Shown: positions 1-46,635 of the stretch, in pieces
How the letters are laid out: each line of letters starts with the position of its first letter
Position numbering within the stretch: the first letter of the stretch is position 1
Assembly: GCA_003223325.1 (NCBI GenBank)
Contig: QHYS01000021.1
Span: 5,967 to 52,601 of the forward strand
Origin: Acidobacteriota bacterium
GTDB lineage: Bacteria > Acidobacteriota > Terriglobia > Acidiferrales > UBA7541
Direction of reading: 5' to 3'
Length of the DNA stretch: 46,635 bases
The notes under the pieces: generated by a model
Database searches by the model: none
Seen by the model: the letters and a program-made list of their open reading frames with translations, nothing else
What the model was told of the DNA's origin: nothing
Program-made: the position numbers and the translations under genes

Positions 1-158
1 AAGAAGTCTTGACCAGCGTTCTACGCACGAGTCGTCAACGAGCCGCCGACCCTTTGCCTAGCCTTGCTGCGTTGCTCAGATCTCCAAAATCTTACGTTCT
101 TGACTTTGGCTCGCATTACCCTGCACGTTGCTGAGCGCTTCTTCACCCGCTAAATAAT

Positions 159-625
159 TACAACAAAGCCAAGACCAAGGCGAGCGAAGCATCCGTACCG
201 TTGGTTCCAATGGTGGAGAAACGTTTGGAAGCGCATCGCAATGGATTCCCGCCTGGCGCGTACATCTTCGTAGGTGAAAGGCTCGGTCGGTCACTGAACC
301 TGGAGAACCTGGCGATGCGGGTTATCGCACCAAAACTAAAAGAAGCCGGTGTCAAGTGGGCTGGATGGCATTCGTTCCGCCGAGGTTTGGCTACTAACCT
401 TTACGCAATTGGAGTGGATGAGTGGATTATTCGGACATCTGCCGTCACGCCAACGTTGAAGTCACCAGAGCGCATTACATCAAGCCCACGACAGCACTGG
501 CTCAGCCGGCGATGAAGAACCTGGTGAAGGTGTTCGAGAAGGTCCAGAAAAATGGAAAAATGCGAGAAAGCATGTTGCCGATAAATCCGCCTGACCATCA
601 CAAAAGCCGCATAAACATTGGCTAA
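159..625 (+). pseudogene. Tyrosine recombinase (phage/island integrase), C-terminal remnant, frameshifted
   Basis: The C-terminal catalytic part of a tyrosine site-specific recombinase survives in two frames. Frame one (about 159-431) shows the beta-hairpin region (KTKASEASVPL) and the HxxR box (HSFRRG). Frame two (from about 432) continues with DICRHANVEVTRAHYIKP, holding the second His and the nucleophilic Tyr. Adding one base near 432-433 joins them as IIQDICRH, so a single-base deletion is the simplest lesion. The N-terminal core-binding domain and first catalytic Arg are not recognisable within the window, and no start codon is credible. The remnant points at and nearly touches the 3' end of a tRNA gene, the classic position of an island integrase. 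The family is clear; loss of function is inferred from the frameshift and truncation. Confidence 0.75.
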
Positions 626-633
626 AATTACGG

Positions 634-706
634 AGCCGGGGCGGGGGCTTGAACCCCGGACCTGCGGTTTACGAAACCGCCGCTCTACCAGCTGAGCTAC
701 CCCGGC
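634..706 (-). tRNA. tRNA-Thr (anticodon CGT)
   Basis: On the minus strand a full cloverleaf can be folded: acceptor stem GCCGGGG/CCCCGGC, D-arm with AGCTCAGCTGGTAGAGC, anticodon arm GCGGT-TTCGTAA-ACCGC, and T-arm with GGTTCAAGCCC. Anticodon CGT reads ACG (Thr). The discriminator is T and the following bases are CCG, so the CCA end is not fully encoded. A CATAAT hexamer on the minus strand at 741-746 could be its -10. An integrase remnant abuts the 3' end, so this tRNA probably served as an attachment site. Confidence 0.93.
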
Positions 707-911
707 CTACATGAAAACAGGAAGGTTACTCATGAGTGCCATTATGCCACATCCTTGCCGACAGCCTGCTGGTAGTATCGATCTCCGAGCAAAAGGGGGC
801 CTCGGTTTCGGCTCATGTCCAGTCCTACCTACTAGTTAAGCTAGTTCGCTCAAAACGGCCTGGCCAAAATCGCAGCAGACAAGCCGACCTAGTGCCGCGC
901 TGTAACGCCTT

Positions 912-3308
912 TTATTGTGTGGGCAGCATCATTTGTGTGAAGCCGATCGTGTTGATGGTACGGAGCATCGGCGTCAGCGGCGGCAGCAAGCTCGGCGTCA
1001 AGAAGTTGGTGTCGAACTGGTAGCCGCGGGTGGGAGGGCTGTATACGGTATTGCAGCACTTGTAGATGCCCACCGCCTGGTGGTTGTAATACAGGCTGGC
1101 GACCGAGCCTTCGTAGTAGAGGGTCTGGCCGGCCCAATTTTCCAGGTAGCGCAGGAAATTGTGCACCCCGCCATCCGTTCCGAAGTCCTGTGCCGTTCCG
1201 GCAGGTTGCTGGAACGGAACGCCCTTTCCCGCCATTAGGGCCATGCGGTAGGTGGTCGTCTGCGACTTGCGGTTGTTGAGATCGTAGGGAAATGCGAACG
1301 AGTTGACGTCGTTCCAACCGTCCGAAAGCAACATGACCGCGTCCGCGATGACCGAAGAGCCCACGCTCGCGGCACTCCAGCTAACCGAGCTCATGCCGCA
1401 TTGCCCCGGGTTGTTGTAACAGCTCTGCACGTAAACGGGGTTCTCGGAGATAACAGCCAAACCACAGGCCACGCTATTGCAAGTGCCAAGACTGATTGTG
1501 TCGCCATGGACAAGCTTCAGGGCGCGGCGGAAGAGCAGCGGCGCGTTCTGGCGCAAATCTTTAGCGTTGCTGGCAATAGCATAGGGCCATGAGGTTCCGG
1601 CTGCCGTGCAGTTGGGGTTAGCCGAGACGACTGCCCCGGGTGTAGTAATCGTCGAGACACTTGCGGAGACAGGGTTGTAGGAGCCGCTGTTGTCGAACGC
1701 CGGGGTACCTCCGTATGTCCGCAGGCTGGGACTCAGATCCACGCCATTGATGTAATCGCCTTCGACGTCCTCACCGCCATCGAGTGTGCCGTTGGGGCAT
1801 GCGCCCGAACTCGCGGGGTTGACGATGTCCTCGTAGCCGAAGCCACCCGTGAGTGCTGCCGTCGTTGAGACCGAAGGGGGCGGACCCCCGGCCGTGTTGT
1901 CCACTCTTTCGCCGCGGCGGTCGGAGAAGTAGATTGAGTAGCCGTCTTTGGCTAGAGCGTTCGCGCCATTCGTGCCAATGGCGCTGGTGAACCATTTGGC
2001 TAGATTCGCCACATCCAGTTCGAGGTAGTGGATGGCTCCCGCCAGCGTTAGCTGCCCGCTGCCTAGAGCGGTGTCGCGCAGCAGTGCTTCGCGCGTGTCA
2101 TAGAGTACGTTTGGCCAGAAGTCGTAACCATGTTGGTTAGCTGTGATGCCGGACGGAGTACCACAATGGTTGCTGGAACTCCAGAAAGACGGATTGTCCC
2201 TCACGCGTGCGAGCCGGATCACAGCGTTCGCGCTGGGATCCGCGCACCCGACTGTCGAAACACCGCTATGAGCCGTCGGACCTGAGGCGACCTGCTGCGA
2301 GCTCGGCAGGGAGGCGAGAGCTGGGGGAACTGTGCTCGAGCCCTGCGGGTTGATATTTCGCCCAGTGTATCCCAGGTTCAAGATTTCACCGGTCACATCG
2401 ACCCATGTGCCGGGCGTAGCCTTACTCTGATAGTCAATCTTGATGCAACCTATGATGATTGGGTAATACTGCTTCACCCAGTAACCATTGGTCGGGGAAT
2501 AGACGCCGCTCGCAGCCGCATAAGAGACCGGGAGGGGGAACGTGTTCGTCCCAACACCAGTGAGCCAGGAAGGTGCGGCATTGTAAGGAGGCTGGCCGGC
2601 ACCCGCTGTGGCGGAGGTGTCCCAGGCAAGAGTGGCCAGATCAACCGGAGTGGCCGGGCCGGCGCCGTTCGGAGCCAGATTTGGCAGGTTCGTGGAGCTG
2701 TTGCTGCTGATGTCGCTATCCGAGCATCCGCCGGACGGGCCATAGTCCGATAACAGGACGCGCAGACTCACCTGACTGTAGTATCTTTCCGCGAGTTTGG
2801 CGGAACTCGAGGCGTTCTCGTTGTGCTGCGGCCGCCGAATCAGGTCGGTCGGTTGTCCGCCGATCGACGGCGTGGCGATCGACACATTGAGCGGCTTCAC
2901 ACCGGTTTCCTTGACGGCGATATGGTTGTTGTAGACGCTGGTGGCCATCGCCCTGAACGATGCATCCCACGGGCCGATATTGCCGTAATAGTTGCTGCTG
3001 CCCAGTACGCTTTGGTTTGGGTTCTGCACGATCAGGTTCGCCACTCCAGAGCCGGTGGTGACGTTGACCGTGCCCGTGTAGTTGGAACTCGTCAACCAGC
3101 CATTCTCCAGATTCTTCGTAATGATCTCGCCGGCTGCGGTCACCTTTTGGCTCAAGGTGAGCGTACTACCGCCGCCTTCTGCGAGCCACAGGTTGCCGTT
3201 GGTGTGTACGCGTCCCCCGAAGTTGAAATTCGGGCCAGCGAAGAAGGCTAGATCTGTTTGGGAAAAGAACCCGAACTGAAAGATCGGAATCCCCACGGTT
3301 TGCACCAA
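912..3308 (-). CDS. PilX-family pilus protein, C-terminal part (frame-separated from 3166-3801)
   Basis: A frame of about 798 residues that continues the pilus protein begun at 3801. It opens with VQTVGIPIFQFGFF and FAGPNFNFGGRVHTNGNLW, a stretch I associate with the middle of long acidobacterial PilX-like proteins, followed by a large, Ser/Gly/Asn-rich, secreted-looking region with scattered Cys and the motif GLAVISENPVYVQ. The frame opens just after a TGA near 3324; native-looking sequence (KLQRLVQTV) precedes the nominal GTG start, so this is an internal fragment rather than an independent gene. It has no prepilin leader, so on its own it could not enter a pilus. Likely non-functional unless the lesion is a sequencing error or is bypassed. 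The family role (minor pilin or adhesin) is inferred. Confidence 0.7.
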   Translation of the reverse strand: MVQTVGIPIFQFGFFSQTDLAFFAGPNFNFGGRVHTNGNLWLAEGGGSTLTLSQKVTAAGEIITKNLENGWLTSSNYTGTVNVTTGSGVANLIVQNPNQSVLGSSNYYGNIGPWDASFRAMATSVYNNHIAVKETGVKPLNVSIATPSIGGQPTDLIRRPQHNENASSSAKLAERYYSQVSLRVLLSDYGPSGGCSDSDISSNSSTNLPNLAPNGAGPATPVDLATLAWDTSATAGAGQPPYNAAPSWLTGVGTNTFPLPVSYAAASGVYSPTNGYWVKQYYPIIIGCIKIDYQSKATPGTWVDVTGEILNLGYTGRNINPQGSSTVPPALASLPSSQQVASGPTAHSGVSTVGCADPSANAVIRLARVRDNPSFWSSSNHCGTPSGITANQHGYDFWPNVLYDTREALLRDTALGSGQLTLAGAIHYLELDVANLAKWFTSAIGTNGANALAKDGYSIYFSDRRGERVDNTAGGPPPSVSTTAALTGGFGYEDIVNPASSGACPNGTLDGGEDVEGDYINGVDLSPSLRTYGGTPAFDNSGSYNPVSASVSTITTPGAVVSANPNCTAAGTSWPYAIASNAKDLRQNAPLLFRRALKLVHGDTISLGTCNSVACGLAVISENPVYVQSCYNNPGQCGMSSVSWSAASVGSSVIADAVMLLSDGWNDVNSFAFPYDLNNRKSQTTTYRMALMAGKGVPFQQPAGTAQDFGTDGGVHNFLRYLENWAGQTLYYEGSVASLYYNHQAVGIYKCCNTVYSPPTRGYQFDTNFLTPSLLPPLTPMLRTINTIGFTQMMLPTQ

Positions 3309-3801
3309 GCGCTGAAGCTTGACTCACCAAGCCAGCATATGTCCCGCTGGAGATCGTGCCGAAGCCGCTCGCGGGCACATTGGCATTGCTCGCACTTGGC
3401 CTGAAGCTAATCTGGTAACCAGACCCTGGGGAGCTGCTGCCCGCAGCAATGTATTGGACGCCTGGAATATTGGAGGGCGGCCCCGGGTTAGTGAGTAGGT
3501 TGTTGATGGCCGTCCGGTCGGGCGCATAATTAGCGTTGAACACATTTTCGAGGCTCGCGGTGAGAGACTCCATGCCCGCTTCGGCGCCGTAGAAAGCACG
3601 CTGGCGGTCGCTGTTGTTGCCTCCCAACTTTTGATCATCGAGCACGAGCCATGAGACTCCAACAACCATGGCCGAGAGCAGCAGCAAGACGATCATCGTG
3701 GTCATGAGCGCTATCCCATGGTTGCCACGATCCCTCACCAATTCTTCGCTTCTGGTTGTCGAAATGGTTGAATCAGAATGTGTCTGTGGCCTCATGTCCA
3801 T
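3166..3801 (-). CDS. pilX: PilX-like minor pilin, N-terminal part (frameshifted near 3300-3330)
   Basis: N-terminal half of a PilX-type type IV pilus protein: a short basic leader, then GIALMTTMIVLLLLSAMVVG (hydrophobic pilin helix) and DRQRAFYGAEAGMESL, the hallmark of the PilX N-terminal domain. Family-like sequence runs to GTYAGLV (about 3327). Past that point the frame reads basic, low-complexity residues, a frame-shifted version of the sequence encoded by 912-3308. The lesion sits between two copies of CACCAAGC (plus strand, 3303-3310 and 3325-3332). ATG 3795 is better spaced than ATG 3801 from an AAGGGG ribosome site. Last gene of the pilW-pilV-fimT operon on this strand. Confidence 0.75.
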   Translation of the reverse strand: MDMRPQTHSDSTISTTRSEELVRDRGNHGIALMTTMIVLLLLSAMVVGVSWLVLDDQKLGGNNSDRQRAFYGAEAGMESLTASLENVFNANYAPDRTAINNLLTNPGPPSNIPGVQYIAAGSSSPGSGYQISFRPSASNANVPASGFGTISSGTYAGLVSQASALGANRGDSDLSVRVLFPNRSSLLRWPEFQLRGTRTHQRQPVARRRRR

Positions 3802-3867
3802 GCCCCTTGATGACCTTCACTGAAACTCGTTATAGAAATCCAGGCCGCGAATGCTCACGACGGTTTG

Positions 3868-5013
3868 CTAATTGTTCCGGAAATACGTTCCACTCTGGCT
3901 GTAGGGATTCTCTGACCGCGCGTAAAGAATGATGTAGGCATCGCGGATATCCGGCAGTTGTGCCTGCGTGGGATTTTCTTGGCCCGCCGTGACCGTGACG
4001 GGATTCGAACCAGCATTGAGAATGTCGTAGAAAAGCTGCATGTTCTCGATCACTTCTCCGACCGCCTGCGGCTGCTTCAGATTCACCTGGCGCATGAGCA
4101 CCGGGCGGTTCGGATTCGAATTGTCGATGAAGTACGTAATCATCCAAACGCGAGTGGCCGTAGTTGTCGGATAGTTCCCGGAACCAGGAGGTGGCGACTG
4201 GATTTGCGCGAGGGTTCCGGTCGACGCTCCCGAGTTATTCAGAGCGAACGGATCCCCTGAACTGAATTTGATCGAATTATCCGCGGTATCGACTGACGAT
4301 ACGTAGAGGAGTGCCATCTGACCCGTCGAATCGCTGGTGGCCGTGTCGGTGCCCGTAATGCTCCCGTCTCCCAGCGTGTTATTGTTCTGCAGAAGAATCA
4401 GGTCGCCAGGATTGAGACCCGTGTTGCCATTGTTGATCACGATACAAGAGGGATCGAAGGTAACTTTGGTCGTCGAGCCCGTGGTCACGATGCTTCCAGC
4501 AGGGGCTGGTGTGGGATTGCTTGCTGCGCAACCCGCCGAGCCGGCGCCAGGGCTCAGGTAGATGGGGAATTCATTGAGCCAGTGCCCGCTCGCGTCCACC
4601 AGAGTCGTATCGGCGTAGAGCAGGGTAACCATATCGGTGCCTACACCCGACGTTGCTGTCCTTGGCCCCAATTGGTATCCAGTGATGATTGCCGGCAGCG
4701 CCGTCCAAGTGGTATTGAACGTGCCGAAACTCGCCCCCGGCGTGCCGGGGCCCGGCCGATTCAGCGCCGAGGTTCCGCCCGAGTTGGGGATCGTAATCCC
4801 TCCCAGCGGGATGCCTTCTCCGGTCTGGATAAAATCCCGAACCATGTAATTGAGGCCGGCACGTAAATTTTGCTGCGTGTCCGCCATCAAGCTCACCGCC
4901 TCGGTAGTATGAAAGGCGTTCGTCAGAGTGCCGAGAGTGGCCGCCACGATGAGCGACAATACCGTGATGGCCACCAGCACCTCTATCAGCGTGAACCCCT
5001 CTTCTCGTCTCAT
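3868..5013 (-). CDS. pilW: PilW-like minor pilin / type IV pilus assembly protein
   Basis: Prepilin-type protein of about 381 residues. The leader MRREEG is cut before FTLIEVLVAITVLSLIV (Glu at +5), the class III signal recognised by prepilin peptidase PilD. The next helix (NLRAGLNYMVRDFIQTGEGI) and the large Gly/Ser/Thr-rich globular part match the acidobacterial PilW pattern. I chose ATG 5013, preceded by GGAG at about 7 bases, over GTG 5031. In the family, minor pilins prime pilus assembly in the inner membrane. Second-to-last in the pilus operon, directly downstream of pilV and 66 bp upstream of the PilX-like gene. Confidence 0.82.
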   Translation of the reverse strand: MRREEGFTLIEVLVAITVLSLIVAATLGTLTNAFHTTEAVSLMADTQQNLRAGLNYMVRDFIQTGEGIPLGGITIPNSGGTSALNRPGPGTPGASFGTFNTTWTALPAIITGYQLGPRTATSGVGTDMVTLLYADTTLVDASGHWLNEFPIYLSPGAGSAGCAASNPTPAPAGSIVTTGSTTKVTFDPSCIVINNGNTGLNPGDLILLQNNNTLGDGSITGTDTATSDSTGQMALLYVSSVDTADNSIKFSSGDPFALNNSGASTGTLAQIQSPPPGSGNYPTTTATRVWMITYFIDNSNPNRPVLMRQVNLKQPQAVGEVIENMQLFYDILNAGSNPVTVTAGQENPTQAQLPDIRDAYIILYARSENPYSQSGTYFRNN

Positions 5014-5030
5014 TCGATTTCTCCGTCGCA

Positions 5031-5630
5031 CTACGAAAAGTTCGAAATGTACGCGGTGAGGGTGTACGAGCGATTGCCAAAGCGACCGGACGCATACGTC
5101 ACCGTTACCTGAATCTGCCGCAGGTTTGCGATGGGGTTTCCGCCGCTATCCAGCACGGGCGTGATCGTTATCGTCCGATTGAAATTGGAAAGGGGCACGA
5201 GGGTTCCGCTGGTGCTGTTGACGACGCCGCTGCCATTGGGCAAGATGAGAGCATCAGGCGCCGCCAGGGGACCTCCGGCGCAGGCGGTGCCGTTAAAATC
5301 GTCTGCCGTGCCGAGGATCCCATCGAGCCCCTGACCACAAAGCGGCGTGGCGCCGCCCACAAAAATTCCGCTGCTGCACAGGCTCGAAGACTGGTTGCAA
5401 ATCGTGCTCCAAGTGGCTTGCCCAATGTCGCGCGCCGTGAAGATTGATTCCACGGCCTCGGCAGCCTTCTGCTGCGCGATGTAGTCGTACTGAGACATGC
5501 CCATATAGGCCATGCCGTCCGCCAGAACCGCAGCTAGACCCAGAACGCCGATCATCAACACGGCCAGCGCAATCATGGTTTCCGTCAGCGTGAAGCCGCT
5601 CGGTAAAGAGGCGAGTTTGCGAATTCTCAT
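5031..5630 (-). CDS. pilV: PilV-like type IV pilus modification/minor pilin
   Basis: About 199 residues. Prepilin leader MRIRKLASLPSG is followed by FTLTETMIALAVLMIGVLGL (Phe at +1, Glu at +5) and then QQKAAEAVESIFTARD, typical of PilV. ATG 5630 is chosen because GAGGGAG lies about 7 bases upstream; an alternative ATG at 5657 would overlap fimT. The C-terminal domain ends in repeated beta-strand-like sequence (RQIQVTVTYASGRFGNRSY). Expected to join PilW and PilX in the minor pilin complex that initiates fibres. Sits between fimT and pilW. Confidence 0.83.
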   Translation of the reverse strand: MRIRKLASLPSGFTLTETMIALAVLMIGVLGLAAVLADGMAYMGMSQYDYIAQQKAAEAVESIFTARDIGQATWSTICNQSSSLCSSGIFVGGATPLCGQGLDGILGTADDFNGTACAGGPLAAPDALILPNGSGVVNSTSGTLVPLSNFNRTITITPVLDSGGNPIANLRQIQVTVTYASGRFGNRSYTLTAYISNFS

Positions 5631-5644
5631 GCGCGAACTCCCTC

Positions 5645-6301
5645 TCATCGGAACCAAGTTCTTCCGGTGCCGTGATACGCAAACACGCGGCCTGTATTAC
5701 CCAGTACCGTGATTGCCCGCGCCGACGATGGTATTCCTGCTTCCCCGATAAACACGCTCAGGTTAATTGGATTTCCGTTACCCTCGGTGAAAGTCCCGTC
5801 GCTTTGGAATGCCATGCCCGATGATGGAGCCCCGGGAGTCGACCCAAAGTAAAGGCCATTAGGAGGCGCCGGCGAGCCGCCAATGAATCCATCAGGGGTG
5901 TCAGGCTGACCGGCGAAACTCAGCAATTGCACGCGGCCCTCGATTGGAAGCACCAGAAATGGGCTCGGAGCCAGGGTTTGCGTGGGCGGAGCGGGCGGCG
6001 TACCCGGGTTGACGACCATGAGTGTCAAAGCGATACAGTTGAGTACGCCGCCGGCTGGCGGGCAGGCGGTCCCTCCTGCAGCGTTCAGAAACTGCACTAC
6101 GATGGTGCGGCGATCGGAAATCGCCAGCTCGCGGGCCTGACGCAGCGTGCTTTTTAGCTGGGCCATTCCTGCGTTCGCCTGGATTTGCTGCCACATCGGT
6201 TGCATTTCGATGACGGCCATAGCCGCGACCACAAGGACGATGAGCACACATGTCAGAAGTTCCGGCACACTGAAACCACCCATCCTTCGTCGGCAGACCA
6301 C
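5645..6301 (-). CDS. fimT: GspH/FimT-family pseudopilin
   Basis: Pseudopilin with the cleavage site GG/FSVPELL and the hydrophobic helix TCVLIVLVVAAMAVIEM, then QLKSTLRQARELAISDRRTIVVQF, the GspH/FimT signature after the helix. The open frame begins at ATG 6406, but that would give an unusually long leader of about 44 residues; GTG 6301 gives the normal-length leader MVCRRRMGG, so I prefer it although no strong ribosome site is visible. First gene of the minor-pilin operon; a GTAC-rich direct repeat lies upstream at 6441-6475. Confidence 0.78.
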   Translation of the reverse strand: MVCRRRMGGFSVPELLTCVLIVLVVAAMAVIEMQPMWQQIQANAGMAQLKSTLRQARELAISDRRTIVVQFLNAAGGTACPPAGGVLNCIALTLMVVNPGTPPAPPTQTLAPSPFLVLPIEGRVQLLSFAGQPDTPDGFIGGSPAPPNGLYFGSTPGAPSSGMAFQSDGTFTEGNGNPINLSVFIGEAGIPSSARAITVLGNTGRVFAYHGTGRTWFR

Positions 6302-6440
6302 GGCACCGTCTAAGGGAGCCTGCGGCCTAGAATTTGGAGCGGAGAGCCCGGTCAGTGAACAACCACTTTGCCCGGCAACGCTTTCGTCGTCGTGTCTGAC
6401 TAGCACCCTAACCCCCTTTTTCCGACCAGCATTTCACCTT

Positions 6441-6475
6441 GGTACTTAGGTACGTGGACCGTGGTACTTGGGTAC
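6441..6475. repeat. Direct repeat GGTACTTRGGTAC x2, candidate operator upstream of the pilus operon
   Basis: GGTACTTAGGTAC (6441-6453) and GGTACTTGGGTAC (6463-6475) differ by one base and start 22 bp apart, about two helical turns. Each half contains two GTAC palindromes 8 bp apart. The element lies between the start region of fimT (minus) and a small plus-strand frame at 6485, a position suited to a regulator binding as a pair of dimers. No cognate regulator is seen in the window. Confidence 0.5.
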
Positions 6476-6484
6476 TTGACGGTT

Positions 6485-6610
6485 ATGGCGCAAACGGGTG
6501 GCCAAATGAGGGCCATAGGCAATGCCCTGAAGGAATGGGAGTTGCGCGATGATCTGGTTTTGATCGAAGACCACGGAAACTCCCAGACGGGTAGAAAAGT
6601 GACAAGATAA
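6485..6610 (+). CDS. Possible 41-residue protein, unrecognised
   Basis: An open frame from ATG 6485 (second ATG 6506) to TAA 6608. Its composition is protein-like (NALKEWELRDDLVLIEDHG, ending GRKVTR) and unlike the shadow frames around it. No ribosome site is evident. The same DNA can form two hairpins (an imperfect AGGGC/GCCCT stem, and TGGGAGTT 6536-6543 pairing with AACTCCCA 6578-6585), so a structured RNA or a gene relic are alternatives. Confidence 0.25.
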   Translation: MAQTGGQMRAIGNALKEWELRDDLVLIEDHGNSQTGRKVTR

Positions 6611-6869
6611 GTGTGCTAGGCTCTGAGGTGCGGAACCCAGTGCTCTGGAGCTTTCACGTTGGCGCCGCTACCAGAAATTCGCGATACGAATCGGGAAGGA
6701 CGTCGCGGGTAAAGATTCGTGTGCGGCACTTGAATCACTCCAGCGACACTTTTTTCTTCGATCCTCACGGATGCCGGCCGCCGCGGCCAGCGTGCGTTGT
6801 GAATTCCGCCCGGAACGGTCTGGAGATTAGTAAGATGTTACGTTACGAAGCTGGCCTTGGCGCGAGACT
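6611..6869. other. Non-coding stretch, nothing recognised
   Basis: Between the small frame at 6485 and the end of the membrane-protein gene at 6870. The one plus-strand open frame here (from 6613) is low-complexity, lacks a ribosome site and overlaps the neighbouring gene antisense. I see no gene, RNA gene or terminator. Confidence 0.5.
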
Positions 6870-7046
6870 TTACCGAGAGAAGGGATACATTAGCCAGCCA
6901 ATTCCGATAGCCACCAACAGGAAGGCCAAGAAAGCCCATACGGCGTAGCGCACGCGTTCGCTCGTGCTCTTTTTTGAGAGAAAAGCAAAGGCCAGCGATA
7001 CGGCCAGCCCGAAAATCACCATGGTTTGAAAATGATTGAGGATCAT
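6870..7046 (-). CDS. Small two-helix membrane protein, unknown function
   Basis: 58 residues from ATG 7046, which overlaps the previous gene's stop as ATGA; translational coupling is likely. Two hydrophobic segments (TMVIFGLAVSLAFAFL and YAVWAFLAFLLVAIGIGWLM) are separated by a charged stretch SKKSTSERVR, so both ends probably face the same side. A longer frame up to 7106 exists, but its extra residues overlap the upstream gene. Conserved linkage with the upstream DUF6677-type gene and the M24 peptidase is my recollection of acidobacterial genomes; no function is known to me. Confidence 0.6.
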   Translation of the reverse strand: MILNHFQTMVIFGLAVSLAFAFLSKKSTSERVRYAVWAFLAFLLVAIGIGWLMYPFSR

Positions 7047-7465
7047 GGCCCAGCGTGCCATTCCTCTTTCGATCCAAACCCAATTTGAAGCACTTCCAAA
7101 ACGCATAGCAAATTCAAGACGCCGGCCGTAGCAAACAGGCGCGTGCCGTAATCTCCTGAAGCTCTCGAAACATCCGCACCTGCGGGGTTGATGGTGCCGG
7201 CGAGGAAATAGAAGATTCCGCTGCCAATATCGGCGAGGAATCCGAGCATGTCAAATGCGTCGGCCGCGTTCGAACTGAATACGTTTCCCCGCATCCACAA
7301 CCCTATGAGCGCCAGCATTACAACGGCAAAGAAGTACACGATGGCCTTGCTCCATTTCCGGAGCAACGCGTGCCCCAGCCCGGGCACGAACCAACCCGCC
7401 GCGGCCGCCACTAGCGCGAGTGCGGGGTTGATAGGGTTCTTTTGTGGTTGGGCCATCCTATTCAA
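7043..7465 (-). CDS. DUF6677-like integral membrane protein
   Basis: 140 residues with several hydrophobic helices. The motif WFVPGLGHALLRKWSKA near the N-terminus (PGLGH) resembles small membrane proteins annotated DUF6677 in Acidobacteria. A soluble-looking segment (NAADAFDMLGFLADIG) separates helices 2 and 3. ATG 7465 overlaps the M24 peptidase stop by four bases and its own stop overlaps the next start, so the three genes form one tightly coupled unit. Function unknown; membrane location is inferred from composition. Confidence 0.6.
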   Translation of the reverse strand: MNRMAQPQKNPINPALALVAAAAGWFVPGLGHALLRKWSKAIVYFFAVVMLALIGLWMRGNVFSSNAADAFDMLGFLADIGSGIFYFLAGTINPAGADVSRASGDYGTRLFATAGVLNLLCVLEVLQIGFGSKEEWHAGP

Positions 7466-8640
7466 GCAAGAAGAGGGAGGATGCCGGTCTGCGTGGGCCC
7501 CGTGACCCGCGCTTCCCTGCCGTCTATGTACACGTTCACTTCGCTGCGAATCCCAAACTCTTTCAGATAAATGCCCGGTTCGATAGAAAAACAGCTATGC
7601 GGCAAGATCGAGCGCGAATCGTGAGTCTCGAGGCTGTCCATATTAGCGCCGTTACCGTGCACCTCCTGTCCGATGCTGTGGCCGGTGCGGTGCACAAAAT
7701 ATTTCCCATAACCCGCCTCCGTAATCACGTCGCGGGCCACGCGATCCACTTGCCATCCCTTCACCGCCCGGCCCTTCGACAGCTCCTGCTGGATAAATGC
7801 AATGGCCCGGTCGCGCGCCTCGCGCACATGGTCGAAAATGCGCTCGTACTTGCCAGGAATGGTAGCGCCCAAGTAACCCACCCAGGTAATATCGTAATAG
7901 ACGCTGCCGGGACGCGTGAGTTTTCCCCAGACATCCAGCAAAAGCAAATCGCCTTCGCGAATCGGCGCCGACTTGGCCGGGTTCGGTTCATAATGCGGGT
8001 CCCCACTGTGAGGCCCAACGGCAACGATGGGCGGCTCCTCCGTGATAACTGAATTCGCGCCGAATTTCTTCAGAATCCACTGCTGCAATTCGTATTCCGT
8101 CAGAGTGGCCTTCGCGCGGATCTGCGCCGCAGCATGAGCGAAGGCCTCCTGCACAAGGCGGTCGATCACTTGGCCTGCTTCTAGATGCGACTGAAATTGT
8201 TCCGGGCTCCAGCAGGCCTCGAATCTTTGCACCAGGTCCGCTGAGCTCACGACCGCGCAGCCCTGCGCACGCACCATCTCTACTGTGCCGGCGTCGACCA
8301 GAGAAACGTAAGGTATGGCGTTCCGCGGCGAATACTGCATGGCGACTCTGCGCGCGCGGCCGATCAGGCGCAGCAGATTCTTATTCAGTTCGTCGAGGCT
8401 GCCATACACCAGCTTCTGCCCGGGCAAATTATCGAGCGCGCCCGCCTCGATGCGGTGCACCAGCTTCCGCGGAGCACCGCGGCTGGGAATCAGGTAGAAC
8501 CAGCGGCGCGAGCCCATGCCCGTGCCATTCAACCCCAGCACCCGCGAAGCAATCGGATCGCGATGACGAAAATCGTAGAAGAGCCAGCCATCCAGCCCAG
8601 CGGAGCGCAACTGTTTTTGTATGGTCTCGATTAACGGCAT
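7462..8640 (-). CDS. M24-family metallopeptidase (Xaa-Pro aminopeptidase-like)
   Basis: 392 residues with the two-domain creatinase/prolidase layout: an N-terminal creatinase-like domain (1 to about 145) and a C-terminal pita-bread domain. The metal ligands are all visible: Asp236 (LLLLDVWGK), Asp250 (YYDITW), His321 (RTGHSIGQEVHG), Glu354 (SIEPGIYL) and Glu367 (IRSEVNVYI). Family members are cytosolic, dinuclear-metal enzymes that remove N-terminal residues preceding proline or cleave X-Pro dipeptides; the substrate here cannot be told. Starts ATG 8640 and leads a coupled operon with two small membrane proteins. A GCGCGAA-TTT-TTCGCGC hairpin at 8685-8701 separates it from the upstream gene. 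Confidence 0.88.
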   Translation of the reverse strand: MPLIETIQKQLRSAGLDGWLFYDFRHRDPIASRVLGLNGTGMGSRRWFYLIPSRGAPRKLVHRIEAGALDNLPGQKLVYGSLDELNKNLLRLIGRARRVAMQYSPRNAIPYVSLVDAGTVEMVRAQGCAVVSSADLVQRFEACWSPEQFQSHLEAGQVIDRLVQEAFAHAAAQIRAKATLTEYELQQWILKKFGANSVITEEPPIVAVGPHSGDPHYEPNPAKSAPIREGDLLLLDVWGKLTRPGSVYYDITWVGYLGATIPGKYERIFDHVREARDRAIAFIQQELSKGRAVKGWQVDRVARDVITEAGYGKYFVHRTGHSIGQEVHGNGANMDSLETHDSRSILPHSCFSIEPGIYLKEFGIRSEVNVYIDGREARVTGPTQTGILPLLA

Positions 8641-8782
8641 TACTTACCACCACAACACACGCGACTTCCTTTACCGTCTTTACGGCGCGAATTTTTCGCG
8701 CTCAAGAGCGCGTGCTGGGGCCCCCTTTTACCTCGCAACCCGTGCAAAACCGACGCGTGTTGGCGGTTTGGTGCGCGAGACA

Positions 8783-9097
8783 TCACTGACCGGAATGATC
8801 TTTTCGCGCCTTAGAGGATGCGACGGCGCGAATTTGCTCTGCTCTTATCCCCTCAACTTCAACTCGCTTCAGGCGGCCCTTTTGGCCCGAAGCGATTTTA
8901 ACAGCGCCCAGCGGCACATTCAAACAACAGGCCAGAAACCGCCGCAGAGCCTCATTGGCACGGCCCTCCACAGGAGGAGCATTCAGACGTATACGCAGAG
9001 CGCCCTGCCATTCGCCATCGATCTCACTGCGGCTCGCCCGCGGCTGGACGCGAACCACGAAACTCACTCGGTCGTGGTCCTCCCGGATCTCGATCAT
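8783..9097 (-). CDS. yggU: DUF167 / YggU-family protein
   Basis: 104 residues with the DUF167 signature: VVRVQPRASRSEI near the N-terminus, LRIRLNAPPVEGRANEALRR in the centre and VKIASGQKGRLKRVEV after it. The family is a small alpha/beta fold with no settled biochemical role. ATG 9097 overlaps the yggS stop (ATGA). The yggS-yggU pairing is common in bacteria, often with proC and yggT between them; here proC is a broken gene 33 kb away. Confidence 0.85.
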   Translation of the reverse strand: MIEIREDHDRVSFVVRVQPRASRSEIDGEWQGALRIRLNAPPVEGRANEALRRFLACCLNVPLGAVKIASGQKGRLKRVEVEGIRAEQIRAVASSKARKDHSGQ

Positions 9098-9795
9098 CGA
9101 GTATGCCGAGCGCCAAAGAGAGCGGTTCCAATGCGAATTTGCGTCGCGCCTTCTTCGATAGCCATCTCGAAATCGCGCGACATTCCCATAGATAATTCCG
9201 GCAATTCACAATGGAATTGCTGCGAGACCGCGTCCCGCATCGCCCGTAGCCGCCGAAATACGGGCCGTGCTTGCTGAGGATCCACCGTCAATTCCGGAAC
9301 TGTCATTAGGCCGCGCAATTCCAGCCGGGGCATCAAAAGCACGCCTTCTACAAGCCGGGAGAGTTCGGCCGGGTCGCATCCCGTCTTCGTTACGGTAGGA
9401 TCCAGCCGCACTTCGATCAGCACGGGCAAGCGGCGGCCCTCTCCAGCGGCGTGGTTCAGCTTTTCGGCGAGGGGCAGCGTATCAAGCGAATCAATTGTGT
9501 GAAAGAGACCGATGGCCCGCGCGGCCTTGTTCCTTTGCAGATGGCCGACTAGATGCCAGGTCGCCGCCAGATCTTCGACAACGGGCGCCTTCGACTCCCA
9601 TTCCTGAACTCGGCTTTCGCCGAAATGCCGGATGCCCAATTCAAAGGCTTCGCGGACGCGTTCGGCGGGGAATGTCTTGGATACGCCCACAATCGTCACG
9701 TCAGCCGCTTTTCGTCCTGCCCGGGCCGCAGCCTGCGCCACGCGTTCCTGAACGGCCGCGACGTTCTCCATCACAACGCTGGGCGAGGTCCCCAT
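9094..9795 (-). CDS. yggS: YggS-family pyridoxal phosphate homeostasis protein (PROSC)
   Basis: 233 residues from ATG 9795. The single-domain PLP-binding TIM barrel is recognised from VTIVGVSKTFPAE (Lys that binds PLP), GIRHFGESRVQEW, WHLVGHLQRNKA, HTIDSLDT, ELRGLMTVPE and the C-terminal SMGMSRDFEMAIEEGAT plus IRIGTALFG. YggS/PROSC proteins bind PLP without a known catalytic reaction and influence PLP and amino-acid balance. The open frame extends upstream to 9927, but the extra residues look random. Followed with a 4-base overlap by the DUF167 gene. Confidence 0.88.
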   Translation of the reverse strand: MGTSPSVVMENVAAVQERVAQAAARAGRKAADVTIVGVSKTFPAERVREAFELGIRHFGESRVQEWESKAPVVEDLAATWHLVGHLQRNKAARAIGLFHTIDSLDTLPLAEKLNHAAGEGRRLPVLIEVRLDPTVTKTGCDPAELSRLVEGVLLMPRLELRGLMTVPELTVDPQQARPVFRRLRAMRDAVSQQFHCELPELSMGMSRDFEMAIEEGATQIRIGTALFGARHTR

Positions 9796-9971
9796 GCCGC
9801 AGATTCTAGCAGAGTTGGCCGTCTGCTCGCGAAAGTGCGTCGCCGCCGCGCACCCTGCACGCCCGGGAAACCGCAATGCACGGTTACCGACGGAGTAATC
9901 GTCGAGTTGCGCCGTATCCTCACCCACCCCGAATTTTTGCAGTGTTCATAGAAAATTCCTTGCGCCGGAAA

Positions 9972-10304
9972 CCCCTGACTTCAGTCGGGGGAGGAGGCGT
10001 TTGTGTGCTAAGGTGTCACCGCACTCAAATGGCACTGCCGCTTGTGTTTTGCCGGAGCGATCCGGACGCCCCGCGATGGGACCTAGGCGCGGTCGCAAGC
10101 GAATGCCGCCTTCGCCGTCGTAGGTTTGACCAACGGCGGCCGGGCTGGTCGCCCGGTGTAAACCGGCACAACGGCCTTCGGGGAACGCAGGTGCCGAACC
10201 CGAGAGGTAAGGCCAATTTCGCGGAGATTGCGGTCTGATCTTTCTACTATGTACTATGGTCGCGCATGCTCTCCAGTGAAAAGCCTCTGACTTCCAGTCA
10301 GGGG
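9972..10304 (+). repeat. Two related hairpins in direct orientation, REP- or IS200/IS605-end-like
   Basis: CCCCTGACTTCAGTCGGGG (9972-9990) and the related CCTCTGACT-tcc-AGTCAGGGG (10284-10304) both fold into GC-rich hairpins around a CTGACT core and lie in the same orientation, 333 bp end to end. Such paired imperfect palindromes are typical of REP/BIME units and of the ends of IS200/IS605-type elements. No transposase or TnpB is recognisable between them, so this is either a non-autonomous element or two separate REP copies. Confidence 0.4.
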
Positions 10305-10329
10305 TCGTTTACTTAGCCTGCGCCGACCC

Positions 10330-10540
10330 AACAGCTCCGCAACTAATTGTGCTTCTCCTAGCACCTAGCAGGCACTCCAGTCGGTTTTACAACTCTGCAG
10401 TTTTACAACTCTGCACCGGTTGCGAGTCAGCTGGTACTTTCTGCGCGTCACCGTCCGCCACAGACGCTGCTGGGCATCGGGCACAAAGCTCAGGATCAGC
10501 TCATCTGCCACCAGCCGCTTCACCAGACGCCGTTGTCGTT
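10330..10540 (-). mobile_element. IS110-family transposase remnant
   Basis: Reading the minus strand from about 10540 gives RLVKRLVADELILSFVPDA and then QQRLWRTVTRRKYQLTRN, a conserved stretch of IS110-type transposases just after the first catalytic region. After this the frame collapses. Two tandem duplications explain part of the decay: a 16-bp unit (10384-10415) and a 7-bp unit CCTAGCA x2 (10357-10370). Removing them brings back sequence resembling the expected continuation (a QNRLECLLEEA-like stretch). Only about 70 codons remain; no inverted ends or full element are visible. Confidence 0.65.
10384..10415. repeat. 16-bp perfect tandem duplication
   Basis: GTTTTACAACTCTGCA occurs twice head to tail (10384-10399, 10400-10415) inside the transposase remnant. 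Sixteen bases is not a multiple of three, so the duplication alone destroys the reading frame. A second, 7-bp tandem duplication lies 14 bp to the left. Confidence 0.85.
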
Positions 10541-10586
10541 AAGGGGTAACAGAATTATGGAGCTAAGACACGGAATGCGCGGCGCA

Positions 10587-10615
10587 TTGCGGGGGGCGGC
10601 GGCGCGGGTTACACT
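10587..10615 (+). promoter_or_regulatory. Candidate sigma70-type promoter of tmk
   Basis: TTGCGG (10587-10592), a 17-bp spacer and TACACT (10610-10615). Transcription would begin near 10622, about five bases before the tmk ATG at 10627, implying a leaderless or nearly leaderless message. The -35 match is weak. Confidence 0.4.
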
Positions 10616-10626
10616 GGGCCACGCGC

Positions 10627-11322
10627 ATGTCTCGCGGGAAACTCATCGTCATTGAGGGCATTGATGGCGCCGGCAAGGGGACGCAAGCAGATCTGCTTGC
10701 TCGCGCCTTCCAGCAACGCGGCATTCCGTTTGTGCGATTCAGCTTTCCCCGATATGAATCCTCATTTGGCCATCTGATTGCGCGATTCCTAAACGGCGAG
10801 TTTGGCCTATTGCCCGCAGTAGACGCACATTTTTCGGCTCTCCTATATGCCGGGGACCGTTTTGAAGCGAAGCCCGATCTGGAGGCGGCTCTCAACTCCG
10901 GCCAGGCAGTCGTGACCGACCGTTATGTCGCTTCCAATCTCGCCCACCAGGCGGCTCGTGTACGCGCCGAACGGCGGCCCGAATTCATCTCGTGGCTGCG
11001 GCGGCTCGAGTATGGCGTCTACGGACTTCCTGTCGAAGATCTGGTCATTTACCTTTGGGTGCCGGCGCAAGAGGGACACCGGCTTGTCGGGCTTAAGTCG
11101 GCCCGCAGCTACACAGCAATGCGTCGCGATCTCCAGGAATCGGACGTCCAGCACCTAAAAGAGGCGGCGCTCGTCTACGACCAACTCGCGCAGGCGCCCA
11201 ACTGGATCACTATCGACTGCTTCGACTCCAAATCCGGCAAACATAGGGCGCCGGAGGAAATTCATCAGGACGTGCTCGAGGCCATCGATGCGCGCGTCCT
11301 TTCGCGCGTCGCCCAGCCATGA
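10627..11322 (+). CDS. tmk: Thymidylate kinase
   Basis: 231 residues. P-loop GIDGAGKG (11-18) follows the opening KLIVIEG, the DRY motif is at 98-100 (VVTDRYVASN), and FSFPRYESSFG carries the dTMP-binding FPR-type segment. The enzyme phosphorylates dTMP to dTDP in the cytosol for DNA synthesis. Length is slightly above the usual 205-215. Its neighbour holB follows after 75 bp, a common pairing of replication genes (tmk-holB). Start ATG 10627 has no clear ribosome site; see the promoter entry for a possible leaderless message. Confidence 0.93.
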   Translation: MSRGKLIVIEGIDGAGKGTQADLLARAFQQRGIPFVRFSFPRYESSFGHLIARFLNGEFGLLPAVDAHFSALLYAGDRFEAKPDLEAALNSGQAVVTDRYVASNLAHQAARVRAERRPEFISWLRRLEYGVYGLPVEDLVIYLWVPAQEGHRLVGLKSARSYTAMRRDLQESDVQHLKEAALVYDQLAQAPNWITIDCFDSKSGKHRAPEEIHQDVLEAIDARVLSRVAQP

Positions 11323-11397
11323 ACAAAAGGAAGTCCGCCGCTTAGCCGCATTTGGCCCAATCGATACTAGAGCCAAGGCGAAGGATCTAATCTGCTC

Positions 11398-12507
11398 ATG
11401 CCATTCTCAGAATTCCTCGGGAACACGCGAACCGTAGCCGCCCTGCGTGGCATGCTCACCACTGGGAGGATGCCCCACGCCATGTTGTTCGCCGGGCCCC
11501 GCGGCGTAGGGAAATTCACCCTGGCGCGAATGTTCGCGCAGGCAGCCAATTGCGAGAGGCTGACGGAGGATTTCTGCGGCGAATGCGGTCCCTGCCGGGC
11601 GATCGCCAGACTGCAGGACACGCCGACGCTAATCGAGCAGGGCCTAGGCGTGCGGGGAGAAAGCGCCGACTCGGCAACCGTAGAGCGAGTGCCACTTGTG
11701 CTGGAAACCCATCCGGATGTGTGGGCAATCGTCCCCGATCCCGTAAGGCTGAAAAACCCTGTGGCCCGGCCTATCCTGCACGTCGGGCAATTGCGGGCCG
11801 TGCAGCGCGCCGCCTATTTCAAGCCGGTCACCAAGCGCCGCGTCTTTATTATCGAAGGCGCGGAAACGATGCGCTGGGACCATGCCAACATATTCCTCAA
11901 GATCCTGGAAGAGCCGCCCGAAACCGCCACATTGATTCTGCTGGCTCCCAACCCTTACCTGCTGTTACCGACGATTCGATCGCGTTGTCTGCGGTTTTCC
12001 TTCAGCCCGCTTGTACAGGATCAGGTCGAACAGGTTCTACGTCGGCGGGATGATCTCCCTCCTGCCCAACGTAAAGTCGCCGCCCAATTTGCCGAGGGCA
12101 GCCCTGGATTAGCCTTGGCTATGGATCTGGCCGAGGCTGCTGAGCTAAGAAAAACGGCGTTGCGGGCGCTCACAGCAATTATCGAGAGGCGTTCCCTGAC
12201 GGAGCTGTTCAACGAGACGGCACGGCTAACCAAGGCTCAAAAGATGCCATTTGAAACCATTCTGGAAGTGTTTTATAGTCTGCTCAACGATCTGTTGGAA
12301 CTCTCCGCAGGTTTCGCAGGTCCGGGCGTGCGCAACCCGACGCTGGGTAGAGAGCTCGCCAAACTCAGCCGACAGGTCGATGCCGCGTGGGTTGCATCGG
12401 CCGTGAATGGCCTCGACGAACTCGGTGGCCGTTTGCGGCGAAACGTAAACAGGCAACTGGGGTTAGACGCGATCGCTCTATCGTTATCCGAAGCTCTGCA
12501 AAAATAG
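11398..12507 (+). CDS. holB: DNA polymerase III subunit delta'
   Basis: 369 residues of the AAA+ clamp-loader family. P-loop GPRGVGKFT (33-41), four Cys at 52, 60, 63 and 66 (CGECGPC) forming the zinc module, VFIIEGAETM in place of Walker B, FLKILEEPP, and the SRC sensor (IRSRC, 193-197). A segment of about 50 residues between the zinc module and QLRAVQRAAY is longer than in E. coli. With DnaX and HolA the product loads the beta clamp onto DNA. The intact P-loop is unusual relative to E. coli delta'. Lies 75 bp downstream of tmk. Confidence 0.9.
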   Translation: MPFSEFLGNTRTVAALRGMLTTGRMPHAMLFAGPRGVGKFTLARMFAQAANCERLTEDFCGECGPCRAIARLQDTPTLIEQGLGVRGESADSATVERVPLVLETHPDVWAIVPDPVRLKNPVARPILHVGQLRAVQRAAYFKPVTKRRVFIIEGAETMRWDHANIFLKILEEPPETATLILLAPNPYLLLPTIRSRCLRFSFSPLVQDQVEQVLRRRDDLPPAQRKVAAQFAEGSPGLALAMDLAEAAELRKTALRALTAIIERRSLTELFNETARLTKAQKMPFETILEVFYSLLNDLLELSAGFAGPGVRNPTLGRELAKLSRQVDAAWVASAVNGLDELGGRLRRNVNRQLGLDAIALSLSEALQK

Positions 12508-12607
12508 GCCGATTGACGTAACTAACCCGCGGCGCCGTGCATCATAACCAGCAGTTGCACCTTCCACACACACAATTTAGGAGTACGAAATCATAGAAGG
12601 AGAAGGG

Positions 12608-12949
12608 ATGGTTAATCGCAAATTATTCCGCCCGAGCTTAACTGAGGTTAAAGAACCGCCGGCATCCCGCTCTCATGCGAGCGGTCCACAGCCGCACAAA
12701 AAGCCCGCGCCACCTGAACAGACACATGCTGAAAATTTCTATTGGGTCAAGCAAATGCAGGCGCACACGCCTATGACCATCGTGCTGAGCGACGGCGAGA
12801 TCCTGCGCGGAACCATTGAATGGTATGACCGGGATTGCATCAAGCTGACCCGCTTCGGCAGCCCCAATCTGCTCATTTACAAGCAGGTGATCAAGTACGT
12901 GTACAAGGATGGCGAGGAAGCGGCCGCGGGCGGCAGCAACGGGCAATAA
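12608..12949 (+). CDS. hfq: Hfq-like RNA chaperone with N-terminal extension
   Basis: 113 residues. The Sm fold is seen at about 45-100: WVKQMQAHTPMTIVLSDGE, ILRGTIEWYDRDCIKLTR (Sm1-like) and LLIYKQVIKYVYKDG (Sm2-like). Preceding it is a Pro/Ala/Lys-rich extension of about 40 residues, and a short acidic/Gly tail follows. Compared with E. coli Hfq, the Sm2 box reads YKQ instead of YKH and the arginine rim patch is absent, so RNA binding may differ. A strong ribosome site (AGAAGGAGAAGGG, 12595-12607) precedes ATG 12608. Convergent with the LytS-type kinase. Confidence 0.75.
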   Translation: MVNRKLFRPSLTEVKEPPASRSHASGPQPHKKPAPPEQTHAENFYWVKQMQAHTPMTIVLSDGEILRGTIEWYDRDCIKLTRFGSPNLLIYKQVIKYVYKDGEEAAAGGSNGQ

Positions 12950-13032
12950 CCCGAAGCCTCCGTTACACAGCAAGAAAACGCCCTCGGCACCGGCGCTGCA
13001 AGGCATGCTCGGGCTTTCTCCAAGACCGCAGA

Positions 13033-14358
13033 TCAATTGGCGCTCGCGCCGGGCATCTCAGAAACCAGTTCCGGAACCTCGATGCGGATCAGCGTACCCG
13101 CTCCCTTACGGCTGGAAATCTGCAGACGGAAGTCATTGCCGTATAGCACGCGAAGACGCTCCTGCACGTTACTGATTCCGATGCCATCCACGTAGACCTG
13201 CGGCATGCGCTCCTCGGGTATGCCCGCACCATTATCTTCCACCTCGATGATTAATCGGCCGTCGCTTAACGCCGTGCGAATGGTAATTTGCCCTCCTTCG
13301 AGTTTTGCCGCCAGGCCATGTTTGAGAGAGTTTTCGACAATCGGCTGTAGCAACATGCTCGGCACAAAGGCTTCCAGCGTCTTTTGATCCACGTGCTTGA
13401 AGATCTGCAGATTATCGCGGCCAAAGCGCGCGACCTCGATATCCAGATAGTCGTCGATGAAATTGAGCTCCTCCTGCAGAGCAACAAAGGTTTCATGCTT
13501 GCGCAGAAGCCGGCGAAGGATATTGCCAAGCTTCAAGACCACGACGCGCGCCTGGTCCGGGTCGTAGCGAATCAGCGAAGCGACCGTATTGAGCGTGTTA
13601 AAGAGAAAATGGGGATTGATCTGACTGCTGAGGGCATCCATGCGCGCCTTGAGTAGCAGTTGCTGATGCTGCTCGAGGTTCATCTCGATCCTCGTGTTAT
13701 TCCAGATTTTAATCGGCACGGCCACCGCCATGACCGTCGCCAACATCAGCAGCAGCACGGACCACCAGTTATGGGCATCAATAAAAAAGAGCCAGGACAA
13801 CCGTACAGCATGGCCGAGCAGCAGCCGTCCCACTTCCAGCGCGACGCAGCCGGCTAGCGGCAGCACTTCCCATCCGAGTTCGGAGCCTCGCATCATGCGC
13901 GCGAGCCACCTCGGCAAATTCAGGAAGGTAAAGGGCCCGAAGTTCCAGATGTCCTCTTTGTTGGGAATCGCCTGTCGAATCAAGCCGCCCATCAAGCCGG
14001 CAATGGCTGCGACGGGCGTCGACAGCCATTCGTGATGAAAGAAGGCCGGTAAACTAACAATGGAGCCCCCCAAAGGCCCCACCACAAGGCCGCCTAGAAG
14101 TCCCAGTAGAAAGGAGCCCTCGGTCATGAGGTCAGCGAACTGATAGGGAGTCCCGACCAACCTCAACAGTACGCTGATGGCCAGCACCGGGGTTAGAAAT
14201 AGCAGCAGCTTCACTTTCTGGTCGGAGTCGCGCACCTCGGTGTAAAGAACGCGGCGAAAAACGGCCCACCGCGCCAGCAGGGCGGCGATAGACGCAGCTA
14301 CACCCACCTTCAGCAACAAAGTGAACAGCAGACCCTGAGTGCTGGAGAGTATCTCCAT
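13033..14358 (-). CDS. LytS-type membrane sensor histidine kinase
   Basis: 441 residues. Residues 1 to about 220 are mostly hydrophobic and match a 5TM-LYT-type sensor (LMTEGSFLLGLLGGLVVGP). Then come the His-kinase box SSQINPHFLFNTLNTVASL with the phospho-accepting His, LQEELNFIDDYLDIE, SMLLQPIVENSLKHGL (N box), VEDNGAGIPEE (G1) and GIGISNVQERL. Such kinases normally pair with a LytTR response regulator, but none lies next to it here. Divergent from ribA; a TAGTAT hexamer at 14423-14428 (minus) could be its -10. Confidence 0.87.
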   Translation of the reverse strand: MEILSSTQGLLFTLLLKVGVAASIAALLARWAVFRRVLYTEVRDSDQKVKLLLFLTPVLAISVLLRLVGTPYQFADLMTEGSFLLGLLGGLVVGPLGGSIVSLPAFFHHEWLSTPVAAIAGLMGGLIRQAIPNKEDIWNFGPFTFLNLPRWLARMMRGSELGWEVLPLAGCVALEVGRLLLGHAVRLSWLFFIDAHNWWSVLLLMLATVMAVAVPIKIWNNTRIEMNLEQHQQLLLKARMDALSSQINPHFLFNTLNTVASLIRYDPDQARVVVLKLGNILRRLLRKHETFVALQEELNFIDDYLDIEVARFGRDNLQIFKHVDQKTLEAFVPSMLLQPIVENSLKHGLAAKLEGGQITIRTALSDGRLIIEVEDNGAGIPEERMPQVYVDGIGISNVQERLRVLYGNDFRLQISSRKGAGTLIRIEVPELVSEMPGASAN

Positions 14359-14418
14359 AGACTAACCGCTTCGGCGTTACGTTAGCCAATCGCCCCCGGC
14401 GATGTAAAGGCAAGTTAC

Positions 14419-14427
14419 TGCTATACT
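14419..14427 (+). promoter_or_regulatory. Extended -10 promoter of ribA
   Basis: TGCTATACT (14419-14427) is a good extended -10 (TGnTATACT); no -35 is evident. Transcription would start near 14434, four bases before ATG 14438, implying a leaderless ribA message. On the other strand the same bases read TAGTAT, a possible -10 for the divergent kinase gene. Confidence 0.5.
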
Positions 14428-14437
14428 AAATGATCTC

Positions 14438-15082
14438 ATGAAGCCCGGGCGAGCAAACGGTGGCGGGGCGGGCCGCGGCGCAGAAGCAGAAAATGTCCGC
14501 GTGGTGGCCAAGGCCGGCTTGCCCACGCAATACGGCCGCTTCACGATCTTGGGAATCGAGGGAGATACGCCCGAACAGACGGCCGTCGTTCTCACCCGCG
14601 GCCGTCTGAACGGCGGGGCTGTTCCCCTGGTCCGCATTCATTCGCAATGTCTTACAGGCGATGTGTTGGGATCGCAGCGTTGTGACTGCCGCGCGCAACT
14701 GGAACTGTCGCTTCGAAAAATCGCCGCCGCTCGGGCGGGTCTTCTTGTTTATCTTCCCCAGGAGGGCCGTGGTATCGGCTTGATGAACAAACTGCGTGCT
14801 TACGAGCTCCAGGATGGCGGCATGGACACCGTCGAAGCAAATGAATATCTGGGATTCGCCGCAGATTCGCGGGATTATGGCTTTTCCGCCGCCGCCCTGC
14901 GAGCGCTCGGCGTCCGGCGGGTTCGCTTGCTTTCAAATAATCCCGATAAGGTCCGCCAGCTCGAATCGCACGGCATAAGAGTGATTGAGCGCGTCCCCTG
15001 CCGGCCGCGCGGAACGCATGCTTCGCGAAATTATTTGCTTACCAAATCTACGAAACTGGGGCACCTGCTCGCCGGCCTCTGA
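14438..15082 (+). CDS. ribA: GTP cyclohydrolase II
   Basis: 214 residues, a stand-alone RibA without the DHBP synthase domain. Zinc ligands Cys71, Cys82 and Cys84 are in SQCLTGDVLGSQRCDCR; the substrate loop is LPQEGRGIGLMNKLRAYELQ; LLSNNPDKVRQLE is the conserved C-terminal motif. The enzyme opens GTP to the first riboflavin precursor. About 20 Gly/Ala/Arg-rich residues precede the domain (AKAGLPTQYGRF begins it), so a later start is possible. Convergent with thiS; no other riboflavin gene is nearby. Confidence 0.92.
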   Translation: MKPGRANGGGAGRGAEAENVRVVAKAGLPTQYGRFTILGIEGDTPEQTAVVLTRGRLNGGAVPLVRIHSQCLTGDVLGSQRCDCRAQLELSLRKIAAARAGLLVYLPQEGRGIGLMNKLRAYELQDGGMDTVEANEYLGFAADSRDYGFSAAALRALGVRRVRLLSNNPDKVRQLESHGIRVIERVPCRPRGTHASRNYLLTKSTKLGHLLAGL

Positions 15083-15129
15083 GTTGCGCCGCACTTCTTG
15101 GCAGGGCATTGAGCTTCTGCTGCACACAC

Positions 15130-15342
15130 CTACCCGCCGCCCACCAGGTGCACAATTTCGAAGCGATCACCCCCAGATACCAGCGTCGCTCCCCACTGGC
15201 CGCGGGGAACGATTTCCAAATTTCGCTCAATCGCGAGCCGATTGGCGGTGAGCCCCAGGTGGGCCACTAACTGCGTGACGTTTAGTCCCTTCGGCACTTC
15301 GCGCCGTTCGCCGTTGACCTGTATGGTCATCGTCTCGGTCAT
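15130..15342 (-). CDS. thiS: Sulfur carrier protein ThiS
   Basis: 70 residues of the ubiquitin-like fold (TMTIQVNGERREV, NVTQLVAHLGL, GDRFEIVHLVGGG) ending in the Gly-Gly tail that is adenylated and thiocarboxylated to deliver sulfur for the thiamin thiazole. ATG 15342 overlaps the upstream gene's stop (ATGA). thiG, the usual partner, is not downstream; the gene is convergent with ribA. A MoaD/ThiS-like carrier for another pathway is possible. Confidence 0.85.
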   Translation of the reverse strand: MTETMTIQVNGERREVPKGLNVTQLVAHLGLTANRLAIERNLEIVPRGQWGATLVSGGDRFEIVHLVGGG

Positions 15343-15932
15343 GATCGATTGGGTCGTTTGGGCTTCAATTGATAGCGCAATTCCCCCAGACTCTTGGCCG
15401 CGTGTGCACGAATGACCAGGGCCGCTACAAACGGCTCGGTCAGAAGCGGAAACGGAAACTGCAATGAGGTGCGGCCTGCCGCATCAGTTCGCCCGAAATA
15501 GCTTTCTGGCGAGCCCGCTCCGCCCTCGATAAAGGCCTCAACCTGTGCGCCCGTCACGGGTTGGCCGCCTCTCTTCGACGAGACTTCAATATCCAGCGAA
15601 ACGTGCCCAGACTCCAACCAGGACCCCGCATTCAGGAGCTTGACCGCAATGCCCTCCTGCTTGGCCGACGCCGCTTTCTCCAGCGAGAGCGCTCCCGCGC
15701 GCAATGCATCGAGTATTTCCCTGTGCTGCTTTTCCACTCGAGCCCGGAGAATGGCCTGATCCAAAGCGCCACTGGCCGCCAAATCCTCATAGCTTGTGCT
15801 GTGCCGGTAGACGACCCTGCCTCGATTCAGGACCAGCGTGTCGATGAACGGGTGAGAGATGCCACGTTCTTCGGTCTGCACGTCATAAACGTCCCGACCG
15901 ACTTGTACCTTCGAATTGAAACCAAATTTCAT
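15339..15932 (-). CDS. Conserved protein of unknown function coupled to thiS
   Basis: 197 residues from ATG 15932. Not recognised by function. The N-terminus (MKFGFNSKVQVGRDVYDVQT, then GISHPFIDTLVLNRGRVVYR) looks strongly conserved, followed by a helical middle (QAILRARVEKQHREILDALR) and a C-terminal half (VSLDIEVSSKRGGQPV, GAQVEAFIEG, GRTDAAGRTSLQFPFP) resembling an Ig-like or transthyretin-like beta fold. No signal peptide. The 4-base overlap with thiS suggests joint expression. Promoter: a perfect TATAAT on the minus strand at 15993-15998. Confidence 0.65.
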   Translation of the reverse strand: MKFGFNSKVQVGRDVYDVQTEERGISHPFIDTLVLNRGRVVYRHSTSYEDLAASGALDQAILRARVEKQHREILDALRAGALSLEKAASAKQEGIAVKLLNAGSWLESGHVSLDIEVSSKRGGQPVTGAQVEAFIEGGAGSPESYFGRTDAAGRTSLQFPFPLLTEPFVAALVIRAHAAKSLGELRYQLKPKRPNRS

Positions 15933-15968
15933 TTTTCTGTGGCAGTTTGTGCCTGGTAGGTCACTTGA

Positions 15969-15998
15969 TTGACCCGTCCGTGAAGCGTGGCTATTATA
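15969..15998 (+). promoter_or_regulatory. Promoter of nuo operon 1, with a shared -10 for the divergent gene
   Basis: TTGACC (15969-15974), 17-bp spacer, TATTAT (15992-15997): a strong sigma70-type match. Start of transcription would be near 16004, only about seven bases before nuoA ATG 16011. The complement of 15993-15998 is TATAAT, a perfect -10 for the divergent thiS operon, so one near-symmetric -10 may serve both directions. Confidence 0.6.
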
Positions 15999-16010
15999 GC
16001 TTGTGTATAT

Positions 16011-16409
16011 ATGTCCGGGAACCTGGCCCAAGCCTACGCTCCGCTGTTAATACATCTCCTAGTGGCATTGGGCCTTTCCGCTATCCTGCTGATACTTTCG
16101 AGTTTGATTGGCCAGCATCGTCCCACCCGCGAAAAGATGCAGCCTTATGAATGCGGCATCACGCCGGTGGGTGACGCTCGCGAGCCATTTGACGTCAAAT
16201 TCTACCTCGTGGCCATGGTTTTTATTCTTTTCGATGTGGAAGCTGTCTTCCTGTACCCCTGGGCTTACGTCTTTCGAGAGCTGCGGTGGTTCGGCTTTAC
16301 GGAGATGCTGCTGTATATCTTGATCCTGCTTGCGGGCTATGTTTACCTGTGGAAGAAAGGGGCGCTCGATTGGAACCCCTCAAAAACGCAGCGGGACCGG
16401 CAAACGTGA
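16011..16409 (+). CDS. nuoA: NADH-quinone oxidoreductase subunit A (operon 1)
   Basis: 132 residues, three membrane helices. Conserved loop PYECGITPVGDAREPFDVK and helix VFILFDVEAVFLYPW, with the Asp/Glu of FDVEA near the quinone cavity. ATG 16011 is chosen; the frame also opens at GTG 15987, but that lies inside the promoter's -10 region. NuoA anchors the peripheral arm and forms part of the quinone entry loop. The gene overlaps nuoC as GTGA; nuoB, its normal neighbour, is absent. Confidence 0.92.
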   Translation: MSGNLAQAYAPLLIHLLVALGLSAILLILSSLIGQHRPTREKMQPYECGITPVGDAREPFDVKFYLVAMVFILFDVEAVFLYPWAYVFRELRWFGFTEMLLYILILLAGYVYLWKKGALDWNPSKTQRDRQT

Positions 16410-16885
16410 CGGACAAACCCGCAGACGAAAACCCGATTATCAAAAAATTGCGCGCCTGGGACGGGAAGATGATTGCTGTAACCTCCGAATTCCGGGGCGA
16501 ATTGTCGCTTGTGTTGCCCCCGGAGCAGCTTGCACGGGCCGCCCAATGCCTGCGAGCCGCGCCTGGGTTGCAGTTCGATTTCCTGTCGGATATCTCCGCG
16601 GTAGACCGCTTCCCGATCGAGCCTCGTTTCGAAGTGAATTACCACCTGCTATCTATTCCCTTACGCCAGACGGTGCGCCTGCGCGTCTGGCTGCCGGGTC
16701 AGGATCCGGTCGTTTCTACCGTTGTTCCTGTCTGGCCTACCGCCAACTGGCACGAGCGCGAAATCTTTGATCTCTTTGGTATTCGTTTCGACGGACACCC
16801 GGACCTGCACCGCATCCTGATGCCTGATGATTGGGAGGGCTATCCTCTTCGCAAGGATTATCCGGTCGAGGGGTTCCGTACATGA
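16406..16885 (+). CDS. nuoC: NADH-quinone oxidoreductase subunit C (operon 1)
   Basis: 159 residues from GTG 16406, which overlaps the nuoA stop (GTGA). The 30-kDa subunit signature is present: FDFLSDISAVD, EVNYHLLSI, VWPTANWHEREIFDLFGIRFDGH and [19 protein letters not shown]. NuoC is a peripheral-arm subunit that supports NuoB/NuoD and binds no cofactor. Its C-terminus overlaps nuoD by four bases. Shorter than the operon 2 copy, which has a Pro/Ala-rich extension. Confidence 0.92.
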   Translation: MTDKPADENPIIKKLRAWDGKMIAVTSEFRGELSLVLPPEQLARAAQCLRAAPGLQFDFLSDISAVDRFPIEPRFEVNYHLLSIPLRQTVRLRVWLPGQDPVVSTVVPVWPTANWHEREIFDLFGIRFDGHPDLHRILMPDDWEGYPLRKDYPVEGFRT

Positions 16886-18078
16886 CCACGGTTGAGACCG
16901 CCGCCGGCGCAACTCAAACGATGGTCCTCAATATGGGACCGCAGCACCCCTCCACGCATGGCGTGCTGCGCGTAGTGCTGGAACTCGACGGCGAAACCGT
17001 GGTCAAAGCCCGCCCCGAAATCGGTTATCTCCATACGGGCATCGAGAAGAGTTGCGAAGCCCTTACGTACTCTCAGGCCATCACGCTCACCGACCGCATC
17101 GATTACCTGGCGCCGCTCTCCAATAACCTCGGCTATTGCCTGGCCGTAGAGAAGCTCCTGGGCCTGGAAGTGCCCAAGCGGGCCCAATACATCCGGGTTT
17201 TGCTCACGGAAATGACACGCCTCAACTCTCACCTGGTGTGGCTCGGAACGCACGCCATGGACTTAGGCGCGACCTCGGTGATGCTCTATTGCTTCCGTGA
17301 ACGCGAGGAGATTTTGACGATCTTCGAGATGGTCTCCGGCCAAAGGATGATGACCAGCTACTTCCGAATCGGCGGCTTGGCCCTGGAACCGCCGCCGGGC
17401 TGGCTGGAACGCGTTCGCCACTTCATCGACATGTTTCCCTCCCGTATCGAGGAATACGAAAAGCTGCTCACTCGCAATCGCATCTGGCTGATGCGCACCG
17501 TAGGAATCGGCATCCTCGAAGCCCAGGACGCTATCGCCTTGGGCGTTTCCGGCCCCACATTGCGGGCGGCAGGCGTCGCTTACGACGTGCGCAAATTCTT
17601 TCCTTACTCAAGCTATGAGGAATTCACCTTTGACGTGCCCACCCGCACCGAATCCGATTGCTATGCGCGTTATCTCGTGCGCGTGGCTGAGATGCGCGAG
17701 AGCTTGAAGATTATCCGCCAGGCCATGGGCAAAATTCCTGCCGACGGACCGATAAAGGCCGATGCGCCAGGAATTATTCCGCCACAACGCGAGAAAATGA
17801 AGACGGAGATGGAAGCCCTGATCTACCACTTCAAAATCTTCACGGAGGGCTTCGCGCCGCCGCCCGGCGAGGTTTATCAGCGCGTGGAATCGCCTCGCGG
17901 CGAGGCTGGTTACTTCGTAGTGAGCGATGGCTCCCCGAAACCTTACCGCGTCAAGGTGCGCGCGCCCTCCTTCGTCAATCTGCAGGCGCTGTCCAAACTT
18001 GCGGAAGGCCGTTTGGTGGCCGACCTGATCGCTTGCATCGGAACGATCGACGTTGTCCTCGGAGAAGTGGACCGCTGA
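16882..18078 (+). CDS. nuoD: NADH-quinone oxidoreductase subunit D (operon 1)
   Basis: 398 residues from ATG 16882 (ATGA overlap with nuoC). Start-loop [13 protein letters not shown] carries the quinone-binding His, and DRIDYLAPLSNN the matching Tyr; LVWLGTHAMDLGA, CFREREEIL and the C-terminal IGTIDVVLGEVDR are family signatures. NuoD shares the [NiFe]-hydrogenase large-subunit fold and, with NuoB, forms the quinone site. The partner NuoB must come from elsewhere. The stop overlaps the next start (TGATG). Confidence 0.94.
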   Translation: MTTVETAAGATQTMVLNMGPQHPSTHGVLRVVLELDGETVVKARPEIGYLHTGIEKSCEALTYSQAITLTDRIDYLAPLSNNLGYCLAVEKLLGLEVPKRAQYIRVLLTEMTRLNSHLVWLGTHAMDLGATSVMLYCFREREEILTIFEMVSGQRMMTSYFRIGGLALEPPPGWLERVRHFIDMFPSRIEEYEKLLTRNRIWLMRTVGIGILEAQDAIALGVSGPTLRAAGVAYDVRKFFPYSSYEEFTFDVPTRTESDCYARYLVRVAEMRESLKIIRQAMGKIPADGPIKADAPGIIPPQREKMKTEMEALIYHFKIFTEGFAPPPGEVYQRVESPRGEAGYFVVSDGSPKPYRVKVRAPSFVNLQALSKLAEGRLVADLIACIGTIDVVLGEVDR

Positions 18079-19895
18079 TGGAGCTGCCCCTCATGTTGGA
18101 ACAAAAATTTCAGGTACTCATCCGACGTTATCCGATCAAACGTTCGGCGCTCGTGCCCATGGCTCTCTACGCGCAAGATGTTTTTGGCTACGTGAGCGAA
18201 GACCTGATCTCGGAGATTGCCAACCGCCTCGACTTGAGTCCTCTGCACGTCAACGAAACGCTGGCCTATTACTCGATGATCCGGCGCAAGCCCGTCGGCA
18301 AATATCACGTTCAGGTATGCACAAACGTCTCCTGCATGCTTTGCGGCGGCAACGAGGTCTATGACTTTGTGCAGAAGAAACTGGAGATCGGAAATAAGCA
18401 AGTCACCGCCGACGGCTTGTTTTCGCTCGAGGAGGTGGAGTGCATCGGCGCCTGCACGGGGGCGCCCGCAATGCAGGTCAATTACGACTTCTACGAAAAC
18501 CTCACCGAGCGCCGCACCGATGACTTGCTGGACGCTCTAGATATGGGCTCACGGCCGGCAACGTCAATGCCGACTTCCGGCTCGGTGCACGCCCGCCATT
18601 CTGCCGAAGCGCCCGTGATCAGCCGGCTCTTTGGCGTACCGGATTCGCACAAACTCGACGTCTACTTGCAGCATGATGGCTACAAAGGACTCGAGCGCGC
18701 TCTCAAACAGCTCACGTCAGATCAGGTGATCGAAGAGGTAAAGAAATCAAATTTGCGCGGGTGCGGCGGCGCGGGCTTTCCGACCGGGGCAAAGTGGGGT
18801 TTCGTCCCCAAAGAATCCGCCAAGCCGAAATATATTCTCTGTAACGCCGACGAAAGCGAACCCGGGACCTGCAAGGACCGGCCGCTGATGGAAATGGTCC
18901 CGCACCAACTCATCGAAGGCGTTGTCATCGCCGGCCGCGCCGTCGGCGCTCATCGCGGATATATATACATCCGCGGGGAATACCGCTACGTTCTGGAGAT
19001 CGTCGACGCCGCCATCGAAGAGGCTTATGCCCACGGTTATCTGGGCCAAAACATCATGGGCAGCGGCTTCGATTTTGACCTGGCCACGCATACCGGCGCG
19101 GGCGCTTACGAATGCGGGGAAGAATCGGCGTTGATGGAATCGCTCGAGGGCAAACGCGGCTATCCGCGCATTCGTCCGCCTTTCCCTGCTGTGGTAGGCC
19201 TTTATGGCTCGCCGACGGTGATCAATAACGTAGAAACCCTTTCAGCCGTTCCCTCAATTCTTCATCGAGGAGGCGAATGGTATTCCGGACTAGGCTCTCC
19301 GAAGAATGGCGGCACACGACTTTTTTGCATTTCGGGTCACGTGAACCGGCCCGGCATTTACGAATTGCCGATGGGATTTAACCTAAGACGGATGATTGAA
19401 GAGGTCGCCGGAGGAATTCGGGGAGGCCGTAGGCTGAAAGCGGTGATTCCAGGGGGGAGTTCCTGCCCTCTACTCAAAGCCGAAGAGATCGACCTACCTA
19501 TGGATTTCGATTCGCTGGCCAAGGCTGGATCGATGCTGGGGTCGGGCGGCCTGGTGGTTATCGACGAAGGAACCTGCATGGTGGACTTGGCGCGGCGCAT
19601 CATGCATTTCTACGCTCACGAATCTTGTGGCTGGTGCATACCTTGCCGCGAGGGCACGGATTGGCTCCGCAAGATGCTGGACCGTTTCCATTCCGGAGGC
19701 GGCCGCCGCGAGGACATCGCGCTGATTGGTGAGCTATCGAAAAATATGCTGGGCAGAACCTTTTGCCCGCTCGGTGACGCGGCGGCTCTACCTACGATGA
19801 GCATCGTTAAGAAATGGCCTGACGAATTTGAGAAACATCTCGCAGGCATGTGTCCCTATCAGCCGGCTGAAATGCTGACCGCAACTCGCGCTTAA
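18078..19895 (+). CDS. nuoEF: NuoE-NuoF fusion, NADH-binding diaphorase of complex I
   Basis: 605 residues from ATG 18078. Residues 1 to about 155 are NuoE, a thioredoxin-like [2Fe-2S] domain with Cys81, Cys86, Cys122 and Cys126 (CTNVSC and CIGAC). A linker of about 40 residues rich in Ser/Pro/Ala leads into NuoF: FMN loop RGCGGAGFPTGAKW (227-240), NADH site GAGAYECGEESALMES (340-355) and N3 [4Fe-4S] ligands Cys517, 520, 523 (SCGWCIPC) and 563 (TFCPLGD). The protein oxidises NADH and passes electrons to NuoG. Normally two genes; here one frame spans both with no stop between. It is the only NADH module in the window. Confidence 0.94.
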   Translation: MELPLMLEQKFQVLIRRYPIKRSALVPMALYAQDVFGYVSEDLISEIANRLDLSPLHVNETLAYYSMIRRKPVGKYHVQVCTNVSCMLCGGNEVYDFVQKKLEIGNKQVTADGLFSLEEVECIGACTGAPAMQVNYDFYENLTERRTDDLLDALDMGSRPATSMPTSGSVHARHSAEAPVISRLFGVPDSHKLDVYLQHDGYKGLERALKQLTSDQVIEEVKKSNLRGCGGAGFPTGAKWGFVPKESAKPKYILCNADESEPGTCKDRPLMEMVPHQLIEGVVIAGRAVGAHRGYIYIRGEYRYVLEIVDAAIEEAYAHGYLGQNIMGSGFDFDLATHTGAGAYECGEESALMESLEGKRGYPRIRPPFPAVVGLYGSPTVINNVETLSAVPSILHRGGEWYSGLGSPKNGGTRLFCISGHVNRPGIYELPMGFNLRRMIEEVAGGIRGGRRLKAVIPGGSSCPLLKAEEIDLPMDFDSLAKAGSMLGSGGLVVIDEGTCMVDLARRIMHFYAHESCGWCIPCREGTDWLRKMLDRFHSGGGRREDIALIGELSKNMLGRTFCPLGDAAALPTMSIVKKWPDEFEKHLAGMCPYQPAEMLTATRA

Positions 19896-19904
19896 TCTAA
19901 GGAC

Positions 19905-22214
19905 ATGGCAGAGACAGCACAAATAAAGTTCAGGCTGGACGACCGTGAACTGGCGGTGCCTCCCGGCACTCTGGTCATCGAAGTGGCCCGGCAACAAGGC
20001 ATCGAGATCCCCTCGTTCTGTTATTACCCCGGGCTCGCGCTCCAGGCCGCCTGTCGCATGTGTCTCGTCGAAGTCGAAAAGGCTCCGAAGCTGCAAACCG
20101 CTTGCACGCTCGTGGCCGTGAATGGCATGGTCGTGCGCACCAACACGCCGCAGGTCCACGAAGCGCGCAAGTCCATGCTGGAATTTCTGCTCGCCAATCA
20201 CCCCCTCGATTGCCCCGTTTGCGATAAAGGTGGCGAATGCGAATTGCAGGACATGACCTTCCGCTACGGCGCGGATCGGAGCCGCTTTGCGGAAGAAAAA
20301 CTCCACGTCCCCGAGGTCAGGTGGTCCAACGTCGTCTACTACGACGCGCCCCGCTGCATCCTCTGCTTCCGTTGTGTCCGCGTGTGCGACGAAGGTATGG
20401 ACGTGAAAGCTCTCGGAGTCGGCCAGCGCGGGGCCCATTCGGTGATTATTCCTAATCGCGACGGCTATCTCGAGTGCGTGGAGTGCGGTATGTGCATCGA
20501 TATATGCCCCGTTGGCGCGCTTACCAGCGGCACTTACCGCTACCAAACTCGCCCCTGGGAGATGCAGTACGTCCCGACCGTGTGCCCGCACTGTTCCAAT
20601 GGCTGCAAAACGACGCTAAGCGTGCGCAATCACGAAATCCTCCGCGCCAATAATCGTGACCTCTCCGGCTATAACGGCGATTTTCTCTGTGCGAAAGGCC
20701 GCTTCGCATTCGACTTCACTCGCCAGCCCGAAAGGCTGAATCAACCCTTGATCCGCCTTGGAGGCAGGCTCGAACCCACGAGTTGGCAGGAGGCGCTGCA
20801 AACGGTGGCCTCACGGTTGGCCACCATTCGCAAGCAAAATGGCCCGGACGCCATCGCCTTTTACGGCTCGAACCGGACTACAAATGAAGAGAATTATTTG
20901 CTGGGGCGCATCGCGCGGGCTTCGGTGGGAACAAACAACGTGGATCACCATCGCACCGCGGATTACGCAGGCCTGATGGCGCTGGCGGCCACTTTGGCGG
21001 GTTCCGACTCAACCAGTGGCGGATCAACTCACAGCGGATCGGGCAGAATTTTTGCCACGATGCGCGATCTGGAGTCTGCGCTGGCTCTTCTGTTGATCAG
21101 CAACGATGCCACCGAGCAAAGTCCTTTAGTTGCCTGGCAGATTCGCACGGCCATCCGGCACCATCGTGCGCGCCTATACATCCTGGACTCGCGCGAACAG
21201 CAGCTGCACCGCAAAGCGCAAGACTTTGTCCTGTTTTCCAGAGGGCAGGAAGCAGCGGCAATCGCCAGGCTCTCCGCCAGCGGCAGCGGCACCGTAGATG
21301 CTTCCGAAAGAGATTTGGACCGTCGCGTGCGCGCTCTCCGCGATGCGCTCGCCGGCGAAAACGATCTTATCGTGCTCTTCGGCGCGGCCGTTCAAGGCGC
21401 CGCGCTTGCTCGTCTCGGCGAATTCGCCCGGGAACGCGCCGCGCTGGGCAAGCGCACGCGATTCATGGCTCTCGGCGATTACGCCAATTCACGCGGGGCC
21501 GCGGATATGGGACTTCTGCCTGACTTGCTGCCCGGATATGCGCCCATCGCCAATCCTGCGGCGCGCCAATTTTTCGGCGAGCTTTGGGGCGCGACGCTGT
21601 CAGAAAAAGCCGGGCTCGATTCGCGAGTCATGCTGAGTGCCGCTGCTGCCGGGCGACTGAAAGCCCTCTACGTCGTCGGCGCCAATCCCGCCAAGAAAAC
21701 GAACTTTGTCGGATCGAAACGAATGGGTATGCTCGATCTGCTGGTGGTTCAAGACTTGTATCTCTCTGAGACGGCGCGGCTCGCCGACATCGTTTTGCCC
21801 GCGCTTTCAGGCTTCGAGAAGAGCGGCACGATGACGAATACTGCCGGTGAGGTCCAGCTCGTGTGCAAGGGCGGGGATTTTATGGGCGCGCGCTCGGATT
21901 TCGACATTCTCCGCATTATTTCTTTCCAATTGGCGCAGCAGGGACTCGGCGAGCCCATCCGCTTGCGTACGCCGGACGCCGCATTCGAAGAAATCTCGCG
22001 CCAGGTTCCCGGATATGGCGTCTCCTGGACCGGTCTACTTAGTGGCGCCGCCGAAGCCACCCGGCCGAACCCAGCGTCCGCAAACGGCCATGGCTTTGCG
22101 GAAGCAGCTGAGGGCGTCATCTTTTCGAGCAACGATTCGCTTTTCACCAGCGGCAGTTTGACCCCTTATTGCCGCATGATTCGCTCTCTCCGGGAAGCGG
22201 GCGCGACGCTGTGA
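19905..22214 (+). CDS. nuoG: NADH-quinone oxidoreductase subunit G with extra ferredoxin-type cysteines
   Basis: 769 residues. [2Fe-2S] N1b: Cys39, 50, 53, 67. N5: His99, Cys103, 106, 112. Then two ferredoxin-type motifs, CILCFRCVRVC (151, 154, 157, 161) and CVECGMCIDICPVGAL (191, 194, 197, 201); standard NuoG uses only 151, 154, 157 and 201 equivalents for N4, so four more Cys could hold an added [4Fe-4S]. N7-type set: Cys227, 230, 234, 262. The rest is a molybdopterin-oxidoreductase-like domain (VVGANPAKKTNFVGS, LADIVLPALSGFEKSGT). Carries electrons from NuoEF towards NuoI. Overlaps nuoH (GTGA). Confidence 0.93.
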   Translation: MAETAQIKFRLDDRELAVPPGTLVIEVARQQGIEIPSFCYYPGLALQAACRMCLVEVEKAPKLQTACTLVAVNGMVVRTNTPQVHEARKSMLEFLLANHPLDCPVCDKGGECELQDMTFRYGADRSRFAEEKLHVPEVRWSNVVYYDAPRCILCFRCVRVCDEGMDVKALGVGQRGAHSVIIPNRDGYLECVECGMCIDICPVGALTSGTYRYQTRPWEMQYVPTVCPHCSNGCKTTLSVRNHEILRANNRDLSGYNGDFLCAKGRFAFDFTRQPERLNQPLIRLGGRLEPTSWQEALQTVASRLATIRKQNGPDAIAFYGSNRTTNEENYLLGRIARASVGTNNVDHHRTADYAGLMALAATLAGSDSTSGGSTHSGSGRIFATMRDLESALALLLISNDATEQSPLVAWQIRTAIRHHRARLYILDSREQQLHRKAQDFVLFSRGQEAAAIARLSASGSGTVDASERDLDRRVRALRDALAGENDLIVLFGAAVQGAALARLGEFARERAALGKRTRFMALGDYANSRGAADMGLLPDLLPGYAPIANPAARQFFGELWGATLSEKAGLDSRVMLSAAAAGRLKALYVVGANPAKKTNFVGSKRMGMLDLLVVQDLYLSETARLADIVLPALSGFEKSGTMTNTAGEVQLVCKGGDFMGARSDFDILRIISFQLAQQGLGEPIRLRTPDAAFEEISRQVPGYGVSWTGLLSGAAEATRPNPASANGHGFAEAAEGVIFSSNDSLFTSGSLTPYCRMIRSLREAGATL

Positions 22215-23431
22215 ACGATACCATCGCGCGTTCGATTCTGGTCGTTTCTCTTGTGAAGGTCGTAGTGCTGCTCTTTCTCGTTTTAACCGCCGTCGCTTAT
22301 CTGGTCTGGTTCGAACGCAAAGTCGCTGCGCATATTCAGGGGCGCTGGGGGCCTTACCGCGTAGGTCCTCATGGCTTGCTGCAGCCGCTCGCGGACGGCG
22401 TCAAGTTTCTCCTAAAGGAAGATGCGACCCCGGCCGGCGTCGATCGCTTTCTTTATTTCTCTGCTCCCCTGCTGACTATGACTCTGGCGATCTCTGCCAT
22501 CGCCATGATTCCGTTTGGTCCAGCGTCCATTCACATTTTTGGCATAGCCACGCCGCTCGTAATCGCGAACATCAGCGTCGGCCTTCTGGCCATCTTCGCC
22601 ATCACCTCCGTCGGCGTATACGGCGTGGCCCTGGGCGGCTGGTCTTCCAACAGCAAGTATTCGCTCCTCGGAGGCCTGCGCAGTTCGGCCCAAATGATCA
22701 GTTACGAATTGTCGCTCACGCTCTCGGTCGTCGGCATCCTGCTGCTGGCCGGAACGTTTAATCTAAGTGAGCTCATCATGCGCCAAGATGGTTACACTTG
22801 GGGCCACTTGCCCAAATGGAACCTGCTGAACCCGACGTTCCCGCAAATACTCGGATTCTTCTGCTATTTCGTTGCCGCCATCGCGGAGACCAATCGCGCC
22901 CCCTTTGACTTGGCGGAGGCCGAATCGGAACTCGTGGCCGGCTACCACACCGAATATTCCAGCTTCAAATTCGCCATGTTCTTTTTGGGAGAGTATGCCA
23001 GCATGATTACGGTCGCCTGTCTCGCCTCAATTCTCTTCCTTGGCGGCTGGCTTTCTCCTTTTCCTCAAACGCCCGGTCTGGACTGGACCCGCTATCTTCC
23101 TGCAGGAGTTTTGGCCGTCGCCGGAGTGGCTCTGATCATCCATGGCGTTCGCTACATCAACGTGTTTGGCCGTATCGCATTGCCTGTTCTGGGAGTCATT
23201 CTCGGTGCGCTATCATTTCTGTGCTCACAGCCGGGCGTTATCGATGATATACAGGGCCCGTTCTGGTTTTTGGCCAAAGTGTTGTTCGTGCTCTTCGTTT
23301 ACGTTTGGGTGCGCTGGACGTTGCCACGGTTTCGCTATGATCAACTGATGCGCTTCGGCTGGAAGGTGCTCTTTCCGGTTGCGCTCTTGAACGTCATATT
23401 GACAAGCCTTGCGGTGGTGATGCGCAAATGA
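22211..23431 (+). CDS. nuoH: NADH-quinone oxidoreductase subunit H (operon 1)
   Basis: 406 residues from GTG 22211, overlapping the nuoG stop. About eight membrane helices; signatures are FERKVAAHIQGRWGP, ADGVKFLLKED and ETNRAPFDLAEAESELVAGY with HTEYSS, the acidic loop that lines the quinone chamber. NuoH links quinone reduction to the proton-pumping chain. A longer frame from 22169 overlaps nuoG deeply and is not needed. nuoI, which normally follows, is missing: the gene overlaps nuoJ directly (ATGA). Confidence 0.93.
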   Translation: MNDTIARSILVVSLVKVVVLLFLVLTAVAYLVWFERKVAAHIQGRWGPYRVGPHGLLQPLADGVKFLLKEDATPAGVDRFLYFSAPLLTMTLAISAIAMIPFGPASIHIFGIATPLVIANISVGLLAIFAITSVGVYGVALGGWSSNSKYSLLGGLRSSAQMISYELSLTLSVVGILLLAGTFNLSELIMRQDGYTWGHLPKWNLLNPTFPQILGFFCYFVAAIAETNRAPFDLAEAESELVAGYHTEYSSFKFAMFFLGEYASMITVACLASILFLGGWLSPFPQTPGLDWTRYLPAGVLAVAGVALIIHGVRYINVFGRIALPVLGVILGALSFLCSQPGVIDDIQGPFWFLAKVLFVLFVYVWVRWTLPRFRYDQLMRFGWKVLFPVALLNVILTSLAVVMRK

Positions 23432-23958
23432 CGCCTCAATTGGTGATTTTCCTGGTGCTGGCGGCCATTGCCATAGCGGGCGCCGTGAACGTGATCCTGC
23501 AACGGCACCCGATTCACAGCGCCATCTCCTTGATTAGCGTCATGATTGCGCTGGCCGGACTCTTCTTGCTTCTCGAATCGGAATTCATAGCCGTGGTCCA
23601 GATCATCGTGTATGCCGGCGCGATCATGGTGTTGTTCGTGTTTGTGATCATGCTGCTCAATGCCGGCGCCGAAGAGCGCACCAACATGAGCCGCATGGCG
23701 CGTTACGCGGGCGTCCCGCTGGCGATCTTCCTGCTTATCGAGCTTGCCTATCAGATTGGCGCAGCGGCCTTATCGATGACGCCGCAGCCACTGGCCGAGG
23801 ACGTGACGCGCCGGTTATCCATGCTCTTGTTCCAGGATTTCGTGTTTCCGTTTGAGTTAACGTCCATTTTGATCCTCATCGCCATTCTTGGCGCGCTGGT
23901 GCTGGCCCAGCGAGGTGAAAGCGTGCCCGCCAAGGGCGGGCCAAAAACAATTACCTGA
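23428..23958 (+). CDS. nuoJ: NADH-quinone oxidoreductase subunit J (operon 1)
   Basis: 176 residues, five predicted membrane helices. [19 protein letters not shown] is the conserved helix 3 with the pi-bulge Tyr/Gly that controls water entry during pumping. The C-terminus ([22 protein letters not shown]) is typical. ATG 23428 overlaps the nuoH stop, showing cleanly that no nuoI ever stood between them in this arrangement or that it was lost without scar. nuoK follows after 38 bp. Confidence 0.92.
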
Positions 23959-23996
23959 AGGCCTGCTCGAATCGGCAGAAGGTAAAGGAGAGAACC

Positions 23997-24299
23997 TTGG
24001 TGCCCATTTCCTACTACCTCGCTCTCAGCGCCGTCCTCTTCGGTCTCGGCGTAATCGGCTTTGTTTTCAAACGCAACATCATCACAATTTTCATGTCCAT
24101 CGAATTGATGCTCAACGCGGTCAACCTTGCTTTCATTGCGTTTGGCCTGGCCCTCGGTCAATTACAAGGGCAGGTATTCGTATTTTTCGTAATCGTCGTG
24201 GCCGCGGCGGAAGCAGCCGTAGGTCTGGCCATCGTAATTGTGATCGCACGGAACCGGCAATCGCTCAACGTCGAGCGCATCAATCTGCTGAAGCTATAA
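23997..24299 (+). CDS. nuoK: NADH-quinone oxidoreductase subunit K (operon 1)
   Basis: 100 residues, three membrane helices with both conserved glutamates: [13 protein letters not shown] (helix 2) and [13 protein letters not shown] (helix 3), needed for proton translocation. The start is TTG 23997, six bases after AAAGGAG (23984-23990); it is supported because the operon 2 paralogue begins with the same MVPI from an ATG. GTG 24000 is a less likely alternative. Followed by nuoL after 7 bp. Confidence 0.92.
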
Positions 24300-24306
24300 G
24301 TCAGGA

Positions 24307-26253
24307 ATGCCGATGCTCGAGCACCTCTGGCTCATTCCGCTGCTGCCGTTGCTGGGCGCGGCCAGCAATGGGATTTTTGTCTCCCGGTGGCCGCGCAGCG
24401 CCGTCAATGCCATTGCTCTGGGCAGCACCGGCCTCTCTTTTCTTGCCACCCTCGAAGTGGCGCGCGAGTTCGCGAACCTCAGTGCGGATCAGATTCCCTG
24501 GCTGCGGTCTTACTTCACTTGGATCGAGGCGGGCAGCTTCCGCGCGGATTTCGCTCTGCAAGTCGATCAGCTCACGCTGATCATGCTGCTGGTGGTGACC
24601 GGCGTCGGCTGGCTGATTCACCTCTACTCGATTGGGTACATGCCCGACGACACAGGCTATCGCCGATTTTTCGCTTATCTTAACCTCTTCATGTTTTTCA
24701 TGCTGACTCTCGTCCTGGCGGCGAACTATCTGGTGCTCTTCGTCGGGTGGGAAGGCGTCGGCCTTTGTAGCTATCTGCTGATCGGATTCTGGTTCCTAAA
24801 GAAGACCGCCACGGATGCGGGTAACAAAGCGTTTTGGGTGAACCGCATCGGCGATTTCGGTTTTCTGCTGGGATTGTTCCTGCTCTTCCGCCAGTTTGGC
24901 ACGCTCGACTTCGCGCCGATCTTTCGGAACTCCGCCGCGCTTCCCGTTGAAACATCCGGACATGGCGTTCTCACCGCGATCGCGCTCCTCCTGCTCGCCG
25001 GCGCCACCGGCAAGTCGGCGCAGCTCCCACTTTACGTCTGGCTGCCCGACGCTATGGAAGGCCCCACTCCCGTCAGCGCGCTCATCCATGCCGCAACAAT
25101 GGTGGCTGCAGGCGTGTACATGGTGGCGCGCTCGCACGTGCTTTTCACCCACGCGCCGGTGGCCATGTTTGCCGTTGCCGTGATCGGCTGCGCCACCGCT
25201 CTTTTCGCCGCGACCATCGCCCTGGTCCAAACCGATATCAAGAGAACGCTCGCCTACTCGACCATAAGCCAATTGGGCTACATGTTTATCGCCTGTGGCG
25301 TTGGCGCTTTTGGAGCCGGAATCTTTCACCTCATGACTCACGCCTTCTTCAAAGCCTTACTGTTTCTCGGCGCCGGCAGCGTGATGCATGCCACGGGTGG
25401 CGAGCAAGACATGCGTCTCATGGGAGGTCTTCGCAAAAGCGTTCCCTGGACCTACGCCACGATGTTCATAGCCACGCTGGCAATCTCCGGCACGCCGGGC
25501 TTCTCTGGCTTCTTCAGCAAGGAAGAGATCCTCTTGGCGGCAGGTACCGGCCCCTACGCTAATTCGGTGATTTACGTGCTGGGAGTGATCACGGCGGGGC
25601 TTACCGCCCTCTACATGTTCCGGCTTCTATTTCTGACCTTCCACGGCGTGCCCCGTTTTGACCAGAAGAAAACGCACGTGCACGAGTCGCCGCGCATAAT
25701 CCTTGCGCCGCTCGCCGTGCTGGCGCTGCTTTCGGTCGTGGGCGGCTGGTGGGCGGCGCCGCATCTAGTGGGCGGCCTCAATTACTTCGATAATTTTCTG
25801 AAGCTCGTGTTCCTCGCGAGCGAAACCTCGAGTTCAACCGACTCGTACAGCGGGAATAGCCAATTGATTGCCACCGTCTTCGGCCCTCCCATGGTGGCTG
25901 CCTTCATAGGTTTCCTGCTCGCCTGGCTGCTCTACATACGCAGGCCGGAAACACCCAAGCGCCTCGCCGAGAGTTTGAGTGCGCCTTACCGGCTGCTGGC
26001 GGGAAAGTATTTCGTTGACGAACTCTACGCCCTCCTCATCGTGCGGCCGCTCGTGTGGATCTCCGCGAATTTCCTCTGGCGCGCCGTGGATGAGGAGAGC
26101 ATCGATGGGCTCGTGAATGGTGTCGCCCGCGAGGCCGGGGAAATTGGGGATCGCCTCCGGCATCTCAATTCCGGCAATATGCGGACGTACGCAGCTTGGG
26201 TGATTTTGGGAGCCGTTGTACTCACGACGCTGCTCGTCTGGACGGTGCGCTAG
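24307..26253 (+). CDS. nuoL: NADH-quinone oxidoreductase subunit L (operon 1)
   Basis: 648 residues, many membrane helices of the Mrp-antiporter type. Pumping residues are in FVGWEGVGLCSYLLIGFW (Glu), GATGKSAQLPLYVWLPDA (Lys) and THAFFKALLFLGAGS (Lys); GPTPVSALIHAATM is the family signature. The C-terminal region includes the amphipathic lateral helix and a final anchor (RTYAAWVILGAVVLTTLLVW). AGGA touches ATG 24307, so ATG 24313 (six-base spacing) may be the real start. Next to nuoM after 1 bp. Confidence 0.94.
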   Translation: MPMLEHLWLIPLLPLLGAASNGIFVSRWPRSAVNAIALGSTGLSFLATLEVAREFANLSADQIPWLRSYFTWIEAGSFRADFALQVDQLTLIMLLVVTGVGWLIHLYSIGYMPDDTGYRRFFAYLNLFMFFMLTLVLAANYLVLFVGWEGVGLCSYLLIGFWFLKKTATDAGNKAFWVNRIGDFGFLLGLFLLFRQFGTLDFAPIFRNSAALPVETSGHGVLTAIALLLLAGATGKSAQLPLYVWLPDAMEGPTPVSALIHAATMVAAGVYMVARSHVLFTHAPVAMFAVAVIGCATALFAATIALVQTDIKRTLAYSTISQLGYMFIACGVGAFGAGIFHLMTHAFFKALLFLGAGSVMHATGGEQDMRLMGGLRKSVPWTYATMFIATLAISGTPGFSGFFSKEEILLAAGTGPYANSVIYVLGVITAGLTALYMFRLLFLTFHGVPRFDQKKTHVHESPRIILAPLAVLALLSVVGGWWAAPHLVGGLNYFDNFLKLVFLASETSSSTDSYSGNSQLIATVFGPPMVAAFIGFLLAWLLYIRRPETPKRLAESLSAPYRLLAGKYFVDELYALLIVRPLVWISANFLWRAVDEESIDGLVNGVAREAGEIGDRLRHLNSGNMRTYAAWVILGAVVLTTLLVWTVR

Positions 26254-26254
26254 T

Positions 26255-27805
26255 ATGCCGCCCTCCTATCTCCTTACCTCCGTGACCTTCCTTCCCCTCG
26301 CGGGAACCACCGCGCTCTTTATGCTGCGTGCGGACGATCATGAATGGATTCGCCGCATCGCGCTGGCCATATCCCTGTTTGAATTCGCGCTCTCGCTGCA
26401 GCTGCTTCGCGGCTTCGCCTTGACTTCTGCGAACTATCAGTTCGTTGAATTTCGCAACTGGATACCCTCGCCGCCGATTCACTATCATCTCGGCATCGAT
26501 GGCATCAGCTTATTTCTGGTTCTGCTCACCACCTTCCTCACGCCCATAGCCATCCTGGTTTCCTGGAAATCGATTGAGCAGCGCGTGCGCGCCTTTTTCA
26601 TCAGCTTGCTGGTGCTCGAAACGGGCACGATCGGCGTGTTTGTTTCGCTCGATCTCTTCCAGTTCTTTCTTTTCTGGGAAGTCATGCTCATCCCCATGTA
26701 CTTCCTGATCGGAATCTGGGGACATGAACGGCGCATCTACGCCGCGATCAAATTCATTCTTTACACGATGCTCGGCTCGATTCTGATGCTTGTGGCGATG
26801 ATCTGGCTCTATGAGCTGAGCGGCTCCTTTGACTTGCCGCAGATACAATCCCTGCTGGTAAGCGGCCAGGTAGCTCTCTCTTTTCAAACCGAGCTTCTCC
26901 TCTTCGCCGCTTTTTTCCTGGCCTTTGCCATCAAAGTGCCGCTCTTCCCCCTGCACACCTGGCTTCCCGACGCGCACACCGAAGCGCCTACCGCCGGTTC
27001 CGTGATCCTCGCGGGCGTGCTGCTGAAAATGGGGACTTACGGTATGCTGCGCTTCTGTCTGCCACTGTTTCCCGAGGCGGCGCATCGCTTTGCTCCTTAC
27101 GTCGCTGTCCTGGCCATCATTGGCATCATTTACGGCGCCCTCGTGGCCATGGTGCAAACCGACCTCAAACGGCTGGTCGCCTATTCTTCGGTCAGCCATC
27201 TTGGCTTCGTCGTGCTCGGCCTGTTTGCTTTCGATCCCACCGCCGTTCAGGGCGCTTTGTATCAAATGCTGAACCACGGCATTTCCACCGGCGCGCTCTT
27301 CGTCCTGGTGGGCATGCTCTACGACCGCCGGCACACGCACCTGATCCGCGAATTCGGCGGATTGGCCTCTCCTATGCCTATGATCGCCTCTCTTTTCCTG
27401 TTTGTCTCGCTGGCCTCAGCGGGCCTCCCCATGCTGAACGGCTTCGTCGGCGAGTTCCTGATTTTGGCGGGCACGTTTGCGCGGAACGTGAGTTGGGCGT
27501 CTTCGGCTGCCGTTGGCATCATTCTTTCCGCGGTATATTTGCTCTGGGCCTACCAGCGCGTTTTCTTCGGCGACCTCATCTACGAAAAGAATCGCACACT
27601 CGCTGACGCCGACCGCCGGGAGTGCGTCGTTCTTCTGGCCATGGCCGTACTCATTCTCTGGATGGGAATCGGGTCTGTAAGTTTCACGCGCCGCACCGAA
27701 GCCTCTGCGCGCAATGTATTTGTGCTCATGCAGCGGCCCCAGGCCTATAACGCCCGTGCAATTCTCAGATCTATCGAGCCTTTGAGATCCGGTGGCGTCC
27801 GTTAA
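26255..27805 (+). CDS. nuoM: NADH-quinone oxidoreductase subunit M (operon 1)
   Basis: 516 residues from ATG 26255; the frame is open to 26216, but this would overlap nuoL. Antiporter-like subunit with HLGIDGISLFLVLLTTFL, FFLFWEVMLIPMYFLIGIWG (Glu), AFAIKVPLFPLHTWLPDAHT (Lys), EAPTAGSVILAGVLLKMGTY (Lys) and LKRLVAYSSVSHLGFV. Forms one of the proton half-channels of the membrane arm. Its stop overlaps the nuoN start (TAATG). Confidence 0.94.
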   Translation: MPPSYLLTSVTFLPLAGTTALFMLRADDHEWIRRIALAISLFEFALSLQLLRGFALTSANYQFVEFRNWIPSPPIHYHLGIDGISLFLVLLTTFLTPIAILVSWKSIEQRVRAFFISLLVLETGTIGVFVSLDLFQFFLFWEVMLIPMYFLIGIWGHERRIYAAIKFILYTMLGSILMLVAMIWLYELSGSFDLPQIQSLLVSGQVALSFQTELLLFAAFFLAFAIKVPLFPLHTWLPDAHTEAPTAGSVILAGVLLKMGTYGMLRFCLPLFPEAAHRFAPYVAVLAIIGIIYGALVAMVQTDLKRLVAYSSVSHLGFVVLGLFAFDPTAVQGALYQMLNHGISTGALFVLVGMLYDRRHTHLIREFGGLASPMPMIASLFLFVSLASAGLPMLNGFVGEFLILAGTFARNVSWASSAAVGIILSAVYLLWAYQRVFFGDLIYEKNRTLADADRRECVVLLAMAVLILWMGIGSVSFTRRTEASARNVFVLMQRPQAYNARAILRSIEPLRSGGVR

Positions 27806-29262
27806 TGTTTCCTCCGCGCCAAGACGTCTTGCGGCTGATGCCGGAGATCATTCTGTCGCTTTCCGGCATCCTGCTAATGCTGATCGAGCCGTTCCTTAGC
27901 GGCGCGCGCCGGACCCTGATCGTCACGCTGGCTGCGCTGGGAAGCGGCCTCGCGCTTGTCTCCACGATTTATCCGGCGACTCTTCCCGGCACCGCTTTTT
28001 CCGGGTTACTGCGCATTGACGGCTTCAGCGTCTTCGTCCACGTGGTCGTGGAAGCGGTGGCGTTCCTGGTGATCATCGGCTCCGCGGATTATCTCGACCG
28101 CGAAAAAATCCAGCACGGGGAATACTACGCCTTGGTTCTCTTCGCAACAGTCGGCATGTGCGTGATGGCGGGTGCTGCCGAACTGATGACCGCCTTTGTT
28201 GGCCTCGAGACCAGCTCCATCTCCACCTACATCTTGGCCGGCTATCGCCGGGACGTTCCGCGCTCCAATGAATCGGCCATGAAATATTTTTTGCTCGGCT
28301 CCTTCGCCACCGCTTTTTTCCTCTACGGGATCGCACTGCTTTATGGCGCTACCGGAACAACCCAACTCGCGCGCATGACCTTTCCTACGACGCCCGGCAG
28401 GGAACGTCTCCTCGATCTCGGATTAGGGCTGATGCTCGTCGGTCTGGCTTTCAAGATCGCCGCCGCTCCTTTTCAGCTCTGGACCCCGGACGTCTATGAG
28501 GGTGCGCCCACGCCCGTGACCGCGCTGATGGCTTCAGGACCAAAAGCGGCGGCCTTCGCGCTGCTGCTGCGCATTCTCGCGACAGTAGGAGCGGCCGGCA
28601 CCTTTTGGTTCTGGGCCCTATGGGTTTCCGCCGCGCTGACAATGTTCGTAGGCAATCTGGCGGCCATCGCGCAATCCAATGTCAAGAGGATGCTGGCCTA
28701 CAGCTCCATTTCGCACGCCGGATATATTCTCGTGGCGCTCGCGGCAGCGGCCGCTTCCGATCAAGTGGAACTGGGAGTCGCCGCGGTGCTCTACTATCTT
28801 GCCGTTTACGCCTTGATGAAGCTGGGCGCGTTTATCTTTGTTTCCCAACTCGGCGGCGAATCCGAACGACACATGGAAATAGACGATTTCCGCGGACTGG
28901 CCGTGCGACAACCGGTCGCGGCTGCCTGCTTTGCGCTGTTTCTCCTCTCGCTGCTGGGACTTCCGGTAACTTCGGGCTTCCTCGGCAAGTTTTATATTTT
29001 CAATGCAGCGCTTGCGTCGCGCCTCATCTGGCTCGCCGTTTTGCTCGCGATCAATACCGTCATCGCCGCGTTTTATTACCTGCGCGTGATCGTGGTCATG
29101 TACATGCGCCAGCCGAACCAGACCTGGCCGCCGGCGCCCATGCCCTGGGCGGTAACTTTTGTGCTCTCGATCGCCGCCGCCGGAACTTTCTACCTCGGCT
29201 TATTCCCAGGCCGCGTCATGGCTTTGGCCACGCAAGCCGCCCTGTCCCTGCCGGGCCGCTAA
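27805..29262 (+). CDS. nuoN: NADH-quinone oxidoreductase subunit N (operon 1)
   Basis: 485 residues, antiporter-like. Signatures: GLETSSISTYILAGY, GLAFKIAAAPFQLWTPDVYE (Lys), GAPTPVTALMASGPKAAAF and VKRMLAYSSISHAGYILVAL. Last gene of operon 1; the TAATG overlap with nuoM supports ATG 27805. Ends 116 bp before the oppositely oriented atpE, with a hairpin between. Clearly related to, but well diverged from, the operon 2 nuoN. Confidence 0.93.
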   Translation: MFPPRQDVLRLMPEIILSLSGILLMLIEPFLSGARRTLIVTLAALGSGLALVSTIYPATLPGTAFSGLLRIDGFSVFVHVVVEAVAFLVIIGSADYLDREKIQHGEYYALVLFATVGMCVMAGAAELMTAFVGLETSSISTYILAGYRRDVPRSNESAMKYFLLGSFATAFFLYGIALLYGATGTTQLARMTFPTTPGRERLLDLGLGLMLVGLAFKIAAAPFQLWTPDVYEGAPTPVTALMASGPKAAAFALLLRILATVGAAGTFWFWALWVSAALTMFVGNLAAIAQSNVKRMLAYSSISHAGYILVALAAAAASDQVELGVAAVLYYLAVYALMKLGAFIFVSQLGGESERHMEIDDFRGLAVRQPVAAACFALFLLSLLGLPVTSGFLGKFYIFNAALASRLIWLAVLLAINTVIAAFYYLRVIVVMYMRQPNQTWPPAPMPWAVTFVLSIAAAGTFYLGLFPGRVMALATQAALSLPGR

Positions 29263-29270
29263 CCAGCACC

Positions 29271-29299
29271 CCAAAGCGCGCAAAACCAGCGCGCCTTGG
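29271..29299. terminator. Hairpin between the convergent nuo operons
   Basis: CCAAAGCGCGC (29271-29281) pairs with GCGCGCCTTGG (29289-29299), an 11-bp stem with one mismatch and a 7-base loop. It sits between the end of nuoN (29262) and atpE (29379). No T-run follows on either strand, so if it ends transcription it is not a standard intrinsic terminator; it may stabilise 3' ends instead. Confidence 0.45.
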
Positions 29300-29378
29300 C
29301 GACGAAGAATCTGATGTTACTAACAAAAGCCCGCAGTAGCCCTGCGTGCTGAGAACCCAAGAACAACGTATCGTCGAA

Positions 29379-29693
29379 TTATCTGACTTTGATAAAGATG
29401 ATGGCGAAAGTGTACAGCGCCATCGACTCGATCAGCACCAGCGCGAGAATGAGCATGTTTTGAATCACCCCGGCAGCGCCAGGATTGCGCGCCATGCCTT
29501 CCGACGCCGCGGCAGAGGCCCGGCCCTGCGCGATGCCGCAAGCTCCAGAGGCGATGGCCATAGCAAAGCCGGAGGTGATGGCAACCCAGTTGGTCGCCTG
29601 CCCTGTTGCCTGATCCCCAGCCTGAGCGAATGCGACGGGAGCGATCAGGCAGAATGCCATAACCACCAATAGCGCCAAAACGACCTTTCTCAT
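29379..29693 (-). CDS. atpE: ATP synthase Fo subunit c, with N-terminal signal peptide
   Basis: 104 residues from ATG 29693, preceded by AAGGAG ten bases upstream. Residues 1-23 form a signal peptide (MRKVVLALLVVM, ending APVAFA/Q); the mature part of about 81 residues is the usual two-helix hairpin with the loop ARNPG. The ion carboxylate is Glu89 in LIESMALY. Gln56, Ser90 and Tyr94 occupy the positions of Q32, S66 and Y70 of the Na+-binding Ilyobacter c-subunit (identical spacing), whereas T67 is replaced by Met. This suggests, without proving, Na+ capability. Last gene of the nuo2-atp unit; no F1 genes follow. Confidence 0.92.
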   Translation of the reverse strand: MRKVVLALLVVMAFCLIAPVAFAQAGDQATGQATNWVAITSGFAMAIASGACGIAQGRASAAASEGMARNPGAAGVIQNMLILALVLIESMALYTFAIIFIKVR

Positions 29694-29791
29694 CGTGACG
29701 ATTCTCCTTACGCTATGAAATGGCCGTTCGGAGGTGGTTCCCGACATCCTCGTGCAGCCGGGCTCACACGAAACGGCGGATGATGCCGTGA

Positions 29792-30604
29792 TTAGTGCCC
29801 TTCGGAAACCGCGCCGGCCAGATAGATCACCGGCAGAATCGTGAATACAAAGGCCTGCACGAAAGCCACAAAAATATGCAAAATAATGAAAATCACCGGC
29901 GCAAGAAAAGGCAACGGCGCCAAAATGTAACCCGCTAGGTTGACTCTTCCAGCGAAGAGAAACAGGGCTAACGTTAGCCCCAGGAAAATCCCATAAAGCA
30001 GCTCGCTGACCATCATATTCACCCAAAGACGGACGGTGAGCGAGAGCAGCCGCGCCAGATGGCTAAACGTCTCCACCACCACCATCAACGGAGAAAGAGC
30101 CAGATTCGGACCCAGGAAATGCTTGCCGTAATGCACCGGGCCGTGTTTCTTCAGCCCCGACCAGTGGTAATAGAGAAAGGCCACGATGGCGCAGCCCAGG
30201 GGGACGGAAACCTCGGCCGTCGGCGAAGCCAGTCCCGGCACGACGCTGATGAGATTTGAGAATAAAACGAAGAGGCCGATGCTTCCGATCACCGGCAGAT
30301 AGTTCATAGCCCCGTGACCGATATTATTTTCGAGAAGGTCCGCCACGCCCAGCGACATTGGATTGCGCAGCAAAATCTCCATCACTTGCTGCATGCCGCC
30401 GGGATTCTCCACCGAAAGCCGCGCCCGAAGCCACAGAAAAAAGACCACCGCCAGGGCAAACACCAAAAACTCCATGGCAATATGGTTCGGGATGGGATAT
30501 GCGGGGTTGCTAGGTTGAATATGCAGAGCGCTCAAAAGCGCCAGTGCCGGCTTGCCGAAAAGGGCATTCACCAGCTTCGTGATTGCCAGGATGTTCTCTT
30601 CCAT
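29792..30604 (-). CDS. atpB: ATP synthase Fo subunit a
   Basis: 270 residues. Essential Arg192 in SLTVRLWVNMM (with Asn196), the residue facing the c-ring carboxylate; N-terminal IPNHIAMEFLVFA, FSNLISVVPGLASPTAE and the C-terminal HIFVAFVQAFVFTILPVIYL match the family. Provides the ion half-channels of Fo. About 98 bp upstream of atpE and 42 bp downstream of atpI, all on the minus strand. Confidence 0.94.
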   Translation of the reverse strand: MEENILAITKLVNALFGKPALALLSALHIQPSNPAYPIPNHIAMEFLVFALAVVFFLWLRARLSVENPGGMQQVMEILLRNPMSLGVADLLENNIGHGAMNYLPVIGSIGLFVLFSNLISVVPGLASPTAEVSVPLGCAIVAFLYYHWSGLKKHGPVHYGKHFLGPNLALSPLMVVVETFSHLARLLSLTVRLWVNMMVSELLYGIFLGLTLALFLFAGRVNLAGYILAPLPFLAPVIFIILHIFVAFVQAFVFTILPVIYLAGAVSEGH

Positions 30605-30646
30605 CGCCCTTCCGATATCCGTGTTACGGAGCGCACGCCTGGATCA

Positions 30647-31072
30647 TTAGGAGCCGCCCGCATCCTGCCGCACTCCCGTTGACACTAGTTCGTAAACCAA
30701 CGCTAAAACCACCGCCGCAGCCGACGCAAAAAGTCCCGCAAGCACGGGAATTACCGGCAGCCAGGAACGCGTGAGGATAACATAGAGGATTCCGAGCAGC
30801 AAAGCGAAGCGCCCAAAGAACTTGAAGTAGGCGATGGTGGGCACGCGAACGTGCTGAGAACCCGCCTGCGCTGTGGCCGCGCGGCCAAATGCCTGCACGC
30901 TGCCTTTGAGCCACCGAAAATTCACCCACGAAAGCACGGCTCCCACTGCCAACCCCACGCTTCCCCGCCACCCCCAGCGCCACCCCGCCCAGGCCGCACC
31001 CACGCCGCCCAGCAGTAGCGTCAGCCACTCGATGCGGCGCAGCGCTGCGCTTCCAAATGGATCATTCCCCAT
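30647..31072 (-). CDS. atpI: ATP synthase subunit I (AtpI-like)
   Basis: 141 residues with four hydrophobic segments; GAVLSWVNFRWLKGSVQAF and FFGRFALLLGILYVIL resemble the ATP synthase I family, which assists assembly of the c-ring and may carry Mg2+. Short, weakly conserved family, so the call rests on topology plus position between atpZ and atpB. Overlaps the atpZ stop by 11 bases. Confidence 0.78.
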   Translation of the reverse strand: MGNDPFGSAALRRIEWLTLLLGGVGAAWAGWRWGWRGSVGLAVGAVLSWVNFRWLKGSVQAFGRAATAQAGSQHVRVPTIAYFKFFGRFALLLGILYVILTRSWLPVIPVLAGLFASAAAVVLALVYELVSTGVRQDAGGS

Positions 31073-31325
31073 TCTTGCGCCTTACCAAGAGCCGCCGGAT
31101 CACTTCAAACATCCCGCCGGCAAATCCAAGCAGGCCCACAAGCAAAGCCAAAACCGGCGAGCTGCCGAATCGTTTGTCGAGCAGATAACCCAGCCCGGCA
31201 CCGATCACCACGCTTCCCACCAGCACGAACGGCAGATCCATAACATTGGCAAGCTGGCGGGCAAACCCCTCCGGATCGCGCCGTGGCGCACCGGAAATCT
31301 TCGAATCTCGATCTTTATCGACCAA
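31062..31325 (-). CDS. atpZ: AtpZ-like Fo assembly/transport protein
   Basis: 87 residues, two membrane helices (LPFVLVGSVVIGAGLGYLLD and PVLALLVGLLGFAGGMFEVI) with the AtpZ-type GYLLDKRFGSSP turn. Start TTG 31325 lies inside the end of nuoN2 (stop 31315-31317), an 11-base overlap that places the atp genes in the nuo transcription unit. AtpZ and AtpI together are proposed to form a Mg2+/Ca2+ channel that helps the synthase. Confidence 0.8.
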   Translation of the reverse strand: MVDKDRDSKISGAPRRDPEGFARQLANVMDLPFVLVGSVVIGAGLGYLLDKRFGSSPVLALLVGLLGFAGGMFEVIRRLLVRRKNGE

Positions 31326-32850
31326 AGAGTACGGAGGGCAAGGTCAACGAATAAGTCGCCAAGCGGATGAAAGGCTCGGGGTAAATGCCGGCAACCAGGG
31401 TGACAAAGCACATCACCGCCAGCGCCACCGATTGCCCCGGCGTCACCCGCGTCGGTGCTTCGCCTGTCGGCTCGCGCAGCCAGGCGTGTACGACGATGCG
31501 GAAATAATAGTAAAGTGCGGGAACAATATAGAGCGCCCCAAACAGCGCCAGATAATAGTGCCCGGTCTCAATCAGTGCGAGAAATATGTAATACTTACCC
31601 ACAAAGCCGGCCAGGGGCGGAATTCCCGCCAGCGACAGCATAAAGATGAGCAACAGCACCGCCGAGGCAGGACTGCGCTGGAAGAGGCCGTTTAGGTCGT
31701 CGAGCTCGTCGCCGATCAACCCTTGACGCCGCAGCACAATGATGATGGCGAAAGCGCCGATGGTCATGAACGCATATACGAAAAGATAGAAGGCGATTCC
31801 CTTCAGTCCCGTTTCGTTTCCATCCGGCCCGCTCATCGCCGCCACCAGACCCAGCAAGATGTAGCCGACGTGCGAGATCGAAGAATAAGCCAGCAGCCGT
31901 TTGACGTTGGTCTGCGTGATCGCCGCGAAATTGCCCAGCGTCAGCGAAGCAATGGCCACGGCCGCGATGATTCCTACCCAGTTCACGCGCACCGGCCAGA
32001 AAGCATATAGGAAGAGCCGCAGCAGCAGAGCGAAGCTTGCTGTTTTCGATGCCACGCTTACATACGCCGTGATTGTTGTCGGCGCGCCTTCGTAAACATC
32101 CGGCGCCCACTGATGGAACGGCACCGCAGCCACCTTGAAGAAAAGCCCCGCTGCGACAGTCACTAAGGACAGCAGCACCAGTAAATCCGTCGGTCCGCGC
32201 AACTCGAGCGCCGTGCGCACCACGTCGAGATTCGTGCGCGGCACCTGCAGCGGCACTCCCAGCGGCCCATTGATCTCAGCCATGGCGCTGATTCCGTACA
32301 GCAGCGAGAACCCATAGGCCAGCAGGCCCGAACTGAATGCGCCCAGCAGCAGATATTTCACTGCGGCTTCATTCGAGCGCCGCTGGTGGCGTAAAAAGCC
32401 CGTGAGGATGTAAAAGCTGATGGCCATAGTCTCCAGACCCAGAAACAGCACGACCAGGTCGTAGCCGGAGGCCATGAACATCATTCCCACAGTGGCAAAC
32501 AGAAGCAGCGCGTAATATTCGCCGTGATGCTCGTTTTCGATTTGCAGGTAGCGCACCGAAAGCAGAATCACCAATCCCGTGGCCACGAGGAAGATCATCC
32601 CGAAAAACAGGAAAAATGGGTCGACCACAATCGAGCTATTGAAGCCGCCCACTGCTTCCGGGCCAAACGTCCGCAGCCGGTACAGCGAAATGCCGCTGAA
32701 GATTACGCCGAGCATGGCAAAGACGGCGTTGCCCGCTTTGTCCTTTACGCCCAGCATGAAGTCGAAAAGCAAGATGGCCAGGCCGAAAAGCGCAAGCTCC
32801 ACTTCCGGCAGGATTAGGAAGAAGTCGTGGCGAAATGCGGCGGTATCCAT
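31315..32850 (-). CDS. nuoN: NADH-quinone oxidoreductase subunit N (operon 2)
   Basis: 511 residues, antiporter-like: LGLETMAISFYILTGFLRHQ, AGLFFKVAAVPFHQWAPDVY (Lys), EGAPTTITAYVSVASKTASF (Lys) and NVKRLLAYSSISHVGYILLG. Membrane-arm pump subunit. Three bases after nuoM2; its end overlaps atpZ by 11 bases. Longer than the operon 1 copy, mainly in the loop around ALELRGPTDLL. Confidence 0.93.
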   Translation of the reverse strand: MDTAAFRHDFFLILPEVELALFGLAILLFDFMLGVKDKAGNAVFAMLGVIFSGISLYRLRTFGPEAVGGFNSSIVVDPFFLFFGMIFLVATGLVILLSVRYLQIENEHHGEYYALLLFATVGMMFMASGYDLVVLFLGLETMAISFYILTGFLRHQRRSNEAAVKYLLLGAFSSGLLAYGFSLLYGISAMAEINGPLGVPLQVPRTNLDVVRTALELRGPTDLLVLLSLVTVAAGLFFKVAAVPFHQWAPDVYEGAPTTITAYVSVASKTASFALLLRLFLYAFWPVRVNWVGIIAAVAIASLTLGNFAAITQTNVKRLLAYSSISHVGYILLGLVAAMSGPDGNETGLKGIAFYLFVYAFMTIGAFAIIIVLRRQGLIGDELDDLNGLFQRSPASAVLLLIFMLSLAGIPPLAGFVGKYYIFLALIETGHYYLALFGALYIVPALYYYFRIVVHAWLREPTGEAPTRVTPGQSVALAVMCFVTLVAGIYPEPFIRLATYSLTLPSVLFGR

Positions 32851-32853
32851 GCG

Positions 32854-34536
32854 TCAGCGCTTCTCCGCGGTGTTCACGGCGATTGGCTCGGAAGACGCAG
32901 CGATTATTGCGGGGGGAGCCGAAGCAGCCAAAGCTTTGGTCGAGTCGGACTCAGTCCGAGCCGCGTCGTTGGCCGCCGCGACAGGCGGCTTTTCGCCCCA
33001 GCGCTGCGCAGTCGCAGAGTTGTAATAGCCGGGGTTCACCTGCTCGACGATCTGCCGCACCGGCACGTCCAGCACTCGAAAGAGCGGCTTGGGATAGATG
33101 CCGATCCAGAATGCCAGCAGCATCAGTGGCACCAGCGTCGCGTATTCGCGCATATTCAAATCCGGAAGGTGCTCGTTCATGGGATTCGTCACCGGCCCGA
33201 ACATCACCCGCTGGTAAAGCCACAATAGATACGCCGCGCCCAGAACTATGCCGACCACAGCCCATGCCGTCCAGCGCAGGCTCACCTGAAAGACACCGCT
33301 CAGGATCGTAAATTCGCCGATAAAGCCATTCAGCAGCGGCAGTCCCAGCGAGCTGAGCGTGGCAATCAGATAGATCGCGGCGAAATTCGGCATGGGCGTG
33401 GAAAGCCCACCGTATTCGGAGATCATTCTCGTGTGCCGACGCTCGTAGAGCACGCCGACAATAAGGAAGAGCGCGCCGGTGGAAATTCCATGATTGATCT
33501 GCTGGATGACGCTGCCAGAAACGCCGTGCGGATTCAGCGCAAAAATGCCGAGCGTGCAGAAGCCCAGGTGGCTCACCGAGCTGTAAGCGATGAGCTTCTT
33601 CATATCTTTTTGCATCAGGCAGACGAGCGCGCCGTAAATGATGCCCACCACAGAAAGCACCATGAGGATGTTGATGATGTGCTGCCGCGCAACGGCGTCG
33701 GTCGGCAAAAGAGGCAATGAGAAACGGATGAACCCGTACGTGCCCATCTTCAGCAGGACGCCGGCCAGAATCACCGAGCCCGCGGTAGGAGCCTCGGTGT
33801 GCGCATCCGGCAGCCAGGTGTGAAACGGAAACATGGGCACCTTGATGGCAAACGCAAAGAAGAAGCCCCAGAACAGAATGCGTTGCAGGGTCGTCGAGAA
33901 CTGCGGCACCGCGCCCAGCGACGTAGGAATGTCAAAGGTATATGCGGCTCCCGCCCCGGCCACTTCATGCGCGCGGTAGTACAGCGCCAGAATCGCCAGC
34001 AGCATCAACACCGATCCCGCCAGTGTGTAGAGGAAGAACTTGATTGCCGCATAAAGGCGCCGGTCGCTGCCCCACACGCCAATCAGGAAATACATCGGCA
34101 CAAGCATCACTTCCCAGAACAAGTAAAAAAGGAAGAAATCGAGCGCCATAAAGACGCCCAGCATGCCCGTCTGCAGCAGCAGGAAGAGAATGTAGTATTC
34201 CTTCTTTCGGTTCTGGATCGCGCTCCACGACGAGAGAATCGAGATCGCGCCCAGGATCGTGGTCAGCATCACCAGTAGGAAACTGATCCCGTCAATTCCC
34301 AGCGAATAGTGCGCGCCGATGGAAGGAATCCAGTCGTAATTTTCGCGGAACTGATAGCCGGGCGTTCCGATCTGAAATCGCCAAATCAGCGGCAGCGAAA
34401 CGGCCAGGCCGAGGAAGCCGAATACGTTGCCAATCACGCGCTGCGCGTTGTCGAGCTGGCGCGGCACAAACAGCAGCACAATCGCACCAATGAGCGGCGT
34501 GAATAAGATCCAGCTCAGGATGTGAGTTTGGTTCAC
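32854..34536 (-). CDS. nuoM: NADH-quinone oxidoreductase subunit M (operon 2)
   Basis: 560 residues. HYSLGIDGISFLLVMLTT, FFLFYLFWEVMLVPMYFLIG (Glu), FAFAIKVPMFPFHTWLPDAH (Lys), TEAPTAGSVILAGVLLKMGT (Lys) and KKLIAYSSVSHLGFCTLG mark the antiporter-like pump. Beyond the last helix it carries an Ala/Ser/Pro-rich tail of about 60 residues (from VEQVNPGYYNS) that the operon 1 copy lacks. nuoL2 ends 78 bp upstream. Confidence 0.94.
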   Translation of the reverse strand: MNQTHILSWILFTPLIGAIVLLFVPRQLDNAQRVIGNVFGFLGLAVSLPLIWRFQIGTPGYQFRENYDWIPSIGAHYSLGIDGISFLLVMLTTILGAISILSSWSAIQNRKKEYYILFLLLQTGMLGVFMALDFFLFYLFWEVMLVPMYFLIGVWGSDRRLYAAIKFFLYTLAGSVLMLLAILALYYRAHEVAGAGAAYTFDIPTSLGAVPQFSTTLQRILFWGFFFAFAIKVPMFPFHTWLPDAHTEAPTAGSVILAGVLLKMGTYGFIRFSLPLLPTDAVARQHIINILMVLSVVGIIYGALVCLMQKDMKKLIAYSSVSHLGFCTLGIFALNPHGVSGSVIQQINHGISTGALFLIVGVLYERRHTRMISEYGGLSTPMPNFAAIYLIATLSSLGLPLLNGFIGEFTILSGVFQVSLRWTAWAVVGIVLGAAYLLWLYQRVMFGPVTNPMNEHLPDLNMREYATLVPLMLLAFWIGIYPKPLFRVLDVPVRQIVEQVNPGYYNSATAQRWGEKPPVAAANDAARTESDSTKALAASAPPAIIAASSEPIAVNTAEKR

Positions 34537-34614
34537 TGGTATTCTCCCTTGCCTTCTAGTGCCGTTCCAACTTGTTCATCGCACCTCCAGCCATTTGGTC
34601 GAAATAGCTGGCAC

Positions 34615-36690
34615 CTAACGCAGCATGTTGTGCAGCGTCACGCCGGTCACCCGCAGGTAATAACCCAAAAAGACCAGCACTCCCAAAACGATGAGCAGCG
34701 CGTAATTCGATACGCGCCCGCTCTGAATCATTCGCACCGGGTAACTGAAAAACCATACGATGCGCGCCGCTAGGTTTACTAGCCCGTCGATAATCCATTT
34801 ATCCCAAACCATGGACAGGCTCGAGCTCGCCCGCGCCACCCATCCCGCACCGTTCACGCCCAACCCATCGATCACACCCAGGTCAAATGCTCCCAGCGTC
34901 GTACCCAAATCCTTCGTCCGGTTCACGAACATCGCGTCGTAGATCTGGTCCACGTAATACTTGTTGTAGAGCAAACGATAGAGCCCTTCCGATTTTTCTG
35001 CGAACGCGCCGGGTAGGGAGGGTTTGCGCAAATAGAAGTACCAGGCGAGGCCGATGCCCACCAGAGCCACCAGCACCGAAATCCCCATCAATGCCCACTC
35101 CGTGTTGCGCTCGGTCGCCTCCGGAACTGCAGCGATGACCTCCGCATGGCGCGCGATCACCGGGTCCAGAAATTTTGCAAAATGATCGCTGCCACCCAGA
35201 GATTCCGGCCAGCCAATCCATCCGCCCACTACCGAGAGAATCGCCAGAATAATGAGCGGCCACGTCATGGATGGGGGCGACTCGTGAATGTGGTGCTCCA
35301 CTCCGTGTGCCACACGTGATTCGCCAAAAAACGTCAGAAACACCAGCCGGAACATGTAAAACGCCGTCAGGCCCGCGGTTACGAACCCGATTCCCCAAAG
35401 TACTGGCCGCGCGTTGAAGGAAGCCGCCAGAATCGCGTCTTTGCTGACGAATCCGGCCAGCGGCGGAATCCCTGAAATCGCGATGGTCGCTATCAAAAAC
35501 GTCCAAGCCGTTTGGGGAATCTTGCCCCACAACGCGCCCATCTTGCGCATGTCCTGCTCGCCGCCAAGTGCGTGGATCACGCTGCCGGAACCAAGGAAGA
35601 GCAGTGCCTTGAAGAAGGCGTGCGTCATCAAGTGAAAGATTCCCGCCGTAAATGCGCCCACGCCCAGCGCCAAAAACATGTAGCCGAGCTGGCTGATCGT
35701 GGAGTAGGCCAGCACGCGCTTGATATCGTTCTGCACCAGGCCCATGCTCGCCGCATAGATAGCCGTCAGCGCGCCAATCGTGGCCACCGCGCCCAATGCC
35801 ACGGGCGCAAGTTGGAAGACCACGTTCATGCGCGTGATCATGTACACGCCCGCCGTTACCATGGTCGCAGCATGAATCAGCGCGCTAACCGGCGTGGGAC
35901 CTTCCATCGCATCCGGCAGCCAGACATACAGCGGAATCTGCGCCGACTTCCCTGTTGCGCCGACGAATAGCAACAGCGCGATCGCCGTCATCACGCCGTT
36001 GCCCACGGTGAATCCTCCCCCCTCGATAGCCGGACCGATCTCTGTGAAGCGCAGCGTGCCAATCGTATTAAGCAGCAGCAAGAGCCCCAGGACGAATCCC
36101 GCATCGCCAATGCGGTTCACTACGAAGGCCTTCTTCCCCGCATCCGATGCCGATTTGCGCAAGAAATAAAATCCGATCAGCAGATAGCTGCAAAGCCCCA
36201 CGCCCTCCCAACCGACAAACAACAGAAGTAGGTTATTCGCCAGCACCAGAACCAGCATGGAAAACATGAACAGATTCAGATAGCCGAAGAACCGGTAATA
36301 GCCGCCTTCGTGCGCCATGTAGCCGGTGGAATAAACGTGGATGACAAAGCCGACGCCGGTCACCACACCAATCATCACCGCGGAGAGCGCATCGAGCAGC
36401 ATTCCCCACGGCGCGCTGAAGTTCAAAACCCGCCCGGAAATCGTGTGCATCACTCCGGCCGGCACCCAGTCGAAGAGCACAATCTCCACAACGCGCTGCG
36501 CCGGAGACCGCGCAATCAATTGCACGATGGCTGCAAAAGCGAAGACCATCGCCAGGCCCACGCTGCCCACGCCTACCCAGCTGACGCTCTTGTTGGAAAG
36601 CCGCCGACCGACGAACAACATGGTCGCCGCGCCTGCCAGCGGAAAAAGCGGGATCAGCCAGACATTCGCCAGGAAAAATTCAGGAGGCAT
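34615..36690 (-). CDS. nuoL: NADH-quinone oxidoreductase subunit L (operon 2)
   Basis: 691 residues, longest pump subunit. FVGWEGVGLCSYLLIGFYFL (Glu), VGATGKSAQIPLYVWLPDA (Lys), GPTPVSALIHAATMVTAGVY and MTHAFFKALLFLGSGSV (Lys) are intact. The C-terminal third holds the lateral helix region (KYYVDQIYDAMFVN) and a last anchor (VSNYALLIVLGVLVFLGYY). Between nuoK2 (42 bp upstream) and nuoM2. Confidence 0.94.
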   Translation of the reverse strand: MPPEFFLANVWLIPLFPLAGAATMLFVGRRLSNKSVSWVGVGSVGLAMVFAFAAIVQLIARSPAQRVVEIVLFDWVPAGVMHTISGRVLNFSAPWGMLLDALSAVMIGVVTGVGFVIHVYSTGYMAHEGGYYRFFGYLNLFMFSMLVLVLANNLLLLFVGWEGVGLCSYLLIGFYFLRKSASDAGKKAFVVNRIGDAGFVLGLLLLLNTIGTLRFTEIGPAIEGGGFTVGNGVMTAIALLLFVGATGKSAQIPLYVWLPDAMEGPTPVSALIHAATMVTAGVYMITRMNVVFQLAPVALGAVATIGALTAIYAASMGLVQNDIKRVLAYSTISQLGYMFLALGVGAFTAGIFHLMTHAFFKALLFLGSGSVIHALGGEQDMRKMGALWGKIPQTAWTFLIATIAISGIPPLAGFVSKDAILAASFNARPVLWGIGFVTAGLTAFYMFRLVFLTFFGESRVAHGVEHHIHESPPSMTWPLIILAILSVVGGWIGWPESLGGSDHFAKFLDPVIARHAEVIAAVPEATERNTEWALMGISVLVALVGIGLAWYFYLRKPSLPGAFAEKSEGLYRLLYNKYYVDQIYDAMFVNRTKDLGTTLGAFDLGVIDGLGVNGAGWVARASSSLSMVWDKWIIDGLVNLAARIVWFFSYPVRMIQSGRVSNYALLIVLGVLVFLGYYLRVTGVTLHNMLR

Positions 36691-36732
36691 AAAGGGCTCC
36701 CCGAAAACGCGGAGCCGGTGCTTCTATGTGAG

Positions 36733-37035
36733 TCACCATTTCAAAATGTCCATTTCGTCCGCCAATACCGTCTCGCGATTGCGAAAAAAGGCGATGATGA
36801 TTCCCAGGCCCACGGCCGCCTCTGCCGCGGCATCGGTGATAATAAAAATGGCGAAGATCTGCCCTTCCACCGAGCCCACCAGCCGCGAGAACGCCACCAG
36901 ATTGATGTTCACTGCGTTCAGAATCAGTTCGATAGACATCAGGATGATGATCACGTTCCGCCGCGTCACGATGCCCACGATGCCGATGGCCAGCAGCGCC
37001 ACGCTCAGAAAGATGTAATGTCCGATCGGAACCAT
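36733..37035 (-). CDS. nuoK: NADH-quinone oxidoreductase subunit K (operon 2)
   Basis: 100 residues, three helices. Both conserved glutamates are present: LMSIELILNAVNINLVAF and [14 protein letters not shown]. Opens MVPIGHYIFLSVALL from ATG 37035, three bases after the nuoJ2 stop. Same length as the operon 1 copy but diverged along its whole length. Confidence 0.93.
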   Translation of the reverse strand: MVPIGHYIFLSVALLAIGIVGIVTRRNVIIILMSIELILNAVNINLVAFSRLVGSVEGQIFAIFIITDAAAEAAVGLGIIIAFFRNRETVLADEMDILKW

Positions 37036-37038
37036 ATC

Positions 37039-37545
37039 TCAAACTCTCTTCTTCGCCATGACGACCGCGCCCACCATGGCCACCAGCAGAAGAATCGACG
37101 CAATCTCAAAAGGCAGCATATAGTTATGAAATAGATAGAACGCCACGCGCTCCGTATTCGGTTCCAGCGATTCCGCGGGCGCCGCTGGCACCGTGTACAA
37201 CGTTCTCCGGCTCACTGCAATCGCCGCCGCCACCTGCGCTGCCAGTACCGCCGAGACGATCAAGGCCACAAACCATTGCCGGTTGAACTGCACCTGATGC
37301 AGCGCCACGTCCAGATTCACCAGCATGATCACGAAAACGAACAGCACCATGATCCCGCCCGCGTAAAGAATCACTTGCACGATAAATAGAAACTCTGCGT
37401 TCAAGTTGAGGAAAATTCCCGCCGTCGCCAGCAGCGCCGTCACCAGAAAAATTGCACTCTGCACGGCATTCCGCCGCGTCACCACCAGGATCGCGGACAA
37501 GATCGCCAGCGCCGCGAAAAAATAGAAGACCCCCTGATCAAGCAT
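37039..37545 (-). CDS. nuoJ: NADH-quinone oxidoreductase subunit J (operon 2)
   Basis: 168 residues from ATG 37545; the frame is open further upstream but only antisense-like residues are gained. [20 protein letters not shown] is the conserved pi-bulge helix; the C-terminus PFEIASILLLVAMVGAVVMAKKR matches. Overlaps the nuoH2 stop by eight bases, so nuoI is cleanly missing here as well. Confidence 0.92.
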   Translation of the reverse strand: MLDQGVFYFFAALAILSAILVVTRRNAVQSAIFLVTALLATAGIFLNLNAEFLFIVQVILYAGGIMVLFVFVIMLVNLDVALHQVQFNRQWFVALIVSAVLAAQVAAAIAVSRRTLYTVPAAPAESLEPNTERVAFYLFHNYMLPFEIASILLLVAMVGAVVMAKKRV

Positions 37546-38860
37546 CGACTGATGTCTCCTCCTCTTCGCCGACTCGCGGGTGTTCGTGCTTCTCTCCCGT
37601 CGCCAGAAGATACGCCCCTGCTGCCAGCGTGAGCACAATTCCCAGGATCAGCGCCGGCGCCGCGGGCCAGTTCAGTTGTCGGTGCAGCGCCAGCCCCAAG
37701 CCCATGCCCATCACGTTGACAATCGAAAGCGGAACCAGAAATTGCCAGCCCAAGCGCATTAGCTGATCGAAGCGATATCGCGGAAACGTAAACCGCAGCC
37801 ACATGAAGACGTAAATATAGGCTGCGACTTTGAAGAGAAACCAAAACGCGCCGTGTATGCCCGCCTTCGACGAAGCCAGCAAAGAGCCGGCAGGCGCCGC
37901 TAAGGGCATCGCCAAGGCAAGTGTCAGAGCGATGCATAGCAGCCCCACCGCAACCATGAACATCTTCTGCACCGCCACCGGCTGCTTTGGTGCGCGCCAG
38001 AAGCAATACCCCGCCACGCCCAACATCAGTAGAGGCGGCAGATAATCGAGAAAATTGAACAACGGCGTGTTCGCAAACGGTCGCAGCCATCCGCCCAGAA
38101 AGAGCGTCGTCGCGATCGACGCCACCACGATCATGTTCGTGTATTCGGCCAGAAAATAAAGCGCCCAGCGGAAGCCGCTGTATTCCGTCATGTAGCCGGC
38201 AACCAGCTCCGATTCCGCTTCCGGCATATCAAACGGGGCGCGATTCGTTTCCGCGATGGACGCCACCAGGTAAATGAAGAATCCCACCGGCGCGACAAAG
38301 ATGAACCACCAGCCGGTCGCCGACTGTGCCTGCACAATTCCGCGCGTCGAAAGCGTTCCCGCCAGCAACAGCGCGCCCACAATAGCAAGTCCCGCCGAAG
38401 TCTCGTAGCTCACCAGTTGCGCCGCGCTGCGCAGCGCGCCTAGCAGCGAATAGTGGCTGTTGGAAGCCCAGCCGCCCAGTACGATGCCGAAGATTCCCAG
38501 CGAACTGACGCCTAGGATGAAAAGCAGGCCGATATTCAGGTCGGCGATTTGAAAAAAGGGACCAATGGGCAGCGCCGCCAGCGCCAGCATCGCGGCCGTC
38601 ACCGAAATCAGCGGCGCACCCCAAAACACGAGCCGGTCCGCGTTCTCCGGGATGATGTCTTCCTTCAGCAGCAGCTTCACCGCGTCGGCAATGGGTTGCA
38701 ACAGTCCGTGCGGCCCCACGCGCATGGGTCCCAGGCGCACCTGCATGTCCGCCATAACCTTGCGCTCGACCAGCACGATATAGCCGGCCAGCAGCGGCAG
38801 CAGCGCCACAATGACCAGCGCAAACAGCACCGGCAAAACGTACGGCATGATCACATTCAT
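37538..38860 (-). CDS. nuoH: NADH-quinone oxidoreductase subunit H (operon 2)
   Basis: 440 residues. VLVERKVMADMQVRLGPMR, LQPIADAVKLLLKED and ETNRAPFDMPEAESELVAGY with MTEYSG are the quinone-chamber signatures. One or two extra C-terminal helices (PALILGIVLTLAAGAYLL) and an acidic tail (GEEEETSVDA) go beyond the operon 1 copy. ATG 38860 directly follows the nuoD2 stop. Confidence 0.94.
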   Translation of the reverse strand: MNVIMPYVLPVLFALVIVALLPLLAGYIVLVERKVMADMQVRLGPMRVGPHGLLQPIADAVKLLLKEDIIPENADRLVFWGAPLISVTAAMLALAALPIGPFFQIADLNIGLLFILGVSSLGIFGIVLGGWASNSHYSLLGALRSAAQLVSYETSAGLAIVGALLLAGTLSTRGIVQAQSATGWWFIFVAPVGFFIYLVASIAETNRAPFDMPEAESELVAGYMTEYSGFRWALYFLAEYTNMIVVASIATTLFLGGWLRPFANTPLFNFLDYLPPLLMLGVAGYCFWRAPKQPVAVQKMFMVAVGLLCIALTLALAMPLAAPAGSLLASSKAGIHGAFWFLFKVAAYIYVFMWLRFTFPRYRFDQLMRLGWQFLVPLSIVNVMGMGLGLALHRQLNWPAAPALILGIVLTLAAGAYLLATGEKHEHPRVGEEEETSVDA

Positions 38861-40003
38861 TTAGCGGTCAACTTCCCCGAGCACGATGTCGAGCGTCCCA
38901 ATCACCGCAACCACGTCCGCCACCAAGTGCCCGCGGATCATCTGGTCCAGCGCTTCCAAATTCATCAGGGACGGCGGGCGAATCCGCACGCGATACGGCT
39001 GCGTCGTGCCATCGCTCACGATGTAGTAACCCAATTCGCCCTTGGGCCCCTCAATCGAGTGATAAATCTCTCCCGGCGGCGGCTTCAGCACTTTACCCAC
39101 TTTTCCGAGGATCGGCCCCGCCGGAATCTTCTCAATGGCCTGCAGGCAGATCTTTCGCGATTGCCGCATCTCTTCGAGGCGCACCAGGTAGCGGTCATAC
39201 GTGTCACCGCTTTTCCCCGTCGGTATGCTGAATTCGTACTGATCGTAGGCCGCGTAGGGCATAGCCTTGCGAATATCCCACTGCACTCCGCTCGCCCGCA
39301 GTACCGGCCCCGTAACACCCATGGCAATCGCCGCGTCGGCAGTCAGGACTCCGATGCCTTTGGTCCGGCCCACCCAGATGCGATTCTCGGTCAGCAGCGC
39401 TTCGTATTCGTCCACGCGCTTGTCGAAGTCCTTGCAAAATCGCTCCACGTCTTTTTCCAGCTCGTCGTAGGCCTCGTATTGCATGCCGCCGATGCGGAAG
39501 GCGTGTGTGGTTAGCCGCGCCCCGCAATACTTTTCGAAAATCTTGAGGATCTCCTCGCGCTCGCGCAAGCAATAAAAGAGCGGTGTCAGAGCACCAATAT
39601 CGAGCGCATGCGTTCCCAGCCAGAAGAGATGGCTGGCGATCCGCTGCAATTCCGTGAGGATCGTGCGGATCACGCGCGCCCGCGGCGGAGCCTCCACGCC
39701 CAATAGTTTTTCCACTGCCTCGCAATAGCCCAGACCGTTCGACACAGCCGCGACGTAATCCATCCGGTCAACGTACGGCGCGAATTGCTGATAATTGCGA
39801 TGCTCTGCGATTTTCTCCACGCCGCGATGCAGGTAGCCGATCACGCATTCCGAACCGACCACCTTCTCGCCATCCAGACGCAGCTTCACCCGCAGCACGC
39901 CGTGCGTAGAAGGGTGCTGCGGCCCCATATTGAGAATGATTTCGTCCGCGCCGAGAACCGTGGTCTCCACATTGGTCCCGGCCGTTTTGTATCGCTCCGC
40001 CAT
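38861..40003 (-). CDS. nuoD: NADH-quinone oxidoreductase subunit D (operon 2)
   Basis: 380 residues. [20 protein letters not shown] carries the quinone His and [20 protein letters not shown] the Tyr; [29 protein letters not shown] and [13 protein letters not shown] complete the signature. Six bases after nuoC2 and flush with nuoH2. Needs NuoB to form the quinone site, and no nuoB is in this operon. Confidence 0.94.
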
Positions 40004-40009
40004 GGGCTG

Positions 40010-40744
40010 CTATTGACCGCTGTCGATGCCCAGGTTTTCGCGCACCCAGGCCTCATCCTGCTGCAGAATGTCGTAGTCCTTCCGCAACGGATAGCCCTGC
40101 CACTCCTCGGGCAGCAGCAAGCGTTTCAAATTCGAATGCCCCTCGAAAACAATCCCGAACATATCGAAGGCTTCGCGCTCCAGCCAGTTGGCTGTCGGCC
40201 AAACGCTCTCCACGCTCGGCACCGGTTCGTTTTCCGCAACCAGCGCTTTGATGCGCAGGCGTTCATTTTTCGGAAACGAGTAGAGATTCAGCACGAGATC
40301 AAACCGTTTTTCGCGCTTGGGCCAATCGACGGCCGTCAAATCCACGAGCAAATTGAAATCTTCCTCGTCGCGGCTGTATCGCGCAATTTCCAGCAGCCGG
40401 TCCGCCGCGATCACCAGAATCGCCTGCCTGCGGTCCAACAAAGCTTCCTGGATCGCGCCGCTAAAGCGCGTCTTATAGCGCCTCACCAGATCATTATCGA
40501 GCGGCGCCGGCTTCGGCGGCGCTTCCTTCGGAGGCGGTGGTGGTCCGGGCGGTTTCGCCGGCGCCCCTGGCTTCGGAGGTATTGCAGCCGCCGCAGCAGA
40601 AGGAGCCACCGGCTTAGCGGGCGCCTCGCTCGATGGTGTTCCGCCCGGAGCAAAGGGGGAAGCAGAAGGTGCGGCAGGAGTACCCGCAGACTTTTCGGCC
40701 TCGGCTGGACGAGGCGGCTGCTTTTCCTCAGAATCGTTGGTCAT
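40010..40744 (-). CDS. nuoC: NADH-quinone oxidoreductase subunit C with Pro/Ala-rich N-terminal extension (operon 2)
   Basis: 244 residues. Residues about 85-244 are the 30-kDa subunit ([48 protein letters not shown]). The first 80 or so are low-complexity Pro/Ala/Lys ([19 protein letters not shown]), probably disordered and cytoplasmic; they hold no Cys, so no hidden NuoB. The operon 1 copy lacks this part. Preceded by about 190 bp containing a terminator where nuoB would be expected. ATG 40744 has no strong ribosome site. Confidence 0.92.
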
Positions 40745-40878
40745 GAGCCCGAAAGGAGCGCAAAGGCTTGCAACTGAGGCGCGCTCTCACAGCTTAGCAA
40801 TCCGCTGCACACAGGCACAAATCCGTTCCGACTCGAACCGTAGTTTCTAACACACGCCACTACACAAGGCAACCGCAC

Positions 40879-40912
40879 AAAAAAATTCCCGGCCGCCAAA
40901 CCCTGCCGGGAA
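40879..40912 (-). terminator. Intrinsic terminator between nuoA2 and nuoC2
   Basis: On the minus strand, TTCCCGGC (40905-40912) and GCCGGGAA (40886-40893) form an 8-bp GC-rich stem with an 11-base loop, followed at once by seven T (40879-40885). It lies 23 bp beyond the nuoA2 stop and would end or attenuate transcription before nuoC2, implying read-through or a second promoter for the rest of the operon. Confidence 0.75.
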
Positions 40913-40935
40913 AAACCGCTTTCTCTGTTCGTGGT

Positions 40936-41316
40936 TTATACCCACTCCAGAGCGCCTTTTCGATACAACCAAACATAGCCGATGATCAAAATCCCCAGAA
41001 AGACAAACATGCTCGCCAAACCATAGATCGGCGTCAGCCTATAGCCTTCCTCACGCGTCGAAAACAAAACCGCCCACGGAAACAGAAAAATCGTCTCCAC
41101 GTCGAAAATCACAAACAGAATCGCCACAATATAAAAACGCACCGAATAACGCCCGCGCGCGTCACCTTCCGGCGGAATGCCGCACTCGTAGGGCTTCAGC
41201 TTCGCCCCTGTAGCTCGTGAATCCGGCCGGATGTATTTGAAGAGAACCAACGTAACGGCGGGAAACGCCATCGCCAGAACCGCAAAAACCAGGATGGGGA
41301 CGTATTGTCTGGGCAT
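40936..41316 (-). CDS. nuoA: NADH-quinone oxidoreductase subunit A (operon 2)
   Basis: 126 residues from ATG 41316 (upstream GTG 41340 is the alternative). Three helices; KPYECGIPPEGDARGRYSVR and FVIFDVETIFLFPWAVLF are the family loop and helix, with the conserved acidic pair. First gene on the minus strand of operon 2, separated from nuoC2 by a terminator. A weak AAGTAAGG ribosome site precedes the ATG. Divergent from the dienelactone hydrolase gene. Confidence 0.92.
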   Translation of the reverse strand: MPRQYVPILVFAVLAMAFPAVTLVLFKYIRPDSRATGAKLKPYECGIPPEGDARGRYSVRFYIVAILFVIFDVETIFLFPWAVLFSTREEGYRLTPIYGLASMFVFLGILIIGYVWLYRKGALEWV

Positions 41317-41425
41317 CGCCTTACTTGCCTTGAACCGCACATCCTAACATACGCGGCAGGTCGCAGCCACTGTCGCAGGAACCGCTGGAACCGCTAGTCG
41401 GCCAGTTTTCCACTATGATCCTCGC

Positions 41426-41454
41426 TTGACACCCGAGCGTGCCTGGCATAGGTT
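41426..41454 (+). promoter_or_regulatory. Candidate promoter of the dienelactone hydrolase gene
   Basis: A perfect TTGACA (41426-41431) followed after 17 bp by TAGGTT (41449-41454), a weak -10; an overlapping CATAGG is another choice. Leader of about 55 bases before ATG 41518. Confidence 0.4.
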
Positions 41455-41517
41455 TGGCACGAAGGCACAATGAACCCGAAATTCGGGAGCACATCGCTTA
41501 CAAGCAAGGAGCGAGCC

Positions 41518-42417
41518 ATGATCGATGAGAAGCACGATTTCGAAACAAGGGATGAGGCAACGAGCGATCTCTCACGGCGTGATTTCATCGCCATGTCTGT
41601 TGCTGCCGGCATTGTCGCCGCCAGCGGGTCCGCGTCAGCCGCCGCGATGCCGGTGACCGAGACCGACGTCGCGATCAAAACGCCCGATGGCATGTGTGAC
41701 GCCGCGTTCATTCATCCGAGTACCGGTTCGCACCCGGGTGTGGTGATCTGGGCGGACGCATTCGGCTTGCGCCCGGTGATGCGCGACATCGGCAAGCGCA
41801 TTGCCGGCGAAGGTTATTCGGTGCTCGTGCCAAACCCCTTCTATCGCGTGGGCAAGGCGCCGTTCTTCGACACGGACAAAGTTTCATCCTTCAACTTCCA
41901 GACGGACATGCCAAAGATTCAGCCGCTCATGGCTTCGATTAATGCTCCGGGCGCGGCAGAGAAAGATGCCGTGGCTTTCGTCGCTTTTCTCGACGCGCAA
42001 AAGGAAGTCAACCAATCAAAGAAAATCGGCACGCAAGGCTACTGCATGGGCGGGCCGCTGGTCGTCAAGACGTGCGCCGCAGTGCCAAATCGCGTAGGCG
42101 CCGGCGGTTCCTTCCACGGCGGCGGCTTGGTTACAGACAAGCCCGACAGCCCGCACCTGCTCGCCTCGAAGATCAAGGCGCGGATGTATTTCGGCATCGC
42201 CGCGAACGACGACATGCGCCAGCCGGACGCCAAGGACAAGCTGAAAGAGTCCTTCGCCGCGGCGAAGGTTCCCACGGAAATCGAAGTCTATTCATCCAAG
42301 CACGGTTGGTGTGTGCGGGATATGCCGGCGGATGCCAGCGGGCCGATCTACAACATGGCCGATGCTGAACGCGCCTGGGGCAAGCTTGTCGCTCTATACA
42401 AGGCGGCCCTCGCCTAG
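41518..42417 (+). CDS. Dienelactone hydrolase family protein with Tat signal
   Basis: 299 residues from ATG 41518, six bases after AAGGAG (41506-41511); the frame is open from 41470. The N-terminus has a twin-arginine signal (LSRRDFIAMSVAAGIVAASG, then SASAAA), so the folded enzyme is probably exported. Alpha/beta-hydrolase core: VVIWADAFGLRPVMRDIGKR, nucleophile Cys in GTQGYCMGGP, Asp in IAANDDMRQPDA and His in YSSKHGWCV, the Cys-Asp-His triad of the family. The natural substrate is unknown; no catechol-pathway genes are near. Alone between nuoA2 and the broken proC. Confidence 0.87.
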   Translation: MIDEKHDFETRDEATSDLSRRDFIAMSVAAGIVAASGSASAAAMPVTETDVAIKTPDGMCDAAFIHPSTGSHPGVVIWADAFGLRPVMRDIGKRIAGEGYSVLVPNPFYRVGKAPFFDTDKVSSFNFQTDMPKIQPLMASINAPGAAEKDAVAFVAFLDAQKEVNQSKKIGTQGYCMGGPLVVKTCAAVPNRVGAGGSFHGGGLVTDKPDSPHLLASKIKARMYFGIAANDDMRQPDAKDKLKESFAAAKVPTEIEVYSSKHGWCVRDMPADASGPIYNMADAERAWGKLVALYKAALA

Positions 42418-42484
42418 CGCGGTGCAGTCTCTAAGCTAATCTCAACGGCACTACAGGCTTGTGCGGGGGAAGCATTGTCTCTGT

Positions 42485-43003
42485 TCACACCGCATCGAAC
42501 ATCAATTCCTTGGCCCGCTCCGTGGCCTTCACGACCGCCTTGATCAGCGTCACCCGAACTTTGCCGTCTTCCAGTTCCATGATGCCGTCGATGGTGCAGC
42601 CCGCCGGCGTGGTCACGCCGTCTTTCAGCAGCGCAGGATGATCGCCGGTCTCCAGCACGGTTCGCGCCGCGCCCTGCATCGTCTGCGCGGCGAGCAATGT
42701 GGCCACTTCGCGCGGCAGTCCCACTTTCACTCCGCCCTCTGCTAGCGATTCGAGCAGAATGTACACAAAGGCCGCCCCACTCGCCGAAAGTCCTGTCACC
42801 GCGTCCATGTGCTTTTCATCGAGCACCACTGCGCGCCCCACAGCTTCAAACATGGCCCGCGCCATTTCCACATGCGTGGCCCCCGCGTGAGTGCCCCGAG
42901 CGATCCCCGTCATCCCGTAGCCGGTCGCGGATGGCGTGTTGGGCCTGGCGCGCACCACCGGCTTTTCGGCCCCCAAGTGCGGCCAGATCAATTTTGTCGG
43001 CAC
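42485..43003 (-). pseudogene. proC: Pyrroline-5-carboxylate reductase, C-terminal part of broken gene
   Basis: Encodes the ProC dimerisation domain and the sequence before it: KPVVRARPNTPSA, DAVTGLSASGAAFVYILLES, LAEGGVKVGLPREVATLLAA and KDGVTTPAGCTIDGIMELE. In another frame relative to 42988-43248. Native-looking sequence (AASVPTK) runs just upstream of the nominal ATG, showing that this is an internal piece. About 22-28 codons seem lost between the parts. Proline would have to be made by another reductase copy. Confidence 0.82.
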
Positions 43004-43248
43004 CGAAGCCGCATCGGCTTCACCGCCAGCAGCACCACGTCCGCGCCATGCACCGCCGCTCGGTTGTCGGTCCCGATGCGCACGCCCAGTTCTTTGCCGA
43101 GCTTCTCGGCGCGTTCGACGTGCCGCACCGTCGCAGCTACGTGCCCCGGCGACACCAGCTTCTGATCCAGAAATGCGCGCAGCAGAATGCCGCCCATCTT
43201 CCCTGCGCCCAGTACCGCCAAACGCTTGTGTGAGAGAGGATTGCTCAT
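42988..43248 (-). pseudogene. proC: Pyrroline-5-carboxylate reductase, N-terminal part of broken gene
   Basis: First 86 residues: the dinucleotide motif LAVLGAGKMGGILLRAFLD and the Rossmann strand ADVVLLAVKPM, after which the frame turns to RLRCRQN and stops. The intact enzyme reduces pyrroline-5-carboxylate to proline with NAD(P)H. The break lies at 43001-43025, where CACCG repeats flank the inverted repeat AAGCCG-CAT-CGGCTT. ATG 43248 has no neighbour to couple to. Confidence 0.82.
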
Positions 43249-43304
43249 AGGCCGAGTATTCTTAGGCAGATCGCCAATTCGGTCAATCGCCGATCCGATC
43301 AGGG

Positions 43305-43329
43305 TCGGGGTCCCCAGCGAAGACCCCGA
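43305..43329. repeat. GC-rich hairpin
   Basis: TCGGGGTC (43305-43312) pairs with GACCCCGA (43322-43329) around a nine-base loop, in the intergenic region between proC and the phosphoesterase remnant. No T-run, so a terminator role is doubtful; a dispersed palindromic repeat is equally likely. Confidence 0.35.
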
Positions 43330-43481
43330 GCAAGGGACCTCTCTTAGACCTTCTGCTTCGCTCGGGCCCGCCGGGAGGATTCGCGCTGCTGTTTGCTGAC
43401 GCCGTCCAAGCAGCCCCGGCTGCGCGCGATATCGCAGAGTGCTATATCATTAGAACTCACCGCGAGAAGCGCTGGAAGTGC

Positions 43482-43764
43482 ATGCGGACCGCCATAGTGT
43501 CAGACATCCACGGCAACCTGCCAGCCCTCGAAGCCGTTCCACCTCGAAGAAATGACCTTCGCGAATGCGGGCAGCGTCAGTCTTTCCTACGACGGCGATC
43601 CCCGCGCCTCATATCTGGTGTTGGACGGAACCAACGTCACCATTCAGCGCGTGGAATACGATCTGGAGCGCGAGGCAAACGATCTTCTGCATTCAGATTT
43701 GCCCTACGCTGGATGGGTGTCCCAGATCCTTCGTACGGGCAATTACCTGCCGCCGACCACCTGA
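43482..43764 (+). pseudogene. Metallophosphoesterase (YfcE-like), both ends kept, centre deleted
   Basis: Begins as a normal calcineurin-like phosphoesterase, MRTAIVSDIHGNLPALEAV (metal-binding DxH), then changes frame and continues with its C-terminus, FHLEEMTFANAGSVSLSYDG and DPRASYLVLDG, ending at TGA 43762. Roughly 130-160 codons with the GD, GNH and GHTH metal motifs are missing, so it cannot be active. The junction lies between two copies of CCTCGAAG (43526-43533 and 43542-43549). Confidence 0.75.
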
Positions 43765-43767
43765 TAC

Positions 43768-44727
43768 CTATCCGGCAGGCTTGGCCCGCAGCGAACCGGT
43801 CTTGGACGGAACTCGGCGCACAGACTCCTGTTGCCGCGCCAAATCCGTGCGCACGTGCGTCGGGTGCAGCAACGCGGCCAGCAGGGCCACTCCTTCGGTC
43901 AGGCGCGGCCCTGGGCGTGAAAAATATGCATTCGCATCCACAGCATAGATGTGGTCATTCCTGACTGCGGGAATTTCGTTCCATCCCGGCGGCAGCTTCG
44001 TCGAACGCCAAACGTTGATATTTCGTTCCAGGTTGTAGCCGCAAGACATCAAGATAACGATCTCGGGCTGTGCTGAGAGGGCGTCTCGCCACGGAACGGG
44101 AAAGGATGGCTCGCCCTCACGCCCAAGGACTTCGATCCCACCCGCGAGCCGCACCATCTCCGGAACCCAATGTCCGCCCATGTAAGGTGGATCGAACCAT
44201 TCCAGGCACAGCACCTTTGGACGCGGGGCCAATTCAGCCACCGCCTGTTCCACGGCTGCGACCTCCAAAGCTAGCCATTCCGCCAGCGCCTGTCCCTCCG
44301 AATCGTGCTCGGCAGCTTTGGCGATCTCACGGATGCCCTTCCAAACCTCCTCCAGGTTGCGCGGCGTAAAGCTGACCACCTGGGGCCTGCTTCCTGCCGG
44401 AAAACGGGAGAGGGCCGCGGCGATGTCGTGGGCGGACGCGGCGCAAACGTCACACAGATCTTGCGTCACAATAAGATCCGGCTGCAGACGCAGGAGCAGT
44501 TCCGCATCAAGCGCGTAAATACTCTCGCGACGGCCGATAAGTTCTCTCACTTGCCGCTCCACTTCGGCCGGCACTACCGAAGCGTCTAGGCGCGGCCGAA
44601 TCAATCGGGGTTTTGCAGCCGCTTCCGCGGGGAAATCGCATTCGTGCGTGACGCCAACCACGGAATCACCCGCGCCGACGGCGTAGAGAATTTCTGTCGC
44701 AGCAGGAAGGAGAGATACGATGTGCAT
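43768..44727 (-). CDS. Cobalamin-binding-type periplasmic binding fold protein (BtuF-like)
   Basis: 319 residues from ATG 44727. MHIVSLLPAATEILYAVGAG opens the first lobe, GVTHECDFP and LRLQPDLIVTQDLCDVCAAS follow, and after a long central helix comes VLCLEWFDPPYMGGHWVPEM and YAVDANAYFSRPGPRLTEGV. This is the two-lobe helical-linker binding fold of BtuF/FhuD proteins, often annotated as cobalamin-binding. There is no signal peptide or lipobox, so it is not a normal periplasmic receptor; no transporter genes are adjacent. Ligand unproven. Convergent with the phosphoesterase remnant. Confidence 0.8.
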   Translation of the reverse strand: MHIVSLLPAATEILYAVGAGDSVVGVTHECDFPAEAAAKPRLIRPRLDASVVPAEVERQVRELIGRRESIYALDAELLLRLQPDLIVTQDLCDVCAASAHDIAAALSRFPAGSRPQVVSFTPRNLEEVWKGIREIAKAAEHDSEGQALAEWLALEVAAVEQAVAELAPRPKVLCLEWFDPPYMGGHWVPEMVRLAGGIEVLGREGEPSFPVPWRDALSAQPEIVILMSCGYNLERNINVWRSTKLPPGWNEIPAVRNDHIYAVDANAYFSRPGPRLTEGVALLAALLHPTHVRTDLARQQESVRRVPSKTGSLRAKPAG

Positions 44728-44871
44728 CAGCGCGAGTGTAGCCCGGCTATCGGTGCAGCGCAATCCGCAGGAATATCCGACCAGGCAACCGGGATGGCCT
44801 GTTCATGAGGCCGGCGAAGCCTCCGTGTAGAGGAGGGTTTATCACTTACGCTGGATCGACTGCCGCATTTC

Positions 44872-44901
44872 TTGTATCGCAATCGGCCGCGGCCTTATAC
44901 T
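44872..44901 (+). promoter_or_regulatory. Candidate promoter of the GH3 gene
   Basis: TTGTAT (44872-44877), 18-bp spacer, TATACT (44896-44901). Start of transcription would be near 44908, about 113 bases before ATG 45021. No in-frame start codon was found in the leader. Confidence 0.45.
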
Positions 44902-45020
44902 TTTTGGCGCGGCGAAGGCTCAGCTGGCGAGTTGCGCCGCCATCCACGCATGCAGCACACGGTACTGGCCGCTCGTCTGTTCGCAATCGAATCTACAGCC
45001 TGTTTCCTGCGGCCTGCCTG

Positions 45021-46635
45021 ATGCCTCGTTCCCGCCGCACGCAACTCTTACGCCCGACTGTCCGTAAAGACGTTCGCCAGAGCCTTTCGCCTGGTGCGGA
45101 GTTTTGGGTCAAGAGCACCCTGGCAAAAATGAGCCTGGAGGAAAAACTTGGGCAGCTGCTCATGCTGCCGTTCCATGGGGAATTCACGTCCTTAGAAAGC
45201 GCTGAACATCGTGAGTTACAGCGCGCCATTGAGCGAAATCACATCGGCGGCTTTATGTTAGGCACGCGTGCTGGTCCCTTCGGAATCGAGCGCGGTAAGC
45301 CTTATGCGACAGCCGCGATGATTAATCTCCTGCAGAAAACCGCGCGCATTCCGTTGCTGTTTGCGGCCGATTTCGAACGCGGTACAGCCATGCGGCTCGA
45401 GAATGGCACGTCCTTTCCGCATGCCATGGCCGTAGCAGCCGGCGACCGTCCAGAGGACGCATATACGGTCGGACGCATTACTGCGGCCGAGGCACGGGCA
45501 GTCGGCATCCACTGGATTTTCGCACCTGTCGCCGACGTAAACAGCAACCCAGATAACCCCATTATCAACGTTCGCTCCTTTGGGGAAGATCCCAAGCAGG
45601 TCGCTGTGTTCGTCGACGCCTATGTACGCGGTGTCGAAGAGAACGGTGCTCTTTCCACGGCGAAACATTTTCCCGGCCACGGCGATACGCGGATCGATTC
45701 GCATCTTGACTTGCCTGCGGTCCCTAGCGACCGCGCCCATCTAGACGCAGTGGAGCTAGCTCCCTTCCGCGCCGCCTTTGCTGCAGGGGCAAGTACGGCA
45801 ATGACGGGTCACCTCGCCCTGCCGGCCCTTGAGTCCGATCCCCGACGACCGGCGACGCTCTCGCGGACAATTATTGCCGGTTTGCTGCGCCGTGAACTTC
45901 GTTTCGATGGGCTGGTGGTCACCGACGCGCTCGATATGGGAGCGGTTGCGCGGCACTTTACGCCCGCCGAAGCCGCCGTGGAGGCAATTCTCGCCGGAGC
46001 GGATGTGCTTTTGCAGCCACCCGTACCCGATGCAGCGTTGGCAGCCCTCAAAGAGGCGGCAAAATCCGGCCGTCTGCCGCTCGAGCGAATCAATCAGGGC
46101 GTAAGGCATGTGCTTCGAGCGAAGGCGCGAGTCGGGCTGCACCGAAATAGATTTGTAGATCTAGACTCTCTCCCAAAGTCGCTGGCCCGCACCGATTTCG
46201 TCCGCTCGGCCGACGAAATCGCCGACCGAGGCGTGGTGCTCTTTCGCGATACGCAACGTGTCTTGCCCCTGGATGCGGCGCGCCCGCTGAAATTGTTGCT
46301 CTTGAGCATCGCCGGCGATCCGGACGCCCAACCCGGGCGATTCTTGGAAAATGAAATCCGTTCGCGTGCGGACTCGCTCGAAGCATTGCATTTTGACACT
46401 CGATTCGCGCCGATCACCAGTCTCGATTTTTCTAAACTCGCACTCTACGACGCCGTGATTCTGGCACTTTTTGTTCGCGTGACTGACCGCAAAGGCAGCG
46501 TGGCCTTGCCGGAGGAACATGCCTCGGCAGTTCGTCGCGTGCTGGCCCTCAAGCGGCCGGTAATTGTCGCCTGCTTCGGAAGTCCTTACGTGACTAAACA
46601 TTTTCCCGAGGCAAAGACCTGGGTTGGTATCTTCA
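45021..46635 (+). CDS. Glycoside hydrolase family 3 protein (beta-N-acetylhexosaminidase-like), 3' end outside window
   Basis: 538 codons visible, still open at the window edge. LAKMSLEEKLGQLLMLPFHG starts the TIM-barrel; then IPLLFAADFERGTAMRL, NPDNPIINVRSFGEDP, the NagZ-type loop TAKHFPGHGDTRIDSHLDLP with its catalytic His/Asp, and DGLVVTDALDMGAV with the nucleophile Asp. A second alpha/beta domain begins near RGVVLFRDTQRVLPLD. GH3 enzymes with the KHFPGHG loop usually remove N-acetylglucosamine in peptidoglycan recycling; substrate here is inferred. ATG 45021 is the only in-frame ATG near the domain; no signal peptide is evident. Confidence 0.87.
   Translation, partial: MPRSRRTQLLRPTVRKDVRQSLSPGAEFWVKSTLAKMSLEEKLGQLLMLPFHGEFTSLESAEHRELQRAIERNHIGGFMLGTRAGPFGIERGKPYATAAMINLLQKTARIPLLFAADFERGTAMRLENGTSFPHAMAVAAGDRPEDAYTVGRITAAEARAVGIHWIFAPVADVNSNPDNPIINVRSFGEDPKQVAVFVDAYVRGVEENGALSTAKHFPGHGDTRIDSHLDLPAVPSDRAHLDAVELAPFRAAFAAGASTAMTGHLALPALESDPRRPATLSRTIIAGLLRRELRFDGLVVTDALDMGAVARHFTPAEAAVEAILAGADVLLQPPVPDAALAALKEAAKSGRLPLERINQGVRHVLRAKARVGLHRNRFVDLDSLPKSLARTDFVRSADEIADRGVVLFRDTQRVLPLDAARPLKLLLLSIAGDPDAQPGRFLENEIRSRADSLEALHFDTRFAPITSLDFSKLALYDAVILALFVRVTDRKGSVALPEEHASAVRRVLALKRPVIVACFGSPYVTKHFPEAKTWVGIF

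Follow-up and report, generated by a model that had tools for sequence, protein, structure and literature searches.

The genome analysed here encodes a single F-type ATP synthase, split between two loci. One of these, the Fo block atpZ-atpI-atpB-atpE (atpZIBE) at the tail of the complex I operon nuo2, is in our assessment probably an exchangeable cassette that underwent several replacements at its site within the family. We studied this block in a 46,635-nt stretch of Acidobacteriota DNA, hereafter the window, together with the corresponding loci of related genomes. The cassette extends from the nuoN2 stop codon to where the convergent nuoN1 has its 3′ end. Its replacement by a diverged block, which we observe as tree incongruence and as breakpoints, probably proceeded through homologous recombination in the two sets of flanking nuo genes, which are conserved, and the new a/c pair would then assemble on the resident b and F1 subunits to give a chimeric enzyme.

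Organization of the nuo-atp locus

The genes nuoN2, atpZ, atpI, atpB and atpE run in this order on the minus strand, co-directional and with two 11-base overlaps, just as a preliminary description of this DNA had reported, and Pfam matches agree with the assignments. The upstream flank of the cassette is nuoN2 (31315–32850; PF00361, and NCBIfam TIGR01770 above cut-off), the last gene of nuo2, whose product retains all of the pump residues E140, K239, K269 and K419. It shares positions 31315–31325 with atpZ (31062–31325; TTG start; PF09527), the first gene of the cassette, which in turn shares positions 31062–31072 with atpI (30647–31072; PF03899). Gaps of 42 nt and 98 nt then precede atpB (29792–30604; PF00119), encoding Fo subunit a, and atpE (29379–29693, ATG at 29693), the last gene of the cassette, encoding Fo subunit c, for which the PF00137 match was made on a longer ORF (29379–30026). 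In translation, the ion-site codons of the c subunit (29412–29429, minus strand; ORF residues 89–94) read E-S-M-A-L-Y, a motif that we refer to below as form I. The N-terminus of AtpE carries a signal-peptide-like stretch (MRKVVLALLVVMAFCLIAPVAFAQA) before the usual c-subunit hairpin, and similar extensions are present in relatives. The spacer between atpB and atpE (window 29693–29792) is ~95–115 nt long in many relatives and a few nt long in others, and is possibly a translation-enhancing leader of atpE. Conservation of the overlap, proposed earlier as a check, was found in part: L008, L010 and L011 have the same 11-base overlap with a TTG or GTG start for atpZ, whereas other relatives have short gaps, for example +11 to +15. 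Short spacing in most relatives and overlap in some indicate that it is the close packing that is conserved, and not the precise overlap.

The overlaps, combined with the absence of a terminator between nuoN2 and atpZ, suggest from the sequence that nuo2 and atpZIBE are likely to be read as one message. A promoter and terminator scan of the nuoN2-atpZ junction returned no strong site, the promoter-like matches being at the level of shuffled sequence. A weak terminator-like hairpin with a T-rich tail lies 3′ of atpE (29332–29346, minus strand), and its folding is no better than that of shuffles. As the tail of the nuo2 operon, atpZIBE would be expressed from the nuo2 promoter, and translation may be coupled at the 11-base overlaps.

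The rest of nuo2 (32854–41340, minus strand) consists of nuoA2, C2, D2, H2, J2, K2, L2 and M2, with no E, F or G. On the other side of the cassette lies the convergent operon nuo1 (15987–29262, plus strand), consisting of nuoA, C, D, an EF fusion, G, H, J, K, L, M and N1, of which nuoN1 (27805–29262, plus strand) forms the downstream flank of the cassette. The NuoE-NuoF fusion is a single 620-aa ORF (window 18033–19895). The 11-subunit complex I is the form that lacks NuoEFG, and nuo2 resembles it in having no NADH module, as NuoE, F and G are absent from the operon, but differs from it in that nuoB and nuoI lie outside the operon and in that nuo2 is tied to atpZIBE. Both nuoB and nuoI are also missing from nuo1, and two copies of each are found on other contigs (C134 and C209; C308 and C282); the nuoB match on C134 reads through a stop codon.

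A single ATP synthase with genes in two places

The window genome is a metagenome-assembled genome (MAG) of 6.1 Mb in 377 contigs, with MAGs of group 2 Acidobacteria / Terriglobia as its closest named relatives. A search of it places b, b′, delta, alpha, gamma, beta and epsilon away from the nuo-atp locus, bearing out the earlier expectation that the F1 genes lie elsewhere. A complete atp operon at another locus, which the preliminary description had considered would make the present set redundant, was searched for in this 98.4% complete genome and none was found. Contig C147 carries atpH-A-G-D-C, with the C-terminus of a second b subunit at the contig end directly before atpH, and contig C103 carries one b-type gene that runs off its end. 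From these two contig ends we infer continuity across the break, so that b′-b-delta-alpha-gamma-beta-epsilon probably form a single operon that the assembly has interrupted. The genome as a whole contains one atpB, one b-type match and one catalytic alpha/beta pair, a third PF00006 match being much weaker; it thus has one F-type ATP synthase, with genes in two places. Closed genomes belonging to the class of the window genome place atpB and the gamma gene hundreds of kb to Mb apart on one contig.

This division, in which a and c are adjacent without b at the window locus and the b subunits are grouped with the F1 genes, is an already known layout. The ATP synthase of Deltaproteobacteria is described as split into F1-b and c-a units (PMC5709465), and Pelobacter carbinolicus as having atpZIBE and atpXFHAGDC operons (PMC3543383), so that there too the genes for a and c, along with Z and I, are separate from those for F1 and the b subunits. 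Unlike in those organisms, the a-c block of the window follows one complex I operon and has a second on its other side; in the passages of those papers that were consulted, we found no nuo linkage.

Linkage to complex I across the Acidobacteriota

The arrangement is no coincidence. Of the 84 family genomes that have atpB, 55 carry a nuoN2-like gene upstream of it, co-directional and at most 2 kb away, and 67 carry a convergent nuoN1 within 6 kb on the downstream side; in many of the genomes without detected linkage the contig border is reached there. Elsewhere in the class, nuoN is likewise followed directly by atpZ or atpI in several families beyond this one (L077, L079, L084, L085, L090), as it is in further classes of the phylum (L100, L102, L111, L113, L114), and this recurrence indicates an old shared neighbourhood that is not peculiar to the window genome. 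The linkage is not obligatory: intact atpZIBE without nuo2 is found in genera g4 and g6 and in part of g5 and g2, and in genus g11 nuo2 and atpZIBE are on separate contigs, with unrelated genes upstream of atpZ. A search of open-access papers for nuo-atp linkage in Acidobacteria or Geobacter returned nothing on point.

These observations bear on an earlier proposal, which we now consider very improbable, that the linkage determines in what ratio complex I and ATP synthase are made or which ion they use. The overlaps and the linkage speak for it, as does an orphan NuoN that is still attached to atpZ in four genomes, but the persistence of atpZIBE without nuo2, together with the location of the F1 genes elsewhere, argues against a ratio-fixing device. 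Because F1 and b must match Fo in number and yet sit at another locus, one message cannot set the ratio of the enzyme, and because the cassette, with its rotor ion site, differs from species to species next to constant nuo flanks, linkage to nuo does not pin ion specificity.

The orphan NuoN is an observation in its own right. In G172, G211, G214 and G213 (loci L062, L119, L120 and L121), a NuoN2-like ORF precedes atpZ/atpI and the rest of nuo2, NuoD2 included, is gone; where the contig reaches far enough, the lone gene lies downstream of proC. In three further genomes, G228, G232 and G198 (L064, L122 and L070), nuo2 is reduced to membrane-arm genes without nuoC or nuoD, and in G228 and G232 NuoL is cut to 136–163 aa and NuoM is without a conserved lysine. 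Charged residues of NuoN have been proposed as proton carriers (PMC9271201), and at least one of these has been lost in all seven genomes with reduced nuo2, versus 1 of 38 others (Fisher p 1.8e-7). Three lone NuoN copies have dN/dS values of ~0.15–0.17 along their length, like intact copies, on NG86 distances that are near saturation, and these three nest within their own genus in the tree. The lone NuoN thus appears to be under purifying selection, as a maintained protein and not obvious wreckage, and a copy that is dead as a pump raises the question of whether NuoN may serve something other than complex I. We found no report of a lone NuoN before atpZ in the open-access literature.

Sharp breakpoints at the cassette borders

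DNA identity between the window and L011, a locus from the same genus, is 85–93% in nuoN2 up to the stop codon, ~40–70% over most of atpZIBE, and 83–95% in nuoN1; between the window and L008 there is no dip across atpZIBE. Several pairs of relatives have flanks that are ~75–90% identical and a cassette that is ~50–65% identical, with sharp borders, and in four pairs besides window/L011 the breakpoints fall at the nuoN2 stop or 3′ end and, on the other side, at the nuoN1 end or just before that gene is reached. Many pairs across the family combine similar NuoN1 with dissimilar AtpB: in protein identity, NuoN1 versus AtpB gives 94% versus 55% for L129/L152, 84% versus 52% for L126/L162, 84% versus 51% for L127/L164, and 91% versus 59% for L062/L119. 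The best cross-genus atpB matches reach only ~70–75%. Most of the genomes are MAGs, and the contigs tested span both flanks and cassette. The pair G125/G227, checked as a candidate recent transfer, was alike over flanks and cassette; we dropped it as congruent, and it serves as a negative control. We also dropped a ranking of pairs by greater similarity in atpB than in nuoN1, which fragmentary nuoN1 matches had spoiled.

The bin from which L011 derives (G195) contains two contigs, C239 and C14 (L145 and L146), that are 94.7% identical over 544 nt of nuoN2 and then continue into different versions of the atp cassette, one of them beginning its cassette with window-like sequence. This is consistent with two strains, or possibly with a mixed bin.

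Two cassette forms and the c-ring ion site

The 57 readable AtpE sequences of the family fall into two forms without intermediates: form I, with E-S-x-x-L-Y (20 of 57), to which the window AtpE belongs, and form II, with E-T-L-x-L-F/L (37 of 57). AtpB likewise forms two deep groups, which are matched by the AtpE forms. At least six changes of form are required on the nuoN1 tree versus one on the atpB tree, and both forms are found within each of the genera g5, g8 and g9. The MAGs G234 and G235 had appeared to hold two forms, but all of their pieces are form I and we did not count them. Since forms I and II are distinguished by the c-ring ion site, the Fo motor can differ between species whose complex I is almost the same.

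The window AtpE has Q, E, S and Y at the ion site and Met at position 67. Form I resembles sodium-translocating F-type c-rings of the Ilyobacter type in its Gln, Glu, Ser and Tyr ligand positions; predicted sodium enzymes, however, carry a polar residue at c-subunit position 67 (PMC2359735), which here is Met or another mostly non-polar residue, and form II is without the Tyr. We therefore set sodium specificity aside for the window synthase, as Met at position 67 leaves the ligand set of PMC2359735 incomplete; protons would be the more likely coupling ion.

Phylogenetic incongruence between cassette and flanks

We defined the clades to be tested from nuoN1 and from genus labels, independently of atpB, and built the trees by quick search. 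In approximately unbiased (AU) tests, atpB rejects all of the flank clades: g8 (p 1.7e-69), g9 (p 3.6e-4), g4+g5 (p 3.3e-3), L062+L119+L120 (p 2.1e-3) and the L129 group (p 3.1e-4). The other cassette genes behave similarly, with atpI rejecting 5/5 clades and atpE 4/5, the one not rejected being g4+g5 (p 0.59). Of the flank controls, nuoM1 recovers 5/5 clades and nuoN2 4/5, with support of 97–100%; the L129 group is neither recovered by nuoN2 nor rejected (p 0.33). That cassette trees reject clades which the flank genes recover indicates that the cassette moved and the flanks did not. For the window with L011, both of which carry form I, the AU test gives p 0.42, and their case accordingly rests on the breakpoints.

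Discussion

Two histories without transfer have to be set against in-place replacement. Vertical evolution of a conserved nuo2-atpZIBE operon, with atpB and atpE evolving fast in some lineages, would suit a linkage that is old and widespread. Rate alone, however, gives no sharp breakpoints at gene borders, the cassette is sometimes closer to that of another genus than to that of a sister species, and the AU tests reject the flank clades despite congruent flank controls, which leaves this history quite improbable. A somewhat better but still unlikely account is that the two cassettes stood next to each other in an ancestor and that lineages then lost one or the other. Such sorting would accommodate a slot that is always the same and the presence of both forms within g5, g8 and g9, but none of the genomes examined contains two complete cassettes, and the two would have had to coexist for a long time, across several speciations. 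The swaps between subgroups of form II, with L129 in the L150 lineage and L062 apart from L119, would moreover demand further duplicates.

Replacement of the cassette in its slot thus remains our preferred explanation. It resembles gene displacement in situ, a concept mentioned together with mosaic operons in, for example, PMC4481853, in that a block is replaced by a diverged homologue with gene order unchanged, but differs from the usual case in being repeated at one slot, in involving core Fo subunits and in alternating between two ion-site forms. For exchange of Fo genes, the open-access literature yielded no report on point.

What would drive such replacement is a more speculative matter. 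We tentatively entertain, as a possibility that we would not favour over its negation, that the a/c motor is a horizontally exchanged two-form trait in which diversifying selection, exerted for instance through inhibitors or through pH and ion conditions, favours swaps between forms I and II at a fixed slot, and that it works as a chimera on the resident F1. The proposal that the exchange of forms is a response to soil antibiotics or phage-borne agents acting on the a/c ion site, or to differences in pH or ion conditions, is doubtful, although the changes do cluster at the c-ring site beside the key glutamate (positions 66 and 70), a region contacted by known c-ring inhibitors. Selection by inhibitors, pH or ions as the driver of the swaps is a speculative suggestion. 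The core genes of ATP synthase are commonly regarded as passing down by vertical descent. Whatever the driver, a fixed slot with repeated replacement of the a/c module, two discrete forms and unchanged neighbours provide natural paired comparisons for the role of the c-ring ion site, and the swaps bear on the interchangeability of Fo and F1 and on what may drive such exchange in soil bacteria.
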